Shown: positions 1 to 56,641 of the stretch, one piece after another
How the letters are laid out: each line of letters begins with the position of its first letter
Position numbering within the stretch: position 1 is the first letter of the stretch
IMG/VR virus record: IMGVR_UViG_3300044940_000530
Location: 1 to 56,641 of that record
Direction: 5' to 3' (one strand)
DNA length: 56,641 nt
Origin: a virus
Notes under the pieces: generated by a model
Database searches by the model: none
The model's input: only the letters and a program-made list of their open reading frames with translations
Told to the model about the DNA's origin: nothing
Program-made: the position numbers and the translations under genes

Positions 1-233
1 AAACAGCCCCGCAGGTATTGTGTTGCTTTCCTCCGCGATTTCCGCCCAGAGCGACCCATCAACCGCCACGAGAGGCACGTCCCCCGCCACTTCGGAGAGG
101 CGCTTTCCCAACTCAGCCAGGGCAGGGGTGCGCGCAAAGCGGACGAACAGGGTTTTGTAGGGGTTCTTCCTTTGCTGGACGGACCGGATGTTCTGATTCT
201 TCTCAAAGAACCGAGTCGCCTTGCTGCCCTTGG
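1..233. repeat. Left copy of the terminal overlap (contig closes into a circle)
   Basis: These bases recur at 56409-56641 at an offset of 56,408. The one difference I found is T at 106 against C at 56514, a synonymous Gly codon change in the giant gene that reads through both copies. A near-identical end overlap like this usually marks a complete circular or circularly permuted genome. A true short direct terminal repeat is possible but less likely, because the repeat lies inside an open reading frame that is continuous only when the ends are joined. Confidence 0.93.
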
Positions 234-3200
234 AACCTTCCTGCTGATAGATGGTGACGACTTCCACGCCCTTTTTCAGCGACCCGAGCGTGCCGAGCAG
301 CAAGTCCGCGAATCCCTGCCGCTCCCTGCCACCGAAAATGCCGGGTTGGGTGCGCTTGCCAAGCTCTGCGGCTCCGCCTGCATCGCTGTCGCGCAAGCGC
401 TCGATGATCTGTTCGGGCGTGAGGTTTGAGATTCCGTCGAGATCGACCATGGCCGCGAAAGCGGATTCGCGGGCATCGAAGTCGCCTTCCCCGCTAGCGT
501 CGTCGGTCGCCCCGCCCGTGCCGAGTCCTGTGGCCTCCACTTCGGCGGTCTCGCGCAGCGTTTCAATCGCGCCGGTATAGTCCTCCGCAGCGATGAAGGT
601 TTCGACAGCCCGGAGATCGTTGACGACATCGGGATCGCGCGGGGCTTTCAGGGCGGCAGCCAACCAACGAAGCGTGGCGTTCGCCCCCGCCGTGGTCGGC
701 GCATCCACCGATAAGGTTTTGGCAGTGGCGCGCAACACCCCTGGCGTTAGCTTCTGATTCTCGGGCCGATCAAGAATCTTACGAACCGCCTGCTCGATGC
801 GCGCCACCCGCCGCGCGAAGGCTTCCGGCGATTCGGCACGGGGCGACGATGGGTTGTCCAGCAACGCATCCAGAATCCGCTGCGCCTGTTCGTCGCGCTG
901 CTTGCTGCGGTTCTCGACTTCGGCGTTGATCGTGCTCTGCGTTGCGGCTTCGATTTGATTCACCTTGGCGACCCACGCCTCGGATCGGCCTCGGTTGTCC
1001 CCGCCAACCGTTCCCTTGCTGGCGAACGACTCCAACTCCGTGAGCCATTTCAGTTCGGCGAGATTGGGGTTCTCCGCCTTCAGCGTGTCGAACACTTCTC
1101 GCGCTCTTCTGAGGATGCGGATAATCGCGTCTGTGCGGATTCTTCCGCTTGGGTCTCTATTAGTCGCTATGGCGCGGATGCGCCCGAGCACCTTGGCGGT
1201 CGCCTCCGGATCGCCGCGAAGTGCGGTTTCCATCTCCCTGTCGCTGACGCGCTCTTCGCCCTTTCCGGCACGGGCGGCGATGGTCTTTTCGCGCGCGGCG
1301 CGCGCGGCGGTCGCGGCTTCCGGGGACATCTTCGCGACCCGGCGCTCGAACTCGATATCGGCTTCGCGCTGCTTTCGCTGGTCGTTCAACTCTTTGATTT
1401 GTTTACGGATGCGAGCATCGACCTTTTGCGATACGAGTCGCATCAACGAACCGCCAGCGTCGGATTCTTTATTCGCGCGAATCTCCTCCCGCACGTCGGA
1501 GATGATTTCGTCAGCGATCTCCCGCGCGGTAGCCGTTGTGATGATTACGTCTCCGCTCTCGTTGTCGAACGGGCCGTTCACACGAGCAAGGGTTTCCTTC
1601 AAGCGCGCCTCGATGCCGGGGCGTTCGGATTCGAGGACCGCTTCGAGTCGCGACGGCGGGGTGCCGGGTTTCTTCTGTTCGACTTTTTGCTGGACCGCCG
1701 GTTTCGATGATGATGTGCGATTGTTTGGTGTTTGTTCCTGTGTAGTAGGACCTTCTTCCGTGATGGGAGGGTTTTCCTGCGCGCTGGTAGATGAAGTTTC
1801 AGGTTCAGGTTGTGTTCCTGAGGACGGCTCTACTACAGGTGGCGCAGAAGTCGGCGTTCCAGATTCCGTAGGTGGTGTTTCAGTGGTTGCCGCCCGCGCC
1901 TTTTCAGCCGCCGCGATGGCCTTACGGATATCGGAAACACTGGGCTGCCCATTTTTGGTGGTCGCCGGAATGGTATTCACATCGATGCCCAACTCTTTGG
2001 CACGAGCCAAAGCGGCCTCGCGGGCAGGAGAAGGCCGCGATGTGGGTGTGGGTGTGGGTGTGGGTGTGGGTGTGGGTGTGGGTGTGGGTGTGGGTGTGGG
2101 TGTGGGTGTGGGTGTGGGTGTGGGCGTGGGTGTGGGTGGTGTAGGCGGCGTGGGTTCGGGCGTGGGCGTGGGCGTGGGCGTGGGCGTGGGTGTGGGTGTG
2201 GGTGTGGGTGTGGGTGTGGGTGTGGGTGTGGGTGTGGGTGTGGGTGTGGGTGTGGGTGTGGGTGTGGGCGTGGGTGTGGGTGTGGGTGTGGGTGTGGGTG
2301 TGGGCGTGGGTGTGGGTGGTGTAGGCGGCGTGGGTTCGGGCGTGGGCGTGGGCGTGGGCGTGGGCGTGGGCGTGGGCGCTTGGTCGAGTGCCGCTTCCGC
2401 CTGTTCCGCCTGTGCGATGGCTTTGCGAATATCGGAGAGGTTCGGTCGCCCGCTCTTGGAAGTCGTTGGAATCGATGACAAATCGATGCCCAACTCCTCG
2501 GCACGCGCCAAAGCGGCGGCGCGGGTAAGCGGAACATTCGGCGTAACTCCCGACGCCTGCTGAGCCGCCTGAGAAGCTGCCGCGATGGCGGTCTCGCCCT
2601 GCGCGGCAGGGCGTGAAGAGCCACCGCCCGCCGCTGCGGCATTCAGGGCAGCAGCCTGCGCACTATCGACGGCAGGTGCAGGCGCCGTGCCGGGCGGAGT
2701 CCCTTCGGGCGGCTGCGCCAACGCCTCCTGCAACGCCTTGAGAGCAGCGGGGTCCATCGGCTGCTCGCCCGCCCGCTTGCGGCCGAAACTCGAATCACGA
2801 ACCCGGTTGGCCTCCGTTCCGGCTGGGGGGAGCGCACCCGCGATGCCGCCGAGCGTGCCGCCGAGAGTCGCGCCTGTCAGCGCCCCCGTGGCTACATCTT
2901 CGGCGAGATCGCGGAAACTGAAGTCCCTCCCATCGAGATTCTGAATCCCGAACTGAGTCGCGGTATTCTCGATGCCCGACTGTGCCGCCTCTTCCTTCAT
3001 TTCGGCAACGGCACCGCGCCGTGCCCCCGCGAACACGCCCCGCACGCCTCCCGTCGCAAGGCTGGCAGCGGCGGGGCCAGTGATGCCATACGCCACACCC
3101 GCTGAAAGCGCACCCGCGATCAGTGGATACGCTCCCGCCGCCTCCCGAAGCGTCTGGTCCAGCGCGTCGCGTTGACCGACACCACTCTCGATAAGCTCCC

Positions 3201-3786
3201 TGTAACGCGGAACGGTGTCCATCCGCGTCTGCTCGTCCATATTGAGAAACTCATCGACGATTCCCGACCATACGCCTCCCATGGACAGCGAACCGCCGAC
3301 ACCGCCCGCCGTGGCACCGGCACCGGCGGTGATGGCTCCCGCCGAAGCGCCTGCGGCAGCCATGCCACGGGCGACAAGCCCAGCAGGCAGCAGCGTCGCC
3401 ACGATGGAGGGCGCGGCCTCCAAAGCCTTTACGGCGACCGCGCCGAAAAAGGTTCCCACGCTGTCGTAAGCGCTCGGACCGTCGCCACCGGGGATGAACT
3501 CGCGTTGGCTGGCCGTTCTGAACGATTCGGAGCGGCGCCCAAGAATCTCCCCGGCGCGATCCCGCAGCCCTTCACGCGTGTCGGTGAACCACCCTCCGGA
3601 CCCGAACAGATATTCGCCCGCTCCGGCGAGGGAAGAACCAAGCCCCAGAACACCGCCCGCAAGCGACCGCCCCACATCGCCCAAGAATCCCGGTTCGGAT
3701 TCAGATTTACGGCGGATGGAGTCGATGCTGGGGGCGTCGTCGAATACGAACGTGCCGCGCCCTGTAGGAATCAGTTGTCCTGCCAT
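1..3786 (-). CDS. Giant virion-ejected 'large polyvalent' protein, N-terminal half (runs off the window edge; continues at 56408)
   Basis: This is the first 1,262 codons of a 2,542-residue protein whose remainder lies at 52566-56408. The ATG at 3786 shares one base (TGATG) with the stop of the gene before it and follows a GAGGTG ribosome site. I read the frame codon by codon down to base 1 and met no stop. Residues about 45-60, 125-170 and 230-260 are Ala/Gly-rich hydrophobic stretches that could insert in membrane. Two E3-binding-like helical modules (core [19 protein letters not shown] at about 430, and a sister at about 585-622) flank a long Thr-Pro tract (470-582). The part after about 650 is charged and helical. 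No stop, frameshift or catalytic motif was seen in this half. Role inferred: protein injected with the DNA. The position at the end of the late block after two other ejection-type genes supports this. Confidence 0.85.
2041..2380. repeat. Hexamer tandem repeat coding for Thr-Pro; G-run strand on plus
   Basis: The plus strand is a run of GGGTGT and GGGCGT hexamers, read on the minus strand as alternating Thr and Pro. An interrupting segment (GGTGTAGGCGGCGTGGGTTC) occurs twice, at about 2137 and 2317, exactly 180 bp apart. So a higher-order unit was duplicated on top of the hexamer expansion. The regular GGG runs have strong G-quadruplex potential. In the protein the tract should act as a stiff extended linker between two similar helical modules. 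Confidence 0.9.
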
Positions 3787-6008
3787 CAGGGCACCTCACG
3801 CGGCATGCGCGGCGCACGCGGCATGACGGTGTTTGGATCAAGGCTTGGCGCATCGGCGATGCCGGGGGGAAGCGCGCGACGTGGTTGCGGGGTCACGATA
3901 ACAGGCTGTTGCGTTGGCGTGCCGGGTGCGCCGGGCGCGGCGGGCGTGCCGCGCAAAGACGCACGCCCCGCTGCGGGAGCCTGCGTGGCGGGGGCCTGCG
4001 TGGCGGGGGCCTGCATGGCGGGTGCCATCGGTTCGTTAGGATTCGGGGGGGCTGGCAAAGATGGCCCAAACCCTTCCGGAACAAGAAGCCTCGGTGCCCC
4101 CTCAATATTGAACCTGTAGGGTTCGCGGTTTTTGTATTCAAACGCCTTCCCGCGTTCCCGCACGGGGAGCGAATAATACGCCGCAAGGGTTGCTGTGATC
4201 TGATTGGCATCCGATCTGGGATTCAGCGCGTAGAACGACACTGCCCATTTATTGACATTATCCCGTATCTCGCTGGTTGGCATCATGCCATCCAAAACTC
4301 TGTTCACTGCGCTACTGAACTTATTGATTTGCTCGATGGTTATCTGATTTTCGCGCAGCGCCAAAGCGGCAGTAGTGTTCGCCATCCGCTGTTCCTGCAA
4401 CTCAAGCTGCCGATTCCACATATTAATCCTTGCGTTGATCTCGTTGATTCGATCTTGGGTCAATCGCCCCTTGTTTTGTTCAAGTTCGGCTCGCGCTTCG
4501 GCAAGTTTAGCCTGCGCCTTCTGCCTCTCGGCGCGAACCAGCATCATCTCCCGCTCGAACGCCTGCTGGTTCATGCGCGCCATCCGCTCTACGATGCGGC
4601 GATTGGTTTCCGCAGGCGCGACGGCGAGTGCTTCGTTCAGCCTGGAAGAAGCCGCAGCGAGAGCTGCCTTGGTCTCGTCAGTCGGCGCGGCTTCGTGCGC
4701 ACGTTCGGCGCTCATGACAGCCTGGAATGCTTGTTCCGCCGCGTCGGCCCGTCGTGCCTCATCGGCTTGGCGGTCCCGTTCAGCCCGACGAGAAGCGGAA
4801 TCCTCGGCGGCGCGCATATTATCGAAAATCGTATTCTGCGCGGTTACACCAGCACGAGAAATGGCGGCGTCGAATCGAGCCGTGAGGTCTCTAAGCTCTT
4901 GTTGGAGCGTATTTTTCTGCTCTTCTGAAAGCGGCTGCCGAAGCATTTGCTGAACCTGAGCAATACGCTCGCCGATTGGGAAGGCCTCTCTCGCGGCGTC
5001 TTCCTCGGTGATTCGCCGGTCGAAAAGAATCTGATTGCGCCCTTCGGCCGCTTGCGCCCGGCTTTCGGCACGGAGTGCAAGTTCGCGCGCCTGCGCAGCG
5101 GTAGCAAGCGTAGAATCAGACTCCCGCCGCCTCATCTCGTATTCAAGCGACCACTTCGGATCGAGCATGCGAAGCGCGAACTGCTCTGCCTGTTGCGGCG
5201 TCACTCGCGTTCGCGTGACCTGATCCGGATTCGTCTCGCTCTGACGAGTCATCATGATTCCGCCGCGCCCATCGGGCTGGAATTGCGTGCGGATTCCATC
5301 CGGGACGTATTGCTGCCCCGCGTTGAGCGCGCGCGTCGCCGTATCGAGATCGCCAGCGCTCATGGCCGCGACAGCCATCGAAACCGTCGCCTGCAACCCT
5401 CGGATTCGCTGGCGTTCCGTGTTCTGCAAAACCTGATTAAGCTGTTCCGGTGTCGCGCCGTTGCGGCGATAAAGTTCGACCAACTGCTCCAAGTAGGCGT
5501 TCCAATTGGCGCGGGTGATGGGCGCGCTTGGCGGCGCGCCGCTTGCCTGCCGCACTTCGCCCAGCAGCGCCGCCCCGCGTTCCAAAGGGCGCTCTCCCGG
5601 CAGTGGCGCGCCGACCGGCACCTCGGGGCGGGAAGCGATCATCCGCCGCACGGGGTCGGCGGGTTGTTCGTTGGAAAGCGGAGTCTGGGAAGGTGAGGTC
5701 TCGGAGGAGGGAGGCGATCCCTCCTCCCCTCGCGGGCTGCCGGGCGGCGCGAGGCTCGCGCTGGACGAGGATGCAGCGCGAGGAGATTCCGGAAGTTCGG
5801 AAGAATCCTCAGGAGCGATTCCGAAACTGCGTTGAAGCGCGAGAGTTCCCCGCTGGATGTTCTCTTGATTCCTGTTCTCGCGTTGCGCGGCAATGGCTTG
5901 TTCTCTCGCGAACGCGGCCTGATTGGCATCACGCATGCCCCGCGTGACGGCACCGAAGCTCGAAAAGAAGTCGTCCAGTTCGGAGTCGTAGCCTCGGCGG
6001 TATCTCAT
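3786..6008 (-). CDS. Large coiled-coil internal virion (ejection) protein
   Basis: A protein of 740 residues starting at the ATG at 6008 after an AGGGGAA ribosome site. Residues 60-150 are Ser/Pro-rich and probably disordered. Residues about 170-600 are highly charged and Ala/Glu/Arg/Gln-rich, typical of long coiled coils. The C-terminal 90 residues are Pro/Ala-rich with a repeated APATQAP unit (plus strand near 3980-4020). No enzymatic motif was recognised. It lies between a 289-residue protein and the giant protein, like the trio of internal proteins that podoviruses eject into the cell. That placement, the size and the composition are the basis of the call; a structural role is likely, the exact function is not known. 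Confidence 0.6.
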
Positions 6009-6032
6009 GGACGGTTCCCCTATTGCACGGAA

Positions 6033-6902
6033 TCAAGGACCGCGAAGAGCGTTGAAGATGCTGCCGCCGATGGTGTTCGCCCACCCACCCGCAGGCAGGG
6101 GTGAGAGTGCGAGTCCTGCAACACCACCCAGAATCGACCCGATCCCGCTGCCGCCACGGCGCATGGCGTTCGCCTGGATGGCGGCGTTGTTCATGCTCGC
6201 GACCTGATTTCCCCAGTTGCCGAGCGCTTGATTCGATAGGCCCTGCCACTGGACGCCGGTCCCCATGGTATTCGCTCCCGACGCGGTGGCCGCAAGCCCG
6301 GCACCCACGGCACCCTGGCCCGCGTTCTGCGCGGTCTGATACGCCTGGGCAATGGCACCGGGGTATCCGCGCCCGATGTTGATCGCCTCGCCCCGGAGTG
6401 CCCGCCCCGTCGCTTCGGTTTGCAGGCGGGCGTTGTTCGCCGCACCCGCCGACGCGGCGGCCTGTGCCGTTCTGGCCGCGCGATCCAACGCGCCCGCACG
6501 GGCTGTTGACGGGTCGATCCCGAAGGATTCAAGGTTCGCCAGCGCCGCCCTTCGTTGGGCGTCGAACGCCTGCGCCACATCCGCTTGCGCGCGGCCCGCT
6601 TCGAGGTCCATGCGGCCGGGCGTCGCGAAGTCCCTGGATTCGGCGATAAGCTGATCTTCGATGGGCTGAAATACCCGGTTGTAGCGCTCGCGCTCGGCGA
6701 CACCCGCAGCGGATTCGGCTTCGAGCGTCGGCATCAGCACATTGATCACACGGTCCACAAGCTGGCGATCCATGGCGTATTGCTCGCGCGCCCAAGCAAG
6801 CTGCTCGCGCGCGACTTCGGCGCTGATCTGCGCGGCCTCCCGGTTGGCCTGCGCAACCGGAGTGTAGTCAGGAGCCGACGCCCTACCGCCTTTTCCGCCC
6901 AT
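6033..6902 (-). CDS. Putative small ejection / internal virion protein
   Basis: 289 residues, ATG at 6902, three bases after the stop of the acetyltransferase-like gene. The first 60 residues are helical (AREQLAWAREQYAMDRQLVD). The middle is Ala/Gln/Asn-rich, and the C-terminus (GSGIGSILGGVAGLALSPLP) is a Gly-rich hydrophobic segment that could contact membrane. This layout resembles the small DNA-transfer or internal virion proteins of podoviruses, encoded just before the larger ones. No direct sequence motif proves it; the call rests on composition and order. Confidence 0.55.
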   Translation of the reverse strand: MGGKGGRASAPDYTPVAQANREAAQISAEVAREQLAWAREQYAMDRQLVDRVINVLMPTLEAESAAGVAERERYNRVFQPIEDQLIAESRDFATPGRMDLEAGRAQADVAQAFDAQRRAALANLESFGIDPSTARAGALDRAARTAQAAASAGAANNARLQTEATGRALRGEAINIGRGYPGAIAQAYQTAQNAGQGAVGAGLAATASGANTMGTGVQWQGLSNQALGNWGNQVASMNNAAIQANAMRRGGSGIGSILGGVAGLALSPLPAGGWANTIGGSIFNALRGP

Positions 6903-6905
6903 GAG

Positions 6906-7379
6906 TCATCCCCGCACGGTTCGGAGCCGTAGCCGAAGCCATCGGCAATCATCACGAGCCATTGTTACCACCACTCCCGGACCGGACACAAACATCTCCG
7001 GAAGAACCGCCTCCACGCGGAAGCCGAGCCGGAGATCAAAACTGAGAGCGTGTTCGTTGGCTTTTTCCACCAACCCGAAGATTCGCCGGTATCCCAACTG
7101 CACGAACGGGTAGTGGAACGTGGCGGCCAGCATGTCGTGGGTGATCCATCGCTCATGCCGACCGGCCACATGGAGCCAACACGAAGCACCCGTGTGGTTC
7201 GTGAATATGACCCCGCCAGCGACGCGATTCATCGAATCGCCTGAACCGTCCGAACCATCCAGGGCTTCCGAATCCTCGACGACACCGATGGTGGTATCCA
7301 GATCGGGGTTGTAGCCGCACTTCGCGCGCTCGGCGACGAACCTGCCGACCAAGGGAGAATCGAATACGAGCCTGCGCAT
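6906..7379 (-). CDS. GNAT-family acetyltransferase-like protein
   Basis: 157 residues. The ATG at 7379 is chosen because GAGGA sits 6 bases upstream; an upstream TTG in frame has no such site. The central part (GGVIFTNHTGASCWLHVAG, then a segment ending in YRRIFGLVEKANEHALSF) has the strand-helix pattern of GNAT folds: a beta-4 strand, a helix, then the QLGYRRI-type strand and 'NEHALSF...LGF' motif where the ligand-facing Asn and C-terminal helix are expected. Many podoviruses carry such a gene among the structural genes, with unknown substrate. It sits between structural and ejection genes and is translationally close to both. Confidence 0.7.
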   Translation of the reverse strand: MRRLVFDSPLVGRFVAERAKCGYNPDLDTTIGVVEDSEALDGSDGSGDSMNRVAGGVIFTNHTGASCWLHVAGRHERWITHDMLAATFHYPFVQLGYRRIFGLVEKANEHALSFDLRLGFRVEAVLPEMFVSGPGVVVTMARDDCRWLRLRLRTVRG

Positions 7380-7387
7380 GGCCGTCC

Positions 7388-7885
7388 TCAAGTCGCATCG
7401 CGTGTGACGGTAGTGCGCACGCTTCCGGTCATCGAAGCGGTTACGCGCGCTTTGGTGTCGTTCACGTCGCGGAAAGTCACGGTGGCGTTACCGCCTCCAA
7501 GGTCCACAATGGTGGTCTTTCCGAAGTTGACCGCTGCCAGAAGCCGAATCGCCTGCCGCAACGTCATCCCCGATTCTATGGGCGCATCAAGAATCGCGGT
7601 CGCCACATCGTCCTGAGTCAGCGCATTGACGCGAACCACGGCGAGAGCTCTGCCCCGCGCCCTCGGAGCGGCACGCACCACTTCGGCGACACCCGCGATG
7701 ACGGCAGGGCGGTTGACGAGCCGTGTGCCGCGAGCGAAGGTGACGGCCCCCGATGCCGTAGTGACACCTCCCGCACGCGCCTCGCCATTCGCACGCGCGG
7801 ACTCGACAACCCCAACGCATGTAGTAACCGTCGCGGCCGCGCCGGGACCGTTCCAATGAAGGTTGGCGAGCGATGCGAGCGGCAT
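7388..7885 (-). CDS. Phage structural protein, function unknown
   Basis: 165 residues; ATG at 7885 overlaps the preceding stop by one base. The C-terminal third (TTIVDLGGGNATVTFRDVND, then TGSVRTTVTRDAT) has the pattern seen in many phage structural genes where a 'dA..AilDapI' helix precedes a short beta-rich tail. The N-terminal half is Ala/Val-rich and beta-strand-like. It lies between tail or decoration proteins in a tightly coupled operon. No catalytic motif seen. Confidence 0.55.
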   Translation of the reverse strand: MPLASLANLHWNGPGAAATVTTCVGVVESARANGEARAGGVTTASGAVTFARGTRLVNRPAVIAGVAEVVRAAPRARGRALAVVRVNALTQDDVATAILDAPIESGMTLRQAIRLLAAVNFGKTTIVDLGGGNATVTFRDVNDTKARVTASMTGSVRTTVTRDAT

Positions 7886-8505
7886 CAGTCAGGCTCGACG
7901 GAAAAATGCACCAGCACCGCAAAGGAACCCGCCGTGACGTTTGTCACCTGCCGGATGGCGACGGCTTCGCCAGGACGGATGGCTTTCGGCCGCGCATAAG
8001 GGTGCGCCTCCCCAAGGAAGTTAATGGTATCCACCAACTGCTGAACGTTACCCGCAGCAGCAGTATGCTCGTCCGACGACAAGAGGATGGGACGAAGAAT
8101 CTGTCCGTCCGTCAAACCCGCCGTCACCGTATGGCCTGCCGTCACACCCGCAAGCGCCGGGTCCGCCGTGTTGAAGGCGAACGGAGTGAGCGTCGTCATG
8201 GTCGGCGTCCCCGACACACGCCGGAAATCGAATCTTACGGCACCGCCCGCGATGCCTGCGATCTGGACGTTGATCATATACAACGCCAAAAGCCACACCG
8301 TCTGATTCGAGCCAGTGTCATTACGAAGATAGAGGTGGTATTTGTTCGCCGCGAGCGTGCTGGCATCGTTGAACACCCCATATGTCGGCAGGCCGTCGTA
8401 ATACACACCTTGGCTGTGCATCACATCCGATCCAACAGTGTAGGACCGCATTGCCAGCTTGTCGCCCGTCGAGTCCGGAGGGACCTGGGTGAACGTGCGT
8501 GTCAT
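7885..8505 (-). CDS. Probable structural protein (decoration or tail), unknown
   Basis: 206 residues, ATG at 8505, three bases after the preceding stop. Sequence is rich in beta-forming residues and Gly/Thr, e.g. KYHLYLRNDTGSNQTVWLLA and GSFAVLVHFSVEPD. It has no signal peptide or charged helix and looks like an all-beta virion protein. Position among tail-related genes supports a structural role; I do not recognise the family. Confidence 0.5.
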   Translation of the reverse strand: MTRTFTQVPPDSTGDKLAMRSYTVGSDVMHSQGVYYDGLPTYGVFNDASTLAANKYHLYLRNDTGSNQTVWLLALYMINVQIAGIAGGAVRFDFRRVSGTPTMTTLTPFAFNTADPALAGVTAGHTVTAGLTDGQILRPILLSSDEHTAAAGNVQQLVDTINFLGEAHPYARPKAIRPGEAVAIRQVTNVTAGSFAVLVHFSVEPD

Positions 8506-8508
8506 GAA

Positions 8509-8943
8509 TCAGTCCTCCACCATGACGAGAGTGCCCGCAGGAAAGCGCGGCGTAATCAGATTGGTGATCGACAACGCCGCAGTCAGCGCACCCTTATACA
8601 GAATCTGCCCGGTCGCCACGACCGACACGCTGACATGCGTGATCGTGTTCGACCCTCCGGTGCATTCAGGAAAGGTGATCTCGGCGGTGTTCTTCATCGC
8701 CGGACCTGCGGAATCGGCCGGAAAGGGATCGGTCGCCGCGCAGTTGGTCCATCCCGTCGTGTCACGCGGCACCGTCACTGGCGCATATCCCGTGTAGTTG
8801 GCGGCGTTTGTGGTCGCAGTCCCCGCTTCGCCAGGATCAGCGGTATGAAGGTTGACCTGCAAAACCGACCCATACGAAGGCATCGCCACGTTGTTGAAGA
8901 TGAACCGGACGATATCGTTCTCGGTCTGGTTGCTCTTGCTCAT
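8509..8943 (-). CDS. Tail-associated structural protein of the 'LHTADPG...YTGYA' type
   Basis: 144 residues, ATG at 8943. The segment LHTADPGEAGTATTNAANYT followed by GYA and the later 'FPECTGGSNTITHVSVS' and 'GALTAALSITN' are the hallmarks of a common small phage structural family, which describes a beta-sandwich near tail fibres or receptor-binding proteins. The gene at 11964-12332 has the same general plan (SYTRVSVSLT, AFSGLTHAGLF) and may be a diverged relative. Exact role unknown. Confidence 0.6.
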   Translation of the reverse strand: MSKSNQTENDIVRFIFNNVAMPSYGSVLQVNLHTADPGEAGTATTNAANYTGYAPVTVPRDTTGWTNCAATDPFPADSAGPAMKNTAEITFPECTGGSNTITHVSVSVVATGQILYKGALTAALSITNLITPRFPAGTLVMVED

Positions 8944-8946
8944 GGT

Positions 8947-9309
8947 TCACCACCCAGAGGGAAAGTAGCTGTTGCCGGAACCACCGGAAGGCACGTTCGC
9001 CCACTCGGTCACGAAGTTGACGTTGCTCGCCTTGCGCAAAAACTGTCCAGTGGTGCCTCCCGGCGGAACACCAACCCCCGGAGGGCCAGGAGGACCAGGG
9101 GGACCGGGAGGACCGCCGCCACCCCCACCCCCACCCCCCGAAAAATCGATCTCCGCCAGGACCTCGGACAACCGTTGCTCCGTCACAGCCGCATCGGCGG
9201 ATCGCCCGCGCACGCCGAGCAACACTTCGAGCGCCTCGATAGTCGCGCGCAACGACACCAGCAACGAGCCGAGATTCAAAACCGGGCGAGGAATCGCTGG
9301 CCGTGTCAT
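8947..9309 (-). CDS. Collagen-like tail fibre-type protein
   Basis: 120 residues, ATG at 9309 overlapping the previous stop by four bases (ATGA). The N-terminal helix is followed by nine Gly residues, a collagen-like PPG/GPP tract (about residues 67-85), and then PPGGTTGQFLRKASNVNFVT, the short beta motif that typically follows collagen repeats in phage fibres. Trimeric fibre or a fibre connector is the likely role. The poly-G/poly-C run near 9115-9140 is a place where length may vary. Confidence 0.7.
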   Translation of the reverse strand: MTRPAIPRPVLNLGSLLVSLRATIEALEVLLGVRGRSADAAVTEQRLSEVLAEIDFSGGGGGGGGGPPGPPGPPGPPGVGVPPGGTTGQFLRKASNVNFVTEWANVPSGGSGNSYFPSGW

Positions 9310-11177
9310 ACCGTCCTAAGCTCCTTGCCGTTCTCGGCCAAGGCAAGCGACAAGACCGGCACGCGGGTCTTGATCTGAACCTGCCAGAGATCGCTCTTGA
9401 ACCCGGACGGGAGGCGATACATCCGCCCATCCTGCACCGGCCCCTGCCATACAAGGTTCCCATTGGCATAGACGAACACGAACGTGCCGATCCCTGGCGG
9501 CAGATTGCTCAGGACGGGCACGGGGTTCAGTCCGAACCAGTAGGGGAACCCATTCGCATCCGGGTTGCCCGGTGGAGGTGTTCCGGTTTCCGGGGCCTCG
9601 TTGATGATCGTCGAGTTGAAGAGCGTGTAGTTGAAGATGCATGCTTGGTCGAGCCATGGTCCGCCCGTGGGGGGCGATTCTTCTTCAATGGGCGAATCGC
9701 CGATATCCCCAACGTCGAACCTCGTATCCGTCCGCACCTTCAACGCACCGAAGTTGACCGGAGTCGGGACTTCATACTCGCGCGACAACCAATCCGCGAC
9801 ACCGAACACCGCACGCGGGCTGCCCCACTGATACACGGTGTTGTCGGCCATGAAATGGACTTCGCCCGTATAGGAATCCGTCCATATGGACTCGATCTCG
9901 GGGAGATTCACCAGATCGACAAGGCCGATCTCGCGATTCGTAAGATCAAGCTGATAGCCGCGCCTTTGGGTGCGAATCGCGAGAAGCTGACCGTCGAAAA
10001 GCGCCCCTCCGATGAACCCCGTGGCGTATCGACGCTGCCACTCTTCCTGCCCGATCACGTTTTCCGTTGCGTTGATCATGCCGCCCGGAGAAATGAGAAT
10101 CAATCCAGTAGCGCCAACGTAGAACACCCCCTGTGGCGTCGGGATGGCACCGTTCGGACTGGCGCAAGGCTCGACGGTTTCGGTGGATTCCTGGCTGATG
10201 TTGGCGGGCGAGTTGCCGGTGATCAGCACCGGGCTGACGGTTGTCAGCGCGACAAACGTCTGGCCGAGAACGGAACCCGCGACAACCTCGTTGGCGACAG
10301 AAGTGATGTATTCGGCAGGCCACGCATGCGGGCGATACGGCTCGCTGAAGAACACGTCCTTGCCGCGCCATGCCACGAAGAACCCATTCGGCATCTCCGT
10401 GAAGCCCTCGAACTCTTCGGGTTCGCGCCACGAAGCGCTAGGCAGAATCAAGGATTCCGCCGCAACTTGCGAATCGGTTCGTGTGTCGGTGTAGGTCGTA
10501 GTGGTGATGGGCACGTCAGCGACACGAAAAAACTGCGTGCCTAGCTGTCCTGTGATGCTGCGGTAGATACGAAAGCTGACGATACCGCGAACAGCGGCGT
10601 CCACTCCCTGCGGCAACGCAAGTCCGCTGATCGTCCAGTCGCCGGTGATATTGCCCGACGTGGTGGTGGCTGGCGACGGCTGCCCTTCCTCGCCAAAAAC
10701 ATTGACGAGCGTATAGACATACGCCCTCGTAACAACAGGAGCGGCACCGCCCGTAACGGTGACGAGGGGCGCGTCCTCCGGCGCGGGGACGCCGAGCAGA
10801 TAGGGCGGATCGCCGTTCTTGATGCGCGCGAAGCTGTTCTGGACCAACCGTTGGGGCGAACCAGGGCCGTTGTTGTCCAGCCAGATGAACCGCCGGAACG
10901 CATCGTTCACCAGCGGATTCCGATACATGGTCGCGAATCGCGACACGAACGGCACCCACACGGGGGTTTCGGGATCATCAGGGTCAGGAAGCCGGACGGC
11001 ACGGCGATATACCGTTGGGTCTTCAAACTCGTGCAAACGCACGGCGGAACGGATCGGCCGCAGTTCGCCGGACTTCAAATAGGCGTTGGTCACAACCTGC
11101 GCCATCATCTCGGGCAGCAGTCGCCGCGAAATCAGCGGGGCTGATCCCCCGAACCGGCTGATTTTCATCGCGGTCAT
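9306..11177 (-). CDS. Packaged-DNA stabilisation / tail nozzle-type protein
   Basis: 623 residues, ATG at 11177 with GAGGT seven bases upstream. The opening (MKISRFGGSAPLISRRLLPE, then Ala/Asn 'NAYLKSGELRP') is the signature of a family found in many podoviruses at the position of P22 gp10 or T7 gp12. The body is repetitive beta-rich sequence suggestive of a propeller, with GxxxFVAWRGKDVFFSEPYR and a C-terminal 'WQVQIKTRVPVLSLALAENG'. It would form the nozzle of the short tail below the adaptors. The gene precedes fibre and ejection genes, as expected. Confidence 0.75.
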   Translation of the reverse strand: MTAMKISRFGGSAPLISRRLLPEMMAQVVTNAYLKSGELRPIRSAVRLHEFEDPTVYRRAVRLPDPDDPETPVWVPFVSRFATMYRNPLVNDAFRRFIWLDNNGPGSPQRLVQNSFARIKNGDPPYLLGVPAPEDAPLVTVTGGAAPVVTRAYVYTLVNVFGEEGQPSPATTTSGNITGDWTISGLALPQGVDAAVRGIVSFRIYRSITGQLGTQFFRVADVPITTTTYTDTRTDSQVAAESLILPSASWREPEEFEGFTEMPNGFFVAWRGKDVFFSEPYRPHAWPAEYITSVANEVVAGSVLGQTFVALTTVSPVLITGNSPANISQESTETVEPCASPNGAIPTPQGVFYVGATGLILISPGGMINATENVIGQEEWQRRYATGFIGGALFDGQLLAIRTQRRGYQLDLTNREIGLVDLVNLPEIESIWTDSYTGEVHFMADNTVYQWGSPRAVFGVADWLSREYEVPTPVNFGALKVRTDTRFDVGDIGDSPIEEESPPTGGPWLDQACIFNYTLFNSTIINEAPETGTPPPGNPDANGFPYWFGLNPVPVLSNLPPGIGTFVFVYANGNLVWQGPVQDGRMYRLPSGFKSDLWQVQIKTRVPVLSLALAENGKELRTV

Positions 11178-11182
11178 GAAGA

Positions 11183-11344
11183 TTACCTCTTCTTCGGCTT
11201 CCGCGCCGTCTTGGCGGATTCGATGAAATCCTGCGCGGTGGGCGCGCCTTTGGTGCCCGGCTTACGCATGGTTTCGCCGCTTCCTGCTGCGATTCGACGG
11301 CGTTTCGCGTGGATGTTGGCATAAAGCCCAGGACGCTTGCTCAT
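11183..11344 (-). CDS. Small basic phage protein (MSKRPGLYANIHAKRRRI family)
   Basis: 53 residues. I chose ATG 11344, one base after the upstream stop, because the conserved start MSKRPGLYANIHAKRRRIA begins there; upstream in-frame codons look non-coding. It is strongly basic, ending TARKPKKR. Short proteins of this kind ('GLYANIhaKRkRI..GSGE.MRKPGtKGAPTa..F..SAKTAKK') recur in many phages, next to structural genes. Function unknown; a DNA-contacting virion component is possible. Confidence 0.7.
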   Translation of the reverse strand: MSKRPGLYANIHAKRRRIAAGSGETMRKPGTKGAPTAQDFIESAKTARKPKKR

Positions 11345-11345
11345 G

Positions 11346-11594
11346 TCAGCACTTCCACGCCCGGAGGCTCTTGTTGATGCGGCTGTTGGGATCATTGGCG
11401 GTCTTGGCGCTGGTCAGCTTCGCCTTCATTCCCTTCATGCGCGCGCAGAAAGAATCCCTGCGCGGACCGCCCTCGGGTTGCGGAGGTTTGAGATTTCCCC
11501 CCGTCGCGCGGTTGTAGGCAGCCCGCCCCTTGGCGTTCAACCCACCGTTCGGGTCCTTATGCTCTGCCCTGAAGTCGAAACGTTTCTTGCTCAC
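11346..11594 (-). CDS. Small conserved phage protein (probably DUF6321-like)
   Basis: 82 residues from a GTG start at 11594, chosen because GGAGG lies six bases upstream and the GTGA overlaps the holin stop; a longer in-frame version would lie inside the holin gene. Conserved features are NGGLNAKGRAAYNRATGGNL, the RRDSFCARMKGMKAKLTSAK block and the C-terminal SRINKSLRAWKC. I recall this pattern as DUF6321, frequent in marine phages; the name should be verified. Role unknown. Confidence 0.7.
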   Translation of the reverse strand: MSKKRFDFRAEHKDPNGGLNAKGRAAYNRATGGNLKPPQPEGGPRRDSFCARMKGMKAKLTSAKTANDPNSRINKSLRAWKC

Positions 11595-11917
11595 TTGGGG
11601 CCTCCCTGATCCAGTTTCGATTTCCAACGCTCGATGACGAAAACAAACGTCGCATCTATGAACTTGCCGCCACCGATGCTGGTGATGACGATGACGGCGA
11701 TACCCATCTGCGAATCGGGCGGAATCGACAGATATTCAGCAACACCCGCGCCCATAAGCCCGAGAGGGATACCAACCGCCAACTCCCATGCCGCCTCCCA
11801 ACCCCGTTTCCGTGGGTTTGAATGCGCCAGGGTATAGAAGCGCCCGAGGATTCCGAAGAGTCCGGCAGCGGCGATGGAAGCCGGATCAGCATCGGGGGGC
11901 GTGGACGACAACGGCAT
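11591..11917 (-). CDS. Holin-like membrane protein
   Basis: 108 residues, ATG at 11917 after AGGAG. Three hydrophobic stretches: about 15-30, 44-64 (ELAVGIPLGLMGAGVAEYLS) and 72-95 (GIAVIVITSIGGGKFIDATF), with a charged C-terminus (ERWKSKLDQGGPK). The 'W-E-x-A-V-G-I-P-L-G-L-x-G' and 'IDA' pattern resembles class III-type phage holins such as the LydA group. It would time lysis by forming inner-membrane lesions. No endolysin gene is adjacent, which is odd. Confidence 0.6.
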   Translation of the reverse strand: MPLSSTPPDADPASIAAAGLFGILGRFYTLAHSNPRKRGWEAAWELAVGIPLGLMGAGVAEYLSIPPDSQMGIAVIVITSIGGGKFIDATFVFVIERWKSKLDQGGPK

Positions 11918-11963
11918 GGCAAGCTCCTGTGCATCACCCCCCGATGCGAGACCATAGCACGCC

Positions 11964-12332
11964 TCAGGAAGTAACCGCGATGCCTACCGTTAATGATCCA
12001 ACGGCGATGGTAACGGGCGAACCCGGCCCGAGTGTCACGGCGTTCACGAGCGGCCCCACCCATATGCAGGAACCTCCCGTGATCGTAGTGAACAGCCCGG
12101 CATGGGTCAGCCCGGAGAAAGCCACCGTCGTCGCAGGGACCGTCACCTCAGCGGCGTTCGTTCCACTCGCGCCTGTCACTGTCAGGCTGACGCTCACTCG
12201 CGTATATGAACCTCCGGAAGGTTCGCCGATCAGTCCTGCGGAATCCTTTCCGGTCCCCAACCCGAGGAAGTATGGACCGCTAACAGCCGCCATTGCCTGT
12301 GCGGCACCGGTCGTAGTCAAGTAGCTTGCCAT
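11964..12332 (-). CDS. Probable tail or receptor-associated structural protein
   Basis: 122 residues, ATG at 12332. Gly/Thr/Ser-rich and beta-rich, with SGPYFLGLGTGKDSAGLIGE, SYTRVSVSLT and a late 'AFSGLTHAGLF'. The layout is like the protein at 8509-8943 and like small phage proteins that follow tail fibres. No helix-rich region, signal or catalytic motif. Function inferred from composition and from lying just after the esterase-like gene. Confidence 0.5.
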   Translation of the reverse strand: MASYLTTTGAAQAMAAVSGPYFLGLGTGKDSAGLIGEPSGGSYTRVSVSLTVTGASGTNAAEVTVPATTVAFSGLTHAGLFTTITGGSCIWVGPLVNAVTLGPGSPVTIAVGSLTVGIAVTS

Positions 12333-12353
12333 GTTGGGGACCTTTCAGAAGGT

Positions 12354-13553
12354 TCAGGGGGTTTCGACGACCGCGCCAAACTGATTCGGCGCAGCGAAAA
12401 GCGGAATGTCGGAACCGGTGCAATCTTCCGCAGCATCGGTCACGGAAGGTGTATTGCCGGGGTCCGCCCAGATCGCGTTCGCAAGCGCCCCTCGTGGCGG
12501 TGTGGTGCCATTCACGAACTCGCTGTAACCACCCATACCCGCCCAGAACTGAAGCCGCGCACCGGGCGTCACTCCCGACACACTCAACGTGAGGGTCGCA
12601 TAACCCGTGGTCGCTACATTCGCGTTGTTGAACGCGCCCGCCTGATTCGTGATCGATCCCGCCGTCACCGTGAAACCGCCGCTCCCCTGTCTGCGCAACG
12701 GCAGGCGCGCGGGCGACACGAAACGCGCCACCAGCGTTGTCGGATTCGTCAGAGTCGCGGATACGAGCCGTGGCTGTCCGCGCGTCGGCGGAATGACCCC
12801 GTTACGGAGCGCAATGGCTGTGGCGACGGCGCGAGCAAAACGATAAGACGCGCTGCGGATCGGATGCACGAAGTCGGGCGAGCCGTTGATATACGCCCCG
12901 CGCGGAGTGAATGGCGTGGCATGGACAGGGGGCATGCAGAACGAAAGTTGGTTCGCGCCCGCGAACGGACGCCCCGCGCCGCCGATTGCTTCGAAGATTC
13001 GTCGCATGCCGCCGAGTCGGGCTGCCACATCCGCCCCACCATCGCGCGCGCCGGGCACCAGTGTCAGGATTCTGAACTCGCCGAAGGACGATGCGACGGC
13101 ATCGTTGATGGCCGTATAGTAACCCGTCACCGATGTGGCATACAAGGAATCGGTGTAAGACGCAGAGCTTGCGTCCTGAGTCTGCGACCAGTGAATGAAC
13201 ACCCCGAGCCTGGACGCATTGGCGAATGTAAGCATGTGCTCGCGCTGCGCGATGCCATGCACGTCGAGCGCGTTGTTCGTGTCATGCCAGAACGCATCGC
13301 TCCCGCCGTTGAGCGAGCGAACCAACGCGGTCCCCCCTACGGCGGTGTATGTTTGCGGTCCCGGCCCCGATACCGCGCTCACTGTAACGGTCACGCCCGG
13401 CATCCACGTTTCGAGGAGTGTCTTCATATGCACCCCGGCGGTGGGAAGGGACGCCATGGGATCGTCCACTGTCTCGCCCCCACCCCCGGCCGCCATAAGG
13501 GCTTGGCTTTGACCGTTGAACGTCACGGCGATGCTGCTGAATCGCGCGCTCAT
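12354..13553 (-). CDS. SGNH/SASA-type carbohydrate esterase-like virion protein
   Basis: 399 residues, ATG at 13553, two bases after the stop of the spike gene. The N-terminus has NGQSQALM with Ser16 in the GQS context used by SASA/CE6-type SGNH esterases. VFIHWSQTQDASS (about 118-130) fits the later oxyanion block, and PDFVHP gives Asp227-x-x-His230, the usual acid-base pair. So the three catalytic positions are present. After about residue 255 a beta-rich domain follows. The likely role is de-O-acetylation of capsule or cell-surface glycan, together with the neighbouring glycosidase-like spike. Sequence identity to known esterases cannot be judged here. Confidence 0.65.
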   Translation of the reverse strand: MSARFSSIAVTFNGQSQALMAAGGGGETVDDPMASLPTAGVHMKTLLETWMPGVTVTVSAVSGPGPQTYTAVGGTALVRSLNGGSDAFWHDTNNALDVHGIAQREHMLTFANASRLGVFIHWSQTQDASSASYTDSLYATSVTGYYTAINDAVASSFGEFRILTLVPGARDGGADVAARLGGMRRIFEAIGGAGRPFAGANQLSFCMPPVHATPFTPRGAYINGSPDFVHPIRSASYRFARAVATAIALRNGVIPPTRGQPRLVSATLTNPTTLVARFVSPARLPLRRQGSGGFTVTAGSITNQAGAFNNANVATTGYATLTLSVSGVTPGARLQFWAGMGGYSEFVNGTTPPRGALANAIWADPGNTPSVTDAAEDCTGSDIPLFAAPNQFGAVVETP

Positions 13554-13555
13554 TG

Positions 13556-16102
13556 TCAGACCCTCGACAGAAGGTAGTTGAGATTCGCTTCAAGCACGCC
13601 ATCAGACGTGGGCGGAGCGAGATCGACGATGACTTCCCGCAACTCCCAGTTGCCCATGCCGCCCGTAGGATCGTAGAGAGCGCGGCCGATGCGGGCGCGT
13701 GGGTTGTTGGCGGACGTGCTCCATGTGCGAGCCGTGTTTCCGTCCACACTCTCCATGGTGGTGAAGTTCCCGCCCGCTGCCGACTTCACGCGGAGACGCG
13801 GAAGGTTATCGCTCGTGTTGGGCGTCGTCCGGTCGTCGTTGAAGACGAAGGCGATGGCGTGCCACACGTTTGCAACAACCGTCCCTGTCGTAGCCGCCAC
13901 AGTGACGGCGGTTCCAGAAGCACGCCAAGAACGAATCACACCGCTGCTGAGGACACACACGGCAACGCCGTTGCGTTCGTCGGCAAACGTGTTGTGCTGC
14001 GTGCCGCCGGAGAAGAGATAAGTCCGCCACGTCGGGACAGTGAGGAACCGGAACGTCATATATACGACGCCTCGCTGGCCCGAGTTTGGCGCGTTCCCAA
14101 GAAGCTGCGCCAACGTGCCGCTACCCGTCCCCGTAGCGAGGAAGTCCCCATTTTCGTCAGTTTGCGAATCCGAAGCAAACGAAATGGTTCCCGTGGACGT
14201 GCTGTGAGATGGCTGATTCGCCGCAGTGTTCTGAATCAGCGAGCGCGTCGCGGGACTCAACGAAGCAAACGACGACACGGCCCCGTTGGCTGTCGTCACG
14301 CTCGCCGCAGTGTTGGCGTCATGGATGTGAAGCGGGTCGTTCAACACCATGCCCGCAACCGTGGACGCGAGCGCGAAGAAGGTGCTCTCGTTCTGCCAAT
14401 CGATTGCGGTGCTTTCGCCACCACCTTGGACTGGCTGAACCGGCGAAGTTGGCTGCGAAGTCGCGATGCCCGTGCCCAAGCTGTTCTGACCCTGAACCCG
14501 CACCTCCATGGCCGCCCCCTGGTCGGCGACCGTAAGCGTGTAAGTCGCCGCCGTAGCCCCCGGCACGGCCACACCCGCGCGAAGCCACTGGAAGGTATAG
14601 GTGATCGGCGCACGACCCGCCCACGTTCCTGTGGAGGCGGTCAACGTCTGCCCCACCTGCGCTGTTCCTGTGATGGTCGGGAGAGTCTCGTTGATCGGGC
14701 GCTCGTCAACGACCGGGAGCATGTTGGAGAACCACGTAAACGTGTTCGAGGCCCACGTTCCGAGCGGGCGCGCGGCTGCTCCCGTGCCATACGTCACCGC
14801 CCAATACGTAGGCCCGATACCACGATTCGCACGCAGCCAATCCCTGTGCGTGATCAGCAGGTTGCGCCGCGTCACGGAATTGGCGTTATCGGTGGTGAAC
14901 CGGTCGAACTCCGCGACAAAGAACGGTCTGCCCGTCGCCGTTGACCACGCCACCGCGTTCGCCCAGGCAGAAGCCGGATTCATGGAATCCGTATAAAGGT
15001 GCGCCTTGTAGAGAACCCCGGTATCGAGCGTGGGCACGATCTGCGCCAAAGAACCGACAGACGAGAAGTTGGCACCCCCGGCCACGATGACGCGCGTCGG
15101 TGTCACGGCGCGCATCAAGGCCAGGAACTCCTCCCGGATGGGGCGATCCGTCGCCTCGCGTGCCGCGTCGTTGGCACCCAACGCAACGGATTCGTTCTGC
15201 CATTCCAACGCGAGACGGCGTTGCGGGTCGTTGATGTTCTGCTGGATGTGCGCGCACCACGACTGGCACAAGAGGTATAACCCGGCCCATCCGTAGTTGT
15301 TGCGGTTCGCCGCACCGTAAGGGTTGCCCCCTTGCGTCGTCGCAAAGTCCCAGAGGTTCTTCCCGAAGGGGGTGACGATGACATACATCCCCGCGTCGAG
15401 CGCGTTCTGGATCGATGCATACCAGTTGGTGCCGCGCGTATTGAGGTTGCGCCACACGCACAACATCGCGCCGCCGTTGGTCAACGTCACGGTCTGGTCC
15501 GCGCTGCGAGTGCCGGTGCCTCGGATTCTGACGAATCTATCCGGCCCCGAACCGCCAACGCTCGATACGTTATAGACCTGCCCGCGCGTTATCGTGATCC
15601 CCCCGATGGTTTGCGTCGCAGGCCCATCCCACCGCAGCACGACAGGATCGCCGACAACCGGATTCCATATGGGGTGATTGCCGATGCTCACCTCATCGGG
15701 AGCAAGCGCTGCGGAGGTCGCGATGGACGACACCGACCGCATGAACTCGAAGTTGTTGTTCGGGTCGAACACCTCGGCGAAGTTGCGAACCAGCCGGACA
15801 CCGCGCGCATACTGCTCATCGAAGTGCGCGCGGGGAATAATCCCGTTGGTGGTCACAGACCCAGGGATATAGAACGAATACCTCTCGTAGTTGAGCGCCC
15901 CCGCAGCCGACGCGGCGAGAAACGCCGGAATCATCGCCGCAGCGTTCCCCGCAGGCGGAATCGGGGTCCTGCCGAACGCCTGCGCGAGCGCGAACTGCGT
16001 ATCGACAGGAATCAGTGAATCCTCACCACGCTCGTAGGCGGTGATTCCAGCGGAATCAATACCGTCTCGAAACCTGCGAGCGCGCTGCGACCGTGTGACC
16101 AT
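13556..16102 (-). CDS. Tail spike with GH5-like glycosidase, Ig-like and LamG-like domains
   Basis: 848 residues, ATG at 16102 with AGGAG nine bases upstream. An N-terminal segment of about 45 residues (MVTRSQRARRFRDGIDSAG...) is shared with the next gene and probably attaches to the virion. Residues about 70-450 look like a clan-A TIM-barrel glycosidase: EWQNES gives candidate acid/base Glu304, AHLY gives His368 and Tyr370, and FFVAEFD gives candidate nucleophile Glu398. An Ig-like domain follows (about 468-550, TITGTAQVGQTLTASTGTWA), and the C-terminal 200 residues resemble a concanavalin/LamG fold (ARIGRALYDPTGGMGNWELR). Probably degrades host surface polysaccharide; the substrate is not predictable. 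Confidence 0.72.
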   Translation of the reverse strand: MVTRSQRARRFRDGIDSAGITAYERGEDSLIPVDTQFALAQAFGRTPIPPAGNAAAMIPAFLAASAAGALNYERYSFYIPGSVTTNGIIPRAHFDEQYARGVRLVRNFAEVFDPNNNFEFMRSVSSIATSAALAPDEVSIGNHPIWNPVVGDPVVLRWDGPATQTIGGITITRGQVYNVSSVGGSGPDRFVRIRGTGTRSADQTVTLTNGGAMLCVWRNLNTRGTNWYASIQNALDAGMYVIVTPFGKNLWDFATTQGGNPYGAANRNNYGWAGLYLLCQSWCAHIQQNINDPQRRLALEWQNESVALGANDAAREATDRPIREEFLALMRAVTPTRVIVAGGANFSSVGSLAQIVPTLDTGVLYKAHLYTDSMNPASAWANAVAWSTATGRPFFVAEFDRFTTDNANSVTRRNLLITHRDWLRANRGIGPTYWAVTYGTGAAARPLGTWASNTFTWFSNMLPVVDERPINETLPTITGTAQVGQTLTASTGTWAGRAPITYTFQWLRAGVAVPGATAATYTLTVADQGAAMEVRVQGQNSLGTGIATSQPTSPVQPVQGGGESTAIDWQNESTFFALASTVAGMVLNDPLHIHDANTAASVTTANGAVSSFASLSPATRSLIQNTAANQPSHSTSTGTISFASDSQTDENGDFLATGTGSGTLAQLLGNAPNSGQRGVVYMTFRFLTVPTWRTYLFSGGTQHNTFADERNGVAVCVLSSGVIRSWRASGTAVTVAATTGTVVANVWHAIAFVFNDDRTTPNTSDNLPRLRVKSAAGGNFTTMESVDGNTARTWSTSANNPRARIGRALYDPTGGMGNWELREVIVDLAPPTSDGVLEANLNYLLSRV

Positions 16103-16123
16103 GACGAGAACTCCTGTTCTGGG

Positions 16124-16552
16124 TCAGGCCGCAAGCACCGCTGCCGTGGGTGCGCTGTCCACACTGACCGCACCCGCAATATTCGTGCCAGTCACTCGAA
16201 AACGCAGCACTTGACCCACATCAGCCGGGACAGGGGAATACGTAAGCGCCGACGCCCGGAGAATCGGCACCGTTCCACGGAGCCAAACACCCGTCAGAAC
16301 CACCCGCGCACCCGTCCATGTGCCGAACGTTGCAGTCAGGGTAGCCCCTACCTGCGCCGTGCCCGTGATGGTTGGGAGAGCGGTGTTCACCGGAAGGGTG
16401 ACGGCGGCGGGCATCGTGTTGGGCCGCACCACCCGCGCGCGGGTGCGCTGTTCAGCGGGGGCGATCCGCGAACGCTCGTCGTTCTCATACGCGGTGAGGA
16501 ACGAAGAATCGATTCCTTTCTCGTAGCGGAGTCGGCGTTGTGAGCGCGGCAT
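16124..16552 (-). CDS. Short spike paralogue: shared N-terminal anchor plus Ig-like domain
   Basis: 142 residues, ATG at 16552 after GGAGGAAT. Its first about 45 residues (MPRSQRRLRYEKGIDSSFLT, then AYEND) match the anchor of the neighbouring 848-residue spike (RSQRARRFRDGIDSAGITAYERGEDS). The rest is one Ig-like domain (TITGTAQVGATLTATFGTWT) that also matches the spike's Ig-like domain. The catalytic barrel is absent. It could be a remnant of duplication, an adaptor on which other spikes assemble, or a competitor for the same attachment site. Confidence 0.65.
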   Translation of the reverse strand: MPRSQRRLRYEKGIDSSFLTAYENDERSRIAPAEQRTRARVVRPNTMPAAVTLPVNTALPTITGTAQVGATLTATFGTWTGARVVLTGVWLRGTVPILRASALTYSPVPADVGQVLRFRVTGTNIAGAVSVDSAPTAAVLAA

Positions 16553-16608
16553 GGGATTCCTCCTATGGAGCGTCGGGGTCGGGGGCGAGAATCACAGCGT
16601 GCTCCTCG

Positions 16609-17091
16609 TCATAAGGCAGCCGCCGTTTGAAACAGCGCATCCATTTGCTCGGCAGTGGCGAGTTGCGCATTGATGATCGCCTGAACCAGCGGATGCGACC
16701 GTTCAACCCGCGTCATGGTGGCCCAGGTAATACGCGCGGCAAGCGCCTGCTCTCCGGGCAGTTGCGCGAACACCGCGTCGATGGCAGCAGGCACATCGCC
16801 CGTCCTGGCCGCTGCCAGCGCCTCGGCCTCGGTGATCAGCCCCGCTTGCGCCAGCGCAATCAACAGTTGGCGACGCGAAATAATATCAGGAACAGCCAAC
16901 GGTGGCGACGGTGGCGGCGGATTCTCAACCCCCTCCTGAACCGGCTCAGGTTCCAACGGAACATCAATATTGCGAGCGGCTCTTGCGACTTCTGCGAACA
17001 ACGGATCGGTAGGCACAACGTGATAAGGCCAGTTATTGTCTGTTAGAATTACAAACGAGCCGTCCAAACGACGATAAAGAAGATTCCACAT
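16609..17091 (-). CDS. Tail fibre-associated protein (possible assembly factor)
   Basis: 160 residues. ATG 17091 shares a base with the stop of the fibre gene (TGATG); the longer open frame upstream is Cys-rich and overlaps the fibre gene, so it is rejected. The N-terminus (MWNLLYRRLDGSFVILTDNN) is followed by a Pro-rich linker and a helical C-terminus: ISRRQLLIALAQAGLITEAE, then ARTGDVPAAID and LPGEQALAARITWATMTRVE. This helical module recurs at the end of phage tail fibre or fibre-assembly proteins. A chaperone or fibre-tip accessory role is likely. Confidence 0.6.
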   Translation of the reverse strand: MWNLLYRRLDGSFVILTDNNWPYHVVPTDPLFAEVARAARNIDVPLEPEPVQEGVENPPPPSPPLAVPDIISRRQLLIALAQAGLITEAEALAAARTGDVPAAIDAVFAQLPGEQALAARITWATMTRVERSHPLVQAIINAQLATAEQMDALFQTAAAL

Positions 17092-18110
17092 CACGCAATC
17101 CTCCAAGCAAAACCAATCCATGATGGTGTTCCAGTAGCATTTGGTGGAGCAGACCCAAAAGCAGTCCCTCCGGCTGCAATCAAAACAGATGGAGAGTAAA
17201 GTGATGGTGGAACTCTCTCGCTGTTGCCATCCTGAGTAGGAACAAAATGCTCTAACCTCCAAACAAAACGAAAAACAAACCACGTTCCGCCTGATGGTAG
17301 TGTATAGGACGAACCTTGTATCACCACAACCTGCCCGACACCATTGGGTGATTGCGGCATTGGCGCGCGGGTTGAGATTTGCGCGCTAACATTCGTCACC
17401 TGCGTGTCCACATACGCCTTGCGTGTGGCGTGGTTCGGATTAGTAGGATCTGAACCGGGCAAAGTCAGTTGGCCCGTCATCGGCACCGAACCATCCGGTC
17501 TGACCAAAGACGCCGCAGCAATAGCTTGCGCGGTCCTCAATGGCGTCATCAACTTGTCCGGGTTCGTGCCCGCCTCGGCTTCGGTAAGCGTCGCAAGCCG
17601 CGCTGTTGTCTGCTCATACCCCCGAACAGGCGTGAGAAACAGTGTGTTGTCAGTCGGAGGAAGCAACTGAACGGCGGCCGTAGGTGTCGGCGTCAGGCGT
17701 TCGGTCAACGCCACGACATCAGAGATCGGATGCGTGTGCAGAAGCGGCGCGCGACTCGCCAGCGCGGCATCGAGTCCGACTATTTGCGCCGTCGTATGCG
17801 TGTGTCCCTGCTGCACGAAAGCATCGAAACACCCCGCCGTGATCCGCATGGTGACAGAAGAACCCGCCGTCCACGTCTGCGCCGACGTATCCTCGCGGCC
17901 GCGAACAACCGTCAGCACATCGCCCGTGCGGGCGGTGCAATGCATGATCTCGAACGCCGCGCCGTTCTGCACGGTGATGATGAAATACTGCCCCGGCGAA
18001 GGATTCGGAAAACGCGAACCTTCTCCGGGCGGCAGATTTACCGTGTTGTCCGTGATGAGAATCCCGGACGCCAGCGTGGAGACGACGTTGTTGCGGAAAA
18101 GGATTGTCAT
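17091..18110 (-). CDS. Tail fibre protein
   Basis: 339 residues. ATG 18110 overlaps the adaptor stop by four bases (ATGA), and MTILFRNNVVSTLASGILIT is a sensible fibre N-terminus; the upstream extension is antisense-like and omitted. Repeats of the fibre type are visible: GHTHTTAQIVGLDAAL, LHTHPISDVVAL, and the DGSVPMTGQLTLPGSDPTNP segment ('MTGxLxLpGdP...H', seen in phage fibres). The C-terminal domain is beta-rich (TWFVFRFVWRLEHFVPT). It would bind a host receptor or carry the spikes. Confidence 0.75.
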   Translation of the reverse strand: MTILFRNNVVSTLASGILITDNTVNLPPGEGSRFPNPSPGQYFIITVQNGAAFEIMHCTARTGDVLTVVRGREDTSAQTWTAGSSVTMRITAGCFDAFVQQGHTHTTAQIVGLDAALASRAPLLHTHPISDVVALTERLTPTPTAAVQLLPPTDNTLFLTPVRGYEQTTARLATLTEAEAGTNPDKLMTPLRTAQAIAAASLVRPDGSVPMTGQLTLPGSDPTNPNHATRKAYVDTQVTNVSAQISTRAPMPQSPNGVGQVVVIQGSSYTLPSGGTWFVFRFVWRLEHFVPTQDGNSERVPPSLYSPSVLIAAGGTAFGSAPPNATGTPSWIGFAWRIA

Positions 18111-18736
18111 CGGCCGAACCTCGGAAACCGCCACGCCGCCGTGTGCGCGTTGCGCTCGCTGCGCACCAGCGCGGAGCACTCGGCGACGGCGGAATTGAAG
18201 CTACGAAGGTTGAAGAGCGCCCTACCGGCATCCGTCCAGGGCTTCTCCGGCATCGCGTGAAGGCGAGCGCGCAACCCGAACAGGATCATCTCGTAGTGCG
18301 GCTCGATCTCCGCCGGAATCGCCGCCCCGGAAAGAACGTCGATGGACAGGACCAGCTTGACGCGAAAGGTCTGAACACCGGTCGGAATGGGGCTGACCGC
18401 GATTGTGCTTGCTGTCGGAAGCCCGACTCTACGAATCGGACCGCTATCCAGATCGTCGGATATCCCCAACGAAAGGAACTCGCCGTCGCGACCCTCCACC
18501 ACCATGCGCGCCCACAGAATCTCCGTAGCGATGACGCCTTCCGCGATCTCCAACTCGTAGAAGCGTTCGCCGGGAGTCGTGGTGATCGTTACGATGCCTT
18601 GCCACAACTTGGTGCGGCGGAGCGCGTCATACACCACCCAACGCAGGTTCCGCTCGACAAACGCAAGCTCGATGCCCGGCATCTCCGCCAGGACACTGGT
18701 GATGATGTTGTCGCGGAACGGGGCGGTATCGGTCAT
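18107..18736 (-). CDS. Head-tail adaptor protein (first ring below portal)
   Basis: 209 residues, ATG at 18736 overlapping the preceding gene's stop by four bases. It contains the helical-beta arrangement of podoviral adaptors: ERNLRWVVYDALRRTKLWQG near 28-47, and PAEIEPHYEMILFGLRARLH then AMPEKPW (about 140-165). The latter matches the 'eleP...l..GalarLyampgKPW' signature of P22 gp4/T7 gp11-like adaptors. C-terminal GR...RFGR is basic. It should bind the portal and start the short tail. Confidence 0.72.
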   Translation of the reverse strand: MTDTAPFRDNIITSVLAEMPGIELAFVERNLRWVVYDALRRTKLWQGIVTITTTPGERFYELEIAEGVIATEILWARMVVEGRDGEFLSLGISDDLDSGPIRRVGLPTASTIAVSPIPTGVQTFRVKLVLSIDVLSGAAIPAEIEPHYEMILFGLRARLHAMPEKPWTDAGRALFNLRSFNSAVAECSALVRSERNAHTAAWRFPRFGR

Positions 18737-19083
18737 TTCGGGTTGCCCCGCAGCGCCACACCATAAGCCGTGACCATCGTGATCGCCCGGCCATCCATGG
18801 TGAACTCGTCATCGCGCAGTTCGGCACGCCCGACGACATAGTTGATCAGAGGGACGAAATACTGCTCGGGCATCAACACCTGAGCGTTCATCGTGCCCGC
18901 CGTGTATTGCGGCAGTGGTTGGGCCAACGTTTCGATGAACAGATCGGGGCGCACACGGCGGGCCTCGCGTAGGCCTTCGGCCACCAGCCTCGCCAACTGG
19001 TCGTCGGTGTAGCGAAACGGCTGAACCTCGTCCTGAAGAAGAACCCTGGCCTGCGTAACCAGTTGTCTGACTGTGAAGGCCAT
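18733..19083 (-). CDS. Small adaptor protein (DUF6682-like)
   Basis: 116 residues. I chose ATG 19083, which has GGAGAG upstream and starts MAFTVRQLVTQARVLLQDEV; an upstream in-frame extension covers the capsid terminator hairpin and is not credible. The pattern 'ARvlLqDe...rYtdDqLarlvaeGLREarrvRPDlF' is the mark of a small phage adaptor/head-completion family that precedes the larger adaptor. It overlaps the next gene by four bases and is therefore probably translationally coupled to it. Confidence 0.7.
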   Translation of the reverse strand: MAFTVRQLVTQARVLLQDEVQPFRYTDDQLARLVAEGLREARRVRPDLFIETLAQPLPQYTAGTMNAQVLMPEQYFVPLINYVVGRAELRDDEFTMDGRAITMVTAYGVALRGNPK

Positions 19084-19127
19084 GATTCTCTCCCGCTCAC
19101 GCTCTATGGGTGAAAGAACCAGATGAA

Positions 19128-19162
19128 GGGGTGCCGGTCCATGCCCTAAAGACCAGCACCCC
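19128..19162 (-). terminator. Hairpin downstream of the major capsid gene
   Basis: GGGGTGCCGGTC (19128-19139) pairs with GACCAGCACCCC (19151-19162), 12 base pairs with one G-U pair on the minus strand and an 11-base loop. It lies 17 bases past the capsid stop on the transcript, in the only sizeable gap (96 bases) of this part of the late operon. A weakly T-rich stretch follows. It is best read as a leaky terminator or RNA-stability element that boosts capsid expression over tail genes. Confidence 0.6.
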
Positions 19163-19179
19163 CCCATGCCGTCAGCCGA

Positions 19180-20160
19180 TCAGGCGGGGTTGCCCGCGTT
19201 CGGATCAGGACGGGCATACAACTGCGCGTAGGCGGTCGGGTCGATGACCTGACGGCCATAGACCTGAAGCCCGCGCAGAAGATCGGAGAAGGACCGCTCG
19301 GAGCGAATCTTCTCCATGTTGGTCATCTGGCTGGCGAACGTCACCGCGTTCTTGTGGCCAGCGTAGATGTAAGTCGCGCCATCGGTGTTGTTGCCCTCGA
19401 TCCCATCGGTAGTCGAGGTGGGGAGCAGATTCGACGTGTAGAGAGTGAATCGGTCGATGGTGCCAAGACGGCCGTTGCGGGCAACGGAAGTCGAATCGCC
19501 GGTGAGCGAAGCGTCACGAAGGTCCGACCGCTTGAGCAACGACGCCATCCATGCGGGCATGACGATCCAACGCCCCGTCTCCGGGATGTTCTGCTCGTCC
19601 AAGACCTGACCAAGAAGAATGATGAAGTCCATCACGTTCGTGCGCGTGATGACGACGGGGGTGCCAGCGACGCCGAGGTTGATGTTCTGCGAGATTCGCC
19701 CGGCACCCGTCCCGCGATTGCGAGCCGCAGACCGGTTGACGAGGAACTGAAGAACATCGGTATCGATGGAGATTTTCATCTGCTCGGAGGCGTCCTCCGT
19801 CCAGATGTTCATCAAGTTCACATCGGCCTGATGCGCCAGCACATCATCGACGGCGACGTGGAAGTAGCGGCCCTGGTCGATGGCCATTTCGATGATGGCG
19901 GCACCGGGGCGCTCGATGATCAGGTCCTGATTCGCTTGGTAGGGGCGAATCGTGATCGTCGGGCGGACGCGCATCTTCACGCGGTCGCCCTGGTTCCGAA
20001 TCTCGCCCTCGTATTGTGTGTTCGCGATAGCCGCGAGCACCGTCGCGTCGTAGAACTTCTCGATCAGCTTCGTGGACCAGATTTCCGGGATGAACGTCCC
20101 GGAATAGGCGGGCGACGGATTGGGACCGGCCCACGGAGTTGCTGAGACAGGAAACGACAT
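19180..20160 (-). CDS. Major capsid protein
   Basis: 326 residues, ATG at 20160 with a strong AGGAGG eight bases upstream. It follows a scaffold gene and precedes adaptors, the usual place. Sequence features match HK97-fold podoviral capsids: FIPEIWSTKLIEKFYDATVL near the N-terminus, IEMAIDQGRYFHVAVDDVLA, and ENIPETGRWIVMPAWMASLL-like text in the peripheral domain (NIPETGRWIVMPAWMASLLK). C-terminal DLLRGLQVYGRQVIDPTAYA is the P-domain strand region. No protease gene was seen, so maturation cleavage is not expected or uses another protein. Confidence 0.85.
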   Translation of the reverse strand: MSFPVSATPWAGPNPSPAYSGTFIPEIWSTKLIEKFYDATVLAAIANTQYEGEIRNQGDRVKMRVRPTITIRPYQANQDLIIERPGAAIIEMAIDQGRYFHVAVDDVLAHQADVNLMNIWTEDASEQMKISIDTDVLQFLVNRSAARNRGTGAGRISQNINLGVAGTPVVITRTNVMDFIILLGQVLDEQNIPETGRWIVMPAWMASLLKRSDLRDASLTGDSTSVARNGRLGTIDRFTLYTSNLLPTSTTDGIEGNNTDGATYIYAGHKNAVTFASQMTNMEKIRSERSFSDLLRGLQVYGRQVIDPTAYAQLYARPDPNAGNPA

Positions 20161-20217
20161 CGTGCTTGCCTCCTAAGCGATGGACGACCGCAACGATGGT
20201 GCTCCCACGTTCAGCGG

Positions 20218-21420
20218 TCAGTTGGGGGATACACGGCCTTCACGCTGCGCAGCGGCAATATCGGCTTCGATGGCGCTGCGCTGTTCCCTGGACCCACGGA
20301 ACGAGCCGTTGGACAGGGAACGGTAGAACGCCTTGATTTCGGTGACGGACCATTGCTTCCGCTGGTTCCCGCTGGAAGCGGGAGACGGCGCAGCGCGGGA
20401 AGCGGGCGGCGCAGCGAAGGCTTCGAGTCCGGAGGCAGATTGCGAATCCGGGGCGGTGCGCGCCGTGCCCGTATCCGCCGTCTGCGCCGAAGAGTCGGAA
20501 CCCCGCGACCCCGAAGCGTTCCGATGGTTCAGATACGCTTTGAAGAACGCTGCGGTGCGTTCAACATCAAGAACCGATGTTGCGTTGTCAAGAGCTTCCT
20601 GCCGAACACGCCCAAGAAAAGGGTCATATTCCTGCAACCACGCATGGAATCCGGGGTCGGTATCGAGCGCCTTGGCCTCCGGGACCACCGAAAGAAGGTC
20701 CGCGAAGAACCGCCGCTTGCGATTGATCGACGTATCCTGAATGAGCGATTCGACAACCGAAGTCAAATCGGCGATTCGCTTTTCGTATGGTGCCAACGCG
20801 ACAGCCACGTAATCCTTGACGAGCGGCATGGTCTTGCGCGCGGCCGCAAGAAGAAGATCAGCGCCGAACAACGACTCCTCTTCTTCGGTGACAGGCTCAA
20901 TATTGAACCGCGCCTGCGCCTGCGCGTGCTCAAGTTCTTGCAACTTCTGTTCGAGCGCCTTCCTGGCGGCTTCCTCCGCCTTGCGCTGCTCGCGCTCGCG
21001 CGGAAGCTCCGCCTCGAACCTCCCCCTCCATGTGCGGCTTTCCTGCTCGGCACGGGCGAGCCGCTCGCGGAGTTCGGCGATCTCGGCCGACAGGTCGGGC
21101 GCAACCGGTTGAGACGTGGGCGGCTGAATCGTTTCAACCTGCGCCGCCGGGGGTGGCTGGTTCTGGCCGGGAGCAACGACCTCCGGAGGCTGCTGCGGGA
21201 TGTCCGGGGTGGCCTGCGGAAAATCGGCAGGCGGCGTCTCCGACACCACCATCTCGACGGCCGGGCGCGCCTGCGCGGGGGCCTGCGCGGGGGCTTGCGC
21301 GGGGGCTTGCGCGGGGGCTTGCTTGGCCTTCTGCGCCTCCGCAGCAATCGCCGCCATCATGGCATCCGCCCTACGGCTCGCCTCGCGGATAGCCGTGGGC
21401 GTGGTGTCGATATCGGACAT
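20218..21420 (-). CDS. Capsid scaffolding protein
   Basis: 400 residues, ATG at 21420 after GGAGA. Acidic, Gln/Ala/Pro-rich, with a tandem PAQA tract (about residues 35-52, plus strand 21270-21325), a coiled coil (about 112-165, LRERLARAEQESRTWRGRFE), and a basic C-terminus with WSVTEIKAFYRSLSNGSFRG, the helix-turn-helix-like tail that many phage scaffolds use to bind the coat. Position just before the capsid gene supports the role. The protein is expected to leave the procapsid. Confidence 0.75.
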   Translation of the reverse strand: MSDIDTTPTAIREASRRADAMMAAIAAEAQKAKQAPAQAPAQAPAQAPAQARPAVEMVVSETPPADFPQATPDIPQQPPEVVAPGQNQPPPAAQVETIQPPTSQPVAPDLSAEIAELRERLARAEQESRTWRGRFEAELPREREQRKAEEAARKALEQKLQELEHAQAQARFNIEPVTEEEESLFGADLLLAAARKTMPLVKDYVAVALAPYEKRIADLTSVVESLIQDTSINRKRRFFADLLSVVPEAKALDTDPGFHAWLQEYDPFLGRVRQEALDNATSVLDVERTAAFFKAYLNHRNASGSRGSDSSAQTADTGTARTAPDSQSASGLEAFAAPPASRAAPSPASSGNQRKQWSVTEIKAFYRSLSNGSFRGSREQRSAIEADIAAAQREGRVSPN

Positions 21421-21443
21421 ACAACATCTCCGTCAGTTAGGAT

Positions 21444-21722
21444 TCAGGACTCCTTACGCGGCAAGTTCGATGCCCGCGCGGCCTCCATGGTGCTCTCGGC
21501 GTTCTCGATGCGATTGATCAGCACGCGGTAAGCATAAGCGATTCCCTGTAACTTATGAATCGTATTCTGGTCCGCCCCCAAAAGCGCGGTGATCGCAGAC
21601 GATTCGAGCTTGCGAAGCTCGGACAGGAACCCGTCGAACGCTCCCCCCGCGAACCGCTTCACGTCCAGAACAGCCAGTTCGAGTCCGTAGGCGAGCGCTA
21701 CCGGGTTCCTATCCTTGCTCAT
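21444..21722 (-). CDS. Small hypothetical head-region protein
   Basis: 92 residues, ATG at 21722, six bases after the stop of the small basic protein. Mostly helical (LSELRKLESSAITALLGADQ, IAYAYRVLINRIENAESTME), no transmembrane segment or metal motif. Comparable small helical proteins lie between portal and scaffold in many podoviruses. Function unknown; a head-assembly role is suggested by place only. Confidence 0.6.
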   Translation of the reverse strand: MSKDRNPVALAYGLELAVLDVKRFAGGAFDGFLSELRKLESSAITALLGADQNTIHKLQGIAYAYRVLINRIENAESTMEAARASNLPRKES

Positions 21723-21728
21723 CGGAAA

Positions 21729-21896
21729 TCACATCTTCTTCGGCATCTTCTTCTGCGGGTTCATCCCGCCGCTGGCGTTCCCGGCAACGACGCCGCTCTT
21801 GCCAGCCCGAACCTCGGGCACGCCGGACGCAGGCTTCGCCTTGCCCTTGCCGCCCATCATCTTCATCTTCATCTTCATTCCACCGTAGCCCTTCAT
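21729..21896 (-). CDS. Small Lys/Met/Gly-rich basic protein
   Basis: 55 residues (ATG 21896, stop at 21729): MKGYGGMKMKMKMMGGKGKA, then a Val/Gly-rich middle and NPQKKMPKKM at the end. Another minus-strand frame here is longer but gives an implausible Glu/Arg-rich product. The spacing (six bases to the next start, 22 bases after the portal stop) suits an operon member. Similar tiny Lys/Gly/Met-rich proteins occur after portal genes in other phages; function unknown, possibly DNA-condensing. Confidence 0.65.
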   Translation of the reverse strand: MKGYGGMKMKMKMMGGKGKAKPASGVPEVRAGKSGVVAGNASGGMNPQKKMPKKM

Positions 21897-21918
21897 CGCG
21901 CACTCCTGTTCGCGTGGA

Positions 21919-24306
21919 TCACATGCCGGAGACCTGCTGTTGCAGATTCACGCGCGGCCCCCTGTCGCGTGGACCTGTTCCTTCGCCGCCCATCTGCGTC
22001 CCTTGGGCGATCCTGGCGGCTTCCTCGGGAGCTTCGGCGGGAATGTCCTCGGGTGCGCCGGGTGCGCCGGGTGCGCCGGGTGCGCCGGGTGCGCCGGGTG
22101 CGCCGGGTGCGCCGGGTGCGCCGGGTGCGCCGGGTGCGCCGAAAGCGGCCTGACTGCGAGCCGCTTCGTCGCGGGCACGAAGCTCCTCGTCGGACGGCAC
22201 GATCTCATGGTCCCCAAGCCCGACATGCTCCATGACCTTCCGCAACACGGCACCACGGCCGCGCAGACCCATGATCGAAACATCCAGCGGATTCGCAGTA
22301 GCCTGAAGAATCTCGACCTGCCGCTGGCGCTCCGTCTCCTTCTGAATCGCGACGTTGACCCCGCGCACCTCGATTGTCTCGTCCCCGCGCAAGGTCTTGC
22401 CCTTGTCGGTCAGCATCAGCATGTCGTAGAGCGCCGTCAGCACAGGCTCGATGATGTCGCTGTCGATATTGGCGGCGACGGTTTGAAGAATCTTGGTGGC
22501 GTTGCCCATGAGCATCGCCAGACCCGACGCGGTGCGTCCGGCACCGCCCAGACGCTCCGAACCTGTGATGTAGCGAGGAATCGCAGACAGTTCGTCGGCG
22601 ATCTGCGTGAACTTCTCGTAGACCCCGAGCAGCACTTGGGCGTTCGAGTTGGGCTGGAAGAAGTCCACAGGCGGCGGCTCGCTCGCTCGCGGCGGGCGTG
22701 TCGGGTCCGCACGCACGCGCCAGCGTTTCCAAGGATAGAGCGAATCCGCATCCTCGATGGCCGCAAGCCGGTCGATGTCCACGACAACCTGCGGCCCGGA
22801 CGACATGGAGAGGTTGTTGACAAGCGCACGCAACGCCGCGTTGGCCACATCCTGCACATCGCTGAGGATGTCGGGCAGCGCGTTGCCCAACACCGTCCCC
22901 GGTGCCTTCTCGAAGCTCGTAATATAATAAGGATGCCGCTTGCGCGGGGACGGCAGCATCTGCACCTTGATCACGTAGCGCCCGACCATCCAGACCTGCA
23001 CCGCATAGTCGGTATCGGGATCGGGAACCTGCTTCCTGGACATGCCGTAATCCAGAAGCATCGACCCCTGCACGGACCCCGTGAACTCAAGCATGTCGAT
23101 CACGCCTGATTCGTTGTGCGTGGGGTTCTCGCGGCTTTCGAGATCGGCCTGTTCCTGATCCACCCCAAGGGCGATCTCGGTGTAACCGGTCCGCCCGTAA
23201 TCCCTGAGCACGCTGCGCAGCGCGTCCTCGTTGTATCCCGGAACGCCGATCAAGGCGTTGAGATCGGCACGGGTGAGGCGGGACCGCTCGATGATGTTGG
23301 CCTGCGCGATATCGCTCACCCCCGGCGTCCACCAGAGATCGAACGGCGACACGCGCTGCCAGAACATCTTGGGCTTGAACGTCGATTCGACGGTCTTGTT
23401 GCCCGGCGGCCCGACCCACGACACAACCAGGGTGTTGCGCACCACAGGCCCCTTGATACACGCGAACGGAAACAGCGGCAGATCGGTGAGGAACTCCGCC
23501 AGCGCCCTGTAGAACCCACCCTCCACCAGAATGTCATCGAGCCGGGCCTGCGCACGGGCCGCCTCGTCGGCGGCGGCGCGTTTCTGCGCACGCTCCGCCT
23601 CCATCACAAGCTGCCGCCTGCGGCTGGCGATCTCCTCTTCGGCGGGGGGCGACCCCGCGAGCGCGGCGGACGCCGATTCCGCAACAATCAACGAATCAAT
23701 GTTCGCGATGATATCATCCGGCATCGTCGGGTGCGGGGTCGGCAGCAGCGCCCACGGACGCTGCGCGTTGAGATAGATGTCGCGCAGCAACGCGGTCGCG
23801 CCGCGACACTTGACGGCGACGAGGCGGGCGAAGATTTCGGAGCCGCCGAACTCGCGGATTTCGGCAAGCGTGCGGGAATCATACTGACCATTGAACATCC
23901 GCAAGGCATTGATAAGACGGTCGTTCCACCCGGTAGCTGATTCCCTGTGGCGCTTCATCATCTCGAACTGCGAACGCACATACGCCGCCAGATTCGATTC
24001 CGTCTCTTCATTCAGCGACAGTTCAGGAATCACATTCGGCGCAGCGGCGTCGCGCGTCGTCTCGGCGGGCGTGGCGATTCGCAGCAACCCTCCCCGGTCG
24101 GACGGCCCCATGACCGGCTGCGCACCGCCACCCTGCGGACCGGGGGGAACCGCTCCGGCGGAAAACGCAGGCATCGCGGAAGGAACGGAAGGGACGGGGG
24201 GAATGGAAGGGACGGGGGGGATGGAGGGAACGGAAGAAACGGGCGCTGGCCCGCCCACCCCAGGAATCGCTCCTCGCTGACCGGGAAACAGGACAGGCTC
24301 GACCAC
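21919..24306 (-). CDS. Portal protein
   Basis: About 795 residues from a GTG at 24306, chosen because AGGAG is seven bases upstream; the longer frame would overlap the divergent terminase gene. A Pro/Ser-rich N-terminus contains VPSIPPVPSIPPVPS repeats (24181-24240). The core has SQFEMMKRHRESATGWNDRL, MPDDIIANIDSLI, SPFDLWWTPGVSDIAQANII, 'VGRYVIKVQMLPSPRKRHPY' and ITGSERLGGAGRTASGLAML, the recognisable portal region of P22/N4-like podoviruses. The C-terminus carries about nine GAP triplets (plus strand 22056-22140). It forms the dodecameric DNA channel. Confidence 0.85.
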   Translation of the reverse strand: MVEPVLFPGQRGAIPGVGGPAPVSSVPSIPPVPSIPPVPSVPSAMPAFSAGAVPPGPQGGGAQPVMGPSDRGGLLRIATPAETTRDAAAPNVIPELSLNEETESNLAAYVRSQFEMMKRHRESATGWNDRLINALRMFNGQYDSRTLAEIREFGGSEIFARLVAVKCRGATALLRDIYLNAQRPWALLPTPHPTMPDDIIANIDSLIVAESASAALAGSPPAEEEIASRRRQLVMEAERAQKRAAADEAARAQARLDDILVEGGFYRALAEFLTDLPLFPFACIKGPVVRNTLVVSWVGPPGNKTVESTFKPKMFWQRVSPFDLWWTPGVSDIAQANIIERSRLTRADLNALIGVPGYNEDALRSVLRDYGRTGYTEIALGVDQEQADLESRENPTHNESGVIDMLEFTGSVQGSMLLDYGMSRKQVPDPDTDYAVQVWMVGRYVIKVQMLPSPRKRHPYYITSFEKAPGTVLGNALPDILSDVQDVANAALRALVNNLSMSSGPQVVVDIDRLAAIEDADSLYPWKRWRVRADPTRPPRASEPPPVDFFQPNSNAQVLLGVYEKFTQIADELSAIPRYITGSERLGGAGRTASGLAMLMGNATKILQTVAANIDSDIIEPVLTALYDMLMLTDKGKTLRGDETIEVRGVNVAIQKETERQRQVEILQATANPLDVSIMGLRGRGAVLRKVMEHVGLGDHEIVPSDEELRARDEAARSQAAFGAPGAPGAPGAPGAPGAPGAPGAPGAPGAPEDIPAEAPEEAARIAQGTQMGGEGTGPRDRGPRVNLQQQVSGM

Positions 24307-24358
24307 GACGCTTCTCCTAGGGTAAGGCTTACGCTCCCGATCCGTCAGAGGCACCGCG
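24307..24358. promoter_or_regulatory. Divergent intergenic region between portal and terminase
   Basis: These 52 bases separate the leftward portal start (GTG 24306, site AGGAG) and the rightward terminase start (ATG 24359, site AGAGG). No convincing -35/-10 pair was found on either strand, so the promoters may lie inside the flanking genes or be of phage-specific type. It is the switch point where the two transcription directions meet. Confidence 0.45.
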
Positions 24359-25099
24359 ATGCCCCCAACGAACCCATTCCCCGCCGTGTATACCCCAAAG
24401 ACAACCGATGGGGAACGAGAACCCACGGACCTCAAGGGGTTGGGGTCGGGCGTGCTCGATCCGTCCCTGAACGGACTGGCGCGGGAAATCGCGCAGGACA
24501 TACGCCCGCTGGAAGAGATTCTGCTGGATCACGGATTCTCGGGACTGGGCGATCCCCGATGGACGGCGATCAGCGAATCCCCCGCGTTCGGTGCGATTCT
24601 CGCGCAATCGATTGAGGAATGGAACTCGGCGAAGACCACACCGCAGCGAATCCGCATGAAGGCCGCCGCAATCGTGGAACAGTCCCTCCCGGCGGTGTTC
24701 TCGATCATCAACGACACGACGGAGAAGGCAGCGGACCGCATCCGCATGCTGGAAGTGATCGGACGCTTCGCCGGTGTCGAAACGGAAGCGAAGACCGCGC
24801 ATTCGGGGGGCGGGTTCTCGGTGTCGATCAACATCGCTCCCGGCAACGGCACCCCGGCAATGCAGGTGCGTGTGGTGGGCGGCGACGAAACATCCCCCGA
24901 TGGGCCTACGCTCGAAACGACCGCCGATGGGCCGACGCTCGAAACGACCGCCGATTCGACGGACCTTTCCGAATCGGCACGGCTGGCCACCGCTTCCGCC
25001 ATCCATGCCTCGGTGGAGCGCGCCCTCCAACGCGCGCTGCGCGAGGGACGCGAACCCACCGAAGAGGAACGAATCATGGACAGCGAGCACGGCCTATGA
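24359..25099 (+). CDS. Terminase small subunit-like protein
   Basis: 246 residues, ATG at 24359 with AGAGG upstream, ending in an ATGA overlap with the large terminase. The middle is helical (ILAQSIEEWNSAKTTPQRIR then KAAAIVEQSLPAVFSIINDT), a pattern often found in the gene directly before TerL in marine podoviruses. No clear helix-turn-helix. A perfect nine-residue duplication (GPTLETTAD, twice, plus strand 24901-24957) sits before the helical C-terminus. Assignment rests mostly on position. Confidence 0.55.
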   Translation: MPPTNPFPAVYTPKTTDGEREPTDLKGLGSGVLDPSLNGLAREIAQDIRPLEEILLDHGFSGLGDPRWTAISESPAFGAILAQSIEEWNSAKTTPQRIRMKAAAIVEQSLPAVFSIINDTTEKAADRIRMLEVIGRFAGVETEAKTAHSGGGFSVSINIAPGNGTPAMQVRVVGGDETSPDGPTLETTADGPTLETTADSTDLSESARLATASAIHASVERALQRALREGREPTEEERIMDSEHGL

Positions 25100-26553
25100 A
25101 CGCCCCGTTCGCACCCCCCACGCCCCAGACCATCTCGCTCAAGGGCGTCACATACGACGCCCCTCCCACCATCAGCCGGTTCATGCTCGATTCGTCGTTC
25201 GTGCGGCTGGTGCTCGGCCCCGTGGGTTCGGGCAAGACGACGGGCATGATCTTCGAGCTTCTCCGGCGCGCGAGCATGCAGGCTCCGGGCGCGGACGGGC
25301 TGCGCAGGACGCGCTTCGCGATTGTGCGCAACACGCTGTCGCAGATGCGGCAGACGGTGCTGCGCGACATCGAAACATGGCTCGGTCCGATCATCCACTA
25401 CAAGACCAGCGAGAACGTGATCTTCATCGAAGCAGGCGATATCCGCTCGGAATGGTTCATGATCCCCCTCGAAGACCCCGTGGACCAGAAGCGCCTGCTC
25501 TCGATGCAACTCACGGGAGTGATGATCAACGAGTTCATCGAAATCGACCTCGGCTTGGTGGACGCGATGCTCGGACGACTGGGGCGCTACCCCCGCATGG
25601 CGGACGGCGGCCCGACATGGTTCGGCCTGATCGGCGACTCCAACTTCCCCAACCAAGGCTCGCCGTGGCATCTGGCCTTGGAAGTGAACCGTCCCCCGGA
25701 CTGGAAGGTGTTCAAGCAACCGGGCGGCCTCAATCCGGCAGCGGAGAACCTCAAGAATCTCGTCGGAGGACGGGAATACTACGAACGCCTCGCCCGTCAG
25801 CAGAGTCCCTCATGGGCCAAGCGGTATGTGCATGCGGAATACGGCGACGACCTCGAAGGCACGCTCGTCTTCGCGGGATCGTTCAACTACGGATTCCACA
25901 CAACCACCGAATCCATCGAACCGATCCCCATGGCACCGGTCATCGTCGGACAGGATTTCGGGCGCTGGCCGTGTGCGGTGCTGACGCAGATGGACCGGCA
26001 GACGAACAGGGTGCTCGTGCTCGAAGAGATCATCGCAAAGGACATGGCGCTGGAACGGCACCTGAACGAGAACCTCATCCCGGTCATGGGCAGTTCCCGC
26101 TACCTCAGCAACCCGTTCGTCATCGTCGGCGATCCGGCAGGCGACCAACGCAACACACTCTATGAAATGACCAGTTTCGACATGCTCCGCAACAGAGGGC
26201 TGATCGCCGTGCCCGCGCCGACCAACGACATCGAAGCCCGGCTGATGGCGGTGACGCATCTTCTGCTGCAACAACGCGCGGGCGGACCCGCGATTCTCAT
26301 CGACGCCAACCGCTGTCCGACGCTGATCCAGGCGATGCGCAGCATGTATAAGTTCAAGAAGACGAGGCAGGGAACGACGAACGCCACGCCCGAGAAGACG
26401 AATCCGTGGTCCGACATCATGGACGCGCTGCAATACGCCTGCCTCGCGCACTCGGGCGGTTTCCAGAACGTCCTCAACGTGCATGTGAACCGCCAGCGCG
26501 GCACGAGGACGGGGATCAAGCCCATGATCATGCCCGTTCGCGGCTGGACGTGA
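25096..26553 (+). CDS. terL: Terminase large subunit
   Basis: 485 residues; ATG 25096 overlaps the small subunit stop (ATGA). Walker A is GPVGSGKTT (41-49), with a Walker B-like GVMINE (Asn145-Glu146, Asn in place of the usual Asp, as in some podoviral terminases). The RNase H-fold nuclease acidic residues are visible at GQDFG (Asp287), VGDPAGD (Asp346) and Asp443 in DIMDALQY. It cuts and pumps DNA into procapsids through the portal. Packaging strategy (headful or cos) cannot be told from sequence alone; the circular assembly favours headful. Confidence 0.93.
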   Translation: MNAPFAPPTPQTISLKGVTYDAPPTISRFMLDSSFVRLVLGPVGSGKTTGMIFELLRRASMQAPGADGLRRTRFAIVRNTLSQMRQTVLRDIETWLGPIIHYKTSENVIFIEAGDIRSEWFMIPLEDPVDQKRLLSMQLTGVMINEFIEIDLGLVDAMLGRLGRYPRMADGGPTWFGLIGDSNFPNQGSPWHLALEVNRPPDWKVFKQPGGLNPAAENLKNLVGGREYYERLARQQSPSWAKRYVHAEYGDDLEGTLVFAGSFNYGFHTTTESIEPIPMAPVIVGQDFGRWPCAVLTQMDRQTNRVLVLEEIIAKDMALERHLNENLIPVMGSSRYLSNPFVIVGDPAGDQRNTLYEMTSFDMLRNRGLIAVPAPTNDIEARLMAVTHLLLQQRAGGPAILIDANRCPTLIQAMRSMYKFKKTRQGTTNATPEKTNPWSDIMDALQYACLAHSGGFQNVLNVHVNRQRGTRTGIKPMIMPVRGWT

Positions 26554-26581
26554 ACGGCTGGACATGATGGGGACATAAAAA

Positions 26582-26609
26582 GGGCTGCGACCCTTTCGAG
26601 TCGCAGCCC
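26582..26609 (-). terminator. Rho-independent terminator for the leftward HTH gene
   Basis: A perfect 10-bp stem, GGGCTGCGAC (26582-26591) with GTCGCAGCCC (26600-26609), has an 8-base loop. On the minus strand it is followed at once by TTTTTATG, so it ends leftward transcription from the gene at 26677-27294. It lies between that gene and the convergent terminase gene and may stop readthrough in both directions. Confidence 0.8.
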
Positions 26610-26676
26610 AAGGTGCCACCAAACGAGTAAGGAAGAGAACCGACACGCCTGCGAGGCAGGCCATGACGGGAAAGAA

Positions 26677-27294
26677 CTAGTCCTCCGATTCCGCCCTGTC
26701 AAGAAGCTCGTCGGCGGAAACCATCGCCTGCGGCACGCCGGAATCCAACGGTTCGACAGGAACCGCCGCCGTCAACGTCACCTTCCTGCGCTTCCTGCGC
26801 GGCAGCGGGCGGGCGACAATGGCGTGCCTGTCGGGTTTACCGGGCCTGTCGGACTTCGGGGATTTCGGGGATTTCGGGGACTTCGCGGAGGCGACGGGAC
26901 CGACGACCTTCCCGGCACGGACGCGATCCTCGCGCTCGGGGTCGCCCGCGAGCACCGTAGTGAACCCCTCACCAAGCAGCCCATGCAGCCCCAGCTTGCG
27001 GAAATGCCCCTCATGCTCGGCAGCGGCCTTGGCGATGGCCCGCTCGGATGGATTCGTGGGAACGGTGCTCATGGAACACTGGCGAATCACATATGAACGA
27101 TTCACCCCCAGCTTCGCGGCGATCTCCTCGGTCGGCACGCGAGCCTTGGCCATGGCGTTGATCAGCACCAACCGGGCGACGTGGAACACGGGAGACACAC
27201 GCGGCTTGGACCGTGCCGACACGACACCGTTGTTCGTCCTGTCGGCACGAACGGGCTTGGAATCCTTCGGAACGAAGGAGGATTTTCTGCTCAT
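26677..27294 (-). CDS. Helix-turn-helix regulatory-type protein
   Basis: 205 residues. ATG 27294 has AGAGGA upstream; the TTG 18 bases earlier is unlikely. A helix-turn-helix is visible at about 50-72 (VPTEEIAAKLGVNRSYVIRQ). The region after 110 is basic with four KSP repeats, and RPLPRRKRRK; the C-terminus is acidic. It is the only leftward gene between two rightward blocks, with its own promoter-like site and terminator, as expected of an autonomous regulator. A DNA-packaging or partition role cannot be excluded. Confidence 0.6.
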   Translation of the reverse strand: MSRKSSFVPKDSKPVRADRTNNGVVSARSKPRVSPVFHVARLVLINAMAKARVPTEEIAAKLGVNRSYVIRQCSMSTVPTNPSERAIAKAAAEHEGHFRKLGLHGLLGEGFTTVLAGDPEREDRVRAGKVVGPVASAKSPKSPKSPKSDRPGKPDRHAIVARPLPRRKRRKVTLTAAVPVEPLDSGVPQAMVSADELLDRAESED

Positions 27295-27335
27295 GTTTTC
27301 ATCCTCTTGCAAGCGCGGAGAATCGCGCGACGGGC

Positions 27336-27364
27336 ATCGTAGAAAGAACGATTCGTAGAGTCAA
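27336..27364 (-). promoter_or_regulatory. Leftward sigma-70-like promoter before the HTH gene
   Basis: On the minus strand TTGACT and TACGAT are separated by 17 bases and lie about 40 bases upstream of the start at 27294. The spacer holds a GAATC. The plus strand around 27346-27470 is AT-rich with several ATGTTGTT-like repeats. Confidence 0.55.
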
Positions 27365-27570
27365 TGGGGAATCTTTGGGAGATTTTTCCAGGATTTTTTG
27401 AATCGTGGGGGGTGTTTGTGAATCAATGTTGTTATGTTTTGATGTTGTTATGTTGTTGTGGGGGAACCGGGATTTTTTCAAGTCACCTGCCACAGGCAGG
27501 CGCGGCGGGGGGCGTTGGCCAGATGGGGGGGTGGGGTCGGGCCATCGCGCGCGTGCGCGGGCGCGGGCCA

Positions 27571-27631
27571 TGCCACGTTAAAGCGCGATTCCTTGAGTGT
27601 CAGCGGCGACGCTCGACACGCTCTTTCACAA
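27571..27631 (+). promoter_or_regulatory. Conserved 29-base element, copy A, with hairpin and boxA-like site
   Basis: Bases 27571-27599 carry the element TGCCACRTTARMGCGCG + ATTCCTTGWGTG (R, M, W = degenerate positions) found also at 28592 and 29391. A hairpin follows at 27597-27619 (GTGTC and GACAC outer stem, AGCG and CGCT inner stem, GCGA tetraloop, one bulge). GCTCTTTCACAA at 27620-27631 resembles a boxA antitermination site. The next gene starts at 27650 with AGGAG. I read this as a promoter and transcript 5' end; which polymerase factor uses it is unknown. Confidence 0.6.
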
Positions 27632-27649
27632 CCGCATAGGAGATTCGCA

Positions 27650-27967
27650 ATGACCTACAAAAAGGTCGGCGGGCTGCACTTCTGGACCATCGGCCGCCTT
27701 GGCGGGTCGATCTACTGGAAGAAGGCCAAGGCCAAGGCCAAGGCGGCGCAACCGACGCCGCGCGAAGTCGGGCTTCCCATCGGCCTTGACCGGCAGGCTG
27801 CGGCCCGCGTCGCAATCCGCTCCGCGCGGATCGTCAACAAGGAGCGCGTGGAGTATGGGCAGCGGGTGCCCTGCGCCTTCGAGGCGTCCGCTGCCTACCG
27901 CTTCGCCGATGAGGAAGCGGCGAGCGTGTTCCGCACCGTCTACTCGCAGATGGTGACGGTTTACTGA
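27650..27967 (+). CDS. Small phage protein with FWTIGRLGGS-type N-terminus
   Basis: 105 residues, ATG at 27650 with AGGAG seven bases upstream. It opens MTYKKVGGLHFWTIGRLGGS, followed by KAKAKAKAA; short phage early proteins with the 'hFWrIGRiGGSfYl' opening are common. The C-terminal half (AYRFADEEAASVFRTVYSQM) is helical. First gene of the rightward block, alone between a promoter-like element and a GC hairpin. Function unknown, possibly host takeover. Confidence 0.6.
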   Translation: MTYKKVGGLHFWTIGRLGGSIYWKKAKAKAKAAQPTPREVGLPIGLDRQAAARVAIRSARIVNKERVEYGQRVPCAFEASAAYRFADEEAASVFRTVYSQMVTVY

Positions 27968-27974
27968 TTCACTC

Positions 27975-27996
27975 GGGAGGGGCGAAAGCCCCTCCC
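27975..27996 (+). terminator. GC-rich hairpin with GAAA tetraloop after the first early gene
   Basis: GGGAGGGGC (27975-27983) and GCCCCTCCC (27988-27996) enclose GAAA, eight bases past the stop. No T-run follows, so it may be an RNA-stability or attenuator hairpin rather than a full terminator. Confidence 0.55.
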
Positions 27997-28021
27997 AACC
28001 ACCACAGAACGGAGAATGACC

Positions 28022-28483
28022 ATGATGACCAACAAGCAGCATGATGCAATTTGGGCTTTCGTTGTGGGCGCAGCCCTACAGATGGGCGCGGTCGGATATT
28101 GGGCTAGCCGCAACGAACCGCAGCCCTACGCGCTGAACGACTTCCTGGCGGAGAACATCCGCCAAGCGTGCGGGCAGGACGCCCGGCACGGGTTTGCTGG
28201 CCGTGCGTGGGCCGACGAGGCCCCGCTGAGCGCCACGCTCGCGGACGCGGTTATCGCGGCCGCTGAGTATGCCGGGGTGCGGATCACCCCGGCTGACGTG
28301 GAGGCAGCATGCCTCCGAATGAAGTGGGAGCATTATAAATGGGAGGGTATGAACCTCCCATGTAATTGGGAGGCTCTACAAGCGGCAGCCGCCGAGCGCG
28401 GCTGGGGCTGGAACCCGGTGCGGCCCGACCGCCCGCTTTACGAAGTATCGACATGGGCGGGAGAAGTCGCCGCCCGCCTCTAA
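28022..28483 (+). CDS. Hypothetical protein, paralogue of the gene at 28655
   Basis: 153 residues. The ATG at 28022 lies seven bases past GGAG; ATG 28016 is too close. Conserved with the next gene are 'YALNDFLAENI', CGQDARHGFAGRAWADEA (about 50-67), 'AAEYAGV', 'EALQAAAA' and 'RPLYEVSTWAGEV'. Helical, no metal or transmembrane motif. Not recognised. It lacks its own copy of the conserved element; it may be read through from the gene before it. Confidence 0.6.
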   Translation: MMTNKQHDAIWAFVVGAALQMGAVGYWASRNEPQPYALNDFLAENIRQACGQDARHGFAGRAWADEAPLSATLADAVIAAAEYAGVRITPADVEAACLRMKWEHYKWEGMNLPCNWEALQAAAAERGWGWNPVRPDRPLYEVSTWAGEVAARL

Positions 28484-28491
28484 ACACTACC

Positions 28492-28520
28492 GGGGGGCCG
28501 CAAGGCCCCCCTTCTTTTTT
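28492..28520 (+). terminator. Intrinsic terminator after the first paralogue
   Basis: GGGGGGCC (28492-28499), loop GCAA, GGCCCCCC (28504-28511), then TTCTTTTTT to 28520. A textbook rho-independent signal nine bases past the stop at 28483. Confidence 0.9.
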
Positions 28521-28525
28521 GCCTC

Positions 28526-28634
28526 CACCGCCGCTGCGCTGTCACACCAAGAGCGTGCGCCTCCCGCGTCGGCGCGAACAGGAAGCGCCGCTGCCACATT
28601 AGCGCGCGATTCCTTGTGTGAGCAATGGTGCTCA
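28526..28634 (+). promoter_or_regulatory. Duplicated upstream block and conserved element, copy B
   Basis: Bases 28526-28591 match 29297-29362 at 62 of 66 positions. The 29-base element (28592-28620) comes next, then a hairpin (TGAGCA and TGCTCA with loop ATGG, 28619-28634). The gene at 28655 follows after AAGGAG. Confidence 0.65.
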
Positions 28635-28654
28635 GCAGCGAAGGAGATAGACCG

Positions 28655-29092
28655 ATGACCAATGAGCAGCGCGACATGATCTGGGGTTTCGTTACTGGCG
28701 CTTCGATCTGCATGAGCTGGGGCAACCGCCCCTACGCGCTGCACGCCCTCCTGGAAGAGAGCATCTACCGGACGTGCGGGCAGCACGCCCGGCACGGCCT
28801 CGCGGGCTGTGCGTGGGCCGATGAGGCCTCGGTTAACGTCAGCCTCGCGGCCGCGTTCCTCGCGGCTGCCGAATACGCGGGCGTTGCTCTGACGGTCGCG
28901 GACGTGGACGCGGCTTGCCTCTTCATGGAGCGACTGCACTTCCAGTGGGACGGGCTGCTTGACCCCCCGCAGACCTGGGAGGCCCTCAAAGCGGCCACGG
29001 AGTCCCAAGGCCGAATCTGGGACCCGATTTCGCCAGACCGCCCGCTTCGTGCGGTTTCGTGGTGGGCGGGAGAAGTCACCAACTACCTCTGA
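28655..29092 (+). CDS. Hypothetical protein, second paralogue
   Basis: 145 residues, ATG at 28655 with AAGGAG ten bases upstream; a GTG/ATG start 30 bases earlier would lie in the hairpin. Conserved with the neighbour: PYALHALLEESI, CGQHARHGLAGCAWADEA and RPLRAVSWWAGEV. The pair shares a promoter-like block and matching terminators, so a whole transcription unit was duplicated. No known domain recognised. Confidence 0.62.
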   Translation: MTNEQRDMIWGFVTGASICMSWGNRPYALHALLEESIYRTCGQHARHGLAGCAWADEASVNVSLAAAFLAAAEYAGVALTVADVDAACLFMERLHFQWDGLLDPPQTWEALKAATESQGRIWDPISPDRPLRAVSWWAGEVTNYL

Positions 29093-29101
29093 TCACCACC
29101 G

Positions 29102-29130
29102 GGGAGGCCGCAAGGCCTCCCTTCTTTTTT
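29102..29130 (+). terminator. Intrinsic terminator after the second paralogue
   Basis: GGGAGGCC (29102-29109), loop GCAA, GGCCTCCC (29114-29121), TTCTTTTTT to 29130. It is the same design as the terminator at 28492. Confidence 0.9.
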
Positions 29131-29139
29131 GTTTGTTCC

Positions 29140-29256
29140 GTGCCTGCTGTGCCTGCTGTGCCTGCTGTGCCTGCTGTGCCTGCTGTGCCTGCTGTGCCTG
29201 CTGTGCCTGCTGTGCCTGCTGTGCCTGCTGTGCCTGCTGTGCCTGCTGTGCCTGCC
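29140..29256. repeat. Non-coding 9-bp tandem array (TGCCTGCTG), about 13 copies
   Basis: Starting just after a terminator, TGCCTGCTG repeats perfectly about 13 times and ends in a variant copy near 29256. Both strands can be read as long low-complexity frames, but no start site or homology suggests a gene. Probably a slipped-strand expansion; a role as spacer or binding array is possible. Confidence 0.85.
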
Positions 29257-29296
29257 GTCGCGCGAATCGCGCTGTCACACAACCGCTGCACTGGCG

Positions 29297-29435
29297 CACC
29301 GCCGCTGCGCTATCACACCAAAAGCGTGCGCCTCGCGCGTCGGCGCAAACAGGAAGCGCCGCGACCGATTCCGAAGAATCCGACGAATCATGCCACGTTA
29401 AAGCGCGATTCCTTGTGTGTCGGAGCGGTGCTCCG
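29297..29435 (+). promoter_or_regulatory. Duplicated upstream block and conserved element, copy C
   Basis: 66 bases match copy B's block, then a 28-base stretch unique to this copy, then the 29-base element at 29391-29419 and a hairpin (CGGAGC and GCTCCG, 29421-29435). A boxA-like GCTCTTTGACAA follows at 29463-29474; its TTGACA could also be a -35 hexamer, but no good -10 stands at the right distance. Confidence 0.6.
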
Positions 29436-29949
29436 GGCCTACCGCGCCCGCAAGGGTGCCGCGCTCTTTGACAATCGAATCGGTTCCTTTGGCTCGCGGT
29501 AGATAGGTGCGCCTAATGCGCCATTTGCCCGGCCTAGTGAAGCCTCGCGCGTGGCGTCTCATGCGCGCGATGCCGATGGAATAGGACAAGCCGCCCTAAT
29601 CAAGCGCGCACGGCGCGCGGGGCATGCAATGTCGCATGAAGGGACATGCGGCAGCCTGTTACTTGCATGCATGCGGTAGGTGTTCGGATTCATCGGTATA
29701 GCCTAGCTAGTGTCGAGAGGTGGCGTAGGTTATGCGATTCGGCAAATCGCATAGCGTGGCAATCCGAACGGGGCGCGAGTCGAGGAACGCACCATGATGG
29801 TGCAGGCGAGCAACGGCGCAACCGTTGTAACCAGAAACGGGCGGCGCGCAGGCCAACAATCCGCGCGCCGATTCGCCAAACATGCGGGCGCGATTCCTGC
29901 ATGTTTCGCGAATCGGATAGTCGATTCTCAAACAGGAAAGGGTGAAACA
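29436..29949 (+). ncRNA. Structured 5' leader or non-coding RNA (514 bases)
   Basis: No credible gene lies here. Perfect or near-perfect hairpins follow one another: TATGCGATT/AATCGCATA (29731-29753), GCACCAT/ATGGTGC (29789-29803), CAACGG/CCGTTG (29811-29827), CGGCGCGC/GCGCGCCG (29842-29870), and a larger one with two 7-bp helices and a 2x2 internal loop (29870-29914). Smaller inverted repeats occur near 29600-29650. The gene at 29950 follows. Candidate regulatory leader or separate small RNA; it is not a tRNA by eye. Confidence 0.5.
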
Positions 29950-31086
29950 ATGGCTGACATGATCCCCGGTATGACGAATCAGGCCGTGGAGGCGTTCCTT
30001 GCGCGCGCCGCCAATATCGGCGCAAACGCCAAGGTTCTGGAATCCGAGGCAAAGGCGCAAGTTGACGCCGATGCCAAGGCAGCGGCTGATGCGCGCGACT
30101 TGCTGCGGGATTCCAAGCGCCGCGCGGCCGGTTTCCGCCGCCCCGCGTTCCGTGCGCTTGGCGAGGTCGCGGCCGCTTTCCAATCGGCGAGCAACAACTT
30201 GGACTCTGTTCCGGAGACGTTCCGTGAGTCGGTCGCTTCGCGGGCGGCGCAGGCCTTCGCTGCGAGCTACACCGGCCGCAGCGAGAAGTCCGCCAAGGGC
30301 GGGGTTGCGGCGGGCTGGACTCACGTGATCTATCTCGGCAGCGCAGGCCAGACTCTGATCAACGCACTCGCCGAGCGAGTCGATCACTGGCAGGCCATCG
30401 CTGATCTTCCTATCAATGACGAAGGCGCGGCCGCGCTGCGCGAAACGGCGCTGCGCTACGTCACTCCGGCCGCGTCCTGTCCGGCCCCTGACGGGCGGAT
30501 CGAGCCGGGCAAGTTGCCCAAGCACAACGGCCGCGCGGCCGTGACACTGACCGTGGACGGCAAGACCGTGTCGCTGCCCGCGCGTGGCGCTACCAATCGC
30601 GACGCTATCCTTGCGGAAGCGGCCCGTTTGGCGCGCACGCACGGTATTGAGGTTGCGACGCATCCCTTTGTGCTTGACGCGGTGTTAGACAACGGCGGGA
30701 AGTGGCGCAAGCCCGAGGGTGACGCACAGGCGCTCGCGGCCGATGCGCTTTCCGCGCTCGACAAGTTGCTTTCCTTGGGCGGCGCGGAGTCGCTTGACGG
30801 CGCATCGCTCATGGTGATGCGTGACGTTATTCACCGCATTGCGCAGCAAGGATTGCGTGAGCGTCCCATGGTGGTGCCTGAGGTCGCCAACACGCCGATT
30901 TTGGCCGCACCACAGGCCATGCCGGAGAACGTTTCCGGCAGCGCACTGACGGTCACTGCCGAGAATGAGGCCGATTTGAACGAATCCGATTCGTGCAACG
31001 CATCGAACAGTGACGATTCTTCTCCGAACAAGGAATCCAAGAAGGGCAAAAAGCCTAGCAATATCAAGCGGAAGCCCGGTATCTGA
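29950..31086 (+). CDS. Hypothetical early protein, 378 residues
   Basis: ATG at 29950 follows AGGAAAGG. The upstream in-frame extension lies in the structured leader and is dropped. N-terminal 60 residues are helical and Ala-rich. The middle has TVDGKTVSLPARGATNRDAI, and HPFVLDAVLDNGGKWRK. The C-terminus is acidic then basic (NESDSCNASNSDDSSPNKES, KKGKKPSNIKRKPGI). No known domain recognised; a nucleic-acid or protein-binding role is possible. Followed by a strong hairpin. Long leader suggests post-transcriptional control. Confidence 0.65.
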   Translation: MADMIPGMTNQAVEAFLARAANIGANAKVLESEAKAQVDADAKAAADARDLLRDSKRRAAGFRRPAFRALGEVAAAFQSASNNLDSVPETFRESVASRAAQAFAASYTGRSEKSAKGGVAAGWTHVIYLGSAGQTLINALAERVDHWQAIADLPINDEGAAALRETALRYVTPAASCPAPDGRIEPGKLPKHNGRAAVTLTVDGKTVSLPARGATNRDAILAEAARLARTHGIEVATHPFVLDAVLDNGGKWRKPEGDAQALAADALSALDKLLSLGGAESLDGASLMVMRDVIHRIAQQGLRERPMVVPEVANTPILAAPQAMPENVSGSALTVTAENEADLNESDSCNASNSDDSSPNKESKKGKKPSNIKRKPGI

Positions 31087-31093
31087 CACTGAC

Positions 31094-31116
31094 GCGGGGG
31101 GCGCAACGCCCCCCGC
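31094..31116 (+). terminator. GC hairpin after the 378-residue gene
   Basis: GCGGGGGGCG (31094-31103) pairs with CGCCCCCCGC (31107-31116) around CAA. No T-run, so termination strength is uncertain; it may instead shield the transcript. Confidence 0.6.
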
Positions 31117-31418
31117 GCATTCGTTTGTGCATTTTGAGCGTTTAAACCCCTGAATCGTTGCGCGTGTGCGCATTATTTTTTGTTGCGCTATCACCCGTCG
31201 CAACAGAATGCGGCGCAAATTGTGGCAAATTGTGGCAAAGCGTCATCGCGCAGCGTTACATTTCGTAACATCGGCACGCGCGAAGCGGGCGTTTGCGGCT
31301 GATACGCGCCTCAACAACATGTTCCGTAGCCGTTCTAACCCTATTCTCTACAACCTACGGTAGCGATAAGGGTAACAATATTGCGCGCAAGGGGGGTGTT
31401 TGCGCAAACTTGCAGGGG

Positions 31419-31737
31419 GTGTGAATTAGGTGTGAATTAAAGTGTGAATTGTTCGGCACGCAGGCGCAAGGAAAAACATAAGGATATCAATAGGTTAACA
31501 TATATAGGTATATAAGGTAATATTATATTAGTCATATTCACACCCCTCCAAAGGAGGCGCCGTAGCGATTTTTTCGTGTTTCCGGCTGCGGCGCCTGCTG
31601 CCGTCCCCCCGCGCGCGCCTCCTCAAAAAAAGGGTGTGAATATGACTAATATGCAAAAAACCTAGGAAACTCTAGGACTCCAACCCCGTTCTGTGCAGTA
31701 ATCGTAACGGTGAATATGTGTGAATATGTGTGAATTA
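31419..31737. repeat. GTGTGAATTA/GTGTGAATAT repeats
   Basis: Direct copies start at 31419, 31430, 31442, 31718 and 31728, spaced 10-12 bp where clustered. Further copies form the arms of the inverted repeat at 31525-31652. TGTGAATAT differs from a reverse DnaA box (TGTGGATAA) at two positions, so DnaA binding is conceivable but unproven. Confidence 0.7.
31525..31652. repeat. 21-bp inverted repeat flanking a GC hairpin
   Basis: 31525-31545 (ATATTAGTCATATTCACACC plus C) and 31632-31652 are perfect inverted copies. Between them GGCGCCG (31555-31561) can pair with CGGCGCC about 25 bases on. The arms include the GTGTGAAT unit. Both arms together could form a cruciform of about 128 bp. Confidence 0.75.
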
Positions 31738-31801
31738 GAAAGCGCAACAATACGGAACACGTAACAAAACACACGATTAGGAATCCAATCCACGATTCTA
31801 T

Positions 31802-32034
31802 GAATCAGATTCGTAAAATAAGATTCATACAACGAATCAGATTCGCAAAACAAGATTCATACAATGCATCAGATTCGTTGAATCATGAGCACCCAAGGAA
31901 TCAGATTCCTGGATTGAATCATTAATGAAGAATCCGATTCCTGAAACGCACTCAAACACCGAATCCGATTCTTCAAACGCGCACATTATGAGAATCAAAT
32001 ACCTCTGATTCGGATAAACCGACGAATCAGATTC
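31802..32034. repeat. Array of GAATC-N-GATTC palindromes with 31-32 bp period
   Basis: Perfect 11-bp palindromes start at 31802, 31834, 31898, 31930, 31961 and 32024. Degenerate copies at 31866 (GCATCAGATTC) and a half site at 31992 fill the two gaps, so eight positions fall on one 31-32 bp grid, three helical turns. Each palindrome has two GANTC sites. Candidate binding array for a replication, segregation or methylation-sensing protein. Confidence 0.8.
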
Positions 32035-32143
32035 GCACTATGCACCGCATGACGACTCTGCGAATCAAACATTGCGCTGCAGGATTCGTCATGCGCTTTA
32101 CGCGCAACCCCTAACCCCTAACCCCTAACCCAAGGAGCAACCC

Positions 32144-32740
32144 ATGTGCGCAACCCCCAACCCTACCTACGACGAGCGTCTCGCCGACCTGCTTTGCGTG
32201 CCGCATCTCGACGTGAGCATGCGTGTTTTTGAGCGCTCTAAGGGTATCTACCCCGACGAAACCGACCTTGCGCTCTATGCCGAGCGGCTTGCACGCTGGC
32301 TGGCCATCCCTGCCGACCGGCCGCGCGTGGGTGATTTCTTGTTGGTTTCCGAATCAACCACGCAGCCGCTTTTCAAGCGATTCACTCATGCATGGAACGA
32401 CGGTATCCAGACCACAAGCGAAACCCGCTGCCCCAACAGTCCGGACGACTGGTCCTTTTATATCGCCCCCGACGCATCCGTGTCCTATTCGGGCGGGCTT
32501 GATGCCGCCATCCCCTACGACCGGCTCGTGATCGTCTCCGAGAGTCGCGCCCGCATGGGGTATCACACCGGCGATATGATCATTGACCGCACGCCCATGC
32601 TCGTGCCCGGCACGTTCTGGTTCTTCAAGCATGACCGCCCCGGCGCATCACGCGGGCTTTCCTGCACTCTCCCGTGCCGTGTGTGGAGGGATACGGCGCT
32701 CGCGTGCCCTGTGGCGCGCCGGGGCGGTGGGGGTCTATGA
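32144..32740 (+). CDS. Hypothetical protein, 198 residues
   Basis: ATG at 32144 with AAGGAG nine bases upstream, after short CTAACCCC repeats. Features: DLALYAERLARWLAIPADRP, then Trp/Tyr-rich segments (DDWSFYIAPDASVSYSGGLD) and a Gly-rich end. No domain recognised. First gene after the putative origin. Confidence 0.6.
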   Translation: MCATPNPTYDERLADLLCVPHLDVSMRVFERSKGIYPDETDLALYAERLARWLAIPADRPRVGDFLLVSESTTQPLFKRFTHAWNDGIQTTSETRCPNSPDDWSFYIAPDASVSYSGGLDAAIPYDRLVIVSESRARMGYHTGDMIIDRTPMLVPGTFWFFKHDRPGASRGLSCTLPCRVWRDTALACPVARRGGGGL

Positions 32741-32785
32741 TTCGAGCACGCACGCACACACGCACGCCATGAAAGGAACCCGCCC

Positions 32786-33193
32786 ATGACGACTGTCATA
32801 CAGAACGAAACGGGAAAGACTGCGGATATCCCCGAAGATTGCCCCGCCTACATGATCGTCTCCCTCGACGATGTTCTGCAGATTCCCCCCGAGGCAAGGA
32901 ATCGCTTCTTCAACGACTTCCCTGCCGTCATCGCGGCTCTGGAATCCGCCGACAACAACATCGTCTTTTGGGTGGACGACGGTAGCGACGAAACGACCGT
33001 CATCGCGGGCGCAACGCTGCCGACCGAGCGGCTCATGGAGGCTGTGGGCCGACATATCCTCCATTACAGGGCGCGCCGTGCCGAACGCGACGCCACGTCG
33101 CGTATCGTTTATCGGCTGTCGATGCTCTTTCGCTCCTTCATGGGGTTGACGCACCCCAAGGAGGGCGCGCGCAAGCCCACCCGCACGCACTGA
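32786..33193 (+). CDS. Hypothetical protein, 135 residues
   Basis: ATG at 32786 after AAAGGAA. The N-terminal half is acidic (IPPEARNRFFNDFPAVIAAL, then VFWVDDGSDETTVIAGATLP), the C-terminus basic (HYRARRAERDATSRIVYRLS). Upstream lies a CACGCACGCACACACG repeat. Not recognised; sits before the MoxR-type ATPase gene and may belong to that cassette. Confidence 0.6.
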   Translation: MTTVIQNETGKTADIPEDCPAYMIVSLDDVLQIPPEARNRFFNDFPAVIAALESADNNIVFWVDDGSDETTVIAGATLPTERLMEAVGRHILHYRARRAERDATSRIVYRLSMLFRSFMGLTHPKEGARKPTRTH

Positions 33194-33238
33194 CACGCCT
33201 ACCAACCCCAACCCCAACCGAGAAGGATTCACCGAATC

Positions 33239-34753
33239 ATGACCACGGCCATCGACACCAACGCCATCCCCGCCATCTCCATTGCCGAGTTGCTCGCCGT
33301 CTCCCCCGTGCTGGAACAGTGGCGCAACAGCAAGGGGCGCATCATGCCCCTCCACCTCCAATCCGCTCCCGGCATCGGCAAGACCGCCTTCGTCTCCGAG
33401 ATGGCGCGCCGCCGTGCCGCGCTTGCCGAGGGTCCGCGTGGCGAGCCTGTCGTCGTCGGGTTCACCGTGGTGAACGCGTCCATGGTGTCCCCGCCGGACA
33501 TTCCCGGCTTCATCCTGTTTGATTCGCAGGAGTTTGCCGAATCCGAGCGCGACGACGAGGGCGCGATCCTGCCCCATGCCGTCAGGCGCTATCACGCGAA
33601 GGTCGCGCGCTACACCCGCCCCACCGTGTTCAACCTCTCCGGCGCGTTCGTGCGTGCCGTCGATCCCGCGACTGGCGAGCCGTATCCCGCCGGTCCCGAC
33701 GCGCCGACCGTGTTCATCGACCGCGACGACGCGGGCGGGCCGGTCATGATCGGATCGCTTGTGCGGGGGCGGCCCGTGGATACGGGCATCATGCTGCTGG
33801 ACGAGTTCATGCAGGCTCCCACCGATATCGCCAAGGCGTTCGCGCCGCTCATCGACGAGGGGCGTGCCGGTCCGCACCATCTGCCCATCGATTGGCAGGT
33901 GATCGCTGCGTCCAACCGGCAGCGCGATGCCTCTGGTGTGGGCCGTGCGTTGGCGTTCCTCACCAACCGCTGGATGCTCGCCGAGTTGCAGCCCGACATG
34001 GGTGCGCTGCTCGCGCATCTGACGGGCAGGGCGCATGGCGGGCAGGACGCGCGTGCCAACCCACACGTCAACCCGTATGGGGGGATCATGACGCCCACCG
34101 TGCTGCCTGCCATTGATCGTTATGGGCGCATCGACCGCTCCCGTCAGCCCATCCATCCCGCCATCGAAAAGTGGCTGGACACCAACGCCGATACCCTGTT
34201 CGGCGGCGTGCCGTCCGATCCGGGCAAGCCGTTCCTCACGCCGCGCTCCGCCGAGGCCGCGTCCAACCTCTTCGACGTGATGCTGCGGCTCGACCTCGAC
34301 GAGGACTTCCAGGCGTCCGATTCGTCGGAGTCCAACTACAGCGAGACGTTCATCGCCCGCGACGACGATCCCGCGCGATTCAGCATGTTCTCCCGCCTCG
34401 CTGCCGGTGCCGTTGGTGCCGACAACGCCGCGCAGATGCTCGGCACGCTTGAGTTGTTCGGCGAGGTGCCGACCTATGCCGCCATCGTGCGTGACCCCAA
34501 GCGCGCGCACGTCTCCGAGAAGGCCGACGCGCAGGTCGTGACGGGGATCGTCATCAGCCGCCACATGACGCCCGCCACCGCCGATGCCGCCATCGCCTAC
34601 GCCAAGCGCCTGCAGCCGCACATCGGTCGCAACGCCATCGTGTCCGCCGTGCGCGCCAACCCGTTGCTCATGGGGTGCCCTGCCGTGCTGGCGTGGGCGC
34701 AGGCCAACCCCGATGCGATGAATCGCCTGATGATGGTGGCGGCGCGGCGGTGA
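33239..34753 (+). CDS. MoxR-type AAA+ ATPase
   Basis: 504 residues, ATG at 33239 after AGAAGGA. Walker A SAPGIGKTA (42-50, Lys48), Walker B GIMLLDEF (183-190, Asp188-Glu189) and sensor 1 VIAASNRQRD (Asn226) are clear. MoxR-family ATPases act as chaperones with von Willebrand A partners, and a VWA-type protein is encoded two genes on. The C-terminus from about 340 holds no known motif. In phages such a pair is uncommon in my knowledge. Likely remodels or activates a host or phage complex. Confidence 0.85.
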   Translation: MTTAIDTNAIPAISIAELLAVSPVLEQWRNSKGRIMPLHLQSAPGIGKTAFVSEMARRRAALAEGPRGEPVVVGFTVVNASMVSPPDIPGFILFDSQEFAESERDDEGAILPHAVRRYHAKVARYTRPTVFNLSGAFVRAVDPATGEPYPAGPDAPTVFIDRDDAGGPVMIGSLVRGRPVDTGIMLLDEFMQAPTDIAKAFAPLIDEGRAGPHHLPIDWQVIAASNRQRDASGVGRALAFLTNRWMLAELQPDMGALLAHLTGRAHGGQDARANPHVNPYGGIMTPTVLPAIDRYGRIDRSRQPIHPAIEKWLDTNADTLFGGVPSDPGKPFLTPRSAEAASNLFDVMLRLDLDEDFQASDSSESNYSETFIARDDDPARFSMFSRLAAGAVGADNAAQMLGTLELFGEVPTYAAIVRDPKRAHVSEKADAQVVTGIVISRHMTPATADAAIAYAKRLQPHIGRNAIVSAVRANPLLMGCPAVLAWAQANPDAMNRLMMVAARR

Positions 34754-34800
34754 TTCTCCATGCAGTTGCGAATCGGATCAAACACACGAAGGAGAGACAG

Positions 34801-35055
34801 ATGAGCTACAACTTCCAGGGTGTTCTCTACAACACCAGCAAGGACGCGCTTGAGGCAATCGCGGTCGCCTGGGTCTACGGCGGGGCTGAGCGCCCCTACC
34901 ACGATACGTTGAAGGAGGCACCGGCCAAGCTGGCTGCCGAGTGTGTCCAGGCATGGGGGCTTCGTGCCCTGCTCGCCGAAATGGGCGAGAACGAGGCGGC
35001 GCTCGCCGGAGCGATTGAGGAAATCCTGTTCCGTGCGTTGGCGGTGCTCGACTGA
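34801..35055 (+). CDS. Small hypothetical protein, 84 residues
   Basis: ATG at 34801 with AAGGAGAG eight bases upstream. Helical, slightly acidic: DALEAIAVAWVYGGAERPYH and ECVQAWGLRALLAEMGENEA. The segment VQAWGLRALLAEMG resembles other small phage helical proteins, but no function is known. It sits inside the MoxR/VWA cassette. Confidence 0.6.
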   Translation: MSYNFQGVLYNTSKDALEAIAVAWVYGGAERPYHDTLKEAPAKLAAECVQAWGLRALLAEMGENEAALAGAIEEILFRALAVLD

Positions 35056-35146
35056 GCGAAGGAACATAGGACCAACTACCCATGGTTGCGCTCCCGTTTG
35101 TGTTTGGTGCGCGGAAACGTGCGGGAATGCGCTATACTTGCGATCC

Positions 35147-35211
35147 CGAACCCAACCACGAACCCAACCACGAACCCAACCACGAACCCAACCACGAACC
35201 CAACCACGAAC
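35147..35211. repeat. 12-bp tandem repeat (CGAACCCAACCA) before the membrane protein gene
   Basis: About five and a half units of CGAACCCAACCA lie in the leader of the gene starting at 35225, 13 bases before its start codon. It is a non-coding expansion; a TATACT stands just upstream at 35133-35138, but no -35 fits it. Confidence 0.8.
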
Positions 35212-35224
35212 GGGAGTGCGTTCC

Positions 35225-35593
35225 ATGGATACGCCAACGAATACGGCTCGGAATGCCGACAAGTGGACGTGCCGTGCCGCTGTTCGGATTCTTCATGCCA
35301 TGAGAATCGGCGTGTTCGCGGCACAAATCGCGCTCGCTGCCGCGTCGTTGCTCGCACTCGTTTCCGTTGTCGTGTTCAATGCCTTCTGTGCGTTCGGAAT
35401 GTGCGTTTCGATGGAGCCGCTGTTCGGAAACGAGATTTACCGGTTTGACATTGCGGTGCTGCTGTTCGTGTTCCTCGTCTCGACAGCGGCGTCGATCCTG
35501 ACCCTGTTGAGCAAGCGCATCAAGACCGCATGCGATTCGTGCGAGCGGCGCATGCGCAAAACACCCAACCGAACATCCAACCAAACATCCTGA
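35225..35593 (+). CDS. Small membrane protein with two transmembrane segments
   Basis: 122 residues, ATG at 35225 with GGGAG eight bases upstream; the longer open frame before it is only the 12-bp repeat. Hydrophobic segments: about 32-59 (FAAQIALAAASLLALVSVVV) and about 79-99 (AVLLFVFLVSTAASILTLLS), with Cys- and Arg/Lys-rich C-terminus (CDSCERRMRKTPNR). It is the only membrane protein in the MoxR/VWA cassette and may anchor it to the inner membrane. Function unknown. Confidence 0.6.
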   Translation: MDTPTNTARNADKWTCRAAVRILHAMRIGVFAAQIALAAASLLALVSVVVFNAFCAFGMCVSMEPLFGNEIYRFDIAVLLFVFLVSTAASILTLLSKRIKTACDSCERRMRKTPNRTSNQTS

Positions 35594-35594
35594 T

Positions 35595-35650
35595 CAACCA
35601 CCAACCACCAACCACCAACCACCAACCACCAACCACCAACCACCAACCAA
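35595..35650. repeat. 7-bp tandem repeat (CCAACCA) before the VWA gene
   Basis: Eight near-perfect units of CCAACCA fill the gap between the membrane protein stop and the start at 35667. The last units run up to the ribosome-binding area (CCAACCAAACGGGAAACCG). Confidence 0.85.
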
Positions 35651-35666
35651 ACGGGAAACCGAACCC

Positions 35667-37595
35667 ATGACCAACATTCGCAAGCGCGTCTTCGACGCGA
35701 CGGACCCCGCGACCGTTGCCGCCGCTGCCGTCAATGGTATCGTGACGCGGGAGCTTACCGTTGACGAGCAGGCTACCGTCCGCGAGACGGTTGCCGCCAT
35801 TCGCCGCGTCGCACCAACCGCCCGGCAGATGGAGGCGCTCATCGGCGCTCGTGCCGAGATACTGCTGACGCATCCCTTCCTTGCGTCGATATCATCAAGC
35901 GATTCCGTGTTTTATCACGCGGTGGATACCGACCTCTTTCCCATCGCTGCGACCGATGGCGTCGGCATCTACCTCAATGCGCGCATCGGCGGATTCTTCG
36001 AGTCGCAGCGCACCCCTGAGGATCAGGCGCGTGCGCACGGCATCTCGCCCGCCAACATCCCGCCCAACGCGCTCGCGCCGTCCACGCCGTCCGCCGCGCA
36101 CCCCAGTGGCAAGACCGGCCTCACCCCGGACGAGCGCGTGTTCGCTCTCGCGCACGAGATCATGCACGTGCTGCGCGAGGATTGCATCTGGAACTGGTAT
36201 GCCAAGGAATCCGATACCGTGCATGTGCCGCGCATCCCCGACGACGAGCCGCGCGGGTTGGGCATTCATGTCTCCGCCCCCATCGTCAACACCCCGTCCC
36301 GTCATGCGGGCATGGGTGGTGTGGCGGCGAAGCATATGCCCTACGCCATGAAGGGATTCCTCGGGCTGCCGCCCCCTTCGCTGCGCACGTCCAGCAAGCC
36401 CAACATCCCGCTCGACGGCACCGCCACCGGCGTTCTCCCCTACGAAGAGGAGGTGATGCAGATCGCGTTGGATGCGATCATCAACTCCATGCTGTTCTGC
36501 GATGGCGTCGGCGCGATGCCCGAGGGGGTGATTGCGATTCCCGGAATCAACTACCGGCACACCATCGGCGAGGCGTATGCCTACGTATGGCGGCTGTTTC
36601 AGGACCAGCGGAACCGCCAGAACCATAACCCCAACCCTAACCCCAACCCCAACCCGCGCGGCGGCATCCATACCCCCGCCCCTGCCCCTACCCCCGCCGA
36701 CCGGCAGGCCATTGCCAAGGCCGCTGCCGAAGCGATGGCGAACAACCCCTTGCGCGGCGACGTGCGCACTCCCGGCGAGATGGGTGATCCGACGCGCGAC
36801 GATGGCGACGAGGATAACAACGGGAACAACAACGCTCCCGCGTCCAACCCCATTCCCGCGCGGCAGGCGGTCGCCAAGTTCGAAGAGGGCCGCATGGAGC
36901 GCGAGATCATGGTTCAGCGCGCCCTTGCCGCCGCGCGTAACGCCGGGGTGGGGTCGTGCGCCATTGAAGAGTCGGTCAAGGCGTCGCGCGAGCCTGATGT
37001 TGACTGGCGGGCATACATCCCCGCGTTTCTCGCCCGTGCCGCGCAGGGTGCCAACTACGATTGGACGCGCCCGCACCGTCCGCCGCTCGTGCGCGATCTG
37101 ACTGTCGGGCAGGAGCCTTACTTCGAGCCGTCCCTGTCGGGCCAAGGGTGCGGTCACGTTATCGTTGTGGCCGATACCTCCGGCTCCATCGGCGAGCGCG
37201 AGCATCGCGCCATTCTCGGGTCGATCAGCGGCATGATGGCGGCTGTGCGCCCCAAGCGCGTCACTGTCGTGTTCTGCGATGATCGGATTCAGCGAGTCGA
37301 TACGTTCGATGGCGAGCCTGATCCCGATACCTGCGCGACCATCAACGTGCCGAAAGGCGGCGGCACGAGCTTCATCCCCGCCATCGAGTGGGCGGTCGAT
37401 GTCGCCCGTGGTGCGACCGATGCTTGGGGCGCGGCTGACATGCCCCCGCCCGAGGCGTTGATCTATGTCACGGACCTCTATGGTCCCGCGCCCGCCAAGG
37501 CACCCACCGAGTTTCCTGTGTTGTGGGTCGCCGTCAGCGATGCGCCGCACCCGTGGGGCGAGCGCGTCACCATCGATCCTGATTCGCTCGTTTGA
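35667..37595 (+). CDS. VWA / metallopeptidase-like protein (MoxR partner)
   Basis: 642 residues. An N-terminal zinc-metallopeptidase-like half has LAHEIMHVL (HExxH at His163-Glu164 to His167). A Pro/Asn-rich linker holds NPNPNPNPNP (36626-36656). The C-terminal half is a VWA-like domain with MIDAS motif VADTSGSIGE (Asp503, Ser505, Ser507). This two-domain layout matches the predicted peptidase/VWA family COG3864 (DUF2201), which normally sits beside a MoxR ATPase, as here. Whether the HExxH is active is unknown. Confidence 0.8.
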   Translation: MTNIRKRVFDATDPATVAAAAVNGIVTRELTVDEQATVRETVAAIRRVAPTARQMEALIGARAEILLTHPFLASISSSDSVFYHAVDTDLFPIAATDGVGIYLNARIGGFFESQRTPEDQARAHGISPANIPPNALAPSTPSAAHPSGKTGLTPDERVFALAHEIMHVLREDCIWNWYAKESDTVHVPRIPDDEPRGLGIHVSAPIVNTPSRHAGMGGVAAKHMPYAMKGFLGLPPPSLRTSSKPNIPLDGTATGVLPYEEEVMQIALDAIINSMLFCDGVGAMPEGVIAIPGINYRHTIGEAYAYVWRLFQDQRNRQNHNPNPNPNPNPRGGIHTPAPAPTPADRQAIAKAAAEAMANNPLRGDVRTPGEMGDPTRDDGDEDNNGNNNAPASNPIPARQAVAKFEEGRMEREIMVQRALAAARNAGVGSCAIEESVKASREPDVDWRAYIPAFLARAAQGANYDWTRPHRPPLVRDLTVGQEPYFEPSLSGQGCGHVIVVADTSGSIGEREHRAILGSISGMMAAVRPKRVTVVFCDDRIQRVDTFDGEPDPDTCATINVPKGGGTSFIPAIEWAVDVARGATDAWGAADMPPPEALIYVTDLYGPAPAKAPTEFPVLWVAVSDAPHPWGERVTIDPDSLV

Positions 37596-37607
37596 GGGGG
37601 GCACACC

Positions 37608-38591
37608 ATGCCATTGGAGTATGATCGTCTTGTGCGCAAATACGCGGCGCACCTTGCGAGCGTGTCCTGCACCGACACGCAGGTTCGCAAGGTATCCGAT
37701 TCGTTGTTCGGTCCGAATCACCCGCTTCGCATGGAGATCGACGAAGCCTGCGCCCGGCTCGGACCCGAACAGGCGACGTTGACCGATCTTCTCGGCGTGT
37801 CGTTCGCCAGCCACAAGCCGACCGCGTTGATGGGCACCTGCGTCATCGACAAGGATTCGCCCACTCCTCCGCTGCCGGGTGCGGGCGCGGTCGCGGTCGC
37901 GCCGGAGGTGCGGGTGAGCATCGAGCCTCCGGGGTTCGAGTTCATGCCGATGACGGCCACGCTCAACAGGGAGGCGCTCATCGTCGGCGTGCCGTTGTTG
38001 CTCTCGCCGATGGCGCTCTCCCTGTTCTGGCGGTGGCGCGACATGCTGGTGGCTTCGCCCCATAGCCTGACGCACTCCGATCCGGTGCGCGCTGTGCATG
38101 GATTCTTTACGGAGCGGGTAGTGGATACCGTGCTCAACATGCGCAGCGCGTTGATCGCGGGGCGGATCACCAGAAAAAATATACCTTTGGACAGGAAGCA
38201 CTATCTGATGTTCGCGCTCAACGTGGTCATCCGGTTCGGTGTCCCTGTCGTTGCGCATGTGCGCAAGCTTTACAAGCGACGATTGGCGGATTCGTGGTTC
38301 GTGTGCGCGTCGTTGCACTCCGGCATTCATGATCCGCTTTATCTTGATTCCATCGCGTTGCGCGACCTGACTGTGCCCGGCATCGCGCTCGATACCGGGC
38401 CGGTGCCTCCATGCGGCGCGTGCGACGATGGTCCGGAGGCGGCGCTATCACGATACGCCGATCCTGCGCGGCATGCGCTTTCGGTTGCCGTGCTGACTCC
38501 GGTCATCGGTGCGGAATCGGCGGAGCTTCTTGTTTCGATGCACGATACGTTGTGCGCAATCAAACAGGAGGATGGCGATGGATCGCGCTAG
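37608..38591 (+). CDS. Hypothetical MoxR/VWA-cassette protein, 327 residues
   Basis: ATG at 37608, 12 bases after the VWA stop, with GAGGGGGG upstream. Mixed helical sequence with ALIVGVPLLLSPMALSLFWR (a possible hydrophobic patch, not a clear membrane helix) and several Cys near the C-terminus (CGACDDGPEAA). No known domain recognised. Its close spacing with the VWA gene, and overlap with the next gene, argue for one functional unit. Confidence 0.6.
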   Translation: MPLEYDRLVRKYAAHLASVSCTDTQVRKVSDSLFGPNHPLRMEIDEACARLGPEQATLTDLLGVSFASHKPTALMGTCVIDKDSPTPPLPGAGAVAVAPEVRVSIEPPGFEFMPMTATLNREALIVGVPLLLSPMALSLFWRWRDMLVASPHSLTHSDPVRAVHGFFTERVVDTVLNMRSALIAGRITRKNIPLDRKHYLMFALNVVIRFGVPVVAHVRKLYKRRLADSWFVCASLHSGIHDPLYLDSIALRDLTVPGIALDTGPVPPCGACDDGPEAALSRYADPARHALSVAVLTPVIGAESAELLVSMHDTLCAIKQEDGDGSR

Positions 38592-38859
38592 CTACCGTGT
38601 GTTTCATTCGCTGGTGTTCGTTGAAAGCCCCGGCGGTGGGATATTCATCCGCGCCGCCCCTCTCGCGGCGTTCATTCCCGATGGAGACATCCGGCTTGCG
38701 GTCGCTATGGCGCGCGGCACGGTCGAGCACAATGGCGTCAACCTTGCGTCTCTCGCTGCCGCCGTGCGTTCGTGGAACGTGGCATTGGATTATCGGGTTC
38801 GCAATGAGCGCAAGGAGCGCGAGCGAAAACACCCGAAGAGACCCGAGAAGAATCCATGA
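38578..38859 (+). CDS. Hypothetical protein, 93 residues
   Basis: ATG at 38578 (AGGAGG six bases upstream), overlapping the previous stop by 14 bases and the next start by four (ATGA). Basic C-terminus (NERKERERKHPKRPEKN). Beta/alpha N-terminal half (YRVFHSLVFVESPGGGIFIR). Not recognised. Confidence 0.6.
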   Translation: MDRASYRVFHSLVFVESPGGGIFIRAAPLAAFIPDGDIRLAVAMARGTVEHNGVNLASLAAAVRSWNVALDYRVRNERKERERKHPKRPEKNP

Positions 38860-39128
38860 AGAAGCCCATGTTGACTCTTGCGCTCGGTTTGGAGGAGGTC
38901 GGCAGTTCCCACGGACTGTTCGACGCCTTGACCCTCAACCTGCATACGCGCGGCGTTCTGCACGAGGAATCCCCTGCCGTGATCACGGTCGATTGGTATC
39001 CGAGCAGAACAATACACGACATTCAACGTCATAACGCGAGTGTCACATACCTTCGCCAATACCATACCATGCTGAATAGGACCATGCTGAATAGGACCAT
39101 GCTGAACAGGAGAAAAACCCATGTTTGA
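38856..39128 (+). CDS. Hypothetical protein with TMLNR repeats
   Basis: 90 residues starting in an ATGA overlap. The C-terminus carries three TMLNR units from a 15-bp tandem repeat (39066-39110). The last unit supplies the ribosome site AGGAG for the next gene, whose ATG at 39121 lies inside this gene, so repeat number could affect both. Not recognised. Confidence 0.6.
   Translation: MKKPMLTLALGLEEVGSSHGLFDALTLNLHTRGVLHEESPAVITVDWYPSRTIHDIQRHNASVTYLRQYHTMLNRTMLNRTMLNRRKTHV
39066..39110. repeat. 15-bp tandem repeat (ACCATGCTGAATAGG), three copies
   Basis: Units at 39066, 39081 and 39096; the third has AACAGG instead of AATAGG, and with the following AG completes AGGAG just upstream of the ATG at 39121. 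Confidence 0.95.
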
Positions 39129-40470
39129 ACTTGGCGGACCTGAAACGACCATCACGCGCGAGGCGATGATGAACGCCGCGTTGCGCGAGCTTTCCTATGG
39201 GCGGAACGTCAGGAGGACCATCCTTTCGTTGGCGGACTACAGTCCTTCGACGGATGTCCGGCATTTCCCGGCGTTCCTCAACCGCATTCTGATTCCGCTT
39301 GTCGATGCCTACTGCGCGCACTACACCGCGTTGACGGACCTTTTCGGCGAGGTCAACACCGGCAGGGTGGCGTTCGACGCGGCGACCGCTTCGGTCCTGG
39401 CGGCGTTCGAGCGATCAACCACCAACGACGAGTTGAACGCGCTCGCGGCGCAGACGCAGCAGGTCCGTGCGATGCACGCCAAGCACGTCAAGCGCGCAAG
39501 CGTCGTCGTCACGCAGGTATTCACCACGGAACCCCGGTTCGCCGCGATCAAGGTCGTGCCCGATTCGGGGAATCAACCCGCAACGCTGTCCCTCAAGGAC
39601 TATGTGCGGGTTACTGATTCCGCGTTCGGGACTGGCGCTGCGGCGGCGTTCTACGATGGCGAAATGTCGCGCGGCAGCGGCGGGTTGCACCTGCCGTTCG
39701 TGACGGATATCCCCATCGAGCGTTTCGTTTTCGAGTTGTCGGGGCTGCTGTCGCTTCCCGTCATGCGCCGGGACATGCCGGTTCTCACGTTCCTGCTGCG
39801 TCGCAACATCAAGGAAACCAACGCGCCCCCGGTGCCGGGAGACGAGTTCCCCGATTGCCTGTGCGTGCTCGCGTCCCGCGCCGGTGCCACCGTTGGCGAC
39901 GAGACGATGAATCGCTTTTGGAGCGCGGTGGAGGCGGCGGTCAACCGCCGGTTCATCGTGCATATGCTTCTCAAGAACCTCGACATGTATGCGCTGGGCA
40001 TGGAGAACATCACCACGGCAGCGGCGTTCGCGGCGTTCCCCGAGGTGGTGGACATTTCCCGACTCTTCGGAATCCCCGACACCATCCTCAACGCTTGTGC
40101 CGATGAGGGTATAAACATCAGTTTCCGCGTTCCGCGTTCCTCGGCGGCTTACGTCTCGGCTGCCAGGGCGCAGCAGCGCACGGCGCGCACGGCGGGCATG
40201 TCTGCGGCGGCGCTGCTTGATTACGCGAAGTTCGTCGCGTCGCTCGCCGTCTCCGCGCGGGCGTCGCGCAACATCCCGTGGGGGGTGGGCAAGTCGTTCG
40301 TCACCCATCTGGTGGCGAATGCCGCCAACAACGAGGCGTGGGGCGTCGCCAACCCGTTCGCTACGCGATTCGTCGTCGCGCACAGGCACAGCGACGACCT
40401 CGATTTCTGCGCCGGATACTGCACCGGGCCGGGAGCGTATTCCGCCCGCATAGGACTGCATACCTGTTGA
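39121..40470 (+). CDS. Hypothetical protein, 449 residues, end of the MoxR/VWA cassette
   Basis: ATG at 39121 with AGGAG eight bases upstream. Largely helical; features include VRRTILSLADYSPSTDVRHF and a Cys-bearing end (DFCAGYCTGPGAYSARIGLH). No ATPase, nuclease or membrane motif visible. It is the last gene before a promoter-like site and the DNA polymerase. Function unknown; coupling to the upstream genes suggests a substrate or adaptor of the MoxR/VWA complex. Confidence 0.62.
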   Translation: MFELGGPETTITREAMMNAALRELSYGRNVRRTILSLADYSPSTDVRHFPAFLNRILIPLVDAYCAHYTALTDLFGEVNTGRVAFDAATASVLAAFERSTTNDELNALAAQTQQVRAMHAKHVKRASVVVTQVFTTEPRFAAIKVVPDSGNQPATLSLKDYVRVTDSAFGTGAAAAFYDGEMSRGSGGLHLPFVTDIPIERFVFELSGLLSLPVMRRDMPVLTFLLRRNIKETNAPPVPGDEFPDCLCVLASRAGATVGDETMNRFWSAVEAAVNRRFIVHMLLKNLDMYALGMENITTAAAFAAFPEVVDISRLFGIPDTILNACADEGINISFRVPRSSAAYVSAARAQQRTARTAGMSAAALLDYAKFVASLAVSARASRNIPWGVGKSFVTHLVANAANNEAWGVANPFATRFVVAHRHSDDLDFCAGYCTGPGAYSARIGLHTC

Positions 40471-40495
40471 CTATTGATTCCTAATATGATTAAAT
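40467..40495 (+). promoter_or_regulatory. Sigma-70-like promoter before the DNA polymerase gene
   Basis: TTGACT (40467-40472) and TTAAAT (40490-40495) are 17 bases apart. The spacer includes TTGATTCCT, as in the promoter-like site at 46494. Confidence 0.5.
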
Positions 40496-40515
40496 GAATC
40501 GCTTGGGGGGTGGAC

Positions 40516-42453
40516 ATGCACTGCTTGACGTTGGACTTCGAGACCTATTACGACGACGAGTGCAGCCTGCGCAAACTTACACCGGCGCAGTATCTCACGC
40601 ATCCACGGTTTCATGTGCATGGCGCGAGCTTCCGTATTGATTCCTTGAGTCCACCCCCTGGCACCGATCCCCTCGCGCCCAAGGCGCGGTGGTTGTGGGC
40701 GGACAAGCTGCCCGCCTTCTTCGCCGCGATTGACTGGTCCAAGACGATTCTCATCAGCCACAACGCCGGGTTCGACGGTGCCGTGTTGGCATGGCACTAC
40801 GGCTGCACGCCGCATCTTTATGTGGACACGATGGGGATGGCCCGCGCCACCGTCTATGCCTACACCGGTTCGGCGTCGCTCGCCACCGTCGCCGCGCATC
40901 TCGGGCTTACGCCGAAGGGCACTACCCTCGCCCGCACCAAGGGGTTGACGACGGAAGCCATTCGCGCCGATGCCGATCTGGCCAAGGAGTTCGAGTCGTA
41001 TGGGGTCGATGATTCCGACATATGCTACGGAATCTACCATCTGTTGAAGAATCAGATGACCCCCACCGAGTTCAAGATCATGGATATGGTCGTGCGGATG
41101 GCGGTCAAGCCGCAATTGACGCTGAACCTCGATGTTCTTCGTGCGCACTACCACAATGTTGTGACCGACAAGGAAAAGTTGCTGGCGTTCCTCGCCACCC
41201 CCGCAGCGCGCGAAGCCATTGGCGTCGATGTCGAGAAGGGCACGCTGCTGTCCAACGAGAAGTTCGCCAACGCGCTGGCGCGTGTCGGCGTCGAGGTGCC
41301 CATGAAATGGTCGCCGAAGCAGTCCGCCTATGTGCCTGCGCTCGCCAAGACCGACGAGGGGTTCCGCGCGTTGCTCGAACACAGCAACGGTTATGTGCAA
41401 GCGCTGGCTGCCGCGCGCCTTGGCGTCAAGAGCACCATCGAGGAGACGCGCACGGCGCGCTTCATCTCCATCGGCGAAGCCAAGTGGCCCGCGCTCGCAT
41501 ACAAGGATTCGCCGGTCCCTCCCGGACGGCCGGTGATGCCGTTCCCGCTGCGCTACAGCGGGGCGCACACGCACAGGCTTTCAGGCGATTGGTCCCTCAA
41601 CATGCAGAATCTGGGACGCACAAGCCCGCTCAGGGCGTCGCTCGAAGCCCCGCCGGGCCATGTCGTGATCGCGCCCGATGCATCGCAGATCGAAGCGCGC
41701 GGCGTGGCGTGGATCGCGGGTGCGAAGAAGCTTCTGGATGCGTTCCGGCTCAAGCGCGATCCGTATTGCGACCTCGCATCCGTCATCTACAACCGCACCA
41801 TCACCAAGGCCGATGCGTTCGAGCGATTCGTAGGCAAGACCGGAGTCCTCGGGCTGGGTTACGGCATGGGCGCGCAGCGGTTCATGGTGACGTGCGCGAA
41901 TCAGGGCAAGGTGATCAGCCCCGAGCTTGCCCACCGTGCCGTCAGCGCCTATCGGTCGGAGTATTATCAGGTCAAGGAGTTCTGGTCGTTGTGCGATCAG
42001 ATTCTCGGCGCGATGGTCAGGCGCGAAGCGCGTCCGTTCCGTGACATATTCCACGTCAACGTCGATCAGTCCATCACGCTGCCCAACGGCATGCGGCTGT
42101 TCTACAATGACCTTCAAGTCACCCGGAACGAGGCGGGGCGGGAAAGTTTCGTCTATCGCTACGGGCGCGAGTGGAAGGGAATCTTCGGCGGGATGTTGAC
42201 GGAGAATCTTGTCCAGGCTCTTGCGCGCATCATCGTCATGGATGCCGCCGTCCGTATCCGCTACGAGCGTAAGGTTCCCTACTACCCGGCAGGGCAGGCG
42301 CACGACCAGTTGATATACGTGGTTCCCGAATCAGAAGCGGAGGCGATTCTTGCAATCGTGATCGAGGAAATGTCGCGGCCCCCGTGGTGGGCACCCGATC
42401 TGCCGCTCGCTGCCGAAGGGAAACCGGGGCGGAACTTCTTGGAAGCGAAGTGA
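40516..42453 (+). CDS. Family A DNA polymerase with 3'-5' exonuclease
   Basis: 645 residues from the ATG at 40516; a GTG six bases earlier is an alternative start. The exonuclease domain opens with LDFETYYD (Asp7, Glu9), and VDDSDICY near 155 fits ExoIII. Polymerase motif A is APDASQIEARG (Asp388), motif B KTGVLGLGYGMGAQRF (Lys441 to Tyr449), motif C QAHDQLIYV (His596-Asp597-Gln598). The last replaces the usual HDE with HDQ. It should replicate the phage DNA together with the primase-helicase at 48644. Confidence 0.9.
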   Translation: MHCLTLDFETYYDDECSLRKLTPAQYLTHPRFHVHGASFRIDSLSPPPGTDPLAPKARWLWADKLPAFFAAIDWSKTILISHNAGFDGAVLAWHYGCTPHLYVDTMGMARATVYAYTGSASLATVAAHLGLTPKGTTLARTKGLTTEAIRADADLAKEFESYGVDDSDICYGIYHLLKNQMTPTEFKIMDMVVRMAVKPQLTLNLDVLRAHYHNVVTDKEKLLAFLATPAAREAIGVDVEKGTLLSNEKFANALARVGVEVPMKWSPKQSAYVPALAKTDEGFRALLEHSNGYVQALAAARLGVKSTIEETRTARFISIGEAKWPALAYKDSPVPPGRPVMPFPLRYSGAHTHRLSGDWSLNMQNLGRTSPLRASLEAPPGHVVIAPDASQIEARGVAWIAGAKKLLDAFRLKRDPYCDLASVIYNRTITKADAFERFVGKTGVLGLGYGMGAQRFMVTCANQGKVISPELAHRAVSAYRSEYYQVKEFWSLCDQILGAMVRREARPFRDIFHVNVDQSITLPNGMRLFYNDLQVTRNEAGRESFVYRYGREWKGIFGGMLTENLVQALARIIVMDAAVRIRYERKVPYYPAGQAHDQLIYVVPESEAEAILAIVIEEMSRPPWWAPDLPLAAEGKPGRNFLEAK

Positions 42454-42463
42454 GGACGAACCA

Positions 42464-42850
42464 ATGAACGACGACAAGAACACGGGCAAGGGTATGGGGG
42501 TGTTCCATCGCCCTCCGGCAAGGCTGTGTTCCATGCGCGGCGGGCGGTATTATTTCGTCGACTCGGAGAATCGCGAGTGTTGGAGCGACAACACGCGAAT
42601 CCTGCTCTACGACAAGGAACACGTCCAGGCCGTGCTGGCGCACCACGGGTATGTGCTGAAAGACGACGGGGCCACGATCATTCCTGCCACGCAAGATACC
42701 CCCTCCGCCCCCGTGCCGGAGACGGAGGCGTTCGTCGCGAGGCGAACCATGCCCACCAACATCGAGCGGTTCCTGAAGGACGAGGCCCCGGTTGGCGTGC
42801 GCCGCTCGGGCAAGAAGCCGTCCCTTGCCGAACGGCGCGGCAAGCGGTAG
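42464..42850 (+). CDS. Hypothetical protein, 128 residues
   Basis: ATG at 42464 after GAGGA, ten bases past the polymerase stop. Mixed sequence with YYFVDSENRECWSDNTRILL, and a basic C-terminus (KDEAPVGVRRSGKKPSLAER). Probably translationally linked to the polymerase gene. Not recognised. Confidence 0.6.
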   Translation: MNDDKNTGKGMGVFHRPPARLCSMRGGRYYFVDSENRECWSDNTRILLYDKEHVQAVLAHHGYVLKDDGATIIPATQDTPSAPVPETEAFVARRTMPTNIERFLKDEAPVGVRRSGKKPSLAERRGKR

Positions 42851-42882
42851 CATAATGATTCGTAATCAGGAGAAAGAATCCA

Positions 42883-43575
42883 ATGGACCCCAGGCCGTTT
42901 TCGTGGTCCTTCTCGAAACTCAAGAACTTCGAGACATGCCCACGCCGTCACTACGCGGTCGATATCGCCAGACGGTGGACCGAAGAAGAATCGGCGCAGT
43001 TGAAATACGGCAACGAAGTGCATGACGCCATCGCCGCGCGCATCAGCAAGGATACGCCGTTCCCTCCCCAGCATCAGCACCTCGCCCGTGCCGTGGACAC
43101 GGTGCTCGCCTTGCGCGCGACCGGCGTCAAGATGCTGGTCGAGCAGCAACTTGCCGTCAATCGCAGGTTCGAGCCTGTGGGCTACTTCGAGCAGGGCAGG
43201 GACGGGGCGTGGTTCCGCGCCAAGGTGGACCTCTGCATCATCGATCCCGAGAGGCGCAAGGGCGCGGCTTTGGATTGGAAGACCGGAAAGAAGAAGGAGG
43301 ACATGCCGCAACTGGCGCTCACCGCGCTTGTCGTGTTCGCGCACTTCCCTGTCGTCGATTCGCTCGCATGCCAGTTCGTGTGGCTCCAAGACAACGACAC
43401 GACGACGAGCCACTACAAGCGCGAGGATACCCAACGCATCTGGGCTTCCTTGCTGCCGCGCTATCAGCGGCTGGAAGATGCCCACAACCGCCAGGACTAC
43501 CCGCCCGCACCGGGCCGCCTTTGTGCGAAGTGGTGCCCGGTTCGCGATTGCGAACATCACGGCAAGCAGTATTGA
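42883..43575 (+). CDS. PD-(D/E)XK exonuclease (RecB/Cas4-like), possible Fe-S cluster
   Basis: 230 residues, ATG at 42883 with AGGAGA upstream. SFSKLKNFETCPRRHY opens the domain, GNEVHDAI has His47, and the core is Asp116 (AKVDL), Asp131-Trp-Lys133 (LDWKTGK). Cys19 and a C-terminal cluster Cys214, Cys218, Cys223 fit the four-cysteine iron-sulphur arrangement known in AddB/Cas4-type nucleases. It could process DNA ends in replication or recombination. No CRISPR arrays are present. Confidence 0.8.
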   Translation: MDPRPFSWSFSKLKNFETCPRRHYAVDIARRWTEEESAQLKYGNEVHDAIAARISKDTPFPPQHQHLARAVDTVLALRATGVKMLVEQQLAVNRRFEPVGYFEQGRDGAWFRAKVDLCIIDPERRKGAALDWKTGKKKEDMPQLALTALVVFAHFPVVDSLACQFVWLQDNDTTTSHYKREDTQRIWASLLPRYQRLEDAHNRQDYPPAPGRLCAKWCPVRDCEHHGKQY

Positions 43576-43607
43576 TTCGTCAACCCTAGAAGAGTCGGAG
43601 AGCACCG

Positions 43608-43838
43608 ATGCAGACAGCACAAGCACAGCAATTGGTCGATGAAGCGGAAGCATACCTTCGCCGCGTCCGCGAGATCATGGGCATGCTGAACAACGACGGA
43701 TGGGAGATCAAGATGGCTTTGATTCCCCGCGAGGGTCCAAGCACGATCATGCAGGTCACTGCGTCCATCGCGCTCATCGAGGCCACGCGCCTCGTGTCGT
43801 TCACGGTCCGGCCGTCACCGGAACCGGAAGGCATGTGA
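43608..43838 (+). CDS. Hypothetical protein, 76 residues
   Basis: ATG at 43608 after AGTCGGAGAG. Helical N-terminus (QQLVDEAEAYLRRVREIMGM) and a short beta part with IPREGPSTIMQVTASIALIE. Lies between two nuclease genes. Not recognised. Confidence 0.55.
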   Translation: MQTAQAQQLVDEAEAYLRRVREIMGMLNNDGWEIKMALIPREGPSTIMQVTASIALIEATRLVSFTVRPSPEPEGM

Positions 43839-43871
43839 CGCGCGAACTTTCGCGTTCGAGCGGGGAAGCCG

Positions 43872-44216
43872 ATGACGCCAGAAGGCAAGGTGAAAGCGAC
43901 CGTGCGCGCGAAACTCAAAGACGCGGGCGCGTATCTGTTCATGCCGGTGCAGAACGGCATGGGCGCGCCGAGTCTGGATTTCATCGGCTGCCACCGGGGG
44001 CGGTTCTTCGGGATCGAAACCAAGGCGGGCAAGGGCAAGGTGACGCCACGGCAGTGCCACACCGCGTCGCTCATGGCGCGCGCGGGCGCGGCGGTGTTTT
44101 TGCTGCACCCCGAGTGCGAGCGGCCATGGCTGCTGCTGGACAGGTTTCTGTGCGATCCCGCAGCGATTGTTGACTGCAAAGAATCGTTCCCTGGCATAGA
44201 ATCCTTCATGAAGTAG
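43872..44216 (+). CDS. VRR-NUC-type nuclease
   Basis: 114 residues, ATG at 43872. TPEGKVKATVRAKL, then LDFIGCHRGRFFGIETKAGK and VTPRQ give the PD-(D/E)XK core of the VRR-NUC family: Glu4, Asp36, Glu49-x-Lys51, and Gln61. Such single-domain nucleases often act on branched DNA such as Holliday junctions, alongside helicases. The gene lies just before the methyltransferase and SNF2-type genes. Confidence 0.8.
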   Translation: MTPEGKVKATVRAKLKDAGAYLFMPVQNGMGAPSLDFIGCHRGRFFGIETKAGKGKVTPRQCHTASLMARAGAAVFLLHPECERPWLLLDRFLCDPAAIVDCKESFPGIESFMK

Positions 44217-44227
44217 GAACACCATTC

Positions 44228-44875
44228 ATGATTCGCGATAAGGGCGGAATCGGATCGAAGATGGCGGGCGGCAACCCCCATCCCGACCGAGGGCGCGAGA
44301 CGGACGACTTCTACGCCACCCCTCACGCGGTGACGGAGGCGCTGGTCCTCGAATACCGGCGGCTGTTCCATTATGCGCATGTCTGCGACCCCTGTGCCGG
44401 GGATGGCGCGATGGTCGATTCCATTATCAAGACCTCGCGCATGTGCGGCATGCCGGTGGCCGGTGTTCATGCGTCGGACATCGCGCCGCGTGCGGAGTCG
44501 ATCCATCGGATGGACGTATTCGATCTCACGCGCGACATGCTCGCCGCGAAGGACATTCATATCGTGGTGACGAATCCGCCTTTCAGTCTTGCCCCCGATA
44601 TCATCCACCATATCGGCACGGTCGCGGGGGTGGAGAAGCCGGTCGAAGAGCGATACCCCCTGGTGTTCGCGCTCGTGTTGAAATCGACGTTCTGGCAAGC
44701 CGCGCGCAGGGAGGCGCTGTTCCGGCGCTGGCCGCCGTTCGTGCTTCATCCGTTGCTATGGCGGCCCGATTTCAAGTCCCTCGGTGCGCCGACGATGGAG
44801 ATCATGTGGTGCGTGTGGATTTCGACACGGTTTGGCGCGCCCACTGGTTATGTTCCGCTGAAACGCCCAGGGTGA
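44228..44875 (+). CDS. DNA adenine methyltransferase-like protein
   Basis: 215 residues, ATG at 44228. DDFYATP (26-32), DPCAGDG (54-60, AdoMet-binding motif I) and TNPPF (115-119, catalytic motif IV) are visible. NPPF/Y suggests amino-methyl transfer to adenine (or cytosine N4). No restriction gene accompanies it, so it looks like an orphan methylase for DNA protection or regulation. A TTGACT...TAGAAT-like site lies upstream at 44170 with long spacing. Recognition sequence unknown; see the GAWTC finding. Confidence 0.75.
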   Translation: MIRDKGGIGSKMAGGNPHPDRGRETDDFYATPHAVTEALVLEYRRLFHYAHVCDPCAGDGAMVDSIIKTSRMCGMPVAGVHASDIAPRAESIHRMDVFDLTRDMLAAKDIHIVVTNPPFSLAPDIIHHIGTVAGVEKPVEERYPLVFALVLKSTFWQAARREALFRRWPPFVLHPLLWRPDFKSLGAPTMEIMWCVWISTRFGAPTGYVPLKRPG

Positions 44876-44878
44876 ATC

Positions 44879-46480
44879 ATGGACCTCAACAACAAGACTC
44901 CGCTGCCGCCAACGAATCAAGAATCCTCCGTGATGGTGAGCCGCGCCCACCGCACGGTGGCCGTGCCCTTCAACGAGACGCTGGCCGACTACATCAAGGA
45001 CGCCAAGCGCGTGACCTATGGCGGCAAGGACATGCTGCTCATACGGCACGACGAGGCCAACACCACCATCGCCCGCGCCCTCGGCGTGCCGGTGCCCGCG
45101 CCGATTCTCTGGCACTATGACTGGGCTGGCGGCGCGCCGTTCGTCGTGCAGCAGCAGACGGCGGCGATGCTCACCCTCAATCATCGTGCCTACGTGCTGA
45201 ACGACATGGGGACGGGCAAAACGCGCACCGTGCTGTGGGCATACGATTACTTGCGCAAAGCGAATCAGGTCCGTTCCGCTCTGATCGTGGCCCCCCTCTC
45301 GACGCTGACCAATGTGTGGGCGCGGGAGATATTCGCCACCGTGCCGCACTATTCCTACAGCGTGCTCCATGGCGATACCAAGGTGCGCCGCGAGCGGCTG
45401 GCGGCGAAGGCGGATATCTACATCATCAACCACGATGGAATCAAAGTCGTCGCGGATGCGCTGAAACTACATCCCGATATCGACTTGATCGTGATCGACG
45501 AATTGGCTGTGTTCCGCAACGGCGCTGCGGCACGCACGCGGACGATGCGGAAGCTGGCGGAATCCCGAAAGCGAGTGTGGGGGCTGACCGGTTCGCCGAT
45601 TCCCACAGAGCCGACCGATGCATGGGCGCAAGCCTCCATCGTCACGCCGTGGACGGTGCCCATGTCATACAACGGGTTTCGCGATCTCACGATGCAACGA
45701 ATCACGCAATTCAAATGGGTCCCGCGACCCACCGCGCTTGCGCATGTCGCCAACGCGCTGCAACCGAGCGTCCGGTTCACTCTGGATGAGATCGTGGAGT
45801 TGCCCGAGGTGATCCACCGCGAGGTGCCAATCACCCAGTCTCCGAAACAGAAGGAGGTCTATACCGCGCTGGAAAAGGAGCTTTACGCCAAGTTCCAATG
45901 CGGCGAATTGACCGTTCTCAATGCCGGGGTGCTGCTCAACAAGCTTCTGCAAATCTCTCTCGGCTGCGTGTATGTCAACAGCGGCGCGGTTTTCCACATG
46001 GACAACGCCGACCGCATACAGGCGTTGATCGATTCCATCGAATCGACGGATCGCAAGGTGATCGTCTATGTGCCGTTCATCCACGCCATGAAGAATGTCG
46101 TGGATGAGTTGACCAAAGCCAAGATCAGTTGCGAATCAGTATCGGGCGAGACACCGGCGTCAAAGCGTGCCGATATCTTCAAGCGTTTCCAGACAGACCC
46201 AAGCCCGCGCGTGCTTGTTGCGCACCCTCAATGCATGGCGCACGGCATCACGCTCACTGCGGCCAACACCATCATCTGGTTTGGACCTATCGCCAACAAC
46301 GAAGTGTTCGAGCAGGCGAACGCACGAATTAACCGTATCGGCCAGACTCACAAGCAACAGGTGCTCATGTTCGCCGGGACCACGGCCGAGCGGAAACTGT
46401 ATGCCCGGCTCAAAGAGCGCGGCGATACGCAATCGCTGCTGCTCGACATGATGGCGGAAACGACGCAACAACACGTTTAG
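44879..46480 (+). CDS. SNF2-type superfamily 2 helicase
   Basis: 533 residues, ATG at 44879, three bases after the methylase stop. Walker A NDMGTGKTR (Lys114), a DExx box LIVIDELA (Asp207-Glu208), GLTGSP (about 235-240) and the C-terminal ARINRIGQ motif (about 480-490) are all present. Phage SNF2-like helicases remodel DNA-bound proteins or aid recombination; with two nucleases and a methylase next to it, DNA repair or anti-restriction is plausible. Confidence 0.85.
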   Translation: MDLNNKTPLPPTNQESSVMVSRAHRTVAVPFNETLADYIKDAKRVTYGGKDMLLIRHDEANTTIARALGVPVPAPILWHYDWAGGAPFVVQQQTAAMLTLNHRAYVLNDMGTGKTRTVLWAYDYLRKANQVRSALIVAPLSTLTNVWAREIFATVPHYSYSVLHGDTKVRRERLAAKADIYIINHDGIKVVADALKLHPDIDLIVIDELAVFRNGAAARTRTMRKLAESRKRVWGLTGSPIPTEPTDAWAQASIVTPWTVPMSYNGFRDLTMQRITQFKWVPRPTALAHVANALQPSVRFTLDEIVELPEVIHREVPITQSPKQKEVYTALEKELYAKFQCGELTVLNAGVLLNKLLQISLGCVYVNSGAVFHMDNADRIQALIDSIESTDRKVIVYVPFIHAMKNVVDELTKAKISCESVSGETPASKRADIFKRFQTDPSPRVLVAHPQCMAHGITLTAANTIIWFGPIANNEVFEQANARINRIGQTHKQQVLMFAGTTAERKLYARLKERGDTQSLLLDMMAETTQQHV

Positions 46481-46493
46481 GAATCGTTTCTTG

Positions 46494-46521
46494 TTGACTT
46501 TGATTCCTTATTGACTATACT
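46494..46521 (+). promoter_or_regulatory. Sigma-70-like promoter before the 194-residue gene
   Basis: TTGACT (46494-46499) and TATACT (46516-46521) with a 16-base spacer, 20 bases upstream of the start at 46542. The spacer contains TTGATTCCT as in the site at 40467. Confidence 0.65.
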
Positions 46522-46541
46522 CCCACAAAACGGAGCGAGCC

Positions 46542-47126
46542 ATGACGGAAGAGACAAAGACCAGAAACCCCAGAAAGCCCAGAAAGCCCCGGAAATCCGA
46601 AGCGCAACCCTCTTCTCCCGCACCCGAAGAGCGGCCAGCGCTTACGCCTGATTCGTCCGAGATCGGCACCGTGCCGCCGGACTTGATGACGCCGGACTTG
46701 ATGACGGGGGTGAACCTCACGCCCTCAATGCCGGTCAACCCGCATGCGGCCAAGCGCATCGCGCAATTCCTCGCCGTGCGGGATCGCATCGATCAGCTTG
46801 AGGAGGAACACAAGCGGCAGATCGGTCCTCTCAAGGATATTCTGGTGCAGATTCACAACGATCTGCTGCGCACGCTGCACGAATCGGGCATCGATTCCAT
46901 CGCTGTGCGTGGAGTCGGCACCGCGTATCGCACCGAGCGGCATTCGGCATCGATCACCGATCCGGAGATGTTCAAGGAGTTCGTCATCGTCCAAGGAGCG
47001 TGGAACATGCTGGACTGGAAAGCGAATGCCACCGCAGCGCGGACCTACGCCCTGCAAACGGGGGAGGTGCCGCCCGGACTGGACATATCCACGCGCGTCA
47101 TGCTCAACGTGCGGAAGAACCCATGA
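46542..47126 (+). CDS. Conserved phage protein of replication module, unknown
   Basis: 194 residues, ATG at 46542 (CGGAG upstream). N-terminus is Pro/Lys-rich with a duplicated PDLMT; the body (QLEEEHKRQIGPLKDILVQI, SIAVRGVGTAYRTERHSASI) is a coiled helix then strand, followed by PPGLDISTRVMLNVRKNP. Similar proteins occur near SSB and primase genes of other phages. Possibly a recombination or replication accessory factor; not proven. Confidence 0.6.
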   Translation: MTEETKTRNPRKPRKPRKSEAQPSSPAPEERPALTPDSSEIGTVPPDLMTPDLMTGVNLTPSMPVNPHAAKRIAQFLAVRDRIDQLEEEHKRQIGPLKDILVQIHNDLLRTLHESGIDSIAVRGVGTAYRTERHSASITDPEMFKEFVIVQGAWNMLDWKANATAARTYALQTGEVPPGLDISTRVMLNVRKNP

Positions 47127-47139
47127 TTCAGGAGGGAAC

Positions 47140-47409
47140 ATGTTTCGGAATACCGAGAATCTTCCGGTCTTTTTTCTGAAGAACCCTACGGACCTGCCGG
47201 ACGATCCTCCGACATGCTGCCTTGTCGTCTCCGATCCGGAAGCGGACGCTGTTGCGGTTGTGAACACGGCGCTCAGGCATATCGGCAAATCCGGCGATAT
47301 CGTGAAGGTGTTCCGCACCAGCATCAGCCCCGTGCCGACGATGTATCGCGTCGCCATCCGACCGGACGGTAGCCGGTCCACAGGATTCTTCGATCTTGTC
47401 CCCGCCTGA
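47140..47409 (+). CDS. Hypothetical protein, 89 residues
   Basis: ATG at 47140 with AGGAGG four to five bases upstream. Beta-rich middle (CCLVVSDPEADAVAVVNTAL; DIVKVFRTSISPVPTMYRVA). A longer open frame extending upstream overlaps the previous gene and is less likely. Not recognised. Confidence 0.6.
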   Translation: MFRNTENLPVFFLKNPTDLPDDPPTCCLVVSDPEADAVAVVNTALRHIGKSGDIVKVFRTSISPVPTMYRVAIRPDGSRSTGFFDLVPA

Positions 47410-47449
47410 CGAATCAACCCCAACCCAAACCCGACCTTAAGAGGAATCA

Positions 47450-48580
47450 ATGAGCAACCTCACCACACAGAACCCCGCTTTCGCCCCCGGTGCTGCCAGC
47501 CAACTGGCGGCGCTGGACCCGACGTGGAAGCCGGGTCAGCCGTCCAACCTCTCCAAGAACGTGCGCGCCAGCTACGCGGTGCTCAAGTATCGCGGCAAGG
47601 TGTGGCGCATCACCTATCAGGGGAATGAGCAGATGTTGATGGTCCCCTCGCAGGTGCCGGGCCAGCCGCCGCAGCCGATGCAGAGCATGGAGTTGGTCAT
47701 CGTGGACGGCAGCCCGGCTATTAGCAAAATCTACTACCCCGGCAGCTACGTTGAAGGCACAAGGGACAAGCCTACGTGCTGGTCTTCTGACGGTGTGCGT
47801 CCCGATTCCGCCGTTCCGCCGAATCAGAGGCAGGCGAGCGCGTGCGCCGTTTGCCCAATGAACGCATGGGGATCGCGGATCACCGAGAACGGCAAGCAGA
47901 GCAAGGCGTGCCAGGACAGCCGAAGGGTGGCCGTCGTGCCGGTGTCCGATATCCGCAACGCGGCGTTCGGCGGACCCGTGCTGCTGCGCATTCCGCCGTC
48001 GTCGCTCACCGAGCTTGCCAGATTCGACGGGCAGATGGCCGGTCTTGGATTCCCCACTCACGGTGTTGCGGTGCATGTTTCGTTCGATCCGACCGCCGCC
48101 TATCCGAAGATGCGGTTCAGTCCCTCGCGCCCGCTCACCCCGGAGGAGTTCGCCATGGTGATGGAGCACCGCAACGGACCGGTGCTGCGCGACGTGCTCG
48201 CGGCGTCGATCACGGAGCAGGCGATCCACGAGGAACCCGTCGCATCGGTCCCGTCTGCGGCCCCCACAATCGCCCCCATGGCGCAGCCCACGCCCACGCC
48301 CACGCCCACGCCACAGGCGACGGCACCGCAAACACCGCCGCCCGCGTTCGGCACGCCCATCCCCGTGCCGCCCGCGCCCGCGCCTGCGCCTGCGCCTGCG
48401 CCTGCGCCTGCGCCTGCGCCCGCGTTCGGCACGCCCATCCCTTCGTCCGCGCCCATGCCGGTGTCGTTCGGAGCCACGCACGTCCAGCAGATGCAGGCGG
48501 CGACGGCGATCCCCGTCCCTTCCGGCGAGGCGGTTCCCGACCCGCTGGATGAGATGATCGCCAACATGATGAAGTCCTGA
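47450..48580 (+). CDS. Candidate single-stranded DNA-binding protein
   Basis: 376 residues, ATG at 47450 with GAGGA upstream. Beta-rich N-terminus (YAVLKYRGKVWRITYQGNEQ) and a Cys cluster (KPTCWSSDGVRPDSAVPPNQ, ACAVCPMNAWG, KACQDSRRV: four Cys, possible zinc site). After residue 270 comes a Pro/Ala tract (PAPAPAPA, 48361-48425) and an acidic tail (PDPLDEMIANMMKS), as in SSB-type proteins that bind partners through the C-terminus. Placement just before the primase-helicase supports the role. Confidence 0.55.
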   Translation: MSNLTTQNPAFAPGAASQLAALDPTWKPGQPSNLSKNVRASYAVLKYRGKVWRITYQGNEQMLMVPSQVPGQPPQPMQSMELVIVDGSPAISKIYYPGSYVEGTRDKPTCWSSDGVRPDSAVPPNQRQASACAVCPMNAWGSRITENGKQSKACQDSRRVAVVPVSDIRNAAFGGPVLLRIPPSSLTELARFDGQMAGLGFPTHGVAVHVSFDPTAAYPKMRFSPSRPLTPEEFAMVMEHRNGPVLRDVLAASITEQAIHEEPVASVPSAAPTIAPMAQPTPTPTPTPQATAPQTPPPAFGTPIPVPPAPAPAPAPAPAPAPAPAFGTPIPSSAPMPVSFGATHVQQMQAATAIPVPSGEAVPDPLDEMIANMMKS

Positions 48581-48596
48581 TCATCCTGGCAGCGAT

Positions 48597-48626
48597 GGGG
48601 GGTCGGGACTATACTCTCGACCCCCC
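48597..48626. promoter_or_regulatory. Hairpin with TATACT in the loop, before the primase gene
   Basis: GGGGGGTCG (48597-48605) pairs with CGACCCCCC (48618-48626), nine base pairs around a 12-base loop holding TATACT. It could be an attenuator or terminator, or a promoter whose -10 lies in a palindrome; no clear -35 was seen. Confidence 0.55.
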
Positions 48627-48643
48627 GACGAGCGAGAACAACG

Positions 48644-51600
48644 ATGACGGGTTTCGGTGGTGCCATCACGATTCCGGTGCAAGATAATGAATCAGGAACC
48701 AACGCAAACACCGAAGCCGAAGCATTCCTCGCGCGCGTCCTCCCGGCACCGGGGCCGGGCAGGGCCATCAGCATCCACAAACCTTTCATTCCGGCGGGCG
48801 CTCCGAAACCCGTTTTCCCTGGCCGGGCGCACCACACGGTCGCCAGCGCCGTCGAAGAGATCGCGCTTTGGCAGCGAATCGCGCTGAACAGGCACGGCGC
48901 GCCACAGGACGATTTCTATGTTTCGATGTCTCTGCTGTCGGGCGAGGTATCTAAGACATCGAAGGCAGGCCGTCCGTATCTCCAAAGCACGCGGAGGGAC
49001 GAGAACGCTGTTGCGATTCGGTCGTTGTTCGCCGATCTGGATGTGAAGCCGTCTGCGTATCACAGTCAGCAGGAAGCGATCATGGCGCTCGCGCGCGAGG
49101 TCGGCGCGGGCAACCTTCCCTCGCCCACGGTCGTGGTCAACAGCGGCTACGGGATTCATATCTACTGGACCCTCGACACGGAACTGACGCCGCAGCAATG
49201 GCGGCCGCTCGGCGAAGCCGTCTCGCCGTTTTTGCGCCGACTCAAGATTCTCCATGATCCGGCGGTGTCGAGCGACGTGGTGCGCCTGATGCGCGTCCCC
49301 GGCACGTGGAACATGAAGGACCGGTCTTGTCCGCGCCCGGTGCGGCTGCTCGGGCCGATGCGCCCGGCGGACTACCCCGTGTCCACCTTCGCCAACCTGT
49401 TCAACGTGGTGATCGGTGCAGCCCGCACGGCGGTGCCGGGTGCGGCGCTGAACCCTGCCGCGTCTTCCACTACGCCGCCCCTGCCGCCTGCGTTCGCCCA
49501 CGGTCTGCCGCCGCACTTGCAAGCTGCGTCCCCGCCCGCGCTGAGTCCGTATCAACAGGGGTTGCCTCCTCCGCACGAGCAGCGGTCGCAGCCGGTGAAG
49601 TTCGAGCACGTCGTTCGTGATTGCGCGGTGCTCGCCGATATCGCGGCACGCGGCGGGAATGGCGATTCGGAACCTTTGTGGAATCTGGTCGTGTATGCGG
49701 CATCGTTCGCCGAGGACGACGGAGCCGAGTGGGCGCACAAACTGTCTTCGGGCGATCCGCGCTACACGCATGCCGAAACGGAACTGAAACTTGAACAAAA
49801 GCGCATCGCGAGGGAACGCGACCCGTCCAAGTATGGGTGGCCCACCTGCCAAGCGTTCAACCAGCATCATTCGGGGTGCGCGTCCTGCCCGCACGCGGGC
49901 AAGCTGAAATCGCCGCTTTCACTGGGCAAGGATGATTCCGATCTGCCTGAGGGGTATTACAGGGAGATGGGCAGCGTATGGCGCGATTCGCTGGATAGTC
50001 AGGGCAACCCGGTCAAGACGTGCGTTCTTCCGTATGGGATTCGCGACGCCTTTCTCGAAGATACGGATCAAGGTCCTGCGCTCAACGCGCAGATCATTCA
50101 TGCGCGCGGGGCGGCGACACGACTTCGCATGACGACGACGATGGCGAATGTCTGGCGCGAGAAAGCGATGGGCACTCTCGGGATGGCGGGCATATCGCTG
50201 AACAAGGAAACCCAACCGCACGCACAGAGGTTCATCGTGGCCTTCATCCAGCACTTGCAGCGTCGTCTGGGGACGCTCACCCGCCGCGATACGTTCGGGT
50301 GGACCAGGGACCGTGCCGGTCTCGTTGCGTTCGGCACCGGAGCGCGGGTGTGGACTGCGACAGGGTTCGAGGCGGTCCATCCAGGGGATCGCGTCATGGC
50401 CGACAAATACATGGCACGCGGAGACGTGCAGCCATGGAAGGACGTGGCCGATTTTTTGATCGCCATGAATCGCCTCGACCTGCAATGCGTGATCGCGAGC
50501 GCGTTCGCCGCACCTTTGGTGTGTTTCACCGGACAGTCGGGGCTTCTCCTGTCGATCTACAGCCCGCATTCCGGCGTGCAGAAATCGACCGCGATGCTGT
50601 GCGCGCAAGCCGTGTGGGGCAACCCCACGACGGCGATGAACCGGCTGGACGATTCGACGAACAGCGTCAGCAACAAGCTCGGGCTGCTGCGGCACCTGCC
50701 GATCTATTGGGACGAGTTGCAAACGGACCAGCATGCGGATGCCTACGTGAAGCTGGCGTTCGCGCTGAGCCAGGGGACCGAGAAGGCGCGCCTCACCGCC
50801 GATATCACGCAACGCGAGGCTGGAAGCTGGGCGACGATGCTCGTGTCGGCGTCCAACTTCTCCGTGCAGTCGTTGATGCACCGGCACGCGAGGAACACGA
50901 CAGCGGGTCTCAACCGGGTTTTCGAGATCGAAGCCGTCCCCGGCACGACAGGACTCGTCGGTGCGGCGGAGGCCAGCATGATGGTCGGGCGGCTGAGGGA
51001 GCACTACGGGCGGGCGGGAGAAGCGTATGCGCAAGCCTTGGCTCGCGAGCATGACCATTTGCAGGACCGACTCAAGAAAATCGCCGAATCGTTCGAGAAG
51101 AGCGTGCAGGCGGTTCCGGAAGAACGTTTCTGGGTATTCACTGCGGCTACGATTCTTCTCGGGGCCATGTTCGCCAAGAGCCTGGGACTGGCCGACTTCG
51201 ATGTTCCCGGAATGCAGCGATTCCTCGCCGACACGATTCTGAACCAACGCAAATCGAAGAACGACAGCACATACGACCACACGAGTCCCGAGTTCCTCGC
51301 GCATGTCTTGTTTCGCTACGTGCAGCATTGCCGTGCCAGAAACACCTGTCTGGAAACGGATCAATGCGTTCGCGGAGCGGGGAGGCATGTGGTCAATCTC
51401 AAGATGCCGAGCGATGACGCCCGTCGCGCGCTGCGTTCGCCCGTGCTGCACATTGCCCGCGACGCGGGGATTGTTCGGATGCTTCCATACGAGTTCGAGG
51501 AGTGGATTGATTCGCAGGAGTTATCCCGCCGAGTCATCATCGACGGGCTGGAAAAGCATGCAGGATTGACCCGCGCACGCATGACATGGGCCGGGGGCAC

Positions 51601-51751
51601 CGAATACGCCAGCGGCCAGACGCGGGTGTTTGAGCTTATCATCGACCCGGCACGAAGCGCAGTCGGCGCGCTCTTCAGCCAGCCGGGCGGGCCGTTCAAC
51701 GTCCAACCGCCGACAGTGACAAACGGGAGAAGTTCCGATGACAGACAATAA
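48644..51751 (+). CDS. AEP primase-helicase fusion
   Basis: 1,035 residues, ATG at 48644. The primase part has LFADLDVK (Asp131, Asp133), NSGYGIHIYW (His172) and VRLMRVPGTWNMK (Asp211 just before), the AEP/PrimPol-like signature. A Cys/His segment (TCQAFNQHHSGCASCPHAGK, about 401-420) could bind zinc. The helicase part resembles DUF927-type proteins: SPHSGVQKSTA (Lys647, degenerate Walker A), IYWDELQTD (about 689), LVSASNFSV, and a long helical C-terminus. It should prime and unwind for the family A polymerase. Confidence 0.8.
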   Translation: MTGFGGAITIPVQDNESGTNANTEAEAFLARVLPAPGPGRAISIHKPFIPAGAPKPVFPGRAHHTVASAVEEIALWQRIALNRHGAPQDDFYVSMSLLSGEVSKTSKAGRPYLQSTRRDENAVAIRSLFADLDVKPSAYHSQQEAIMALAREVGAGNLPSPTVVVNSGYGIHIYWTLDTELTPQQWRPLGEAVSPFLRRLKILHDPAVSSDVVRLMRVPGTWNMKDRSCPRPVRLLGPMRPADYPVSTFANLFNVVIGAARTAVPGAALNPAASSTTPPLPPAFAHGLPPHLQAASPPALSPYQQGLPPPHEQRSQPVKFEHVVRDCAVLADIAARGGNGDSEPLWNLVVYAASFAEDDGAEWAHKLSSGDPRYTHAETELKLEQKRIARERDPSKYGWPTCQAFNQHHSGCASCPHAGKLKSPLSLGKDDSDLPEGYYREMGSVWRDSLDSQGNPVKTCVLPYGIRDAFLEDTDQGPALNAQIIHARGAATRLRMTTTMANVWREKAMGTLGMAGISLNKETQPHAQRFIVAFIQHLQRRLGTLTRRDTFGWTRDRAGLVAFGTGARVWTATGFEAVHPGDRVMADKYMARGDVQPWKDVADFLIAMNRLDLQCVIASAFAAPLVCFTGQSGLLLSIYSPHSGVQKSTAMLCAQAVWGNPTTAMNRLDDSTNSVSNKLGLLRHLPIYWDELQTDQHADAYVKLAFALSQGTEKARLTADITQREAGSWATMLVSASNFSVQSLMHRHARNTTAGLNRVFEIEAVPGTTGLVGAAEASMMVGRLREHYGRAGEAYAQALAREHDHLQDRLKKIAESFEKSVQAVPEERFWVFTAATILLGAMFAKSLGLADFDVPGMQRFLADTILNQRKSKNDSTYDHTSPEFLAHVLFRYVQHCRARNTCLETDQCVRGAGRHVVNLKMPSDDARRALRSPVLHIARDAGIVRMLPYEFEEWIDSQELSRRVIIDGLEKHAGLTRARMTWAGGTEYASGQTRVFELIIDPARSAVGALFSQPGGPFNVQPPTVTNGRSSDDRQ

Positions 51752-51965
51752 AGAATCACCGCTCGCCATCGCCTTGAAGAAGGCGTTCGACGCCTGGATG
51801 CTCACGCCGGGTGAGCGGAGCGTTCCCCTTCATGTCTTCATGGCGAAGTCGCTGCTCGCCATCCCCGATGCCGTGGTGCATATCCCCGAGCGTCCTCCGT
51901 CCGCGCAACTGTCGCTTCCGCTTCCGTCCCCTGTTCCGCCCCCTGTTCCGGAGCAACGGTCATGA
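51738..51965 (+). CDS. Hypothetical protein, 75 residues
   Basis: ATG at 51738 inside the end of the primase gene, with GGGAGA nine bases upstream. N-terminal helix (LAIALKKAFDAWMLTPGERS), C-terminal Pro-rich tail (LSLPLPSPVPPPVPEQRS). Overlaps the next start by four bases. Not recognised. Confidence 0.55.
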   Translation: MTDNKESPLAIALKKAFDAWMLTPGERSVPLHVFMAKSLLAIPDAVVHIPERPPSAQLSLPLPSPVPPPVPEQRS

Positions 51966-52294
51966 CGGAAATCGCGATGTTCCTTTTCGGGGTGCTGGTC
52001 GGTGTTGTCGGGTTTTTCCTCTATGTGGTTCATATGATGCGGGCCGACCTCGCCTATAATGATTTCATTTCGAGCATGAATCCGCAGCAGAACATCAAGC
52101 GATTCATAGCGGTCCGTAACATCGAGGCAGCGATGGACGAACTTTACATATGCCTGCTGCATCGGCATGAAAGCGGGCCGAAAGACGATTCTTCAAATCA
52201 GATGCACGCCTGCGACATGAAGCTGCTGCGGGACGGCATCGAGGGGCTGCGGTATCTCGCGCCCGATGTAGCGCCGCGTTTCATCTGCGACTAA
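51962..52294 (+). CDS. Small membrane-anchored hypothetical protein
   Basis: 110 residues, ATGA overlap with the previous gene. One N-terminal transmembrane segment (FLFGVLVGVVGFFLYVVHMM, about 7-26) and a soluble helical part with two Cys. It converges with the HNH gene, sharing four bases. Spanin or other lysis role is possible but no lipobox or spanin motif is visible. Confidence 0.55.
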   Translation: MTEIAMFLFGVLVGVVGFFLYVVHMMRADLAYNDFISSMNPQQNIKRFIAVRNIEAAMDELYICLLHRHESGPKDDSSNQMHACDMKLLRDGIEGLRYLAPDVAPRFICD

Positions 52295-52554
52295 CGAGCG
52301 CGCCACCCGCGATTCTTCGATTTATCCATCAGTCGGAGATTCGAGACGGAGTTCGACCCTCCGTCTCGGATCGGCGTCTTGTGGTCCACGTCCTTGCCCT
52401 TGAGCGCGTCCTTGCCGTGCTTTTTCTCCATCATGCGCCGTGCCTTGTTGCGCTGCGAACGCTTCGCAATCTGCTCGGGGGTGCCGTGGTATTCGTCATA
52501 ATGGCGGCGCATCTGCTCGGGCGTGCGGTGCGTCACCGGGTCGCGCTTGCTCAT
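52291..52554 (-). CDS. HNH endonuclease
   Basis: 87 residues, ATG at 52554 with AGGAGA upstream, 11 bases after the stop of the giant gene, thus the last gene of the late block. KGKDVDHKTPIRDGGSNSVS (Asp57-His58) and SNLRLMDKSKN (Asn72, Asn81) are the beta-beta-alpha metal motif of small HNH proteins. HNH proteins often assist terminase in packaging, but here the gene is remote from the terminase pair, on the other strand. Confidence 0.75.
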   Translation of the reverse strand: MSKRDPVTHRTPEQMRRHYDEYHGTPEQIAKRSQRNKARRMMEKKHGKDALKGKDVDHKTPIRDGGSNSVSNLRLMDKSKNRGWRAR

Positions 52555-52565
52555 TGGGGATTCTC

Positions 52566-55500
52566 CTAGTCGGTGCCGAATCTGCCTTCGTCCAGCACGA
52601 ACCGCCGTGAACGCGGCACGTAGATGCCATCGACGGCTTCGCGTTCGCGACGCATCTTCTCGCGCATGCTTTGCCGGATGTTGTCCCTCGTGATGCGCGC
52701 GGGTATCTGTTCCGGCGATAGATTCCTGTTGAAATCATCAATCGCCAAAAGCGCCTTCCGCCGCTCTTCATATGTCTCCGCCTGCCGCAACGCGCGGAGC
52801 AGTTCGCTGCGTTTGCGGTCGAACCGTCGTAGCTCTCCTTGGACGGCGTTTCGCCGCTCATAGATGTTCGAGACCCGCGTCGGGGTGAACCCGACCGCCT
52901 GAATGATCGCTTCGCTGGTGCTGAAATCCTTGCCGCCGTCGATTCGCTCGCCGCGACGGTTGGTGACGCCCTCTTCGCTCAACCGCAATGCCCTGATCAC
53001 GTCGCGGATTGCTTTGGGCGTAACCGCTTCCGCAGCGCGCGCGTAGTCGCCGCTGAACGCAAGCTTCGGTGCCGACAGCGCCGCGACCAGCATGCTTCCC
53101 GGCGCGCCAAGAATAAACTCGCCTGCGTAGTGCGTCAGCGTTCTGGATTCGTAGTCGCGCAGGTCTTTCAGGAAGATAAGCCCGTCGAGTCCGAGACGGG
53201 TGGACATGTCCACACCGAATGCGGACGGAATACCGCGCGAGATCGCCTGTTCAGCGGTTGGCCCCATCAGGGCGGCCAGTTGTTTCCGGACCTCGGTTTC
53301 CCAATCGGGCGGTTCGTCGGCACCGAACAGGAGCGCGAGTGCGCCCGCCGCGATCACGAACACTTCCGTTGGCAGCCCAAGCACGCCTGCCATCACGGCA
53401 TGGGTGAGCAGAACATAGGCGAGCGTCTTGCGCGCGACCGCGCGTTCCTCGGGGCTTTTTCCTTTCACGGCGAGGTAGATTTGACGAATCAGAAGGAAAT
53501 ACACTGCCTGCGCATACTTGCGGAACGTCATCATCGGCGCGAGCAGCGGATACCGGCGCGCGTCCATATACCGCGCCGTGTTTGCCGACGAGTAATCCGC
53601 CTGCGATAGATCGACCACCTCGCGCGCTTCGGCGGTGGCAGCGCGGGCGTCCTTTCCCGCGCGGCGCGCGAGCCTGTATGTGGCAACCGCCGTCATGGCG
53701 CGGTTGACCACCTCGATTGAACTGGGGAACGCGCGGGCCATGGCTTCGGTCTGCGCAAGCTTGGTGGCAGCCCACCCCTGGGAAGCCTGCACCGTGCGGA
53801 CAAGCTCCAACCCCGCCGAGGCGTCGATGAGGCCCTCTTTGGCAAGCTCATCGAGCATGGCGTTCAACTCCGCGCCATCGCTTTGCTTACCAACGGCGCT
53901 CTTCACCAGGGACAAGAGGTCGAGCGCCTGCTTCTCCTTGCCGGTGCCGAGCGTCTTGACGGTGCGCGCGAACTCCTTTGCGCCGCCTTTCAGCACGCGG
54001 CCTGCGCCGATGCTGTTCACGGCCCGAGCCAACTCGACGTTGCCACGCGCCCCATACCTCGCCGACAGGATCGGCGCGGCCAGCATCCATGGCTGCGTGA
54101 TTTGAATCATGGAATACGAAGGCGACAGCAGATAATACGAAAACGCCATCGATTGCAGTGTCCGAATGAACTTGTTCGTCGATCCCCGCCCGGCGGGATC
54201 GACCGACGAGGATGCGGCGCGTTCCTCGAACTCGCGCAGCACGCGCTGACGGCGGACGGTATTGCCCGTGTCGGTCGTGCCGCCTTGTGGGTATTCCTCG
54301 CTCTTGATGTTGTCCTGCATGCCACGCATGGCGTCGGCGATCCGCTGCGCCGTCTTTACGCCTGCGTAATAGTTGGACGCGGAGATTCCGTAGTTGGCGA
54401 TGACGCGGCGGATGTCCTTGTTGGCACCCGCAACGCGGCGACGCTTGATCAGCGTGTTGTTCAGCAGCCGATTCGGAGTCAGTTGCAGAAGCGCGTCGGA
54501 CGCGGCGCGCACCGCTATTTCCTTTTGCTTCGGCGTCAGCGTCTTGTCGTCTTCGATGTATTTGAGCAAGCGCTGCCCTTCCGCGTCGAGCATGGAGACG
54601 GTTCCTTCGGCTTCGGCACGCAGCGCGATCTCCGCGACCTCGTGCTTCTTCTGCTGAACCAACTCCTGGCGGAACGTTTCGGCTTCGGCGCGCGTCTCGA
54701 AGAACGCAACGCCTTGCGTCTGCAACTCCAACTCGTATTCCACCTTCGCCGCAGCCTTGCGTGTCTTGTTCAGGGCGGCCTTGTATGCCTTGCGGTTGGC
54801 GGCGGCGATCTCCTGCGGTGTAGGCGCGGACCCGAGCAGCCCGCGCTGAACGGCTTGCTCCGCCTTGAGGATCGCAGGGTCCGGCTTGGTGATCTCGTTG
54901 CCTTGCGCGTCGTAGTAGCGCGTGATGGAATCATTGAGAACGGGCAACGAAGATTTCGCCGCGAAGGCTTCCCTGTCCGCGCGCGTGGCGAACTTGTAGA
55001 TCGACTGAGGGGATTCCTTCCAGCGAACAATGTAATCGCCGAACCGCTGCAAGGGAATGTAAGGACCCGCCAGCTTTCCGCGATTCCGCGTTGTGTCGAG
55101 AATCTCCGCCGTCGCATCGCCGACCAGCGTCCTGTCCTGCGCCGTCTCTACGCCTGTGGCCCATCGCAGCGCGAGCGGTTCCAGATCGCGGTGCCGCAGC
55201 GGCAGCGGAGTGTTGGCGCGGATGGCCTCATCGACCTGCGCGCGCCACCAGCGTTCGACGTTGGATTGCATCAGCGCCACGAGCATGTCCTTGTGGATTT
55301 TTTCCATGCTCGCGACGATCTTCTTATACACTGCCTGCTGTTTCGGCGTCAGCTTCGCCCACTCTGCGGACAGAACGCCGTGCAGTGCTTGCGCTTGCGC
55401 TTCGCGAGCGCCTTTCGGCGTTCCTTTCTTCGAGAGAATGTGCGCGTTCTTCGGGTCTGTGAGCGGAACGTCGGGATGCACCTCGGCGAGTGTGGCCTTC

Positions 55501-56641
55501 AACATGAAGTCGTTGAGGGTCGCGATCTCCTCGGGCTGCATGTCCCATGCCTGCAAAAGCGGCACGATATTGGTGCTCAGATAAGATTCGGCGATCTGCG
55601 CGCGTTCGGTGAGGGCCTTCACTCCCATCGTCAGGGGATCGTCGCGCCCGTTTGGATCGATCATGTCCATGCGCACGGTGCGCTTGAACAGCCCGGCGCT
55701 CATCATCTCGATTTGGCGCAGTGTTGCGAATCCGAGCCCTGTTCTCTTGAACCACTCCGTGATCGACGATGTTGAGGGCGCGGCGGCGACGCTCAACCGC
55801 TTCATCACCGCCAACGGTGCCGCCGCCGTATCCTCGGGGCGGCTGTGCTGGTTCACCAAGTATGCCAGCGCATCCAGCATGCGCTCGTCGTTGGCCTGAA
55901 TCCCTTCGGCACCGAGCAGGATGGACGCTTCCAACGCGGACATGGCCTCCGCATCGACGCTCGCGGGCAGGCGGGGCAGGCCGAGCGCCGAACGCACCAG
56001 TTGAACGAACGCCGCCCATGCGTTTCTGAACGTGCCGAAGATGCCGATGCGCGCTTGTTCCGCCTTGGATATCGAAATGCCCTCAAGGACGCGCTGCACT
56101 TCGCGGTTCGTCATCGCCATGGTGATGAACTCGTGCGGCGATGACAGTGCATAGGTCATGTAATCGGAACGCGGAGCGTTGCCCAACTTATCGGCGACGA
56201 ACTGCATCAATCGTTCCGCTCGCGCCCGCAGGGCGGTGTCCTTCAACAACGTCATCACGGTCGCCGCATGAACTAATTCATGTGCAACCGTCTCATCAAG
56301 CCCGGCAACCCCGAGGTAGGGTTCGTTCGGGTAGAGGATCAGGTCCTCGGGGATAAAAATCGTCCCGGCGGGAGCGCCCTCAGCGATTTCCTTTGTGGTC
56401 GACGGCACAAACAGCCCCGCAGGTATTGTGTTGCTTTCCTCCGCGATTTCCGCCCAGAGCGACCCATCAACCGCCACGAGAGGCACGTCCCCCGCCACTT
56501 CGGAGAGGCGCTTCCCCAACTCAGCCAGGGCAGGGGTGCGCGCAAAGCGGACGAACAGGGTTTTGTAGGGGTTCTTCCTTTGCTGGACGGACCGGATGTT
56601 CTGATTCTTCTCAAAGAACCGAGTCGCCTTGCTGCCCTTGG
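52566..56641 (-). CDS. Giant virion-ejected 'large polyvalent' protein, C-terminal half
   Basis: This is the rest of the 2,542-residue gene that starts at 3786 and crosses the edge (bases 56409-56641 repeat 1-233). Just past the junction VAHELVHAATV gives a metallopeptidase-like HExxH (about residue 1304). Several charged helical stretches follow. Near the C-terminus lie hydrophobic segments (KTLAYVLLTHAVMAGVLGLP, then FVIAAGALALLFG) and a region like LPD38 (TPKAIRDVIRALRLSEEGVT, then RRGERIDGGKDF, ATSEAIIQAVGFTPTRV-type text), known from giant phage polyproteins. The stop at 52566 precedes the HNH gene. Role: probably enters the host with the DNA. Confidence 0.85.
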   Translation of the reverse strand, partial: KGSKATRFFEKNQNIRSVQQRKNPYKTLFVRFARTPALAELGKRLSEVAGDVPLVAVDGSLWAEIAEESNTIPAGLFVPSTTKEIAEGAPAGTIFIPEDLILYPNEPYLGVAGLDETVAHELVHAATVMTLLKDTALRARAERLMQFVADKLGNAPRSDYMTYALSSPHEFITMAMTNREVQRVLEGISISKAEQARIGIFGTFRNAWAAFVQLVRSALGLPRLPASVDAEAMSALEASILLGAEGIQANDERMLDALAYLVNQHSRPEDTAAAPLAVMKRLSVAAAPSTSSITEWFKRTGLGFATLRQIEMMSAGLFKRTVRMDMIDPNGRDDPLTMGVKALTERAQIAESYLSTNIVPLLQAWDMQPEEIATLNDFMLKATLAEVHPDVPLTDPKNAHILSKKGTPKGAREAQAQALHGVLSAEWAKLTPKQQAVYKKIVASMEKIHKDMLVALMQSNVERWWRAQVDEAIRANTPLPLRHRDLEPLALRWATGVETAQDRTLVGDATAEILDTTRNRGKLAGPYIPLQRFGDYIVRWKESPQSIYKFATRADREAFAAKSSLPVLNDSITRYYDAQGNEITKPDPAILKAEQAVQRGLLGSAPTPQEIAAANRKAYKAALNKTRKAAAKVEYELELQTQGVAFFETRAEAETFRQELVQQKKHEVAEIALRAEAEGTVSMLDAEGQRLLKYIEDDKTLTPKQKEIAVRAASDALLQLTPNRLLNNTLIKRRRVAGANKDIRRVIANYGISASNYYAGVKTAQRIADAMRGMQDNIKSEEYPQGGTTDTGNTVRRQRVLREFEERAASSSVDPAGRGSTNKFIRTLQSMAFSYYLLSPSYSMIQITQPWMLAAPILSARYGARGNVELARAVNSIGAGRVLKGGAKEFARTVKTLGTGKEKQALDLLSLVKSAVGKQSDGAELNAMLDELAKEGLIDASAGLELVRTVQASQGWAATKLAQTEAMARAFPSSIEVVNRAMTAVATYRLARRAGKDARAATAEAREVVDLSQADYSSANTARYMDARRYPLLAPMMTFRKYAQAVYFLLIRQIYLAVKGKSPEERAVARKTLAYVLLTHAVMAGVLGLPTEVFVIAAGALALLFGADEPPDWETEVRKQLAALMGPTAEQAISRGIPSAFGVDMSTRLGLDGLIFLKDLRDYESRTLTHYAGEFILGAPGSMLVAALSAPKLAFSGDYARAAEAVTPKAIRDVIRALRLSEEGVTNRRGERIDGGKDFSTSEAIIQAVGFTPTRVSNIYERRNAVQGELRRFDRKRSELLRALRQAETYEERRKALLAIDDFNRNLSPEQIPARITRDNIRQSMREKMRREREAVDGIYVPRSRRFVLDEGRFGTD
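56409..56641. repeat. Right copy of the terminal overlap
   Basis: Same 233 bases as 1-233, one mismatch (56514 C against 106 T). Genes should be annotated only once across this repeat. Confidence 0.93.

Follow-up and report, generated by a model that had tools for sequence, protein, structure and literature searches.

matS sites are dispersed palindromes, found every tens of kilobases, on which the small, dimeric, DNA-bridging protein MatP organises a genome domain. The methylase CcrM recognises GANTC, a symmetric sequence in which the middle base can be any nucleotide. SeqA recognises hemimethylated GATC, also symmetric, and its binding in vitro requires paired sites that lie on the same face of the DNA, separated by two to three helical turns (PMC5145175). 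The sopC region of the F plasmid has twelve 43-bp repeats and ten 16-bp inverted repeats, to which ParB dimers bind specifically (PMC6238139). The stoperators of mycobacteriophages L5 and Bxb1 are 13-bp sites that are asymmetric, mainly intergenic and oriented in the direction of transcription, and their sequence varies between clades (PMC3029335). DNA uptake enhancing sequences are short words over-represented both in and between genes; they are evenly spaced, which was at one time taken to point to replication, repair or compaction as their role (PMC1939737).

We analysed a 56,641-bp stretch of viral DNA (IMG/VR record IMGVR_UViG_3300044940_000530, positions 1 to 56,641; hereafter the window), in which an array of palindromes lies in a gap between genes. 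The GC content of the gap is 46%, compared with 62% for the genome.

31087 to 32143, no strand: gap of 1,057 bp, AT-rich, without genes, upstream of the rightward replication genes
31802 to 32034, no strand: phased array of six perfect GAATCNGATTC palindromes, one copy with one mismatch and one broken copy
31781 to 32087, no strand: half-site cluster, with 23 GAATC/GATTC vs 1.9 expected at the genome's own density

The perfect palindromes (GAATCNGATTC, i.e. GAATC-N-GATTC) start at 31802, 31834, 31898, 31930, 31961 and 32024. The copy at 31866 (GCATCAGATTC) carries one mismatch, and the copy at 31992 (GAATCAAATAC) is broken, with one half-site intact and a GATTC 15 bp further on, at 32007. Start-to-start spacings are 32, 32, 32, 32, 31, 31 and 32 bp; the mean of ~31.7 bp corresponds to about three turns of 10.5 bp, thus placing the palindromes on one face of the helix. 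None of 300 random placements of six sites was equally well phased. Across the whole window there are 14 matches to GAATCNGATTC with at most one mismatch, against 2.5 expected, and positions 31640-32143 contain 23 GAATC/GATTC, against 2.2 in dinucleotide shuffles (maximum 7). The half-site density of the array is also extreme relative to the raised GAWTC density of its own genome (P ~1e-17). The preliminary description had proposed six perfect palindromes plus one degenerate and one half site, on a 31-32 bp grid of three helical turns and in a gene-free setting; exact positions, shuffles, random placements and the lack of any called gene in 31087-32143 bear this out. Its inventory was right as far as the array is concerned, but overlooked the half-sites in the spacers, a further palindrome at 30982 and the pairs found across the genome.

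The palindromes are 89% alike and the spacers 39% (36% for spacers 3-7), compared with 29% for random sequence, a contrast that is somewhat inflated because the copies were chosen for their likeness. This suggests that the sites have been kept or constrained while the intervening DNA has drifted. A degraded coding repeat, in which GAATCNGATTC would correspond to Glu-Ser-Asp-Ser, was considered and rejected: no called gene lies over the array, and spacings of 31 and 32 bp are not multiples of three. AA/TT periodicity of 10.5 bp is weak in the array spacers, being matched by 17 of 500 shuffles, and searches for RNA and tRNA elements gave neither an Rfam nor a tRNA match. Other repeats in the window are a TGTGGG microsatellite of 56 copies (2041-2376) and similar long 9-bp repeats at 22050-22141 and 29140-29255.

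The array half-site also recurs throughout the genome, as inverted pairs.

195 to 56641, no strand: 66 dispersed inverted pairs, the first at 195 and the last starting at 56603

Outside the array, these 66 pairs comprise GAYTC-N12-GARTC (10), GAYTC-N13-GARTC (26), GAYTC-N14-GARTC (12), GAYTC-N3-GARTC (11) and GAYTC-N4-GARTC (7). The N12-14 pairs thus number 48, where ~2.4 are expected (P 6e-45), and the N3-4 pairs 18, where 1.6 are expected (P 1e-13). All other spacings up to 39 have 0-3 pairs each, as does the reverse orientation (counted with the middle base free); for N13, GAYTC...GARTC occurs 26 times and its reverse once. GAATC is the most enriched 5-mer of the window genome, and GAATC and GATTC lie far above synonymous-codon shuffles (z = 14 and 17, respectively), with enrichment in all three frames; GACTC/GAGTC are not enriched in the window phage and are down relative to the same kind of shuffle. 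Within genes there are 34 N12-14 pairs, where shuffles have 5.0 on average and 8 at most, and this null is conservative, since synonymous shuffles keep the protein sequence, which is itself shaped by the sites.

The 48 long pairs are on average ~1,200 bp apart (minimum 218, maximum 2,523 bp), with a coefficient of variation of 0.50 vs 0.97 for random sites; none of 5,000 random sets was as evenly spaced. Wholly intragenic pairs make up 49 of 62, 26 of them in genes on the plus strand and 23 in genes on the minus strand, in all frames; given this placement, promoters, terminators and ordinary stoperators fail as an explanation. Pair density is 0.87 per kb in the window and at most ~0.018 per kb in 58 alphaproteobacterial genomes (~50-fold or more rarer), making a general host binder of that class unlikely. 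A reading of the pairs as hairpins was dropped, as there is no evident extended complementarity. Unpaired half-sites have only a slight excess of degenerate partners, so many single GAWTC are left without explanation.

The array, built of N1 palindromes separated by N20-21, does not share the geometry of the dispersed pairs. Its spacers hold additional half-sites, and standard inverted pairs are found both within it and at its right edge.

31794 to 31806, no strand: pair within the array, GATTC-N3-GAATC
31872 to 31884, no strand: pair within the array, GATTC-N3-GAATC
32007 to 32028, no strand: pair within the array, GATTC-N12-GAATC
32054 to 32066, no strand: right-edge pair, GACTC-N3-GAATC

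Read from the sequence, the same half-site, GAYTC, is used in the array and in the ~66 evenly spaced pairs across the genome.

The gap is flanked by leftward structural genes, a rightward terminase and a rightward replication block encoding an AAA ATPase, a VWA protein, family A DNA polymerase, a RecB-like nuclease, VRR-NUC, SNF2 and a DUF927 primase-helicase; the names RecB-like and VRR-NUC, for which there was no family match, are taken from the annotation of a Rhizobium phage relative. In one related locus (L025), the matches to the polymerase (10001-12742) and to SNF2 (15395-17908) are split by ~0.9 kb, as by inteins or introns, and the polymerase match is also split in L029. Besides the array, the gap and its left border carry the following features.

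30982 to 30992, no strand: extra perfect GAATCCGATTC, in the end of the 29950-31086 gene
31420 to 31450, plus strand: three TGTGAATT direct repeats, 11-12 bp apart
31535 (minus strand), 31635, 31719 and 31729: further TGTGAATW copies
31476 to 31545, no strand: AT-rich stretch, a possible unwinding element by direct reading
31525 to 31652, no strand: 21-bp perfect inverted repeat, with arms at 31525-31545 and 31632-31652

The GAATCCGATTC palindrome at 30982 is followed by GATTC-N13-GAATC at 31015. A syntenic AT-rich gap is also present in relatives whose terminases are 44-55% identical, and in several of them it holds repeats of its own. An element shared by three gaps (TGAGCRCCCAAG) was set aside as too short and possibly start-codon context, and comparison of the gap DNA with plasmids and phages gave nothing meaningful. 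The gap, AT-rich and beside the replication genes, is here regarded as probably origin-like.

Pattern scans of other viral contigs found no other phased array. Five other viral contigs have two perfect palindromes at a distance of 29-34 bp, and the pattern matches inspected (L044, L045-L048) are repeats coding for Ser, Glu and Asp, with spacings of 30, 33 or 34 bp. Among 36 whole records of relatives, GAATCNGATTC is present in one, as a single copy. In bacteria, searched with one genome per species, a palindrome pair with 31/32-bp spacing was found in two cases, both in promoter regions (L144:5695-5736 and L143:4720-4762, with two GAATCNGATTC each, 31-32 bp apart). The nearby regulator genes, whose families were assigned by reading the sequence, are IclR-type in Bosea and, upstream of the pair, TetR-type in Desulfobacterales. 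These bacterial pairs are probably regulator operators, and their location in promoters near regulators implies that such palindromes are usually sites for HTH dimers.

GAYTC pairs occur at 0.8-1.1 per kb in four related contigs (L063, L064, L065 and L073) and at no more than 0.12 per kb in the remaining ~155 loci. Without the window, the four contigs have 36 N13, 8 N12, 9 N14, 7 N3 and 4 N4 pairs, the same profile as in the window. L063 is the only clade contig besides the window in which the gap is covered; two GACTC-N4-GAGTC lie at its edges but there is no array, and the array may thus be peculiar to the window phage. Two proteins of the window have the same, or nearly the same, distribution as the pairs.

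26677 to 27294, minus strand: HTH candidate binder, 205 aa, with a homeodomain-like HTH and a disordered basic tail
29950 to 31086, plus strand: second candidate binder or initiator, 378 aa, adjoining the gap

Among the fetched loci, homologues of the HTH protein are found only in pair-bearing contigs (5 of 5, including the window). A search of viral contigs with the HTH alignment alone returned three further contigs (L262, L263 and L264), all with pairs and raised GANTC: two of ~6 kb each have 2 and 4 N13 pairs, and the third has 15 N12-14 pairs in 14 kb. In total, seven other contigs carry both a homologue and pairs, and no other contig with a homologue was found. The three further contigs are not fully independent, as by terminase L262 and L263 are near-copies of L063, and L264 of L064. 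All eight clade contigs fall on one branch of the terminase tree (support 98/88), where the window is the deepest and most divergent member, with a terminase 55% identical at best. The clade is thus monophyletic, and its members have kept the rule by which half-sites are paired. The association between HTH protein and pairs is strong, yet it comes from a single clade, so that common descent alone could explain it. The preliminary description had looked to relatives for the palindrome and its spacing, and had pointed to the HTH protein as a possible binder. The array is absent where the gap can be read, and what is kept across the clade is the half-site and the pairing rule; the HTH protein stands as the candidate, with homologues in exactly the contigs that carry pairs.

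In a structural model of the HTH protein with an overall mean pLDDT of 53, helices are placed at residues 35-50, 55-62 and 66-74 (pLDDT ~80). The tail is rich in Lys, Arg, Pro and Ala, is disordered in the model, and has a net charge of +12 over residues 118-180. HTH_23 matches all five homologues, the best with an E value of 0.00035 and the window protein below the curated cut-off, and there is a weak match to KorB in two of the five (E value 0.016). No match was found among 50,697 named phages, and a fold search with the model gave no significant match, generic HTH proteins appearing at E values of 0.2 or worse. The 29950-31086 protein has no family match; its homologues are found only in clade contigs L063, L064 and L065, a distribution nearly that of the HTH protein. 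The window also encodes a methyltransferase-like protein with an NPPF motif (44228-44875, plus strand), for which no homologue was found in the fetched relatives.

Sister phages carry a different inverted motif. TTAC-N6-8-GTAA exceeds 0.3 per kb in 42 loci, some of them overlapping, including the cultured Rhizobium phage RHph_TM3_14A, in whose 60,889 bp the motif is present 46 times and GANTC is entirely lacking. The motif occurs about once per kilobase, inside and between genes (L009, L155, L149, L178, L202, L011 and ~36 others), and its spacing is more even than random in L202, L178, L011 and L149. The nearest parallel to the array is a cluster of GTTAC-N8-GTAAC in the syntenic AT-rich gap of another relative (L247:2771-3330, record G012). 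Repeated inverted words of their own in L095, L249, L043, L165 and L250 (ACTAC/GTAGT, ACACA/TGTGT, GAACC/GGTTC, TTACG/CGTAA and TTACA/TGTAA) hint at further versions. A winged-HTH-like protein of RHph_TM3_14A (34609-34968, plus strand) has matches in 8 of the TTAC-bearing loci but none in loci free of TTAC, which offers a lead to a candidate reader of the sister motif. The sister phages mostly avoid GANTC. CCAGG is almost absent from RHph_TM3_14A (1 vs 53 expected; L009, whole record L009/L055/L255-L257), and several relatives avoid both GANTC and CCAGG, suggesting restriction or methylation avoidance. The same phage has a 6.9-kb relative of a very large gene, part of which lies at 52566-56519 of the window (minus strand) and encodes a HELVHA metallopeptidase-like motif; its product is possibly an ejected polyvalent protein.

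Several explanations can be set against this evidence. An iteron origin or a centromere, as first suggested for the array, is possible, although we consider it unlikely that an iteron-type initiator binds the phased palindromes and opens AT-rich DNA, with the dispersed pairs serving as titration sites. The sequence features do place tandem sites beside an AT-rich, possible unwinding region: the gap adjoins the DNA polymerase, SNF2 and primase-helicase genes, contains TGTGAATW repeats, an AT-rich stretch and the 21-bp inverted repeat, has syntenic counterparts with repeats of their own in several relatives, and is bordered by the 29950-31086 protein. However, the TGTGAATW repeats around the AT-rich stretch would be better-placed iterons than the palindromes, 66 evenly spaced sites across a genome are unusual for an initiator, the adjacent proteins have no match to a Rep family, and GC skew gives no usable origin signal. 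Distinctly less probable is an operator and stoperator system, in which a phage repressor would bind the array at the early promoter and, as in L5 and Bxb1, also dispersed sites where transcription is blocked. The array does end 110 bp before the first rightward gene, the candidate sites of the HTH protein are dispersed and differ between clades like stoperators (PMC3029335), and the two bacteria with the same palindrome pair, at 31-32 bp, have it in promoters beside regulator genes. Known stoperators, however, are asymmetric, mainly intergenic and transcription-oriented (PMC3029335), whereas here the sites are inverted pairs and 49 of 62 are intragenic; moreover, no sigma-70-like promoter was found within the array, and no integrase-like match among the proteins searched.

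A self-marking system, in which evenly spaced bound sites would shield phage DNA from the processive nucleases of the phage or its host while unmarked host or rival DNA is degraded, would account for the 2.5-kb ceiling on the gaps between pairs and for sites within genes on both strands. The phages with the two versions of the motif have the SNF2, RecB-like and VRR-NUC genes in common, and dispersed self-marks have precedents in Chi and in DNA-uptake sequences. We nevertheless hold it to be highly unlikely, as the nuclease genes are also present in relatives in which a motif of this kind was not detected, and the phased array would be left unexplained. We give very little credence to the methylation-sensing switch that had also been proposed, in which CcrM would methylate GANTC and the array would read replication or cell-cycle state, in the manner of SeqA at oriC. 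Each palindrome does contain two GANTC, the distant Rhizobium phage relatives suggest an alphaproteobacterial host, and the GATC pairs that SeqA needs in vitro are two to three helical turns apart (PMC5145175). Against it are the half-site itself, which is read asymmetrically (26 vs 1 for N13) although CcrM ignores the middle base, and GACTC/GAGTC, which are depleted in the window phage; the methyltransferase-like gene also lacks a homologue in the fetched loci.

We favour, at about even chances, a reading of the array as a dense, origin-proximal cluster of phage protein-binding sites that are found genome-wide, with an HTH binder that organises the phage chromosome. The HTH protein (26677-27294) would bind GAYTC half-sites as dimers or higher oligomers, the dispersed sites being inverted pairs 8-9 or 17-19 bp apart from centre to centre. 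The array, with ~23 half-sites in 300 bp and its palindromes on one helical face, may act as a cooperative loading site by the probable origin. From there, bridging or coating of the replicating genome would proceed through the basic tail of the protein and the dispersed pairs, the long ones being 0.2-2.5 kb apart. The phage chromosome would thereby be organised, with replication, compaction or packaging as the probable purpose. We infer the identity of the binder, its cooperativity and its organising function from sequence features, and spacing and protein composition are what suggest a DNA-organising role. Evenly spaced sites kept largely in coding genes, in a clade whose terminases are only about half identical, are strong evidence of function at the level of DNA.

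A broader proposal, to which we give somewhat less than an even chance, is that this phage family uses clade-specific, evenly spaced inverted sites (GAYTC-N13-GARTC here, TTAC-N6-8-GTAA in the sisters) as a chromosome-organising or self-marking code; in the window phage, the code would be read by an HTH protein whose tail resembles that of histone H1, with nucleation at the phased array. We found no description of a phage system of evenly spaced genome-wide inverted sites in the open-access literature. How phage DNA is organised, recognised and packaged inside the cell is poorly known for tailed phages, and this family offers a candidate pair of protein and site that is open to testing, sister clades between which specificity has switched naturally, and a motif statistic with which such systems can be found in other phages.

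Of the described systems, stoperators resemble the present sites in that dozens of copies of the site of one HTH protein (here a candidate) are distributed over a phage genome; they differ in that the sites here are inverted pairs of 5-mers at N3-4 or N12-14, mostly intragenic, on both strands and evenly spaced, with a phased array in addition. Like sopC with ParB, the array has tandem inverted repeats at a regular period, and it is a phased palindromic array near a replication region; unlike sopC, its period is ~31.7 bp rather than 43 bp, and its half-site is also found genome-wide. A search of window proteins, covering a subset of the genes, identified nothing of the ParA/ParB type. With SeqA the array shares a cluster of short sites at an origin, here a probable one, and the 31.7-bp period fits two to three turns; here, however, orientation matters, the dispersed pairs (18 bp) do not fit, and methylation is a hypothesis. 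DNA uptake sequences differ in that there is no competence system here, and the sites have a fixed inverted geometry and a candidate intracellular binder. MatP and matS share with this phage the combination of dispersed palindromes and an organising binder (here a candidate), but the phage sites occur about every kilobase and extend over the entire genome instead of one domain.
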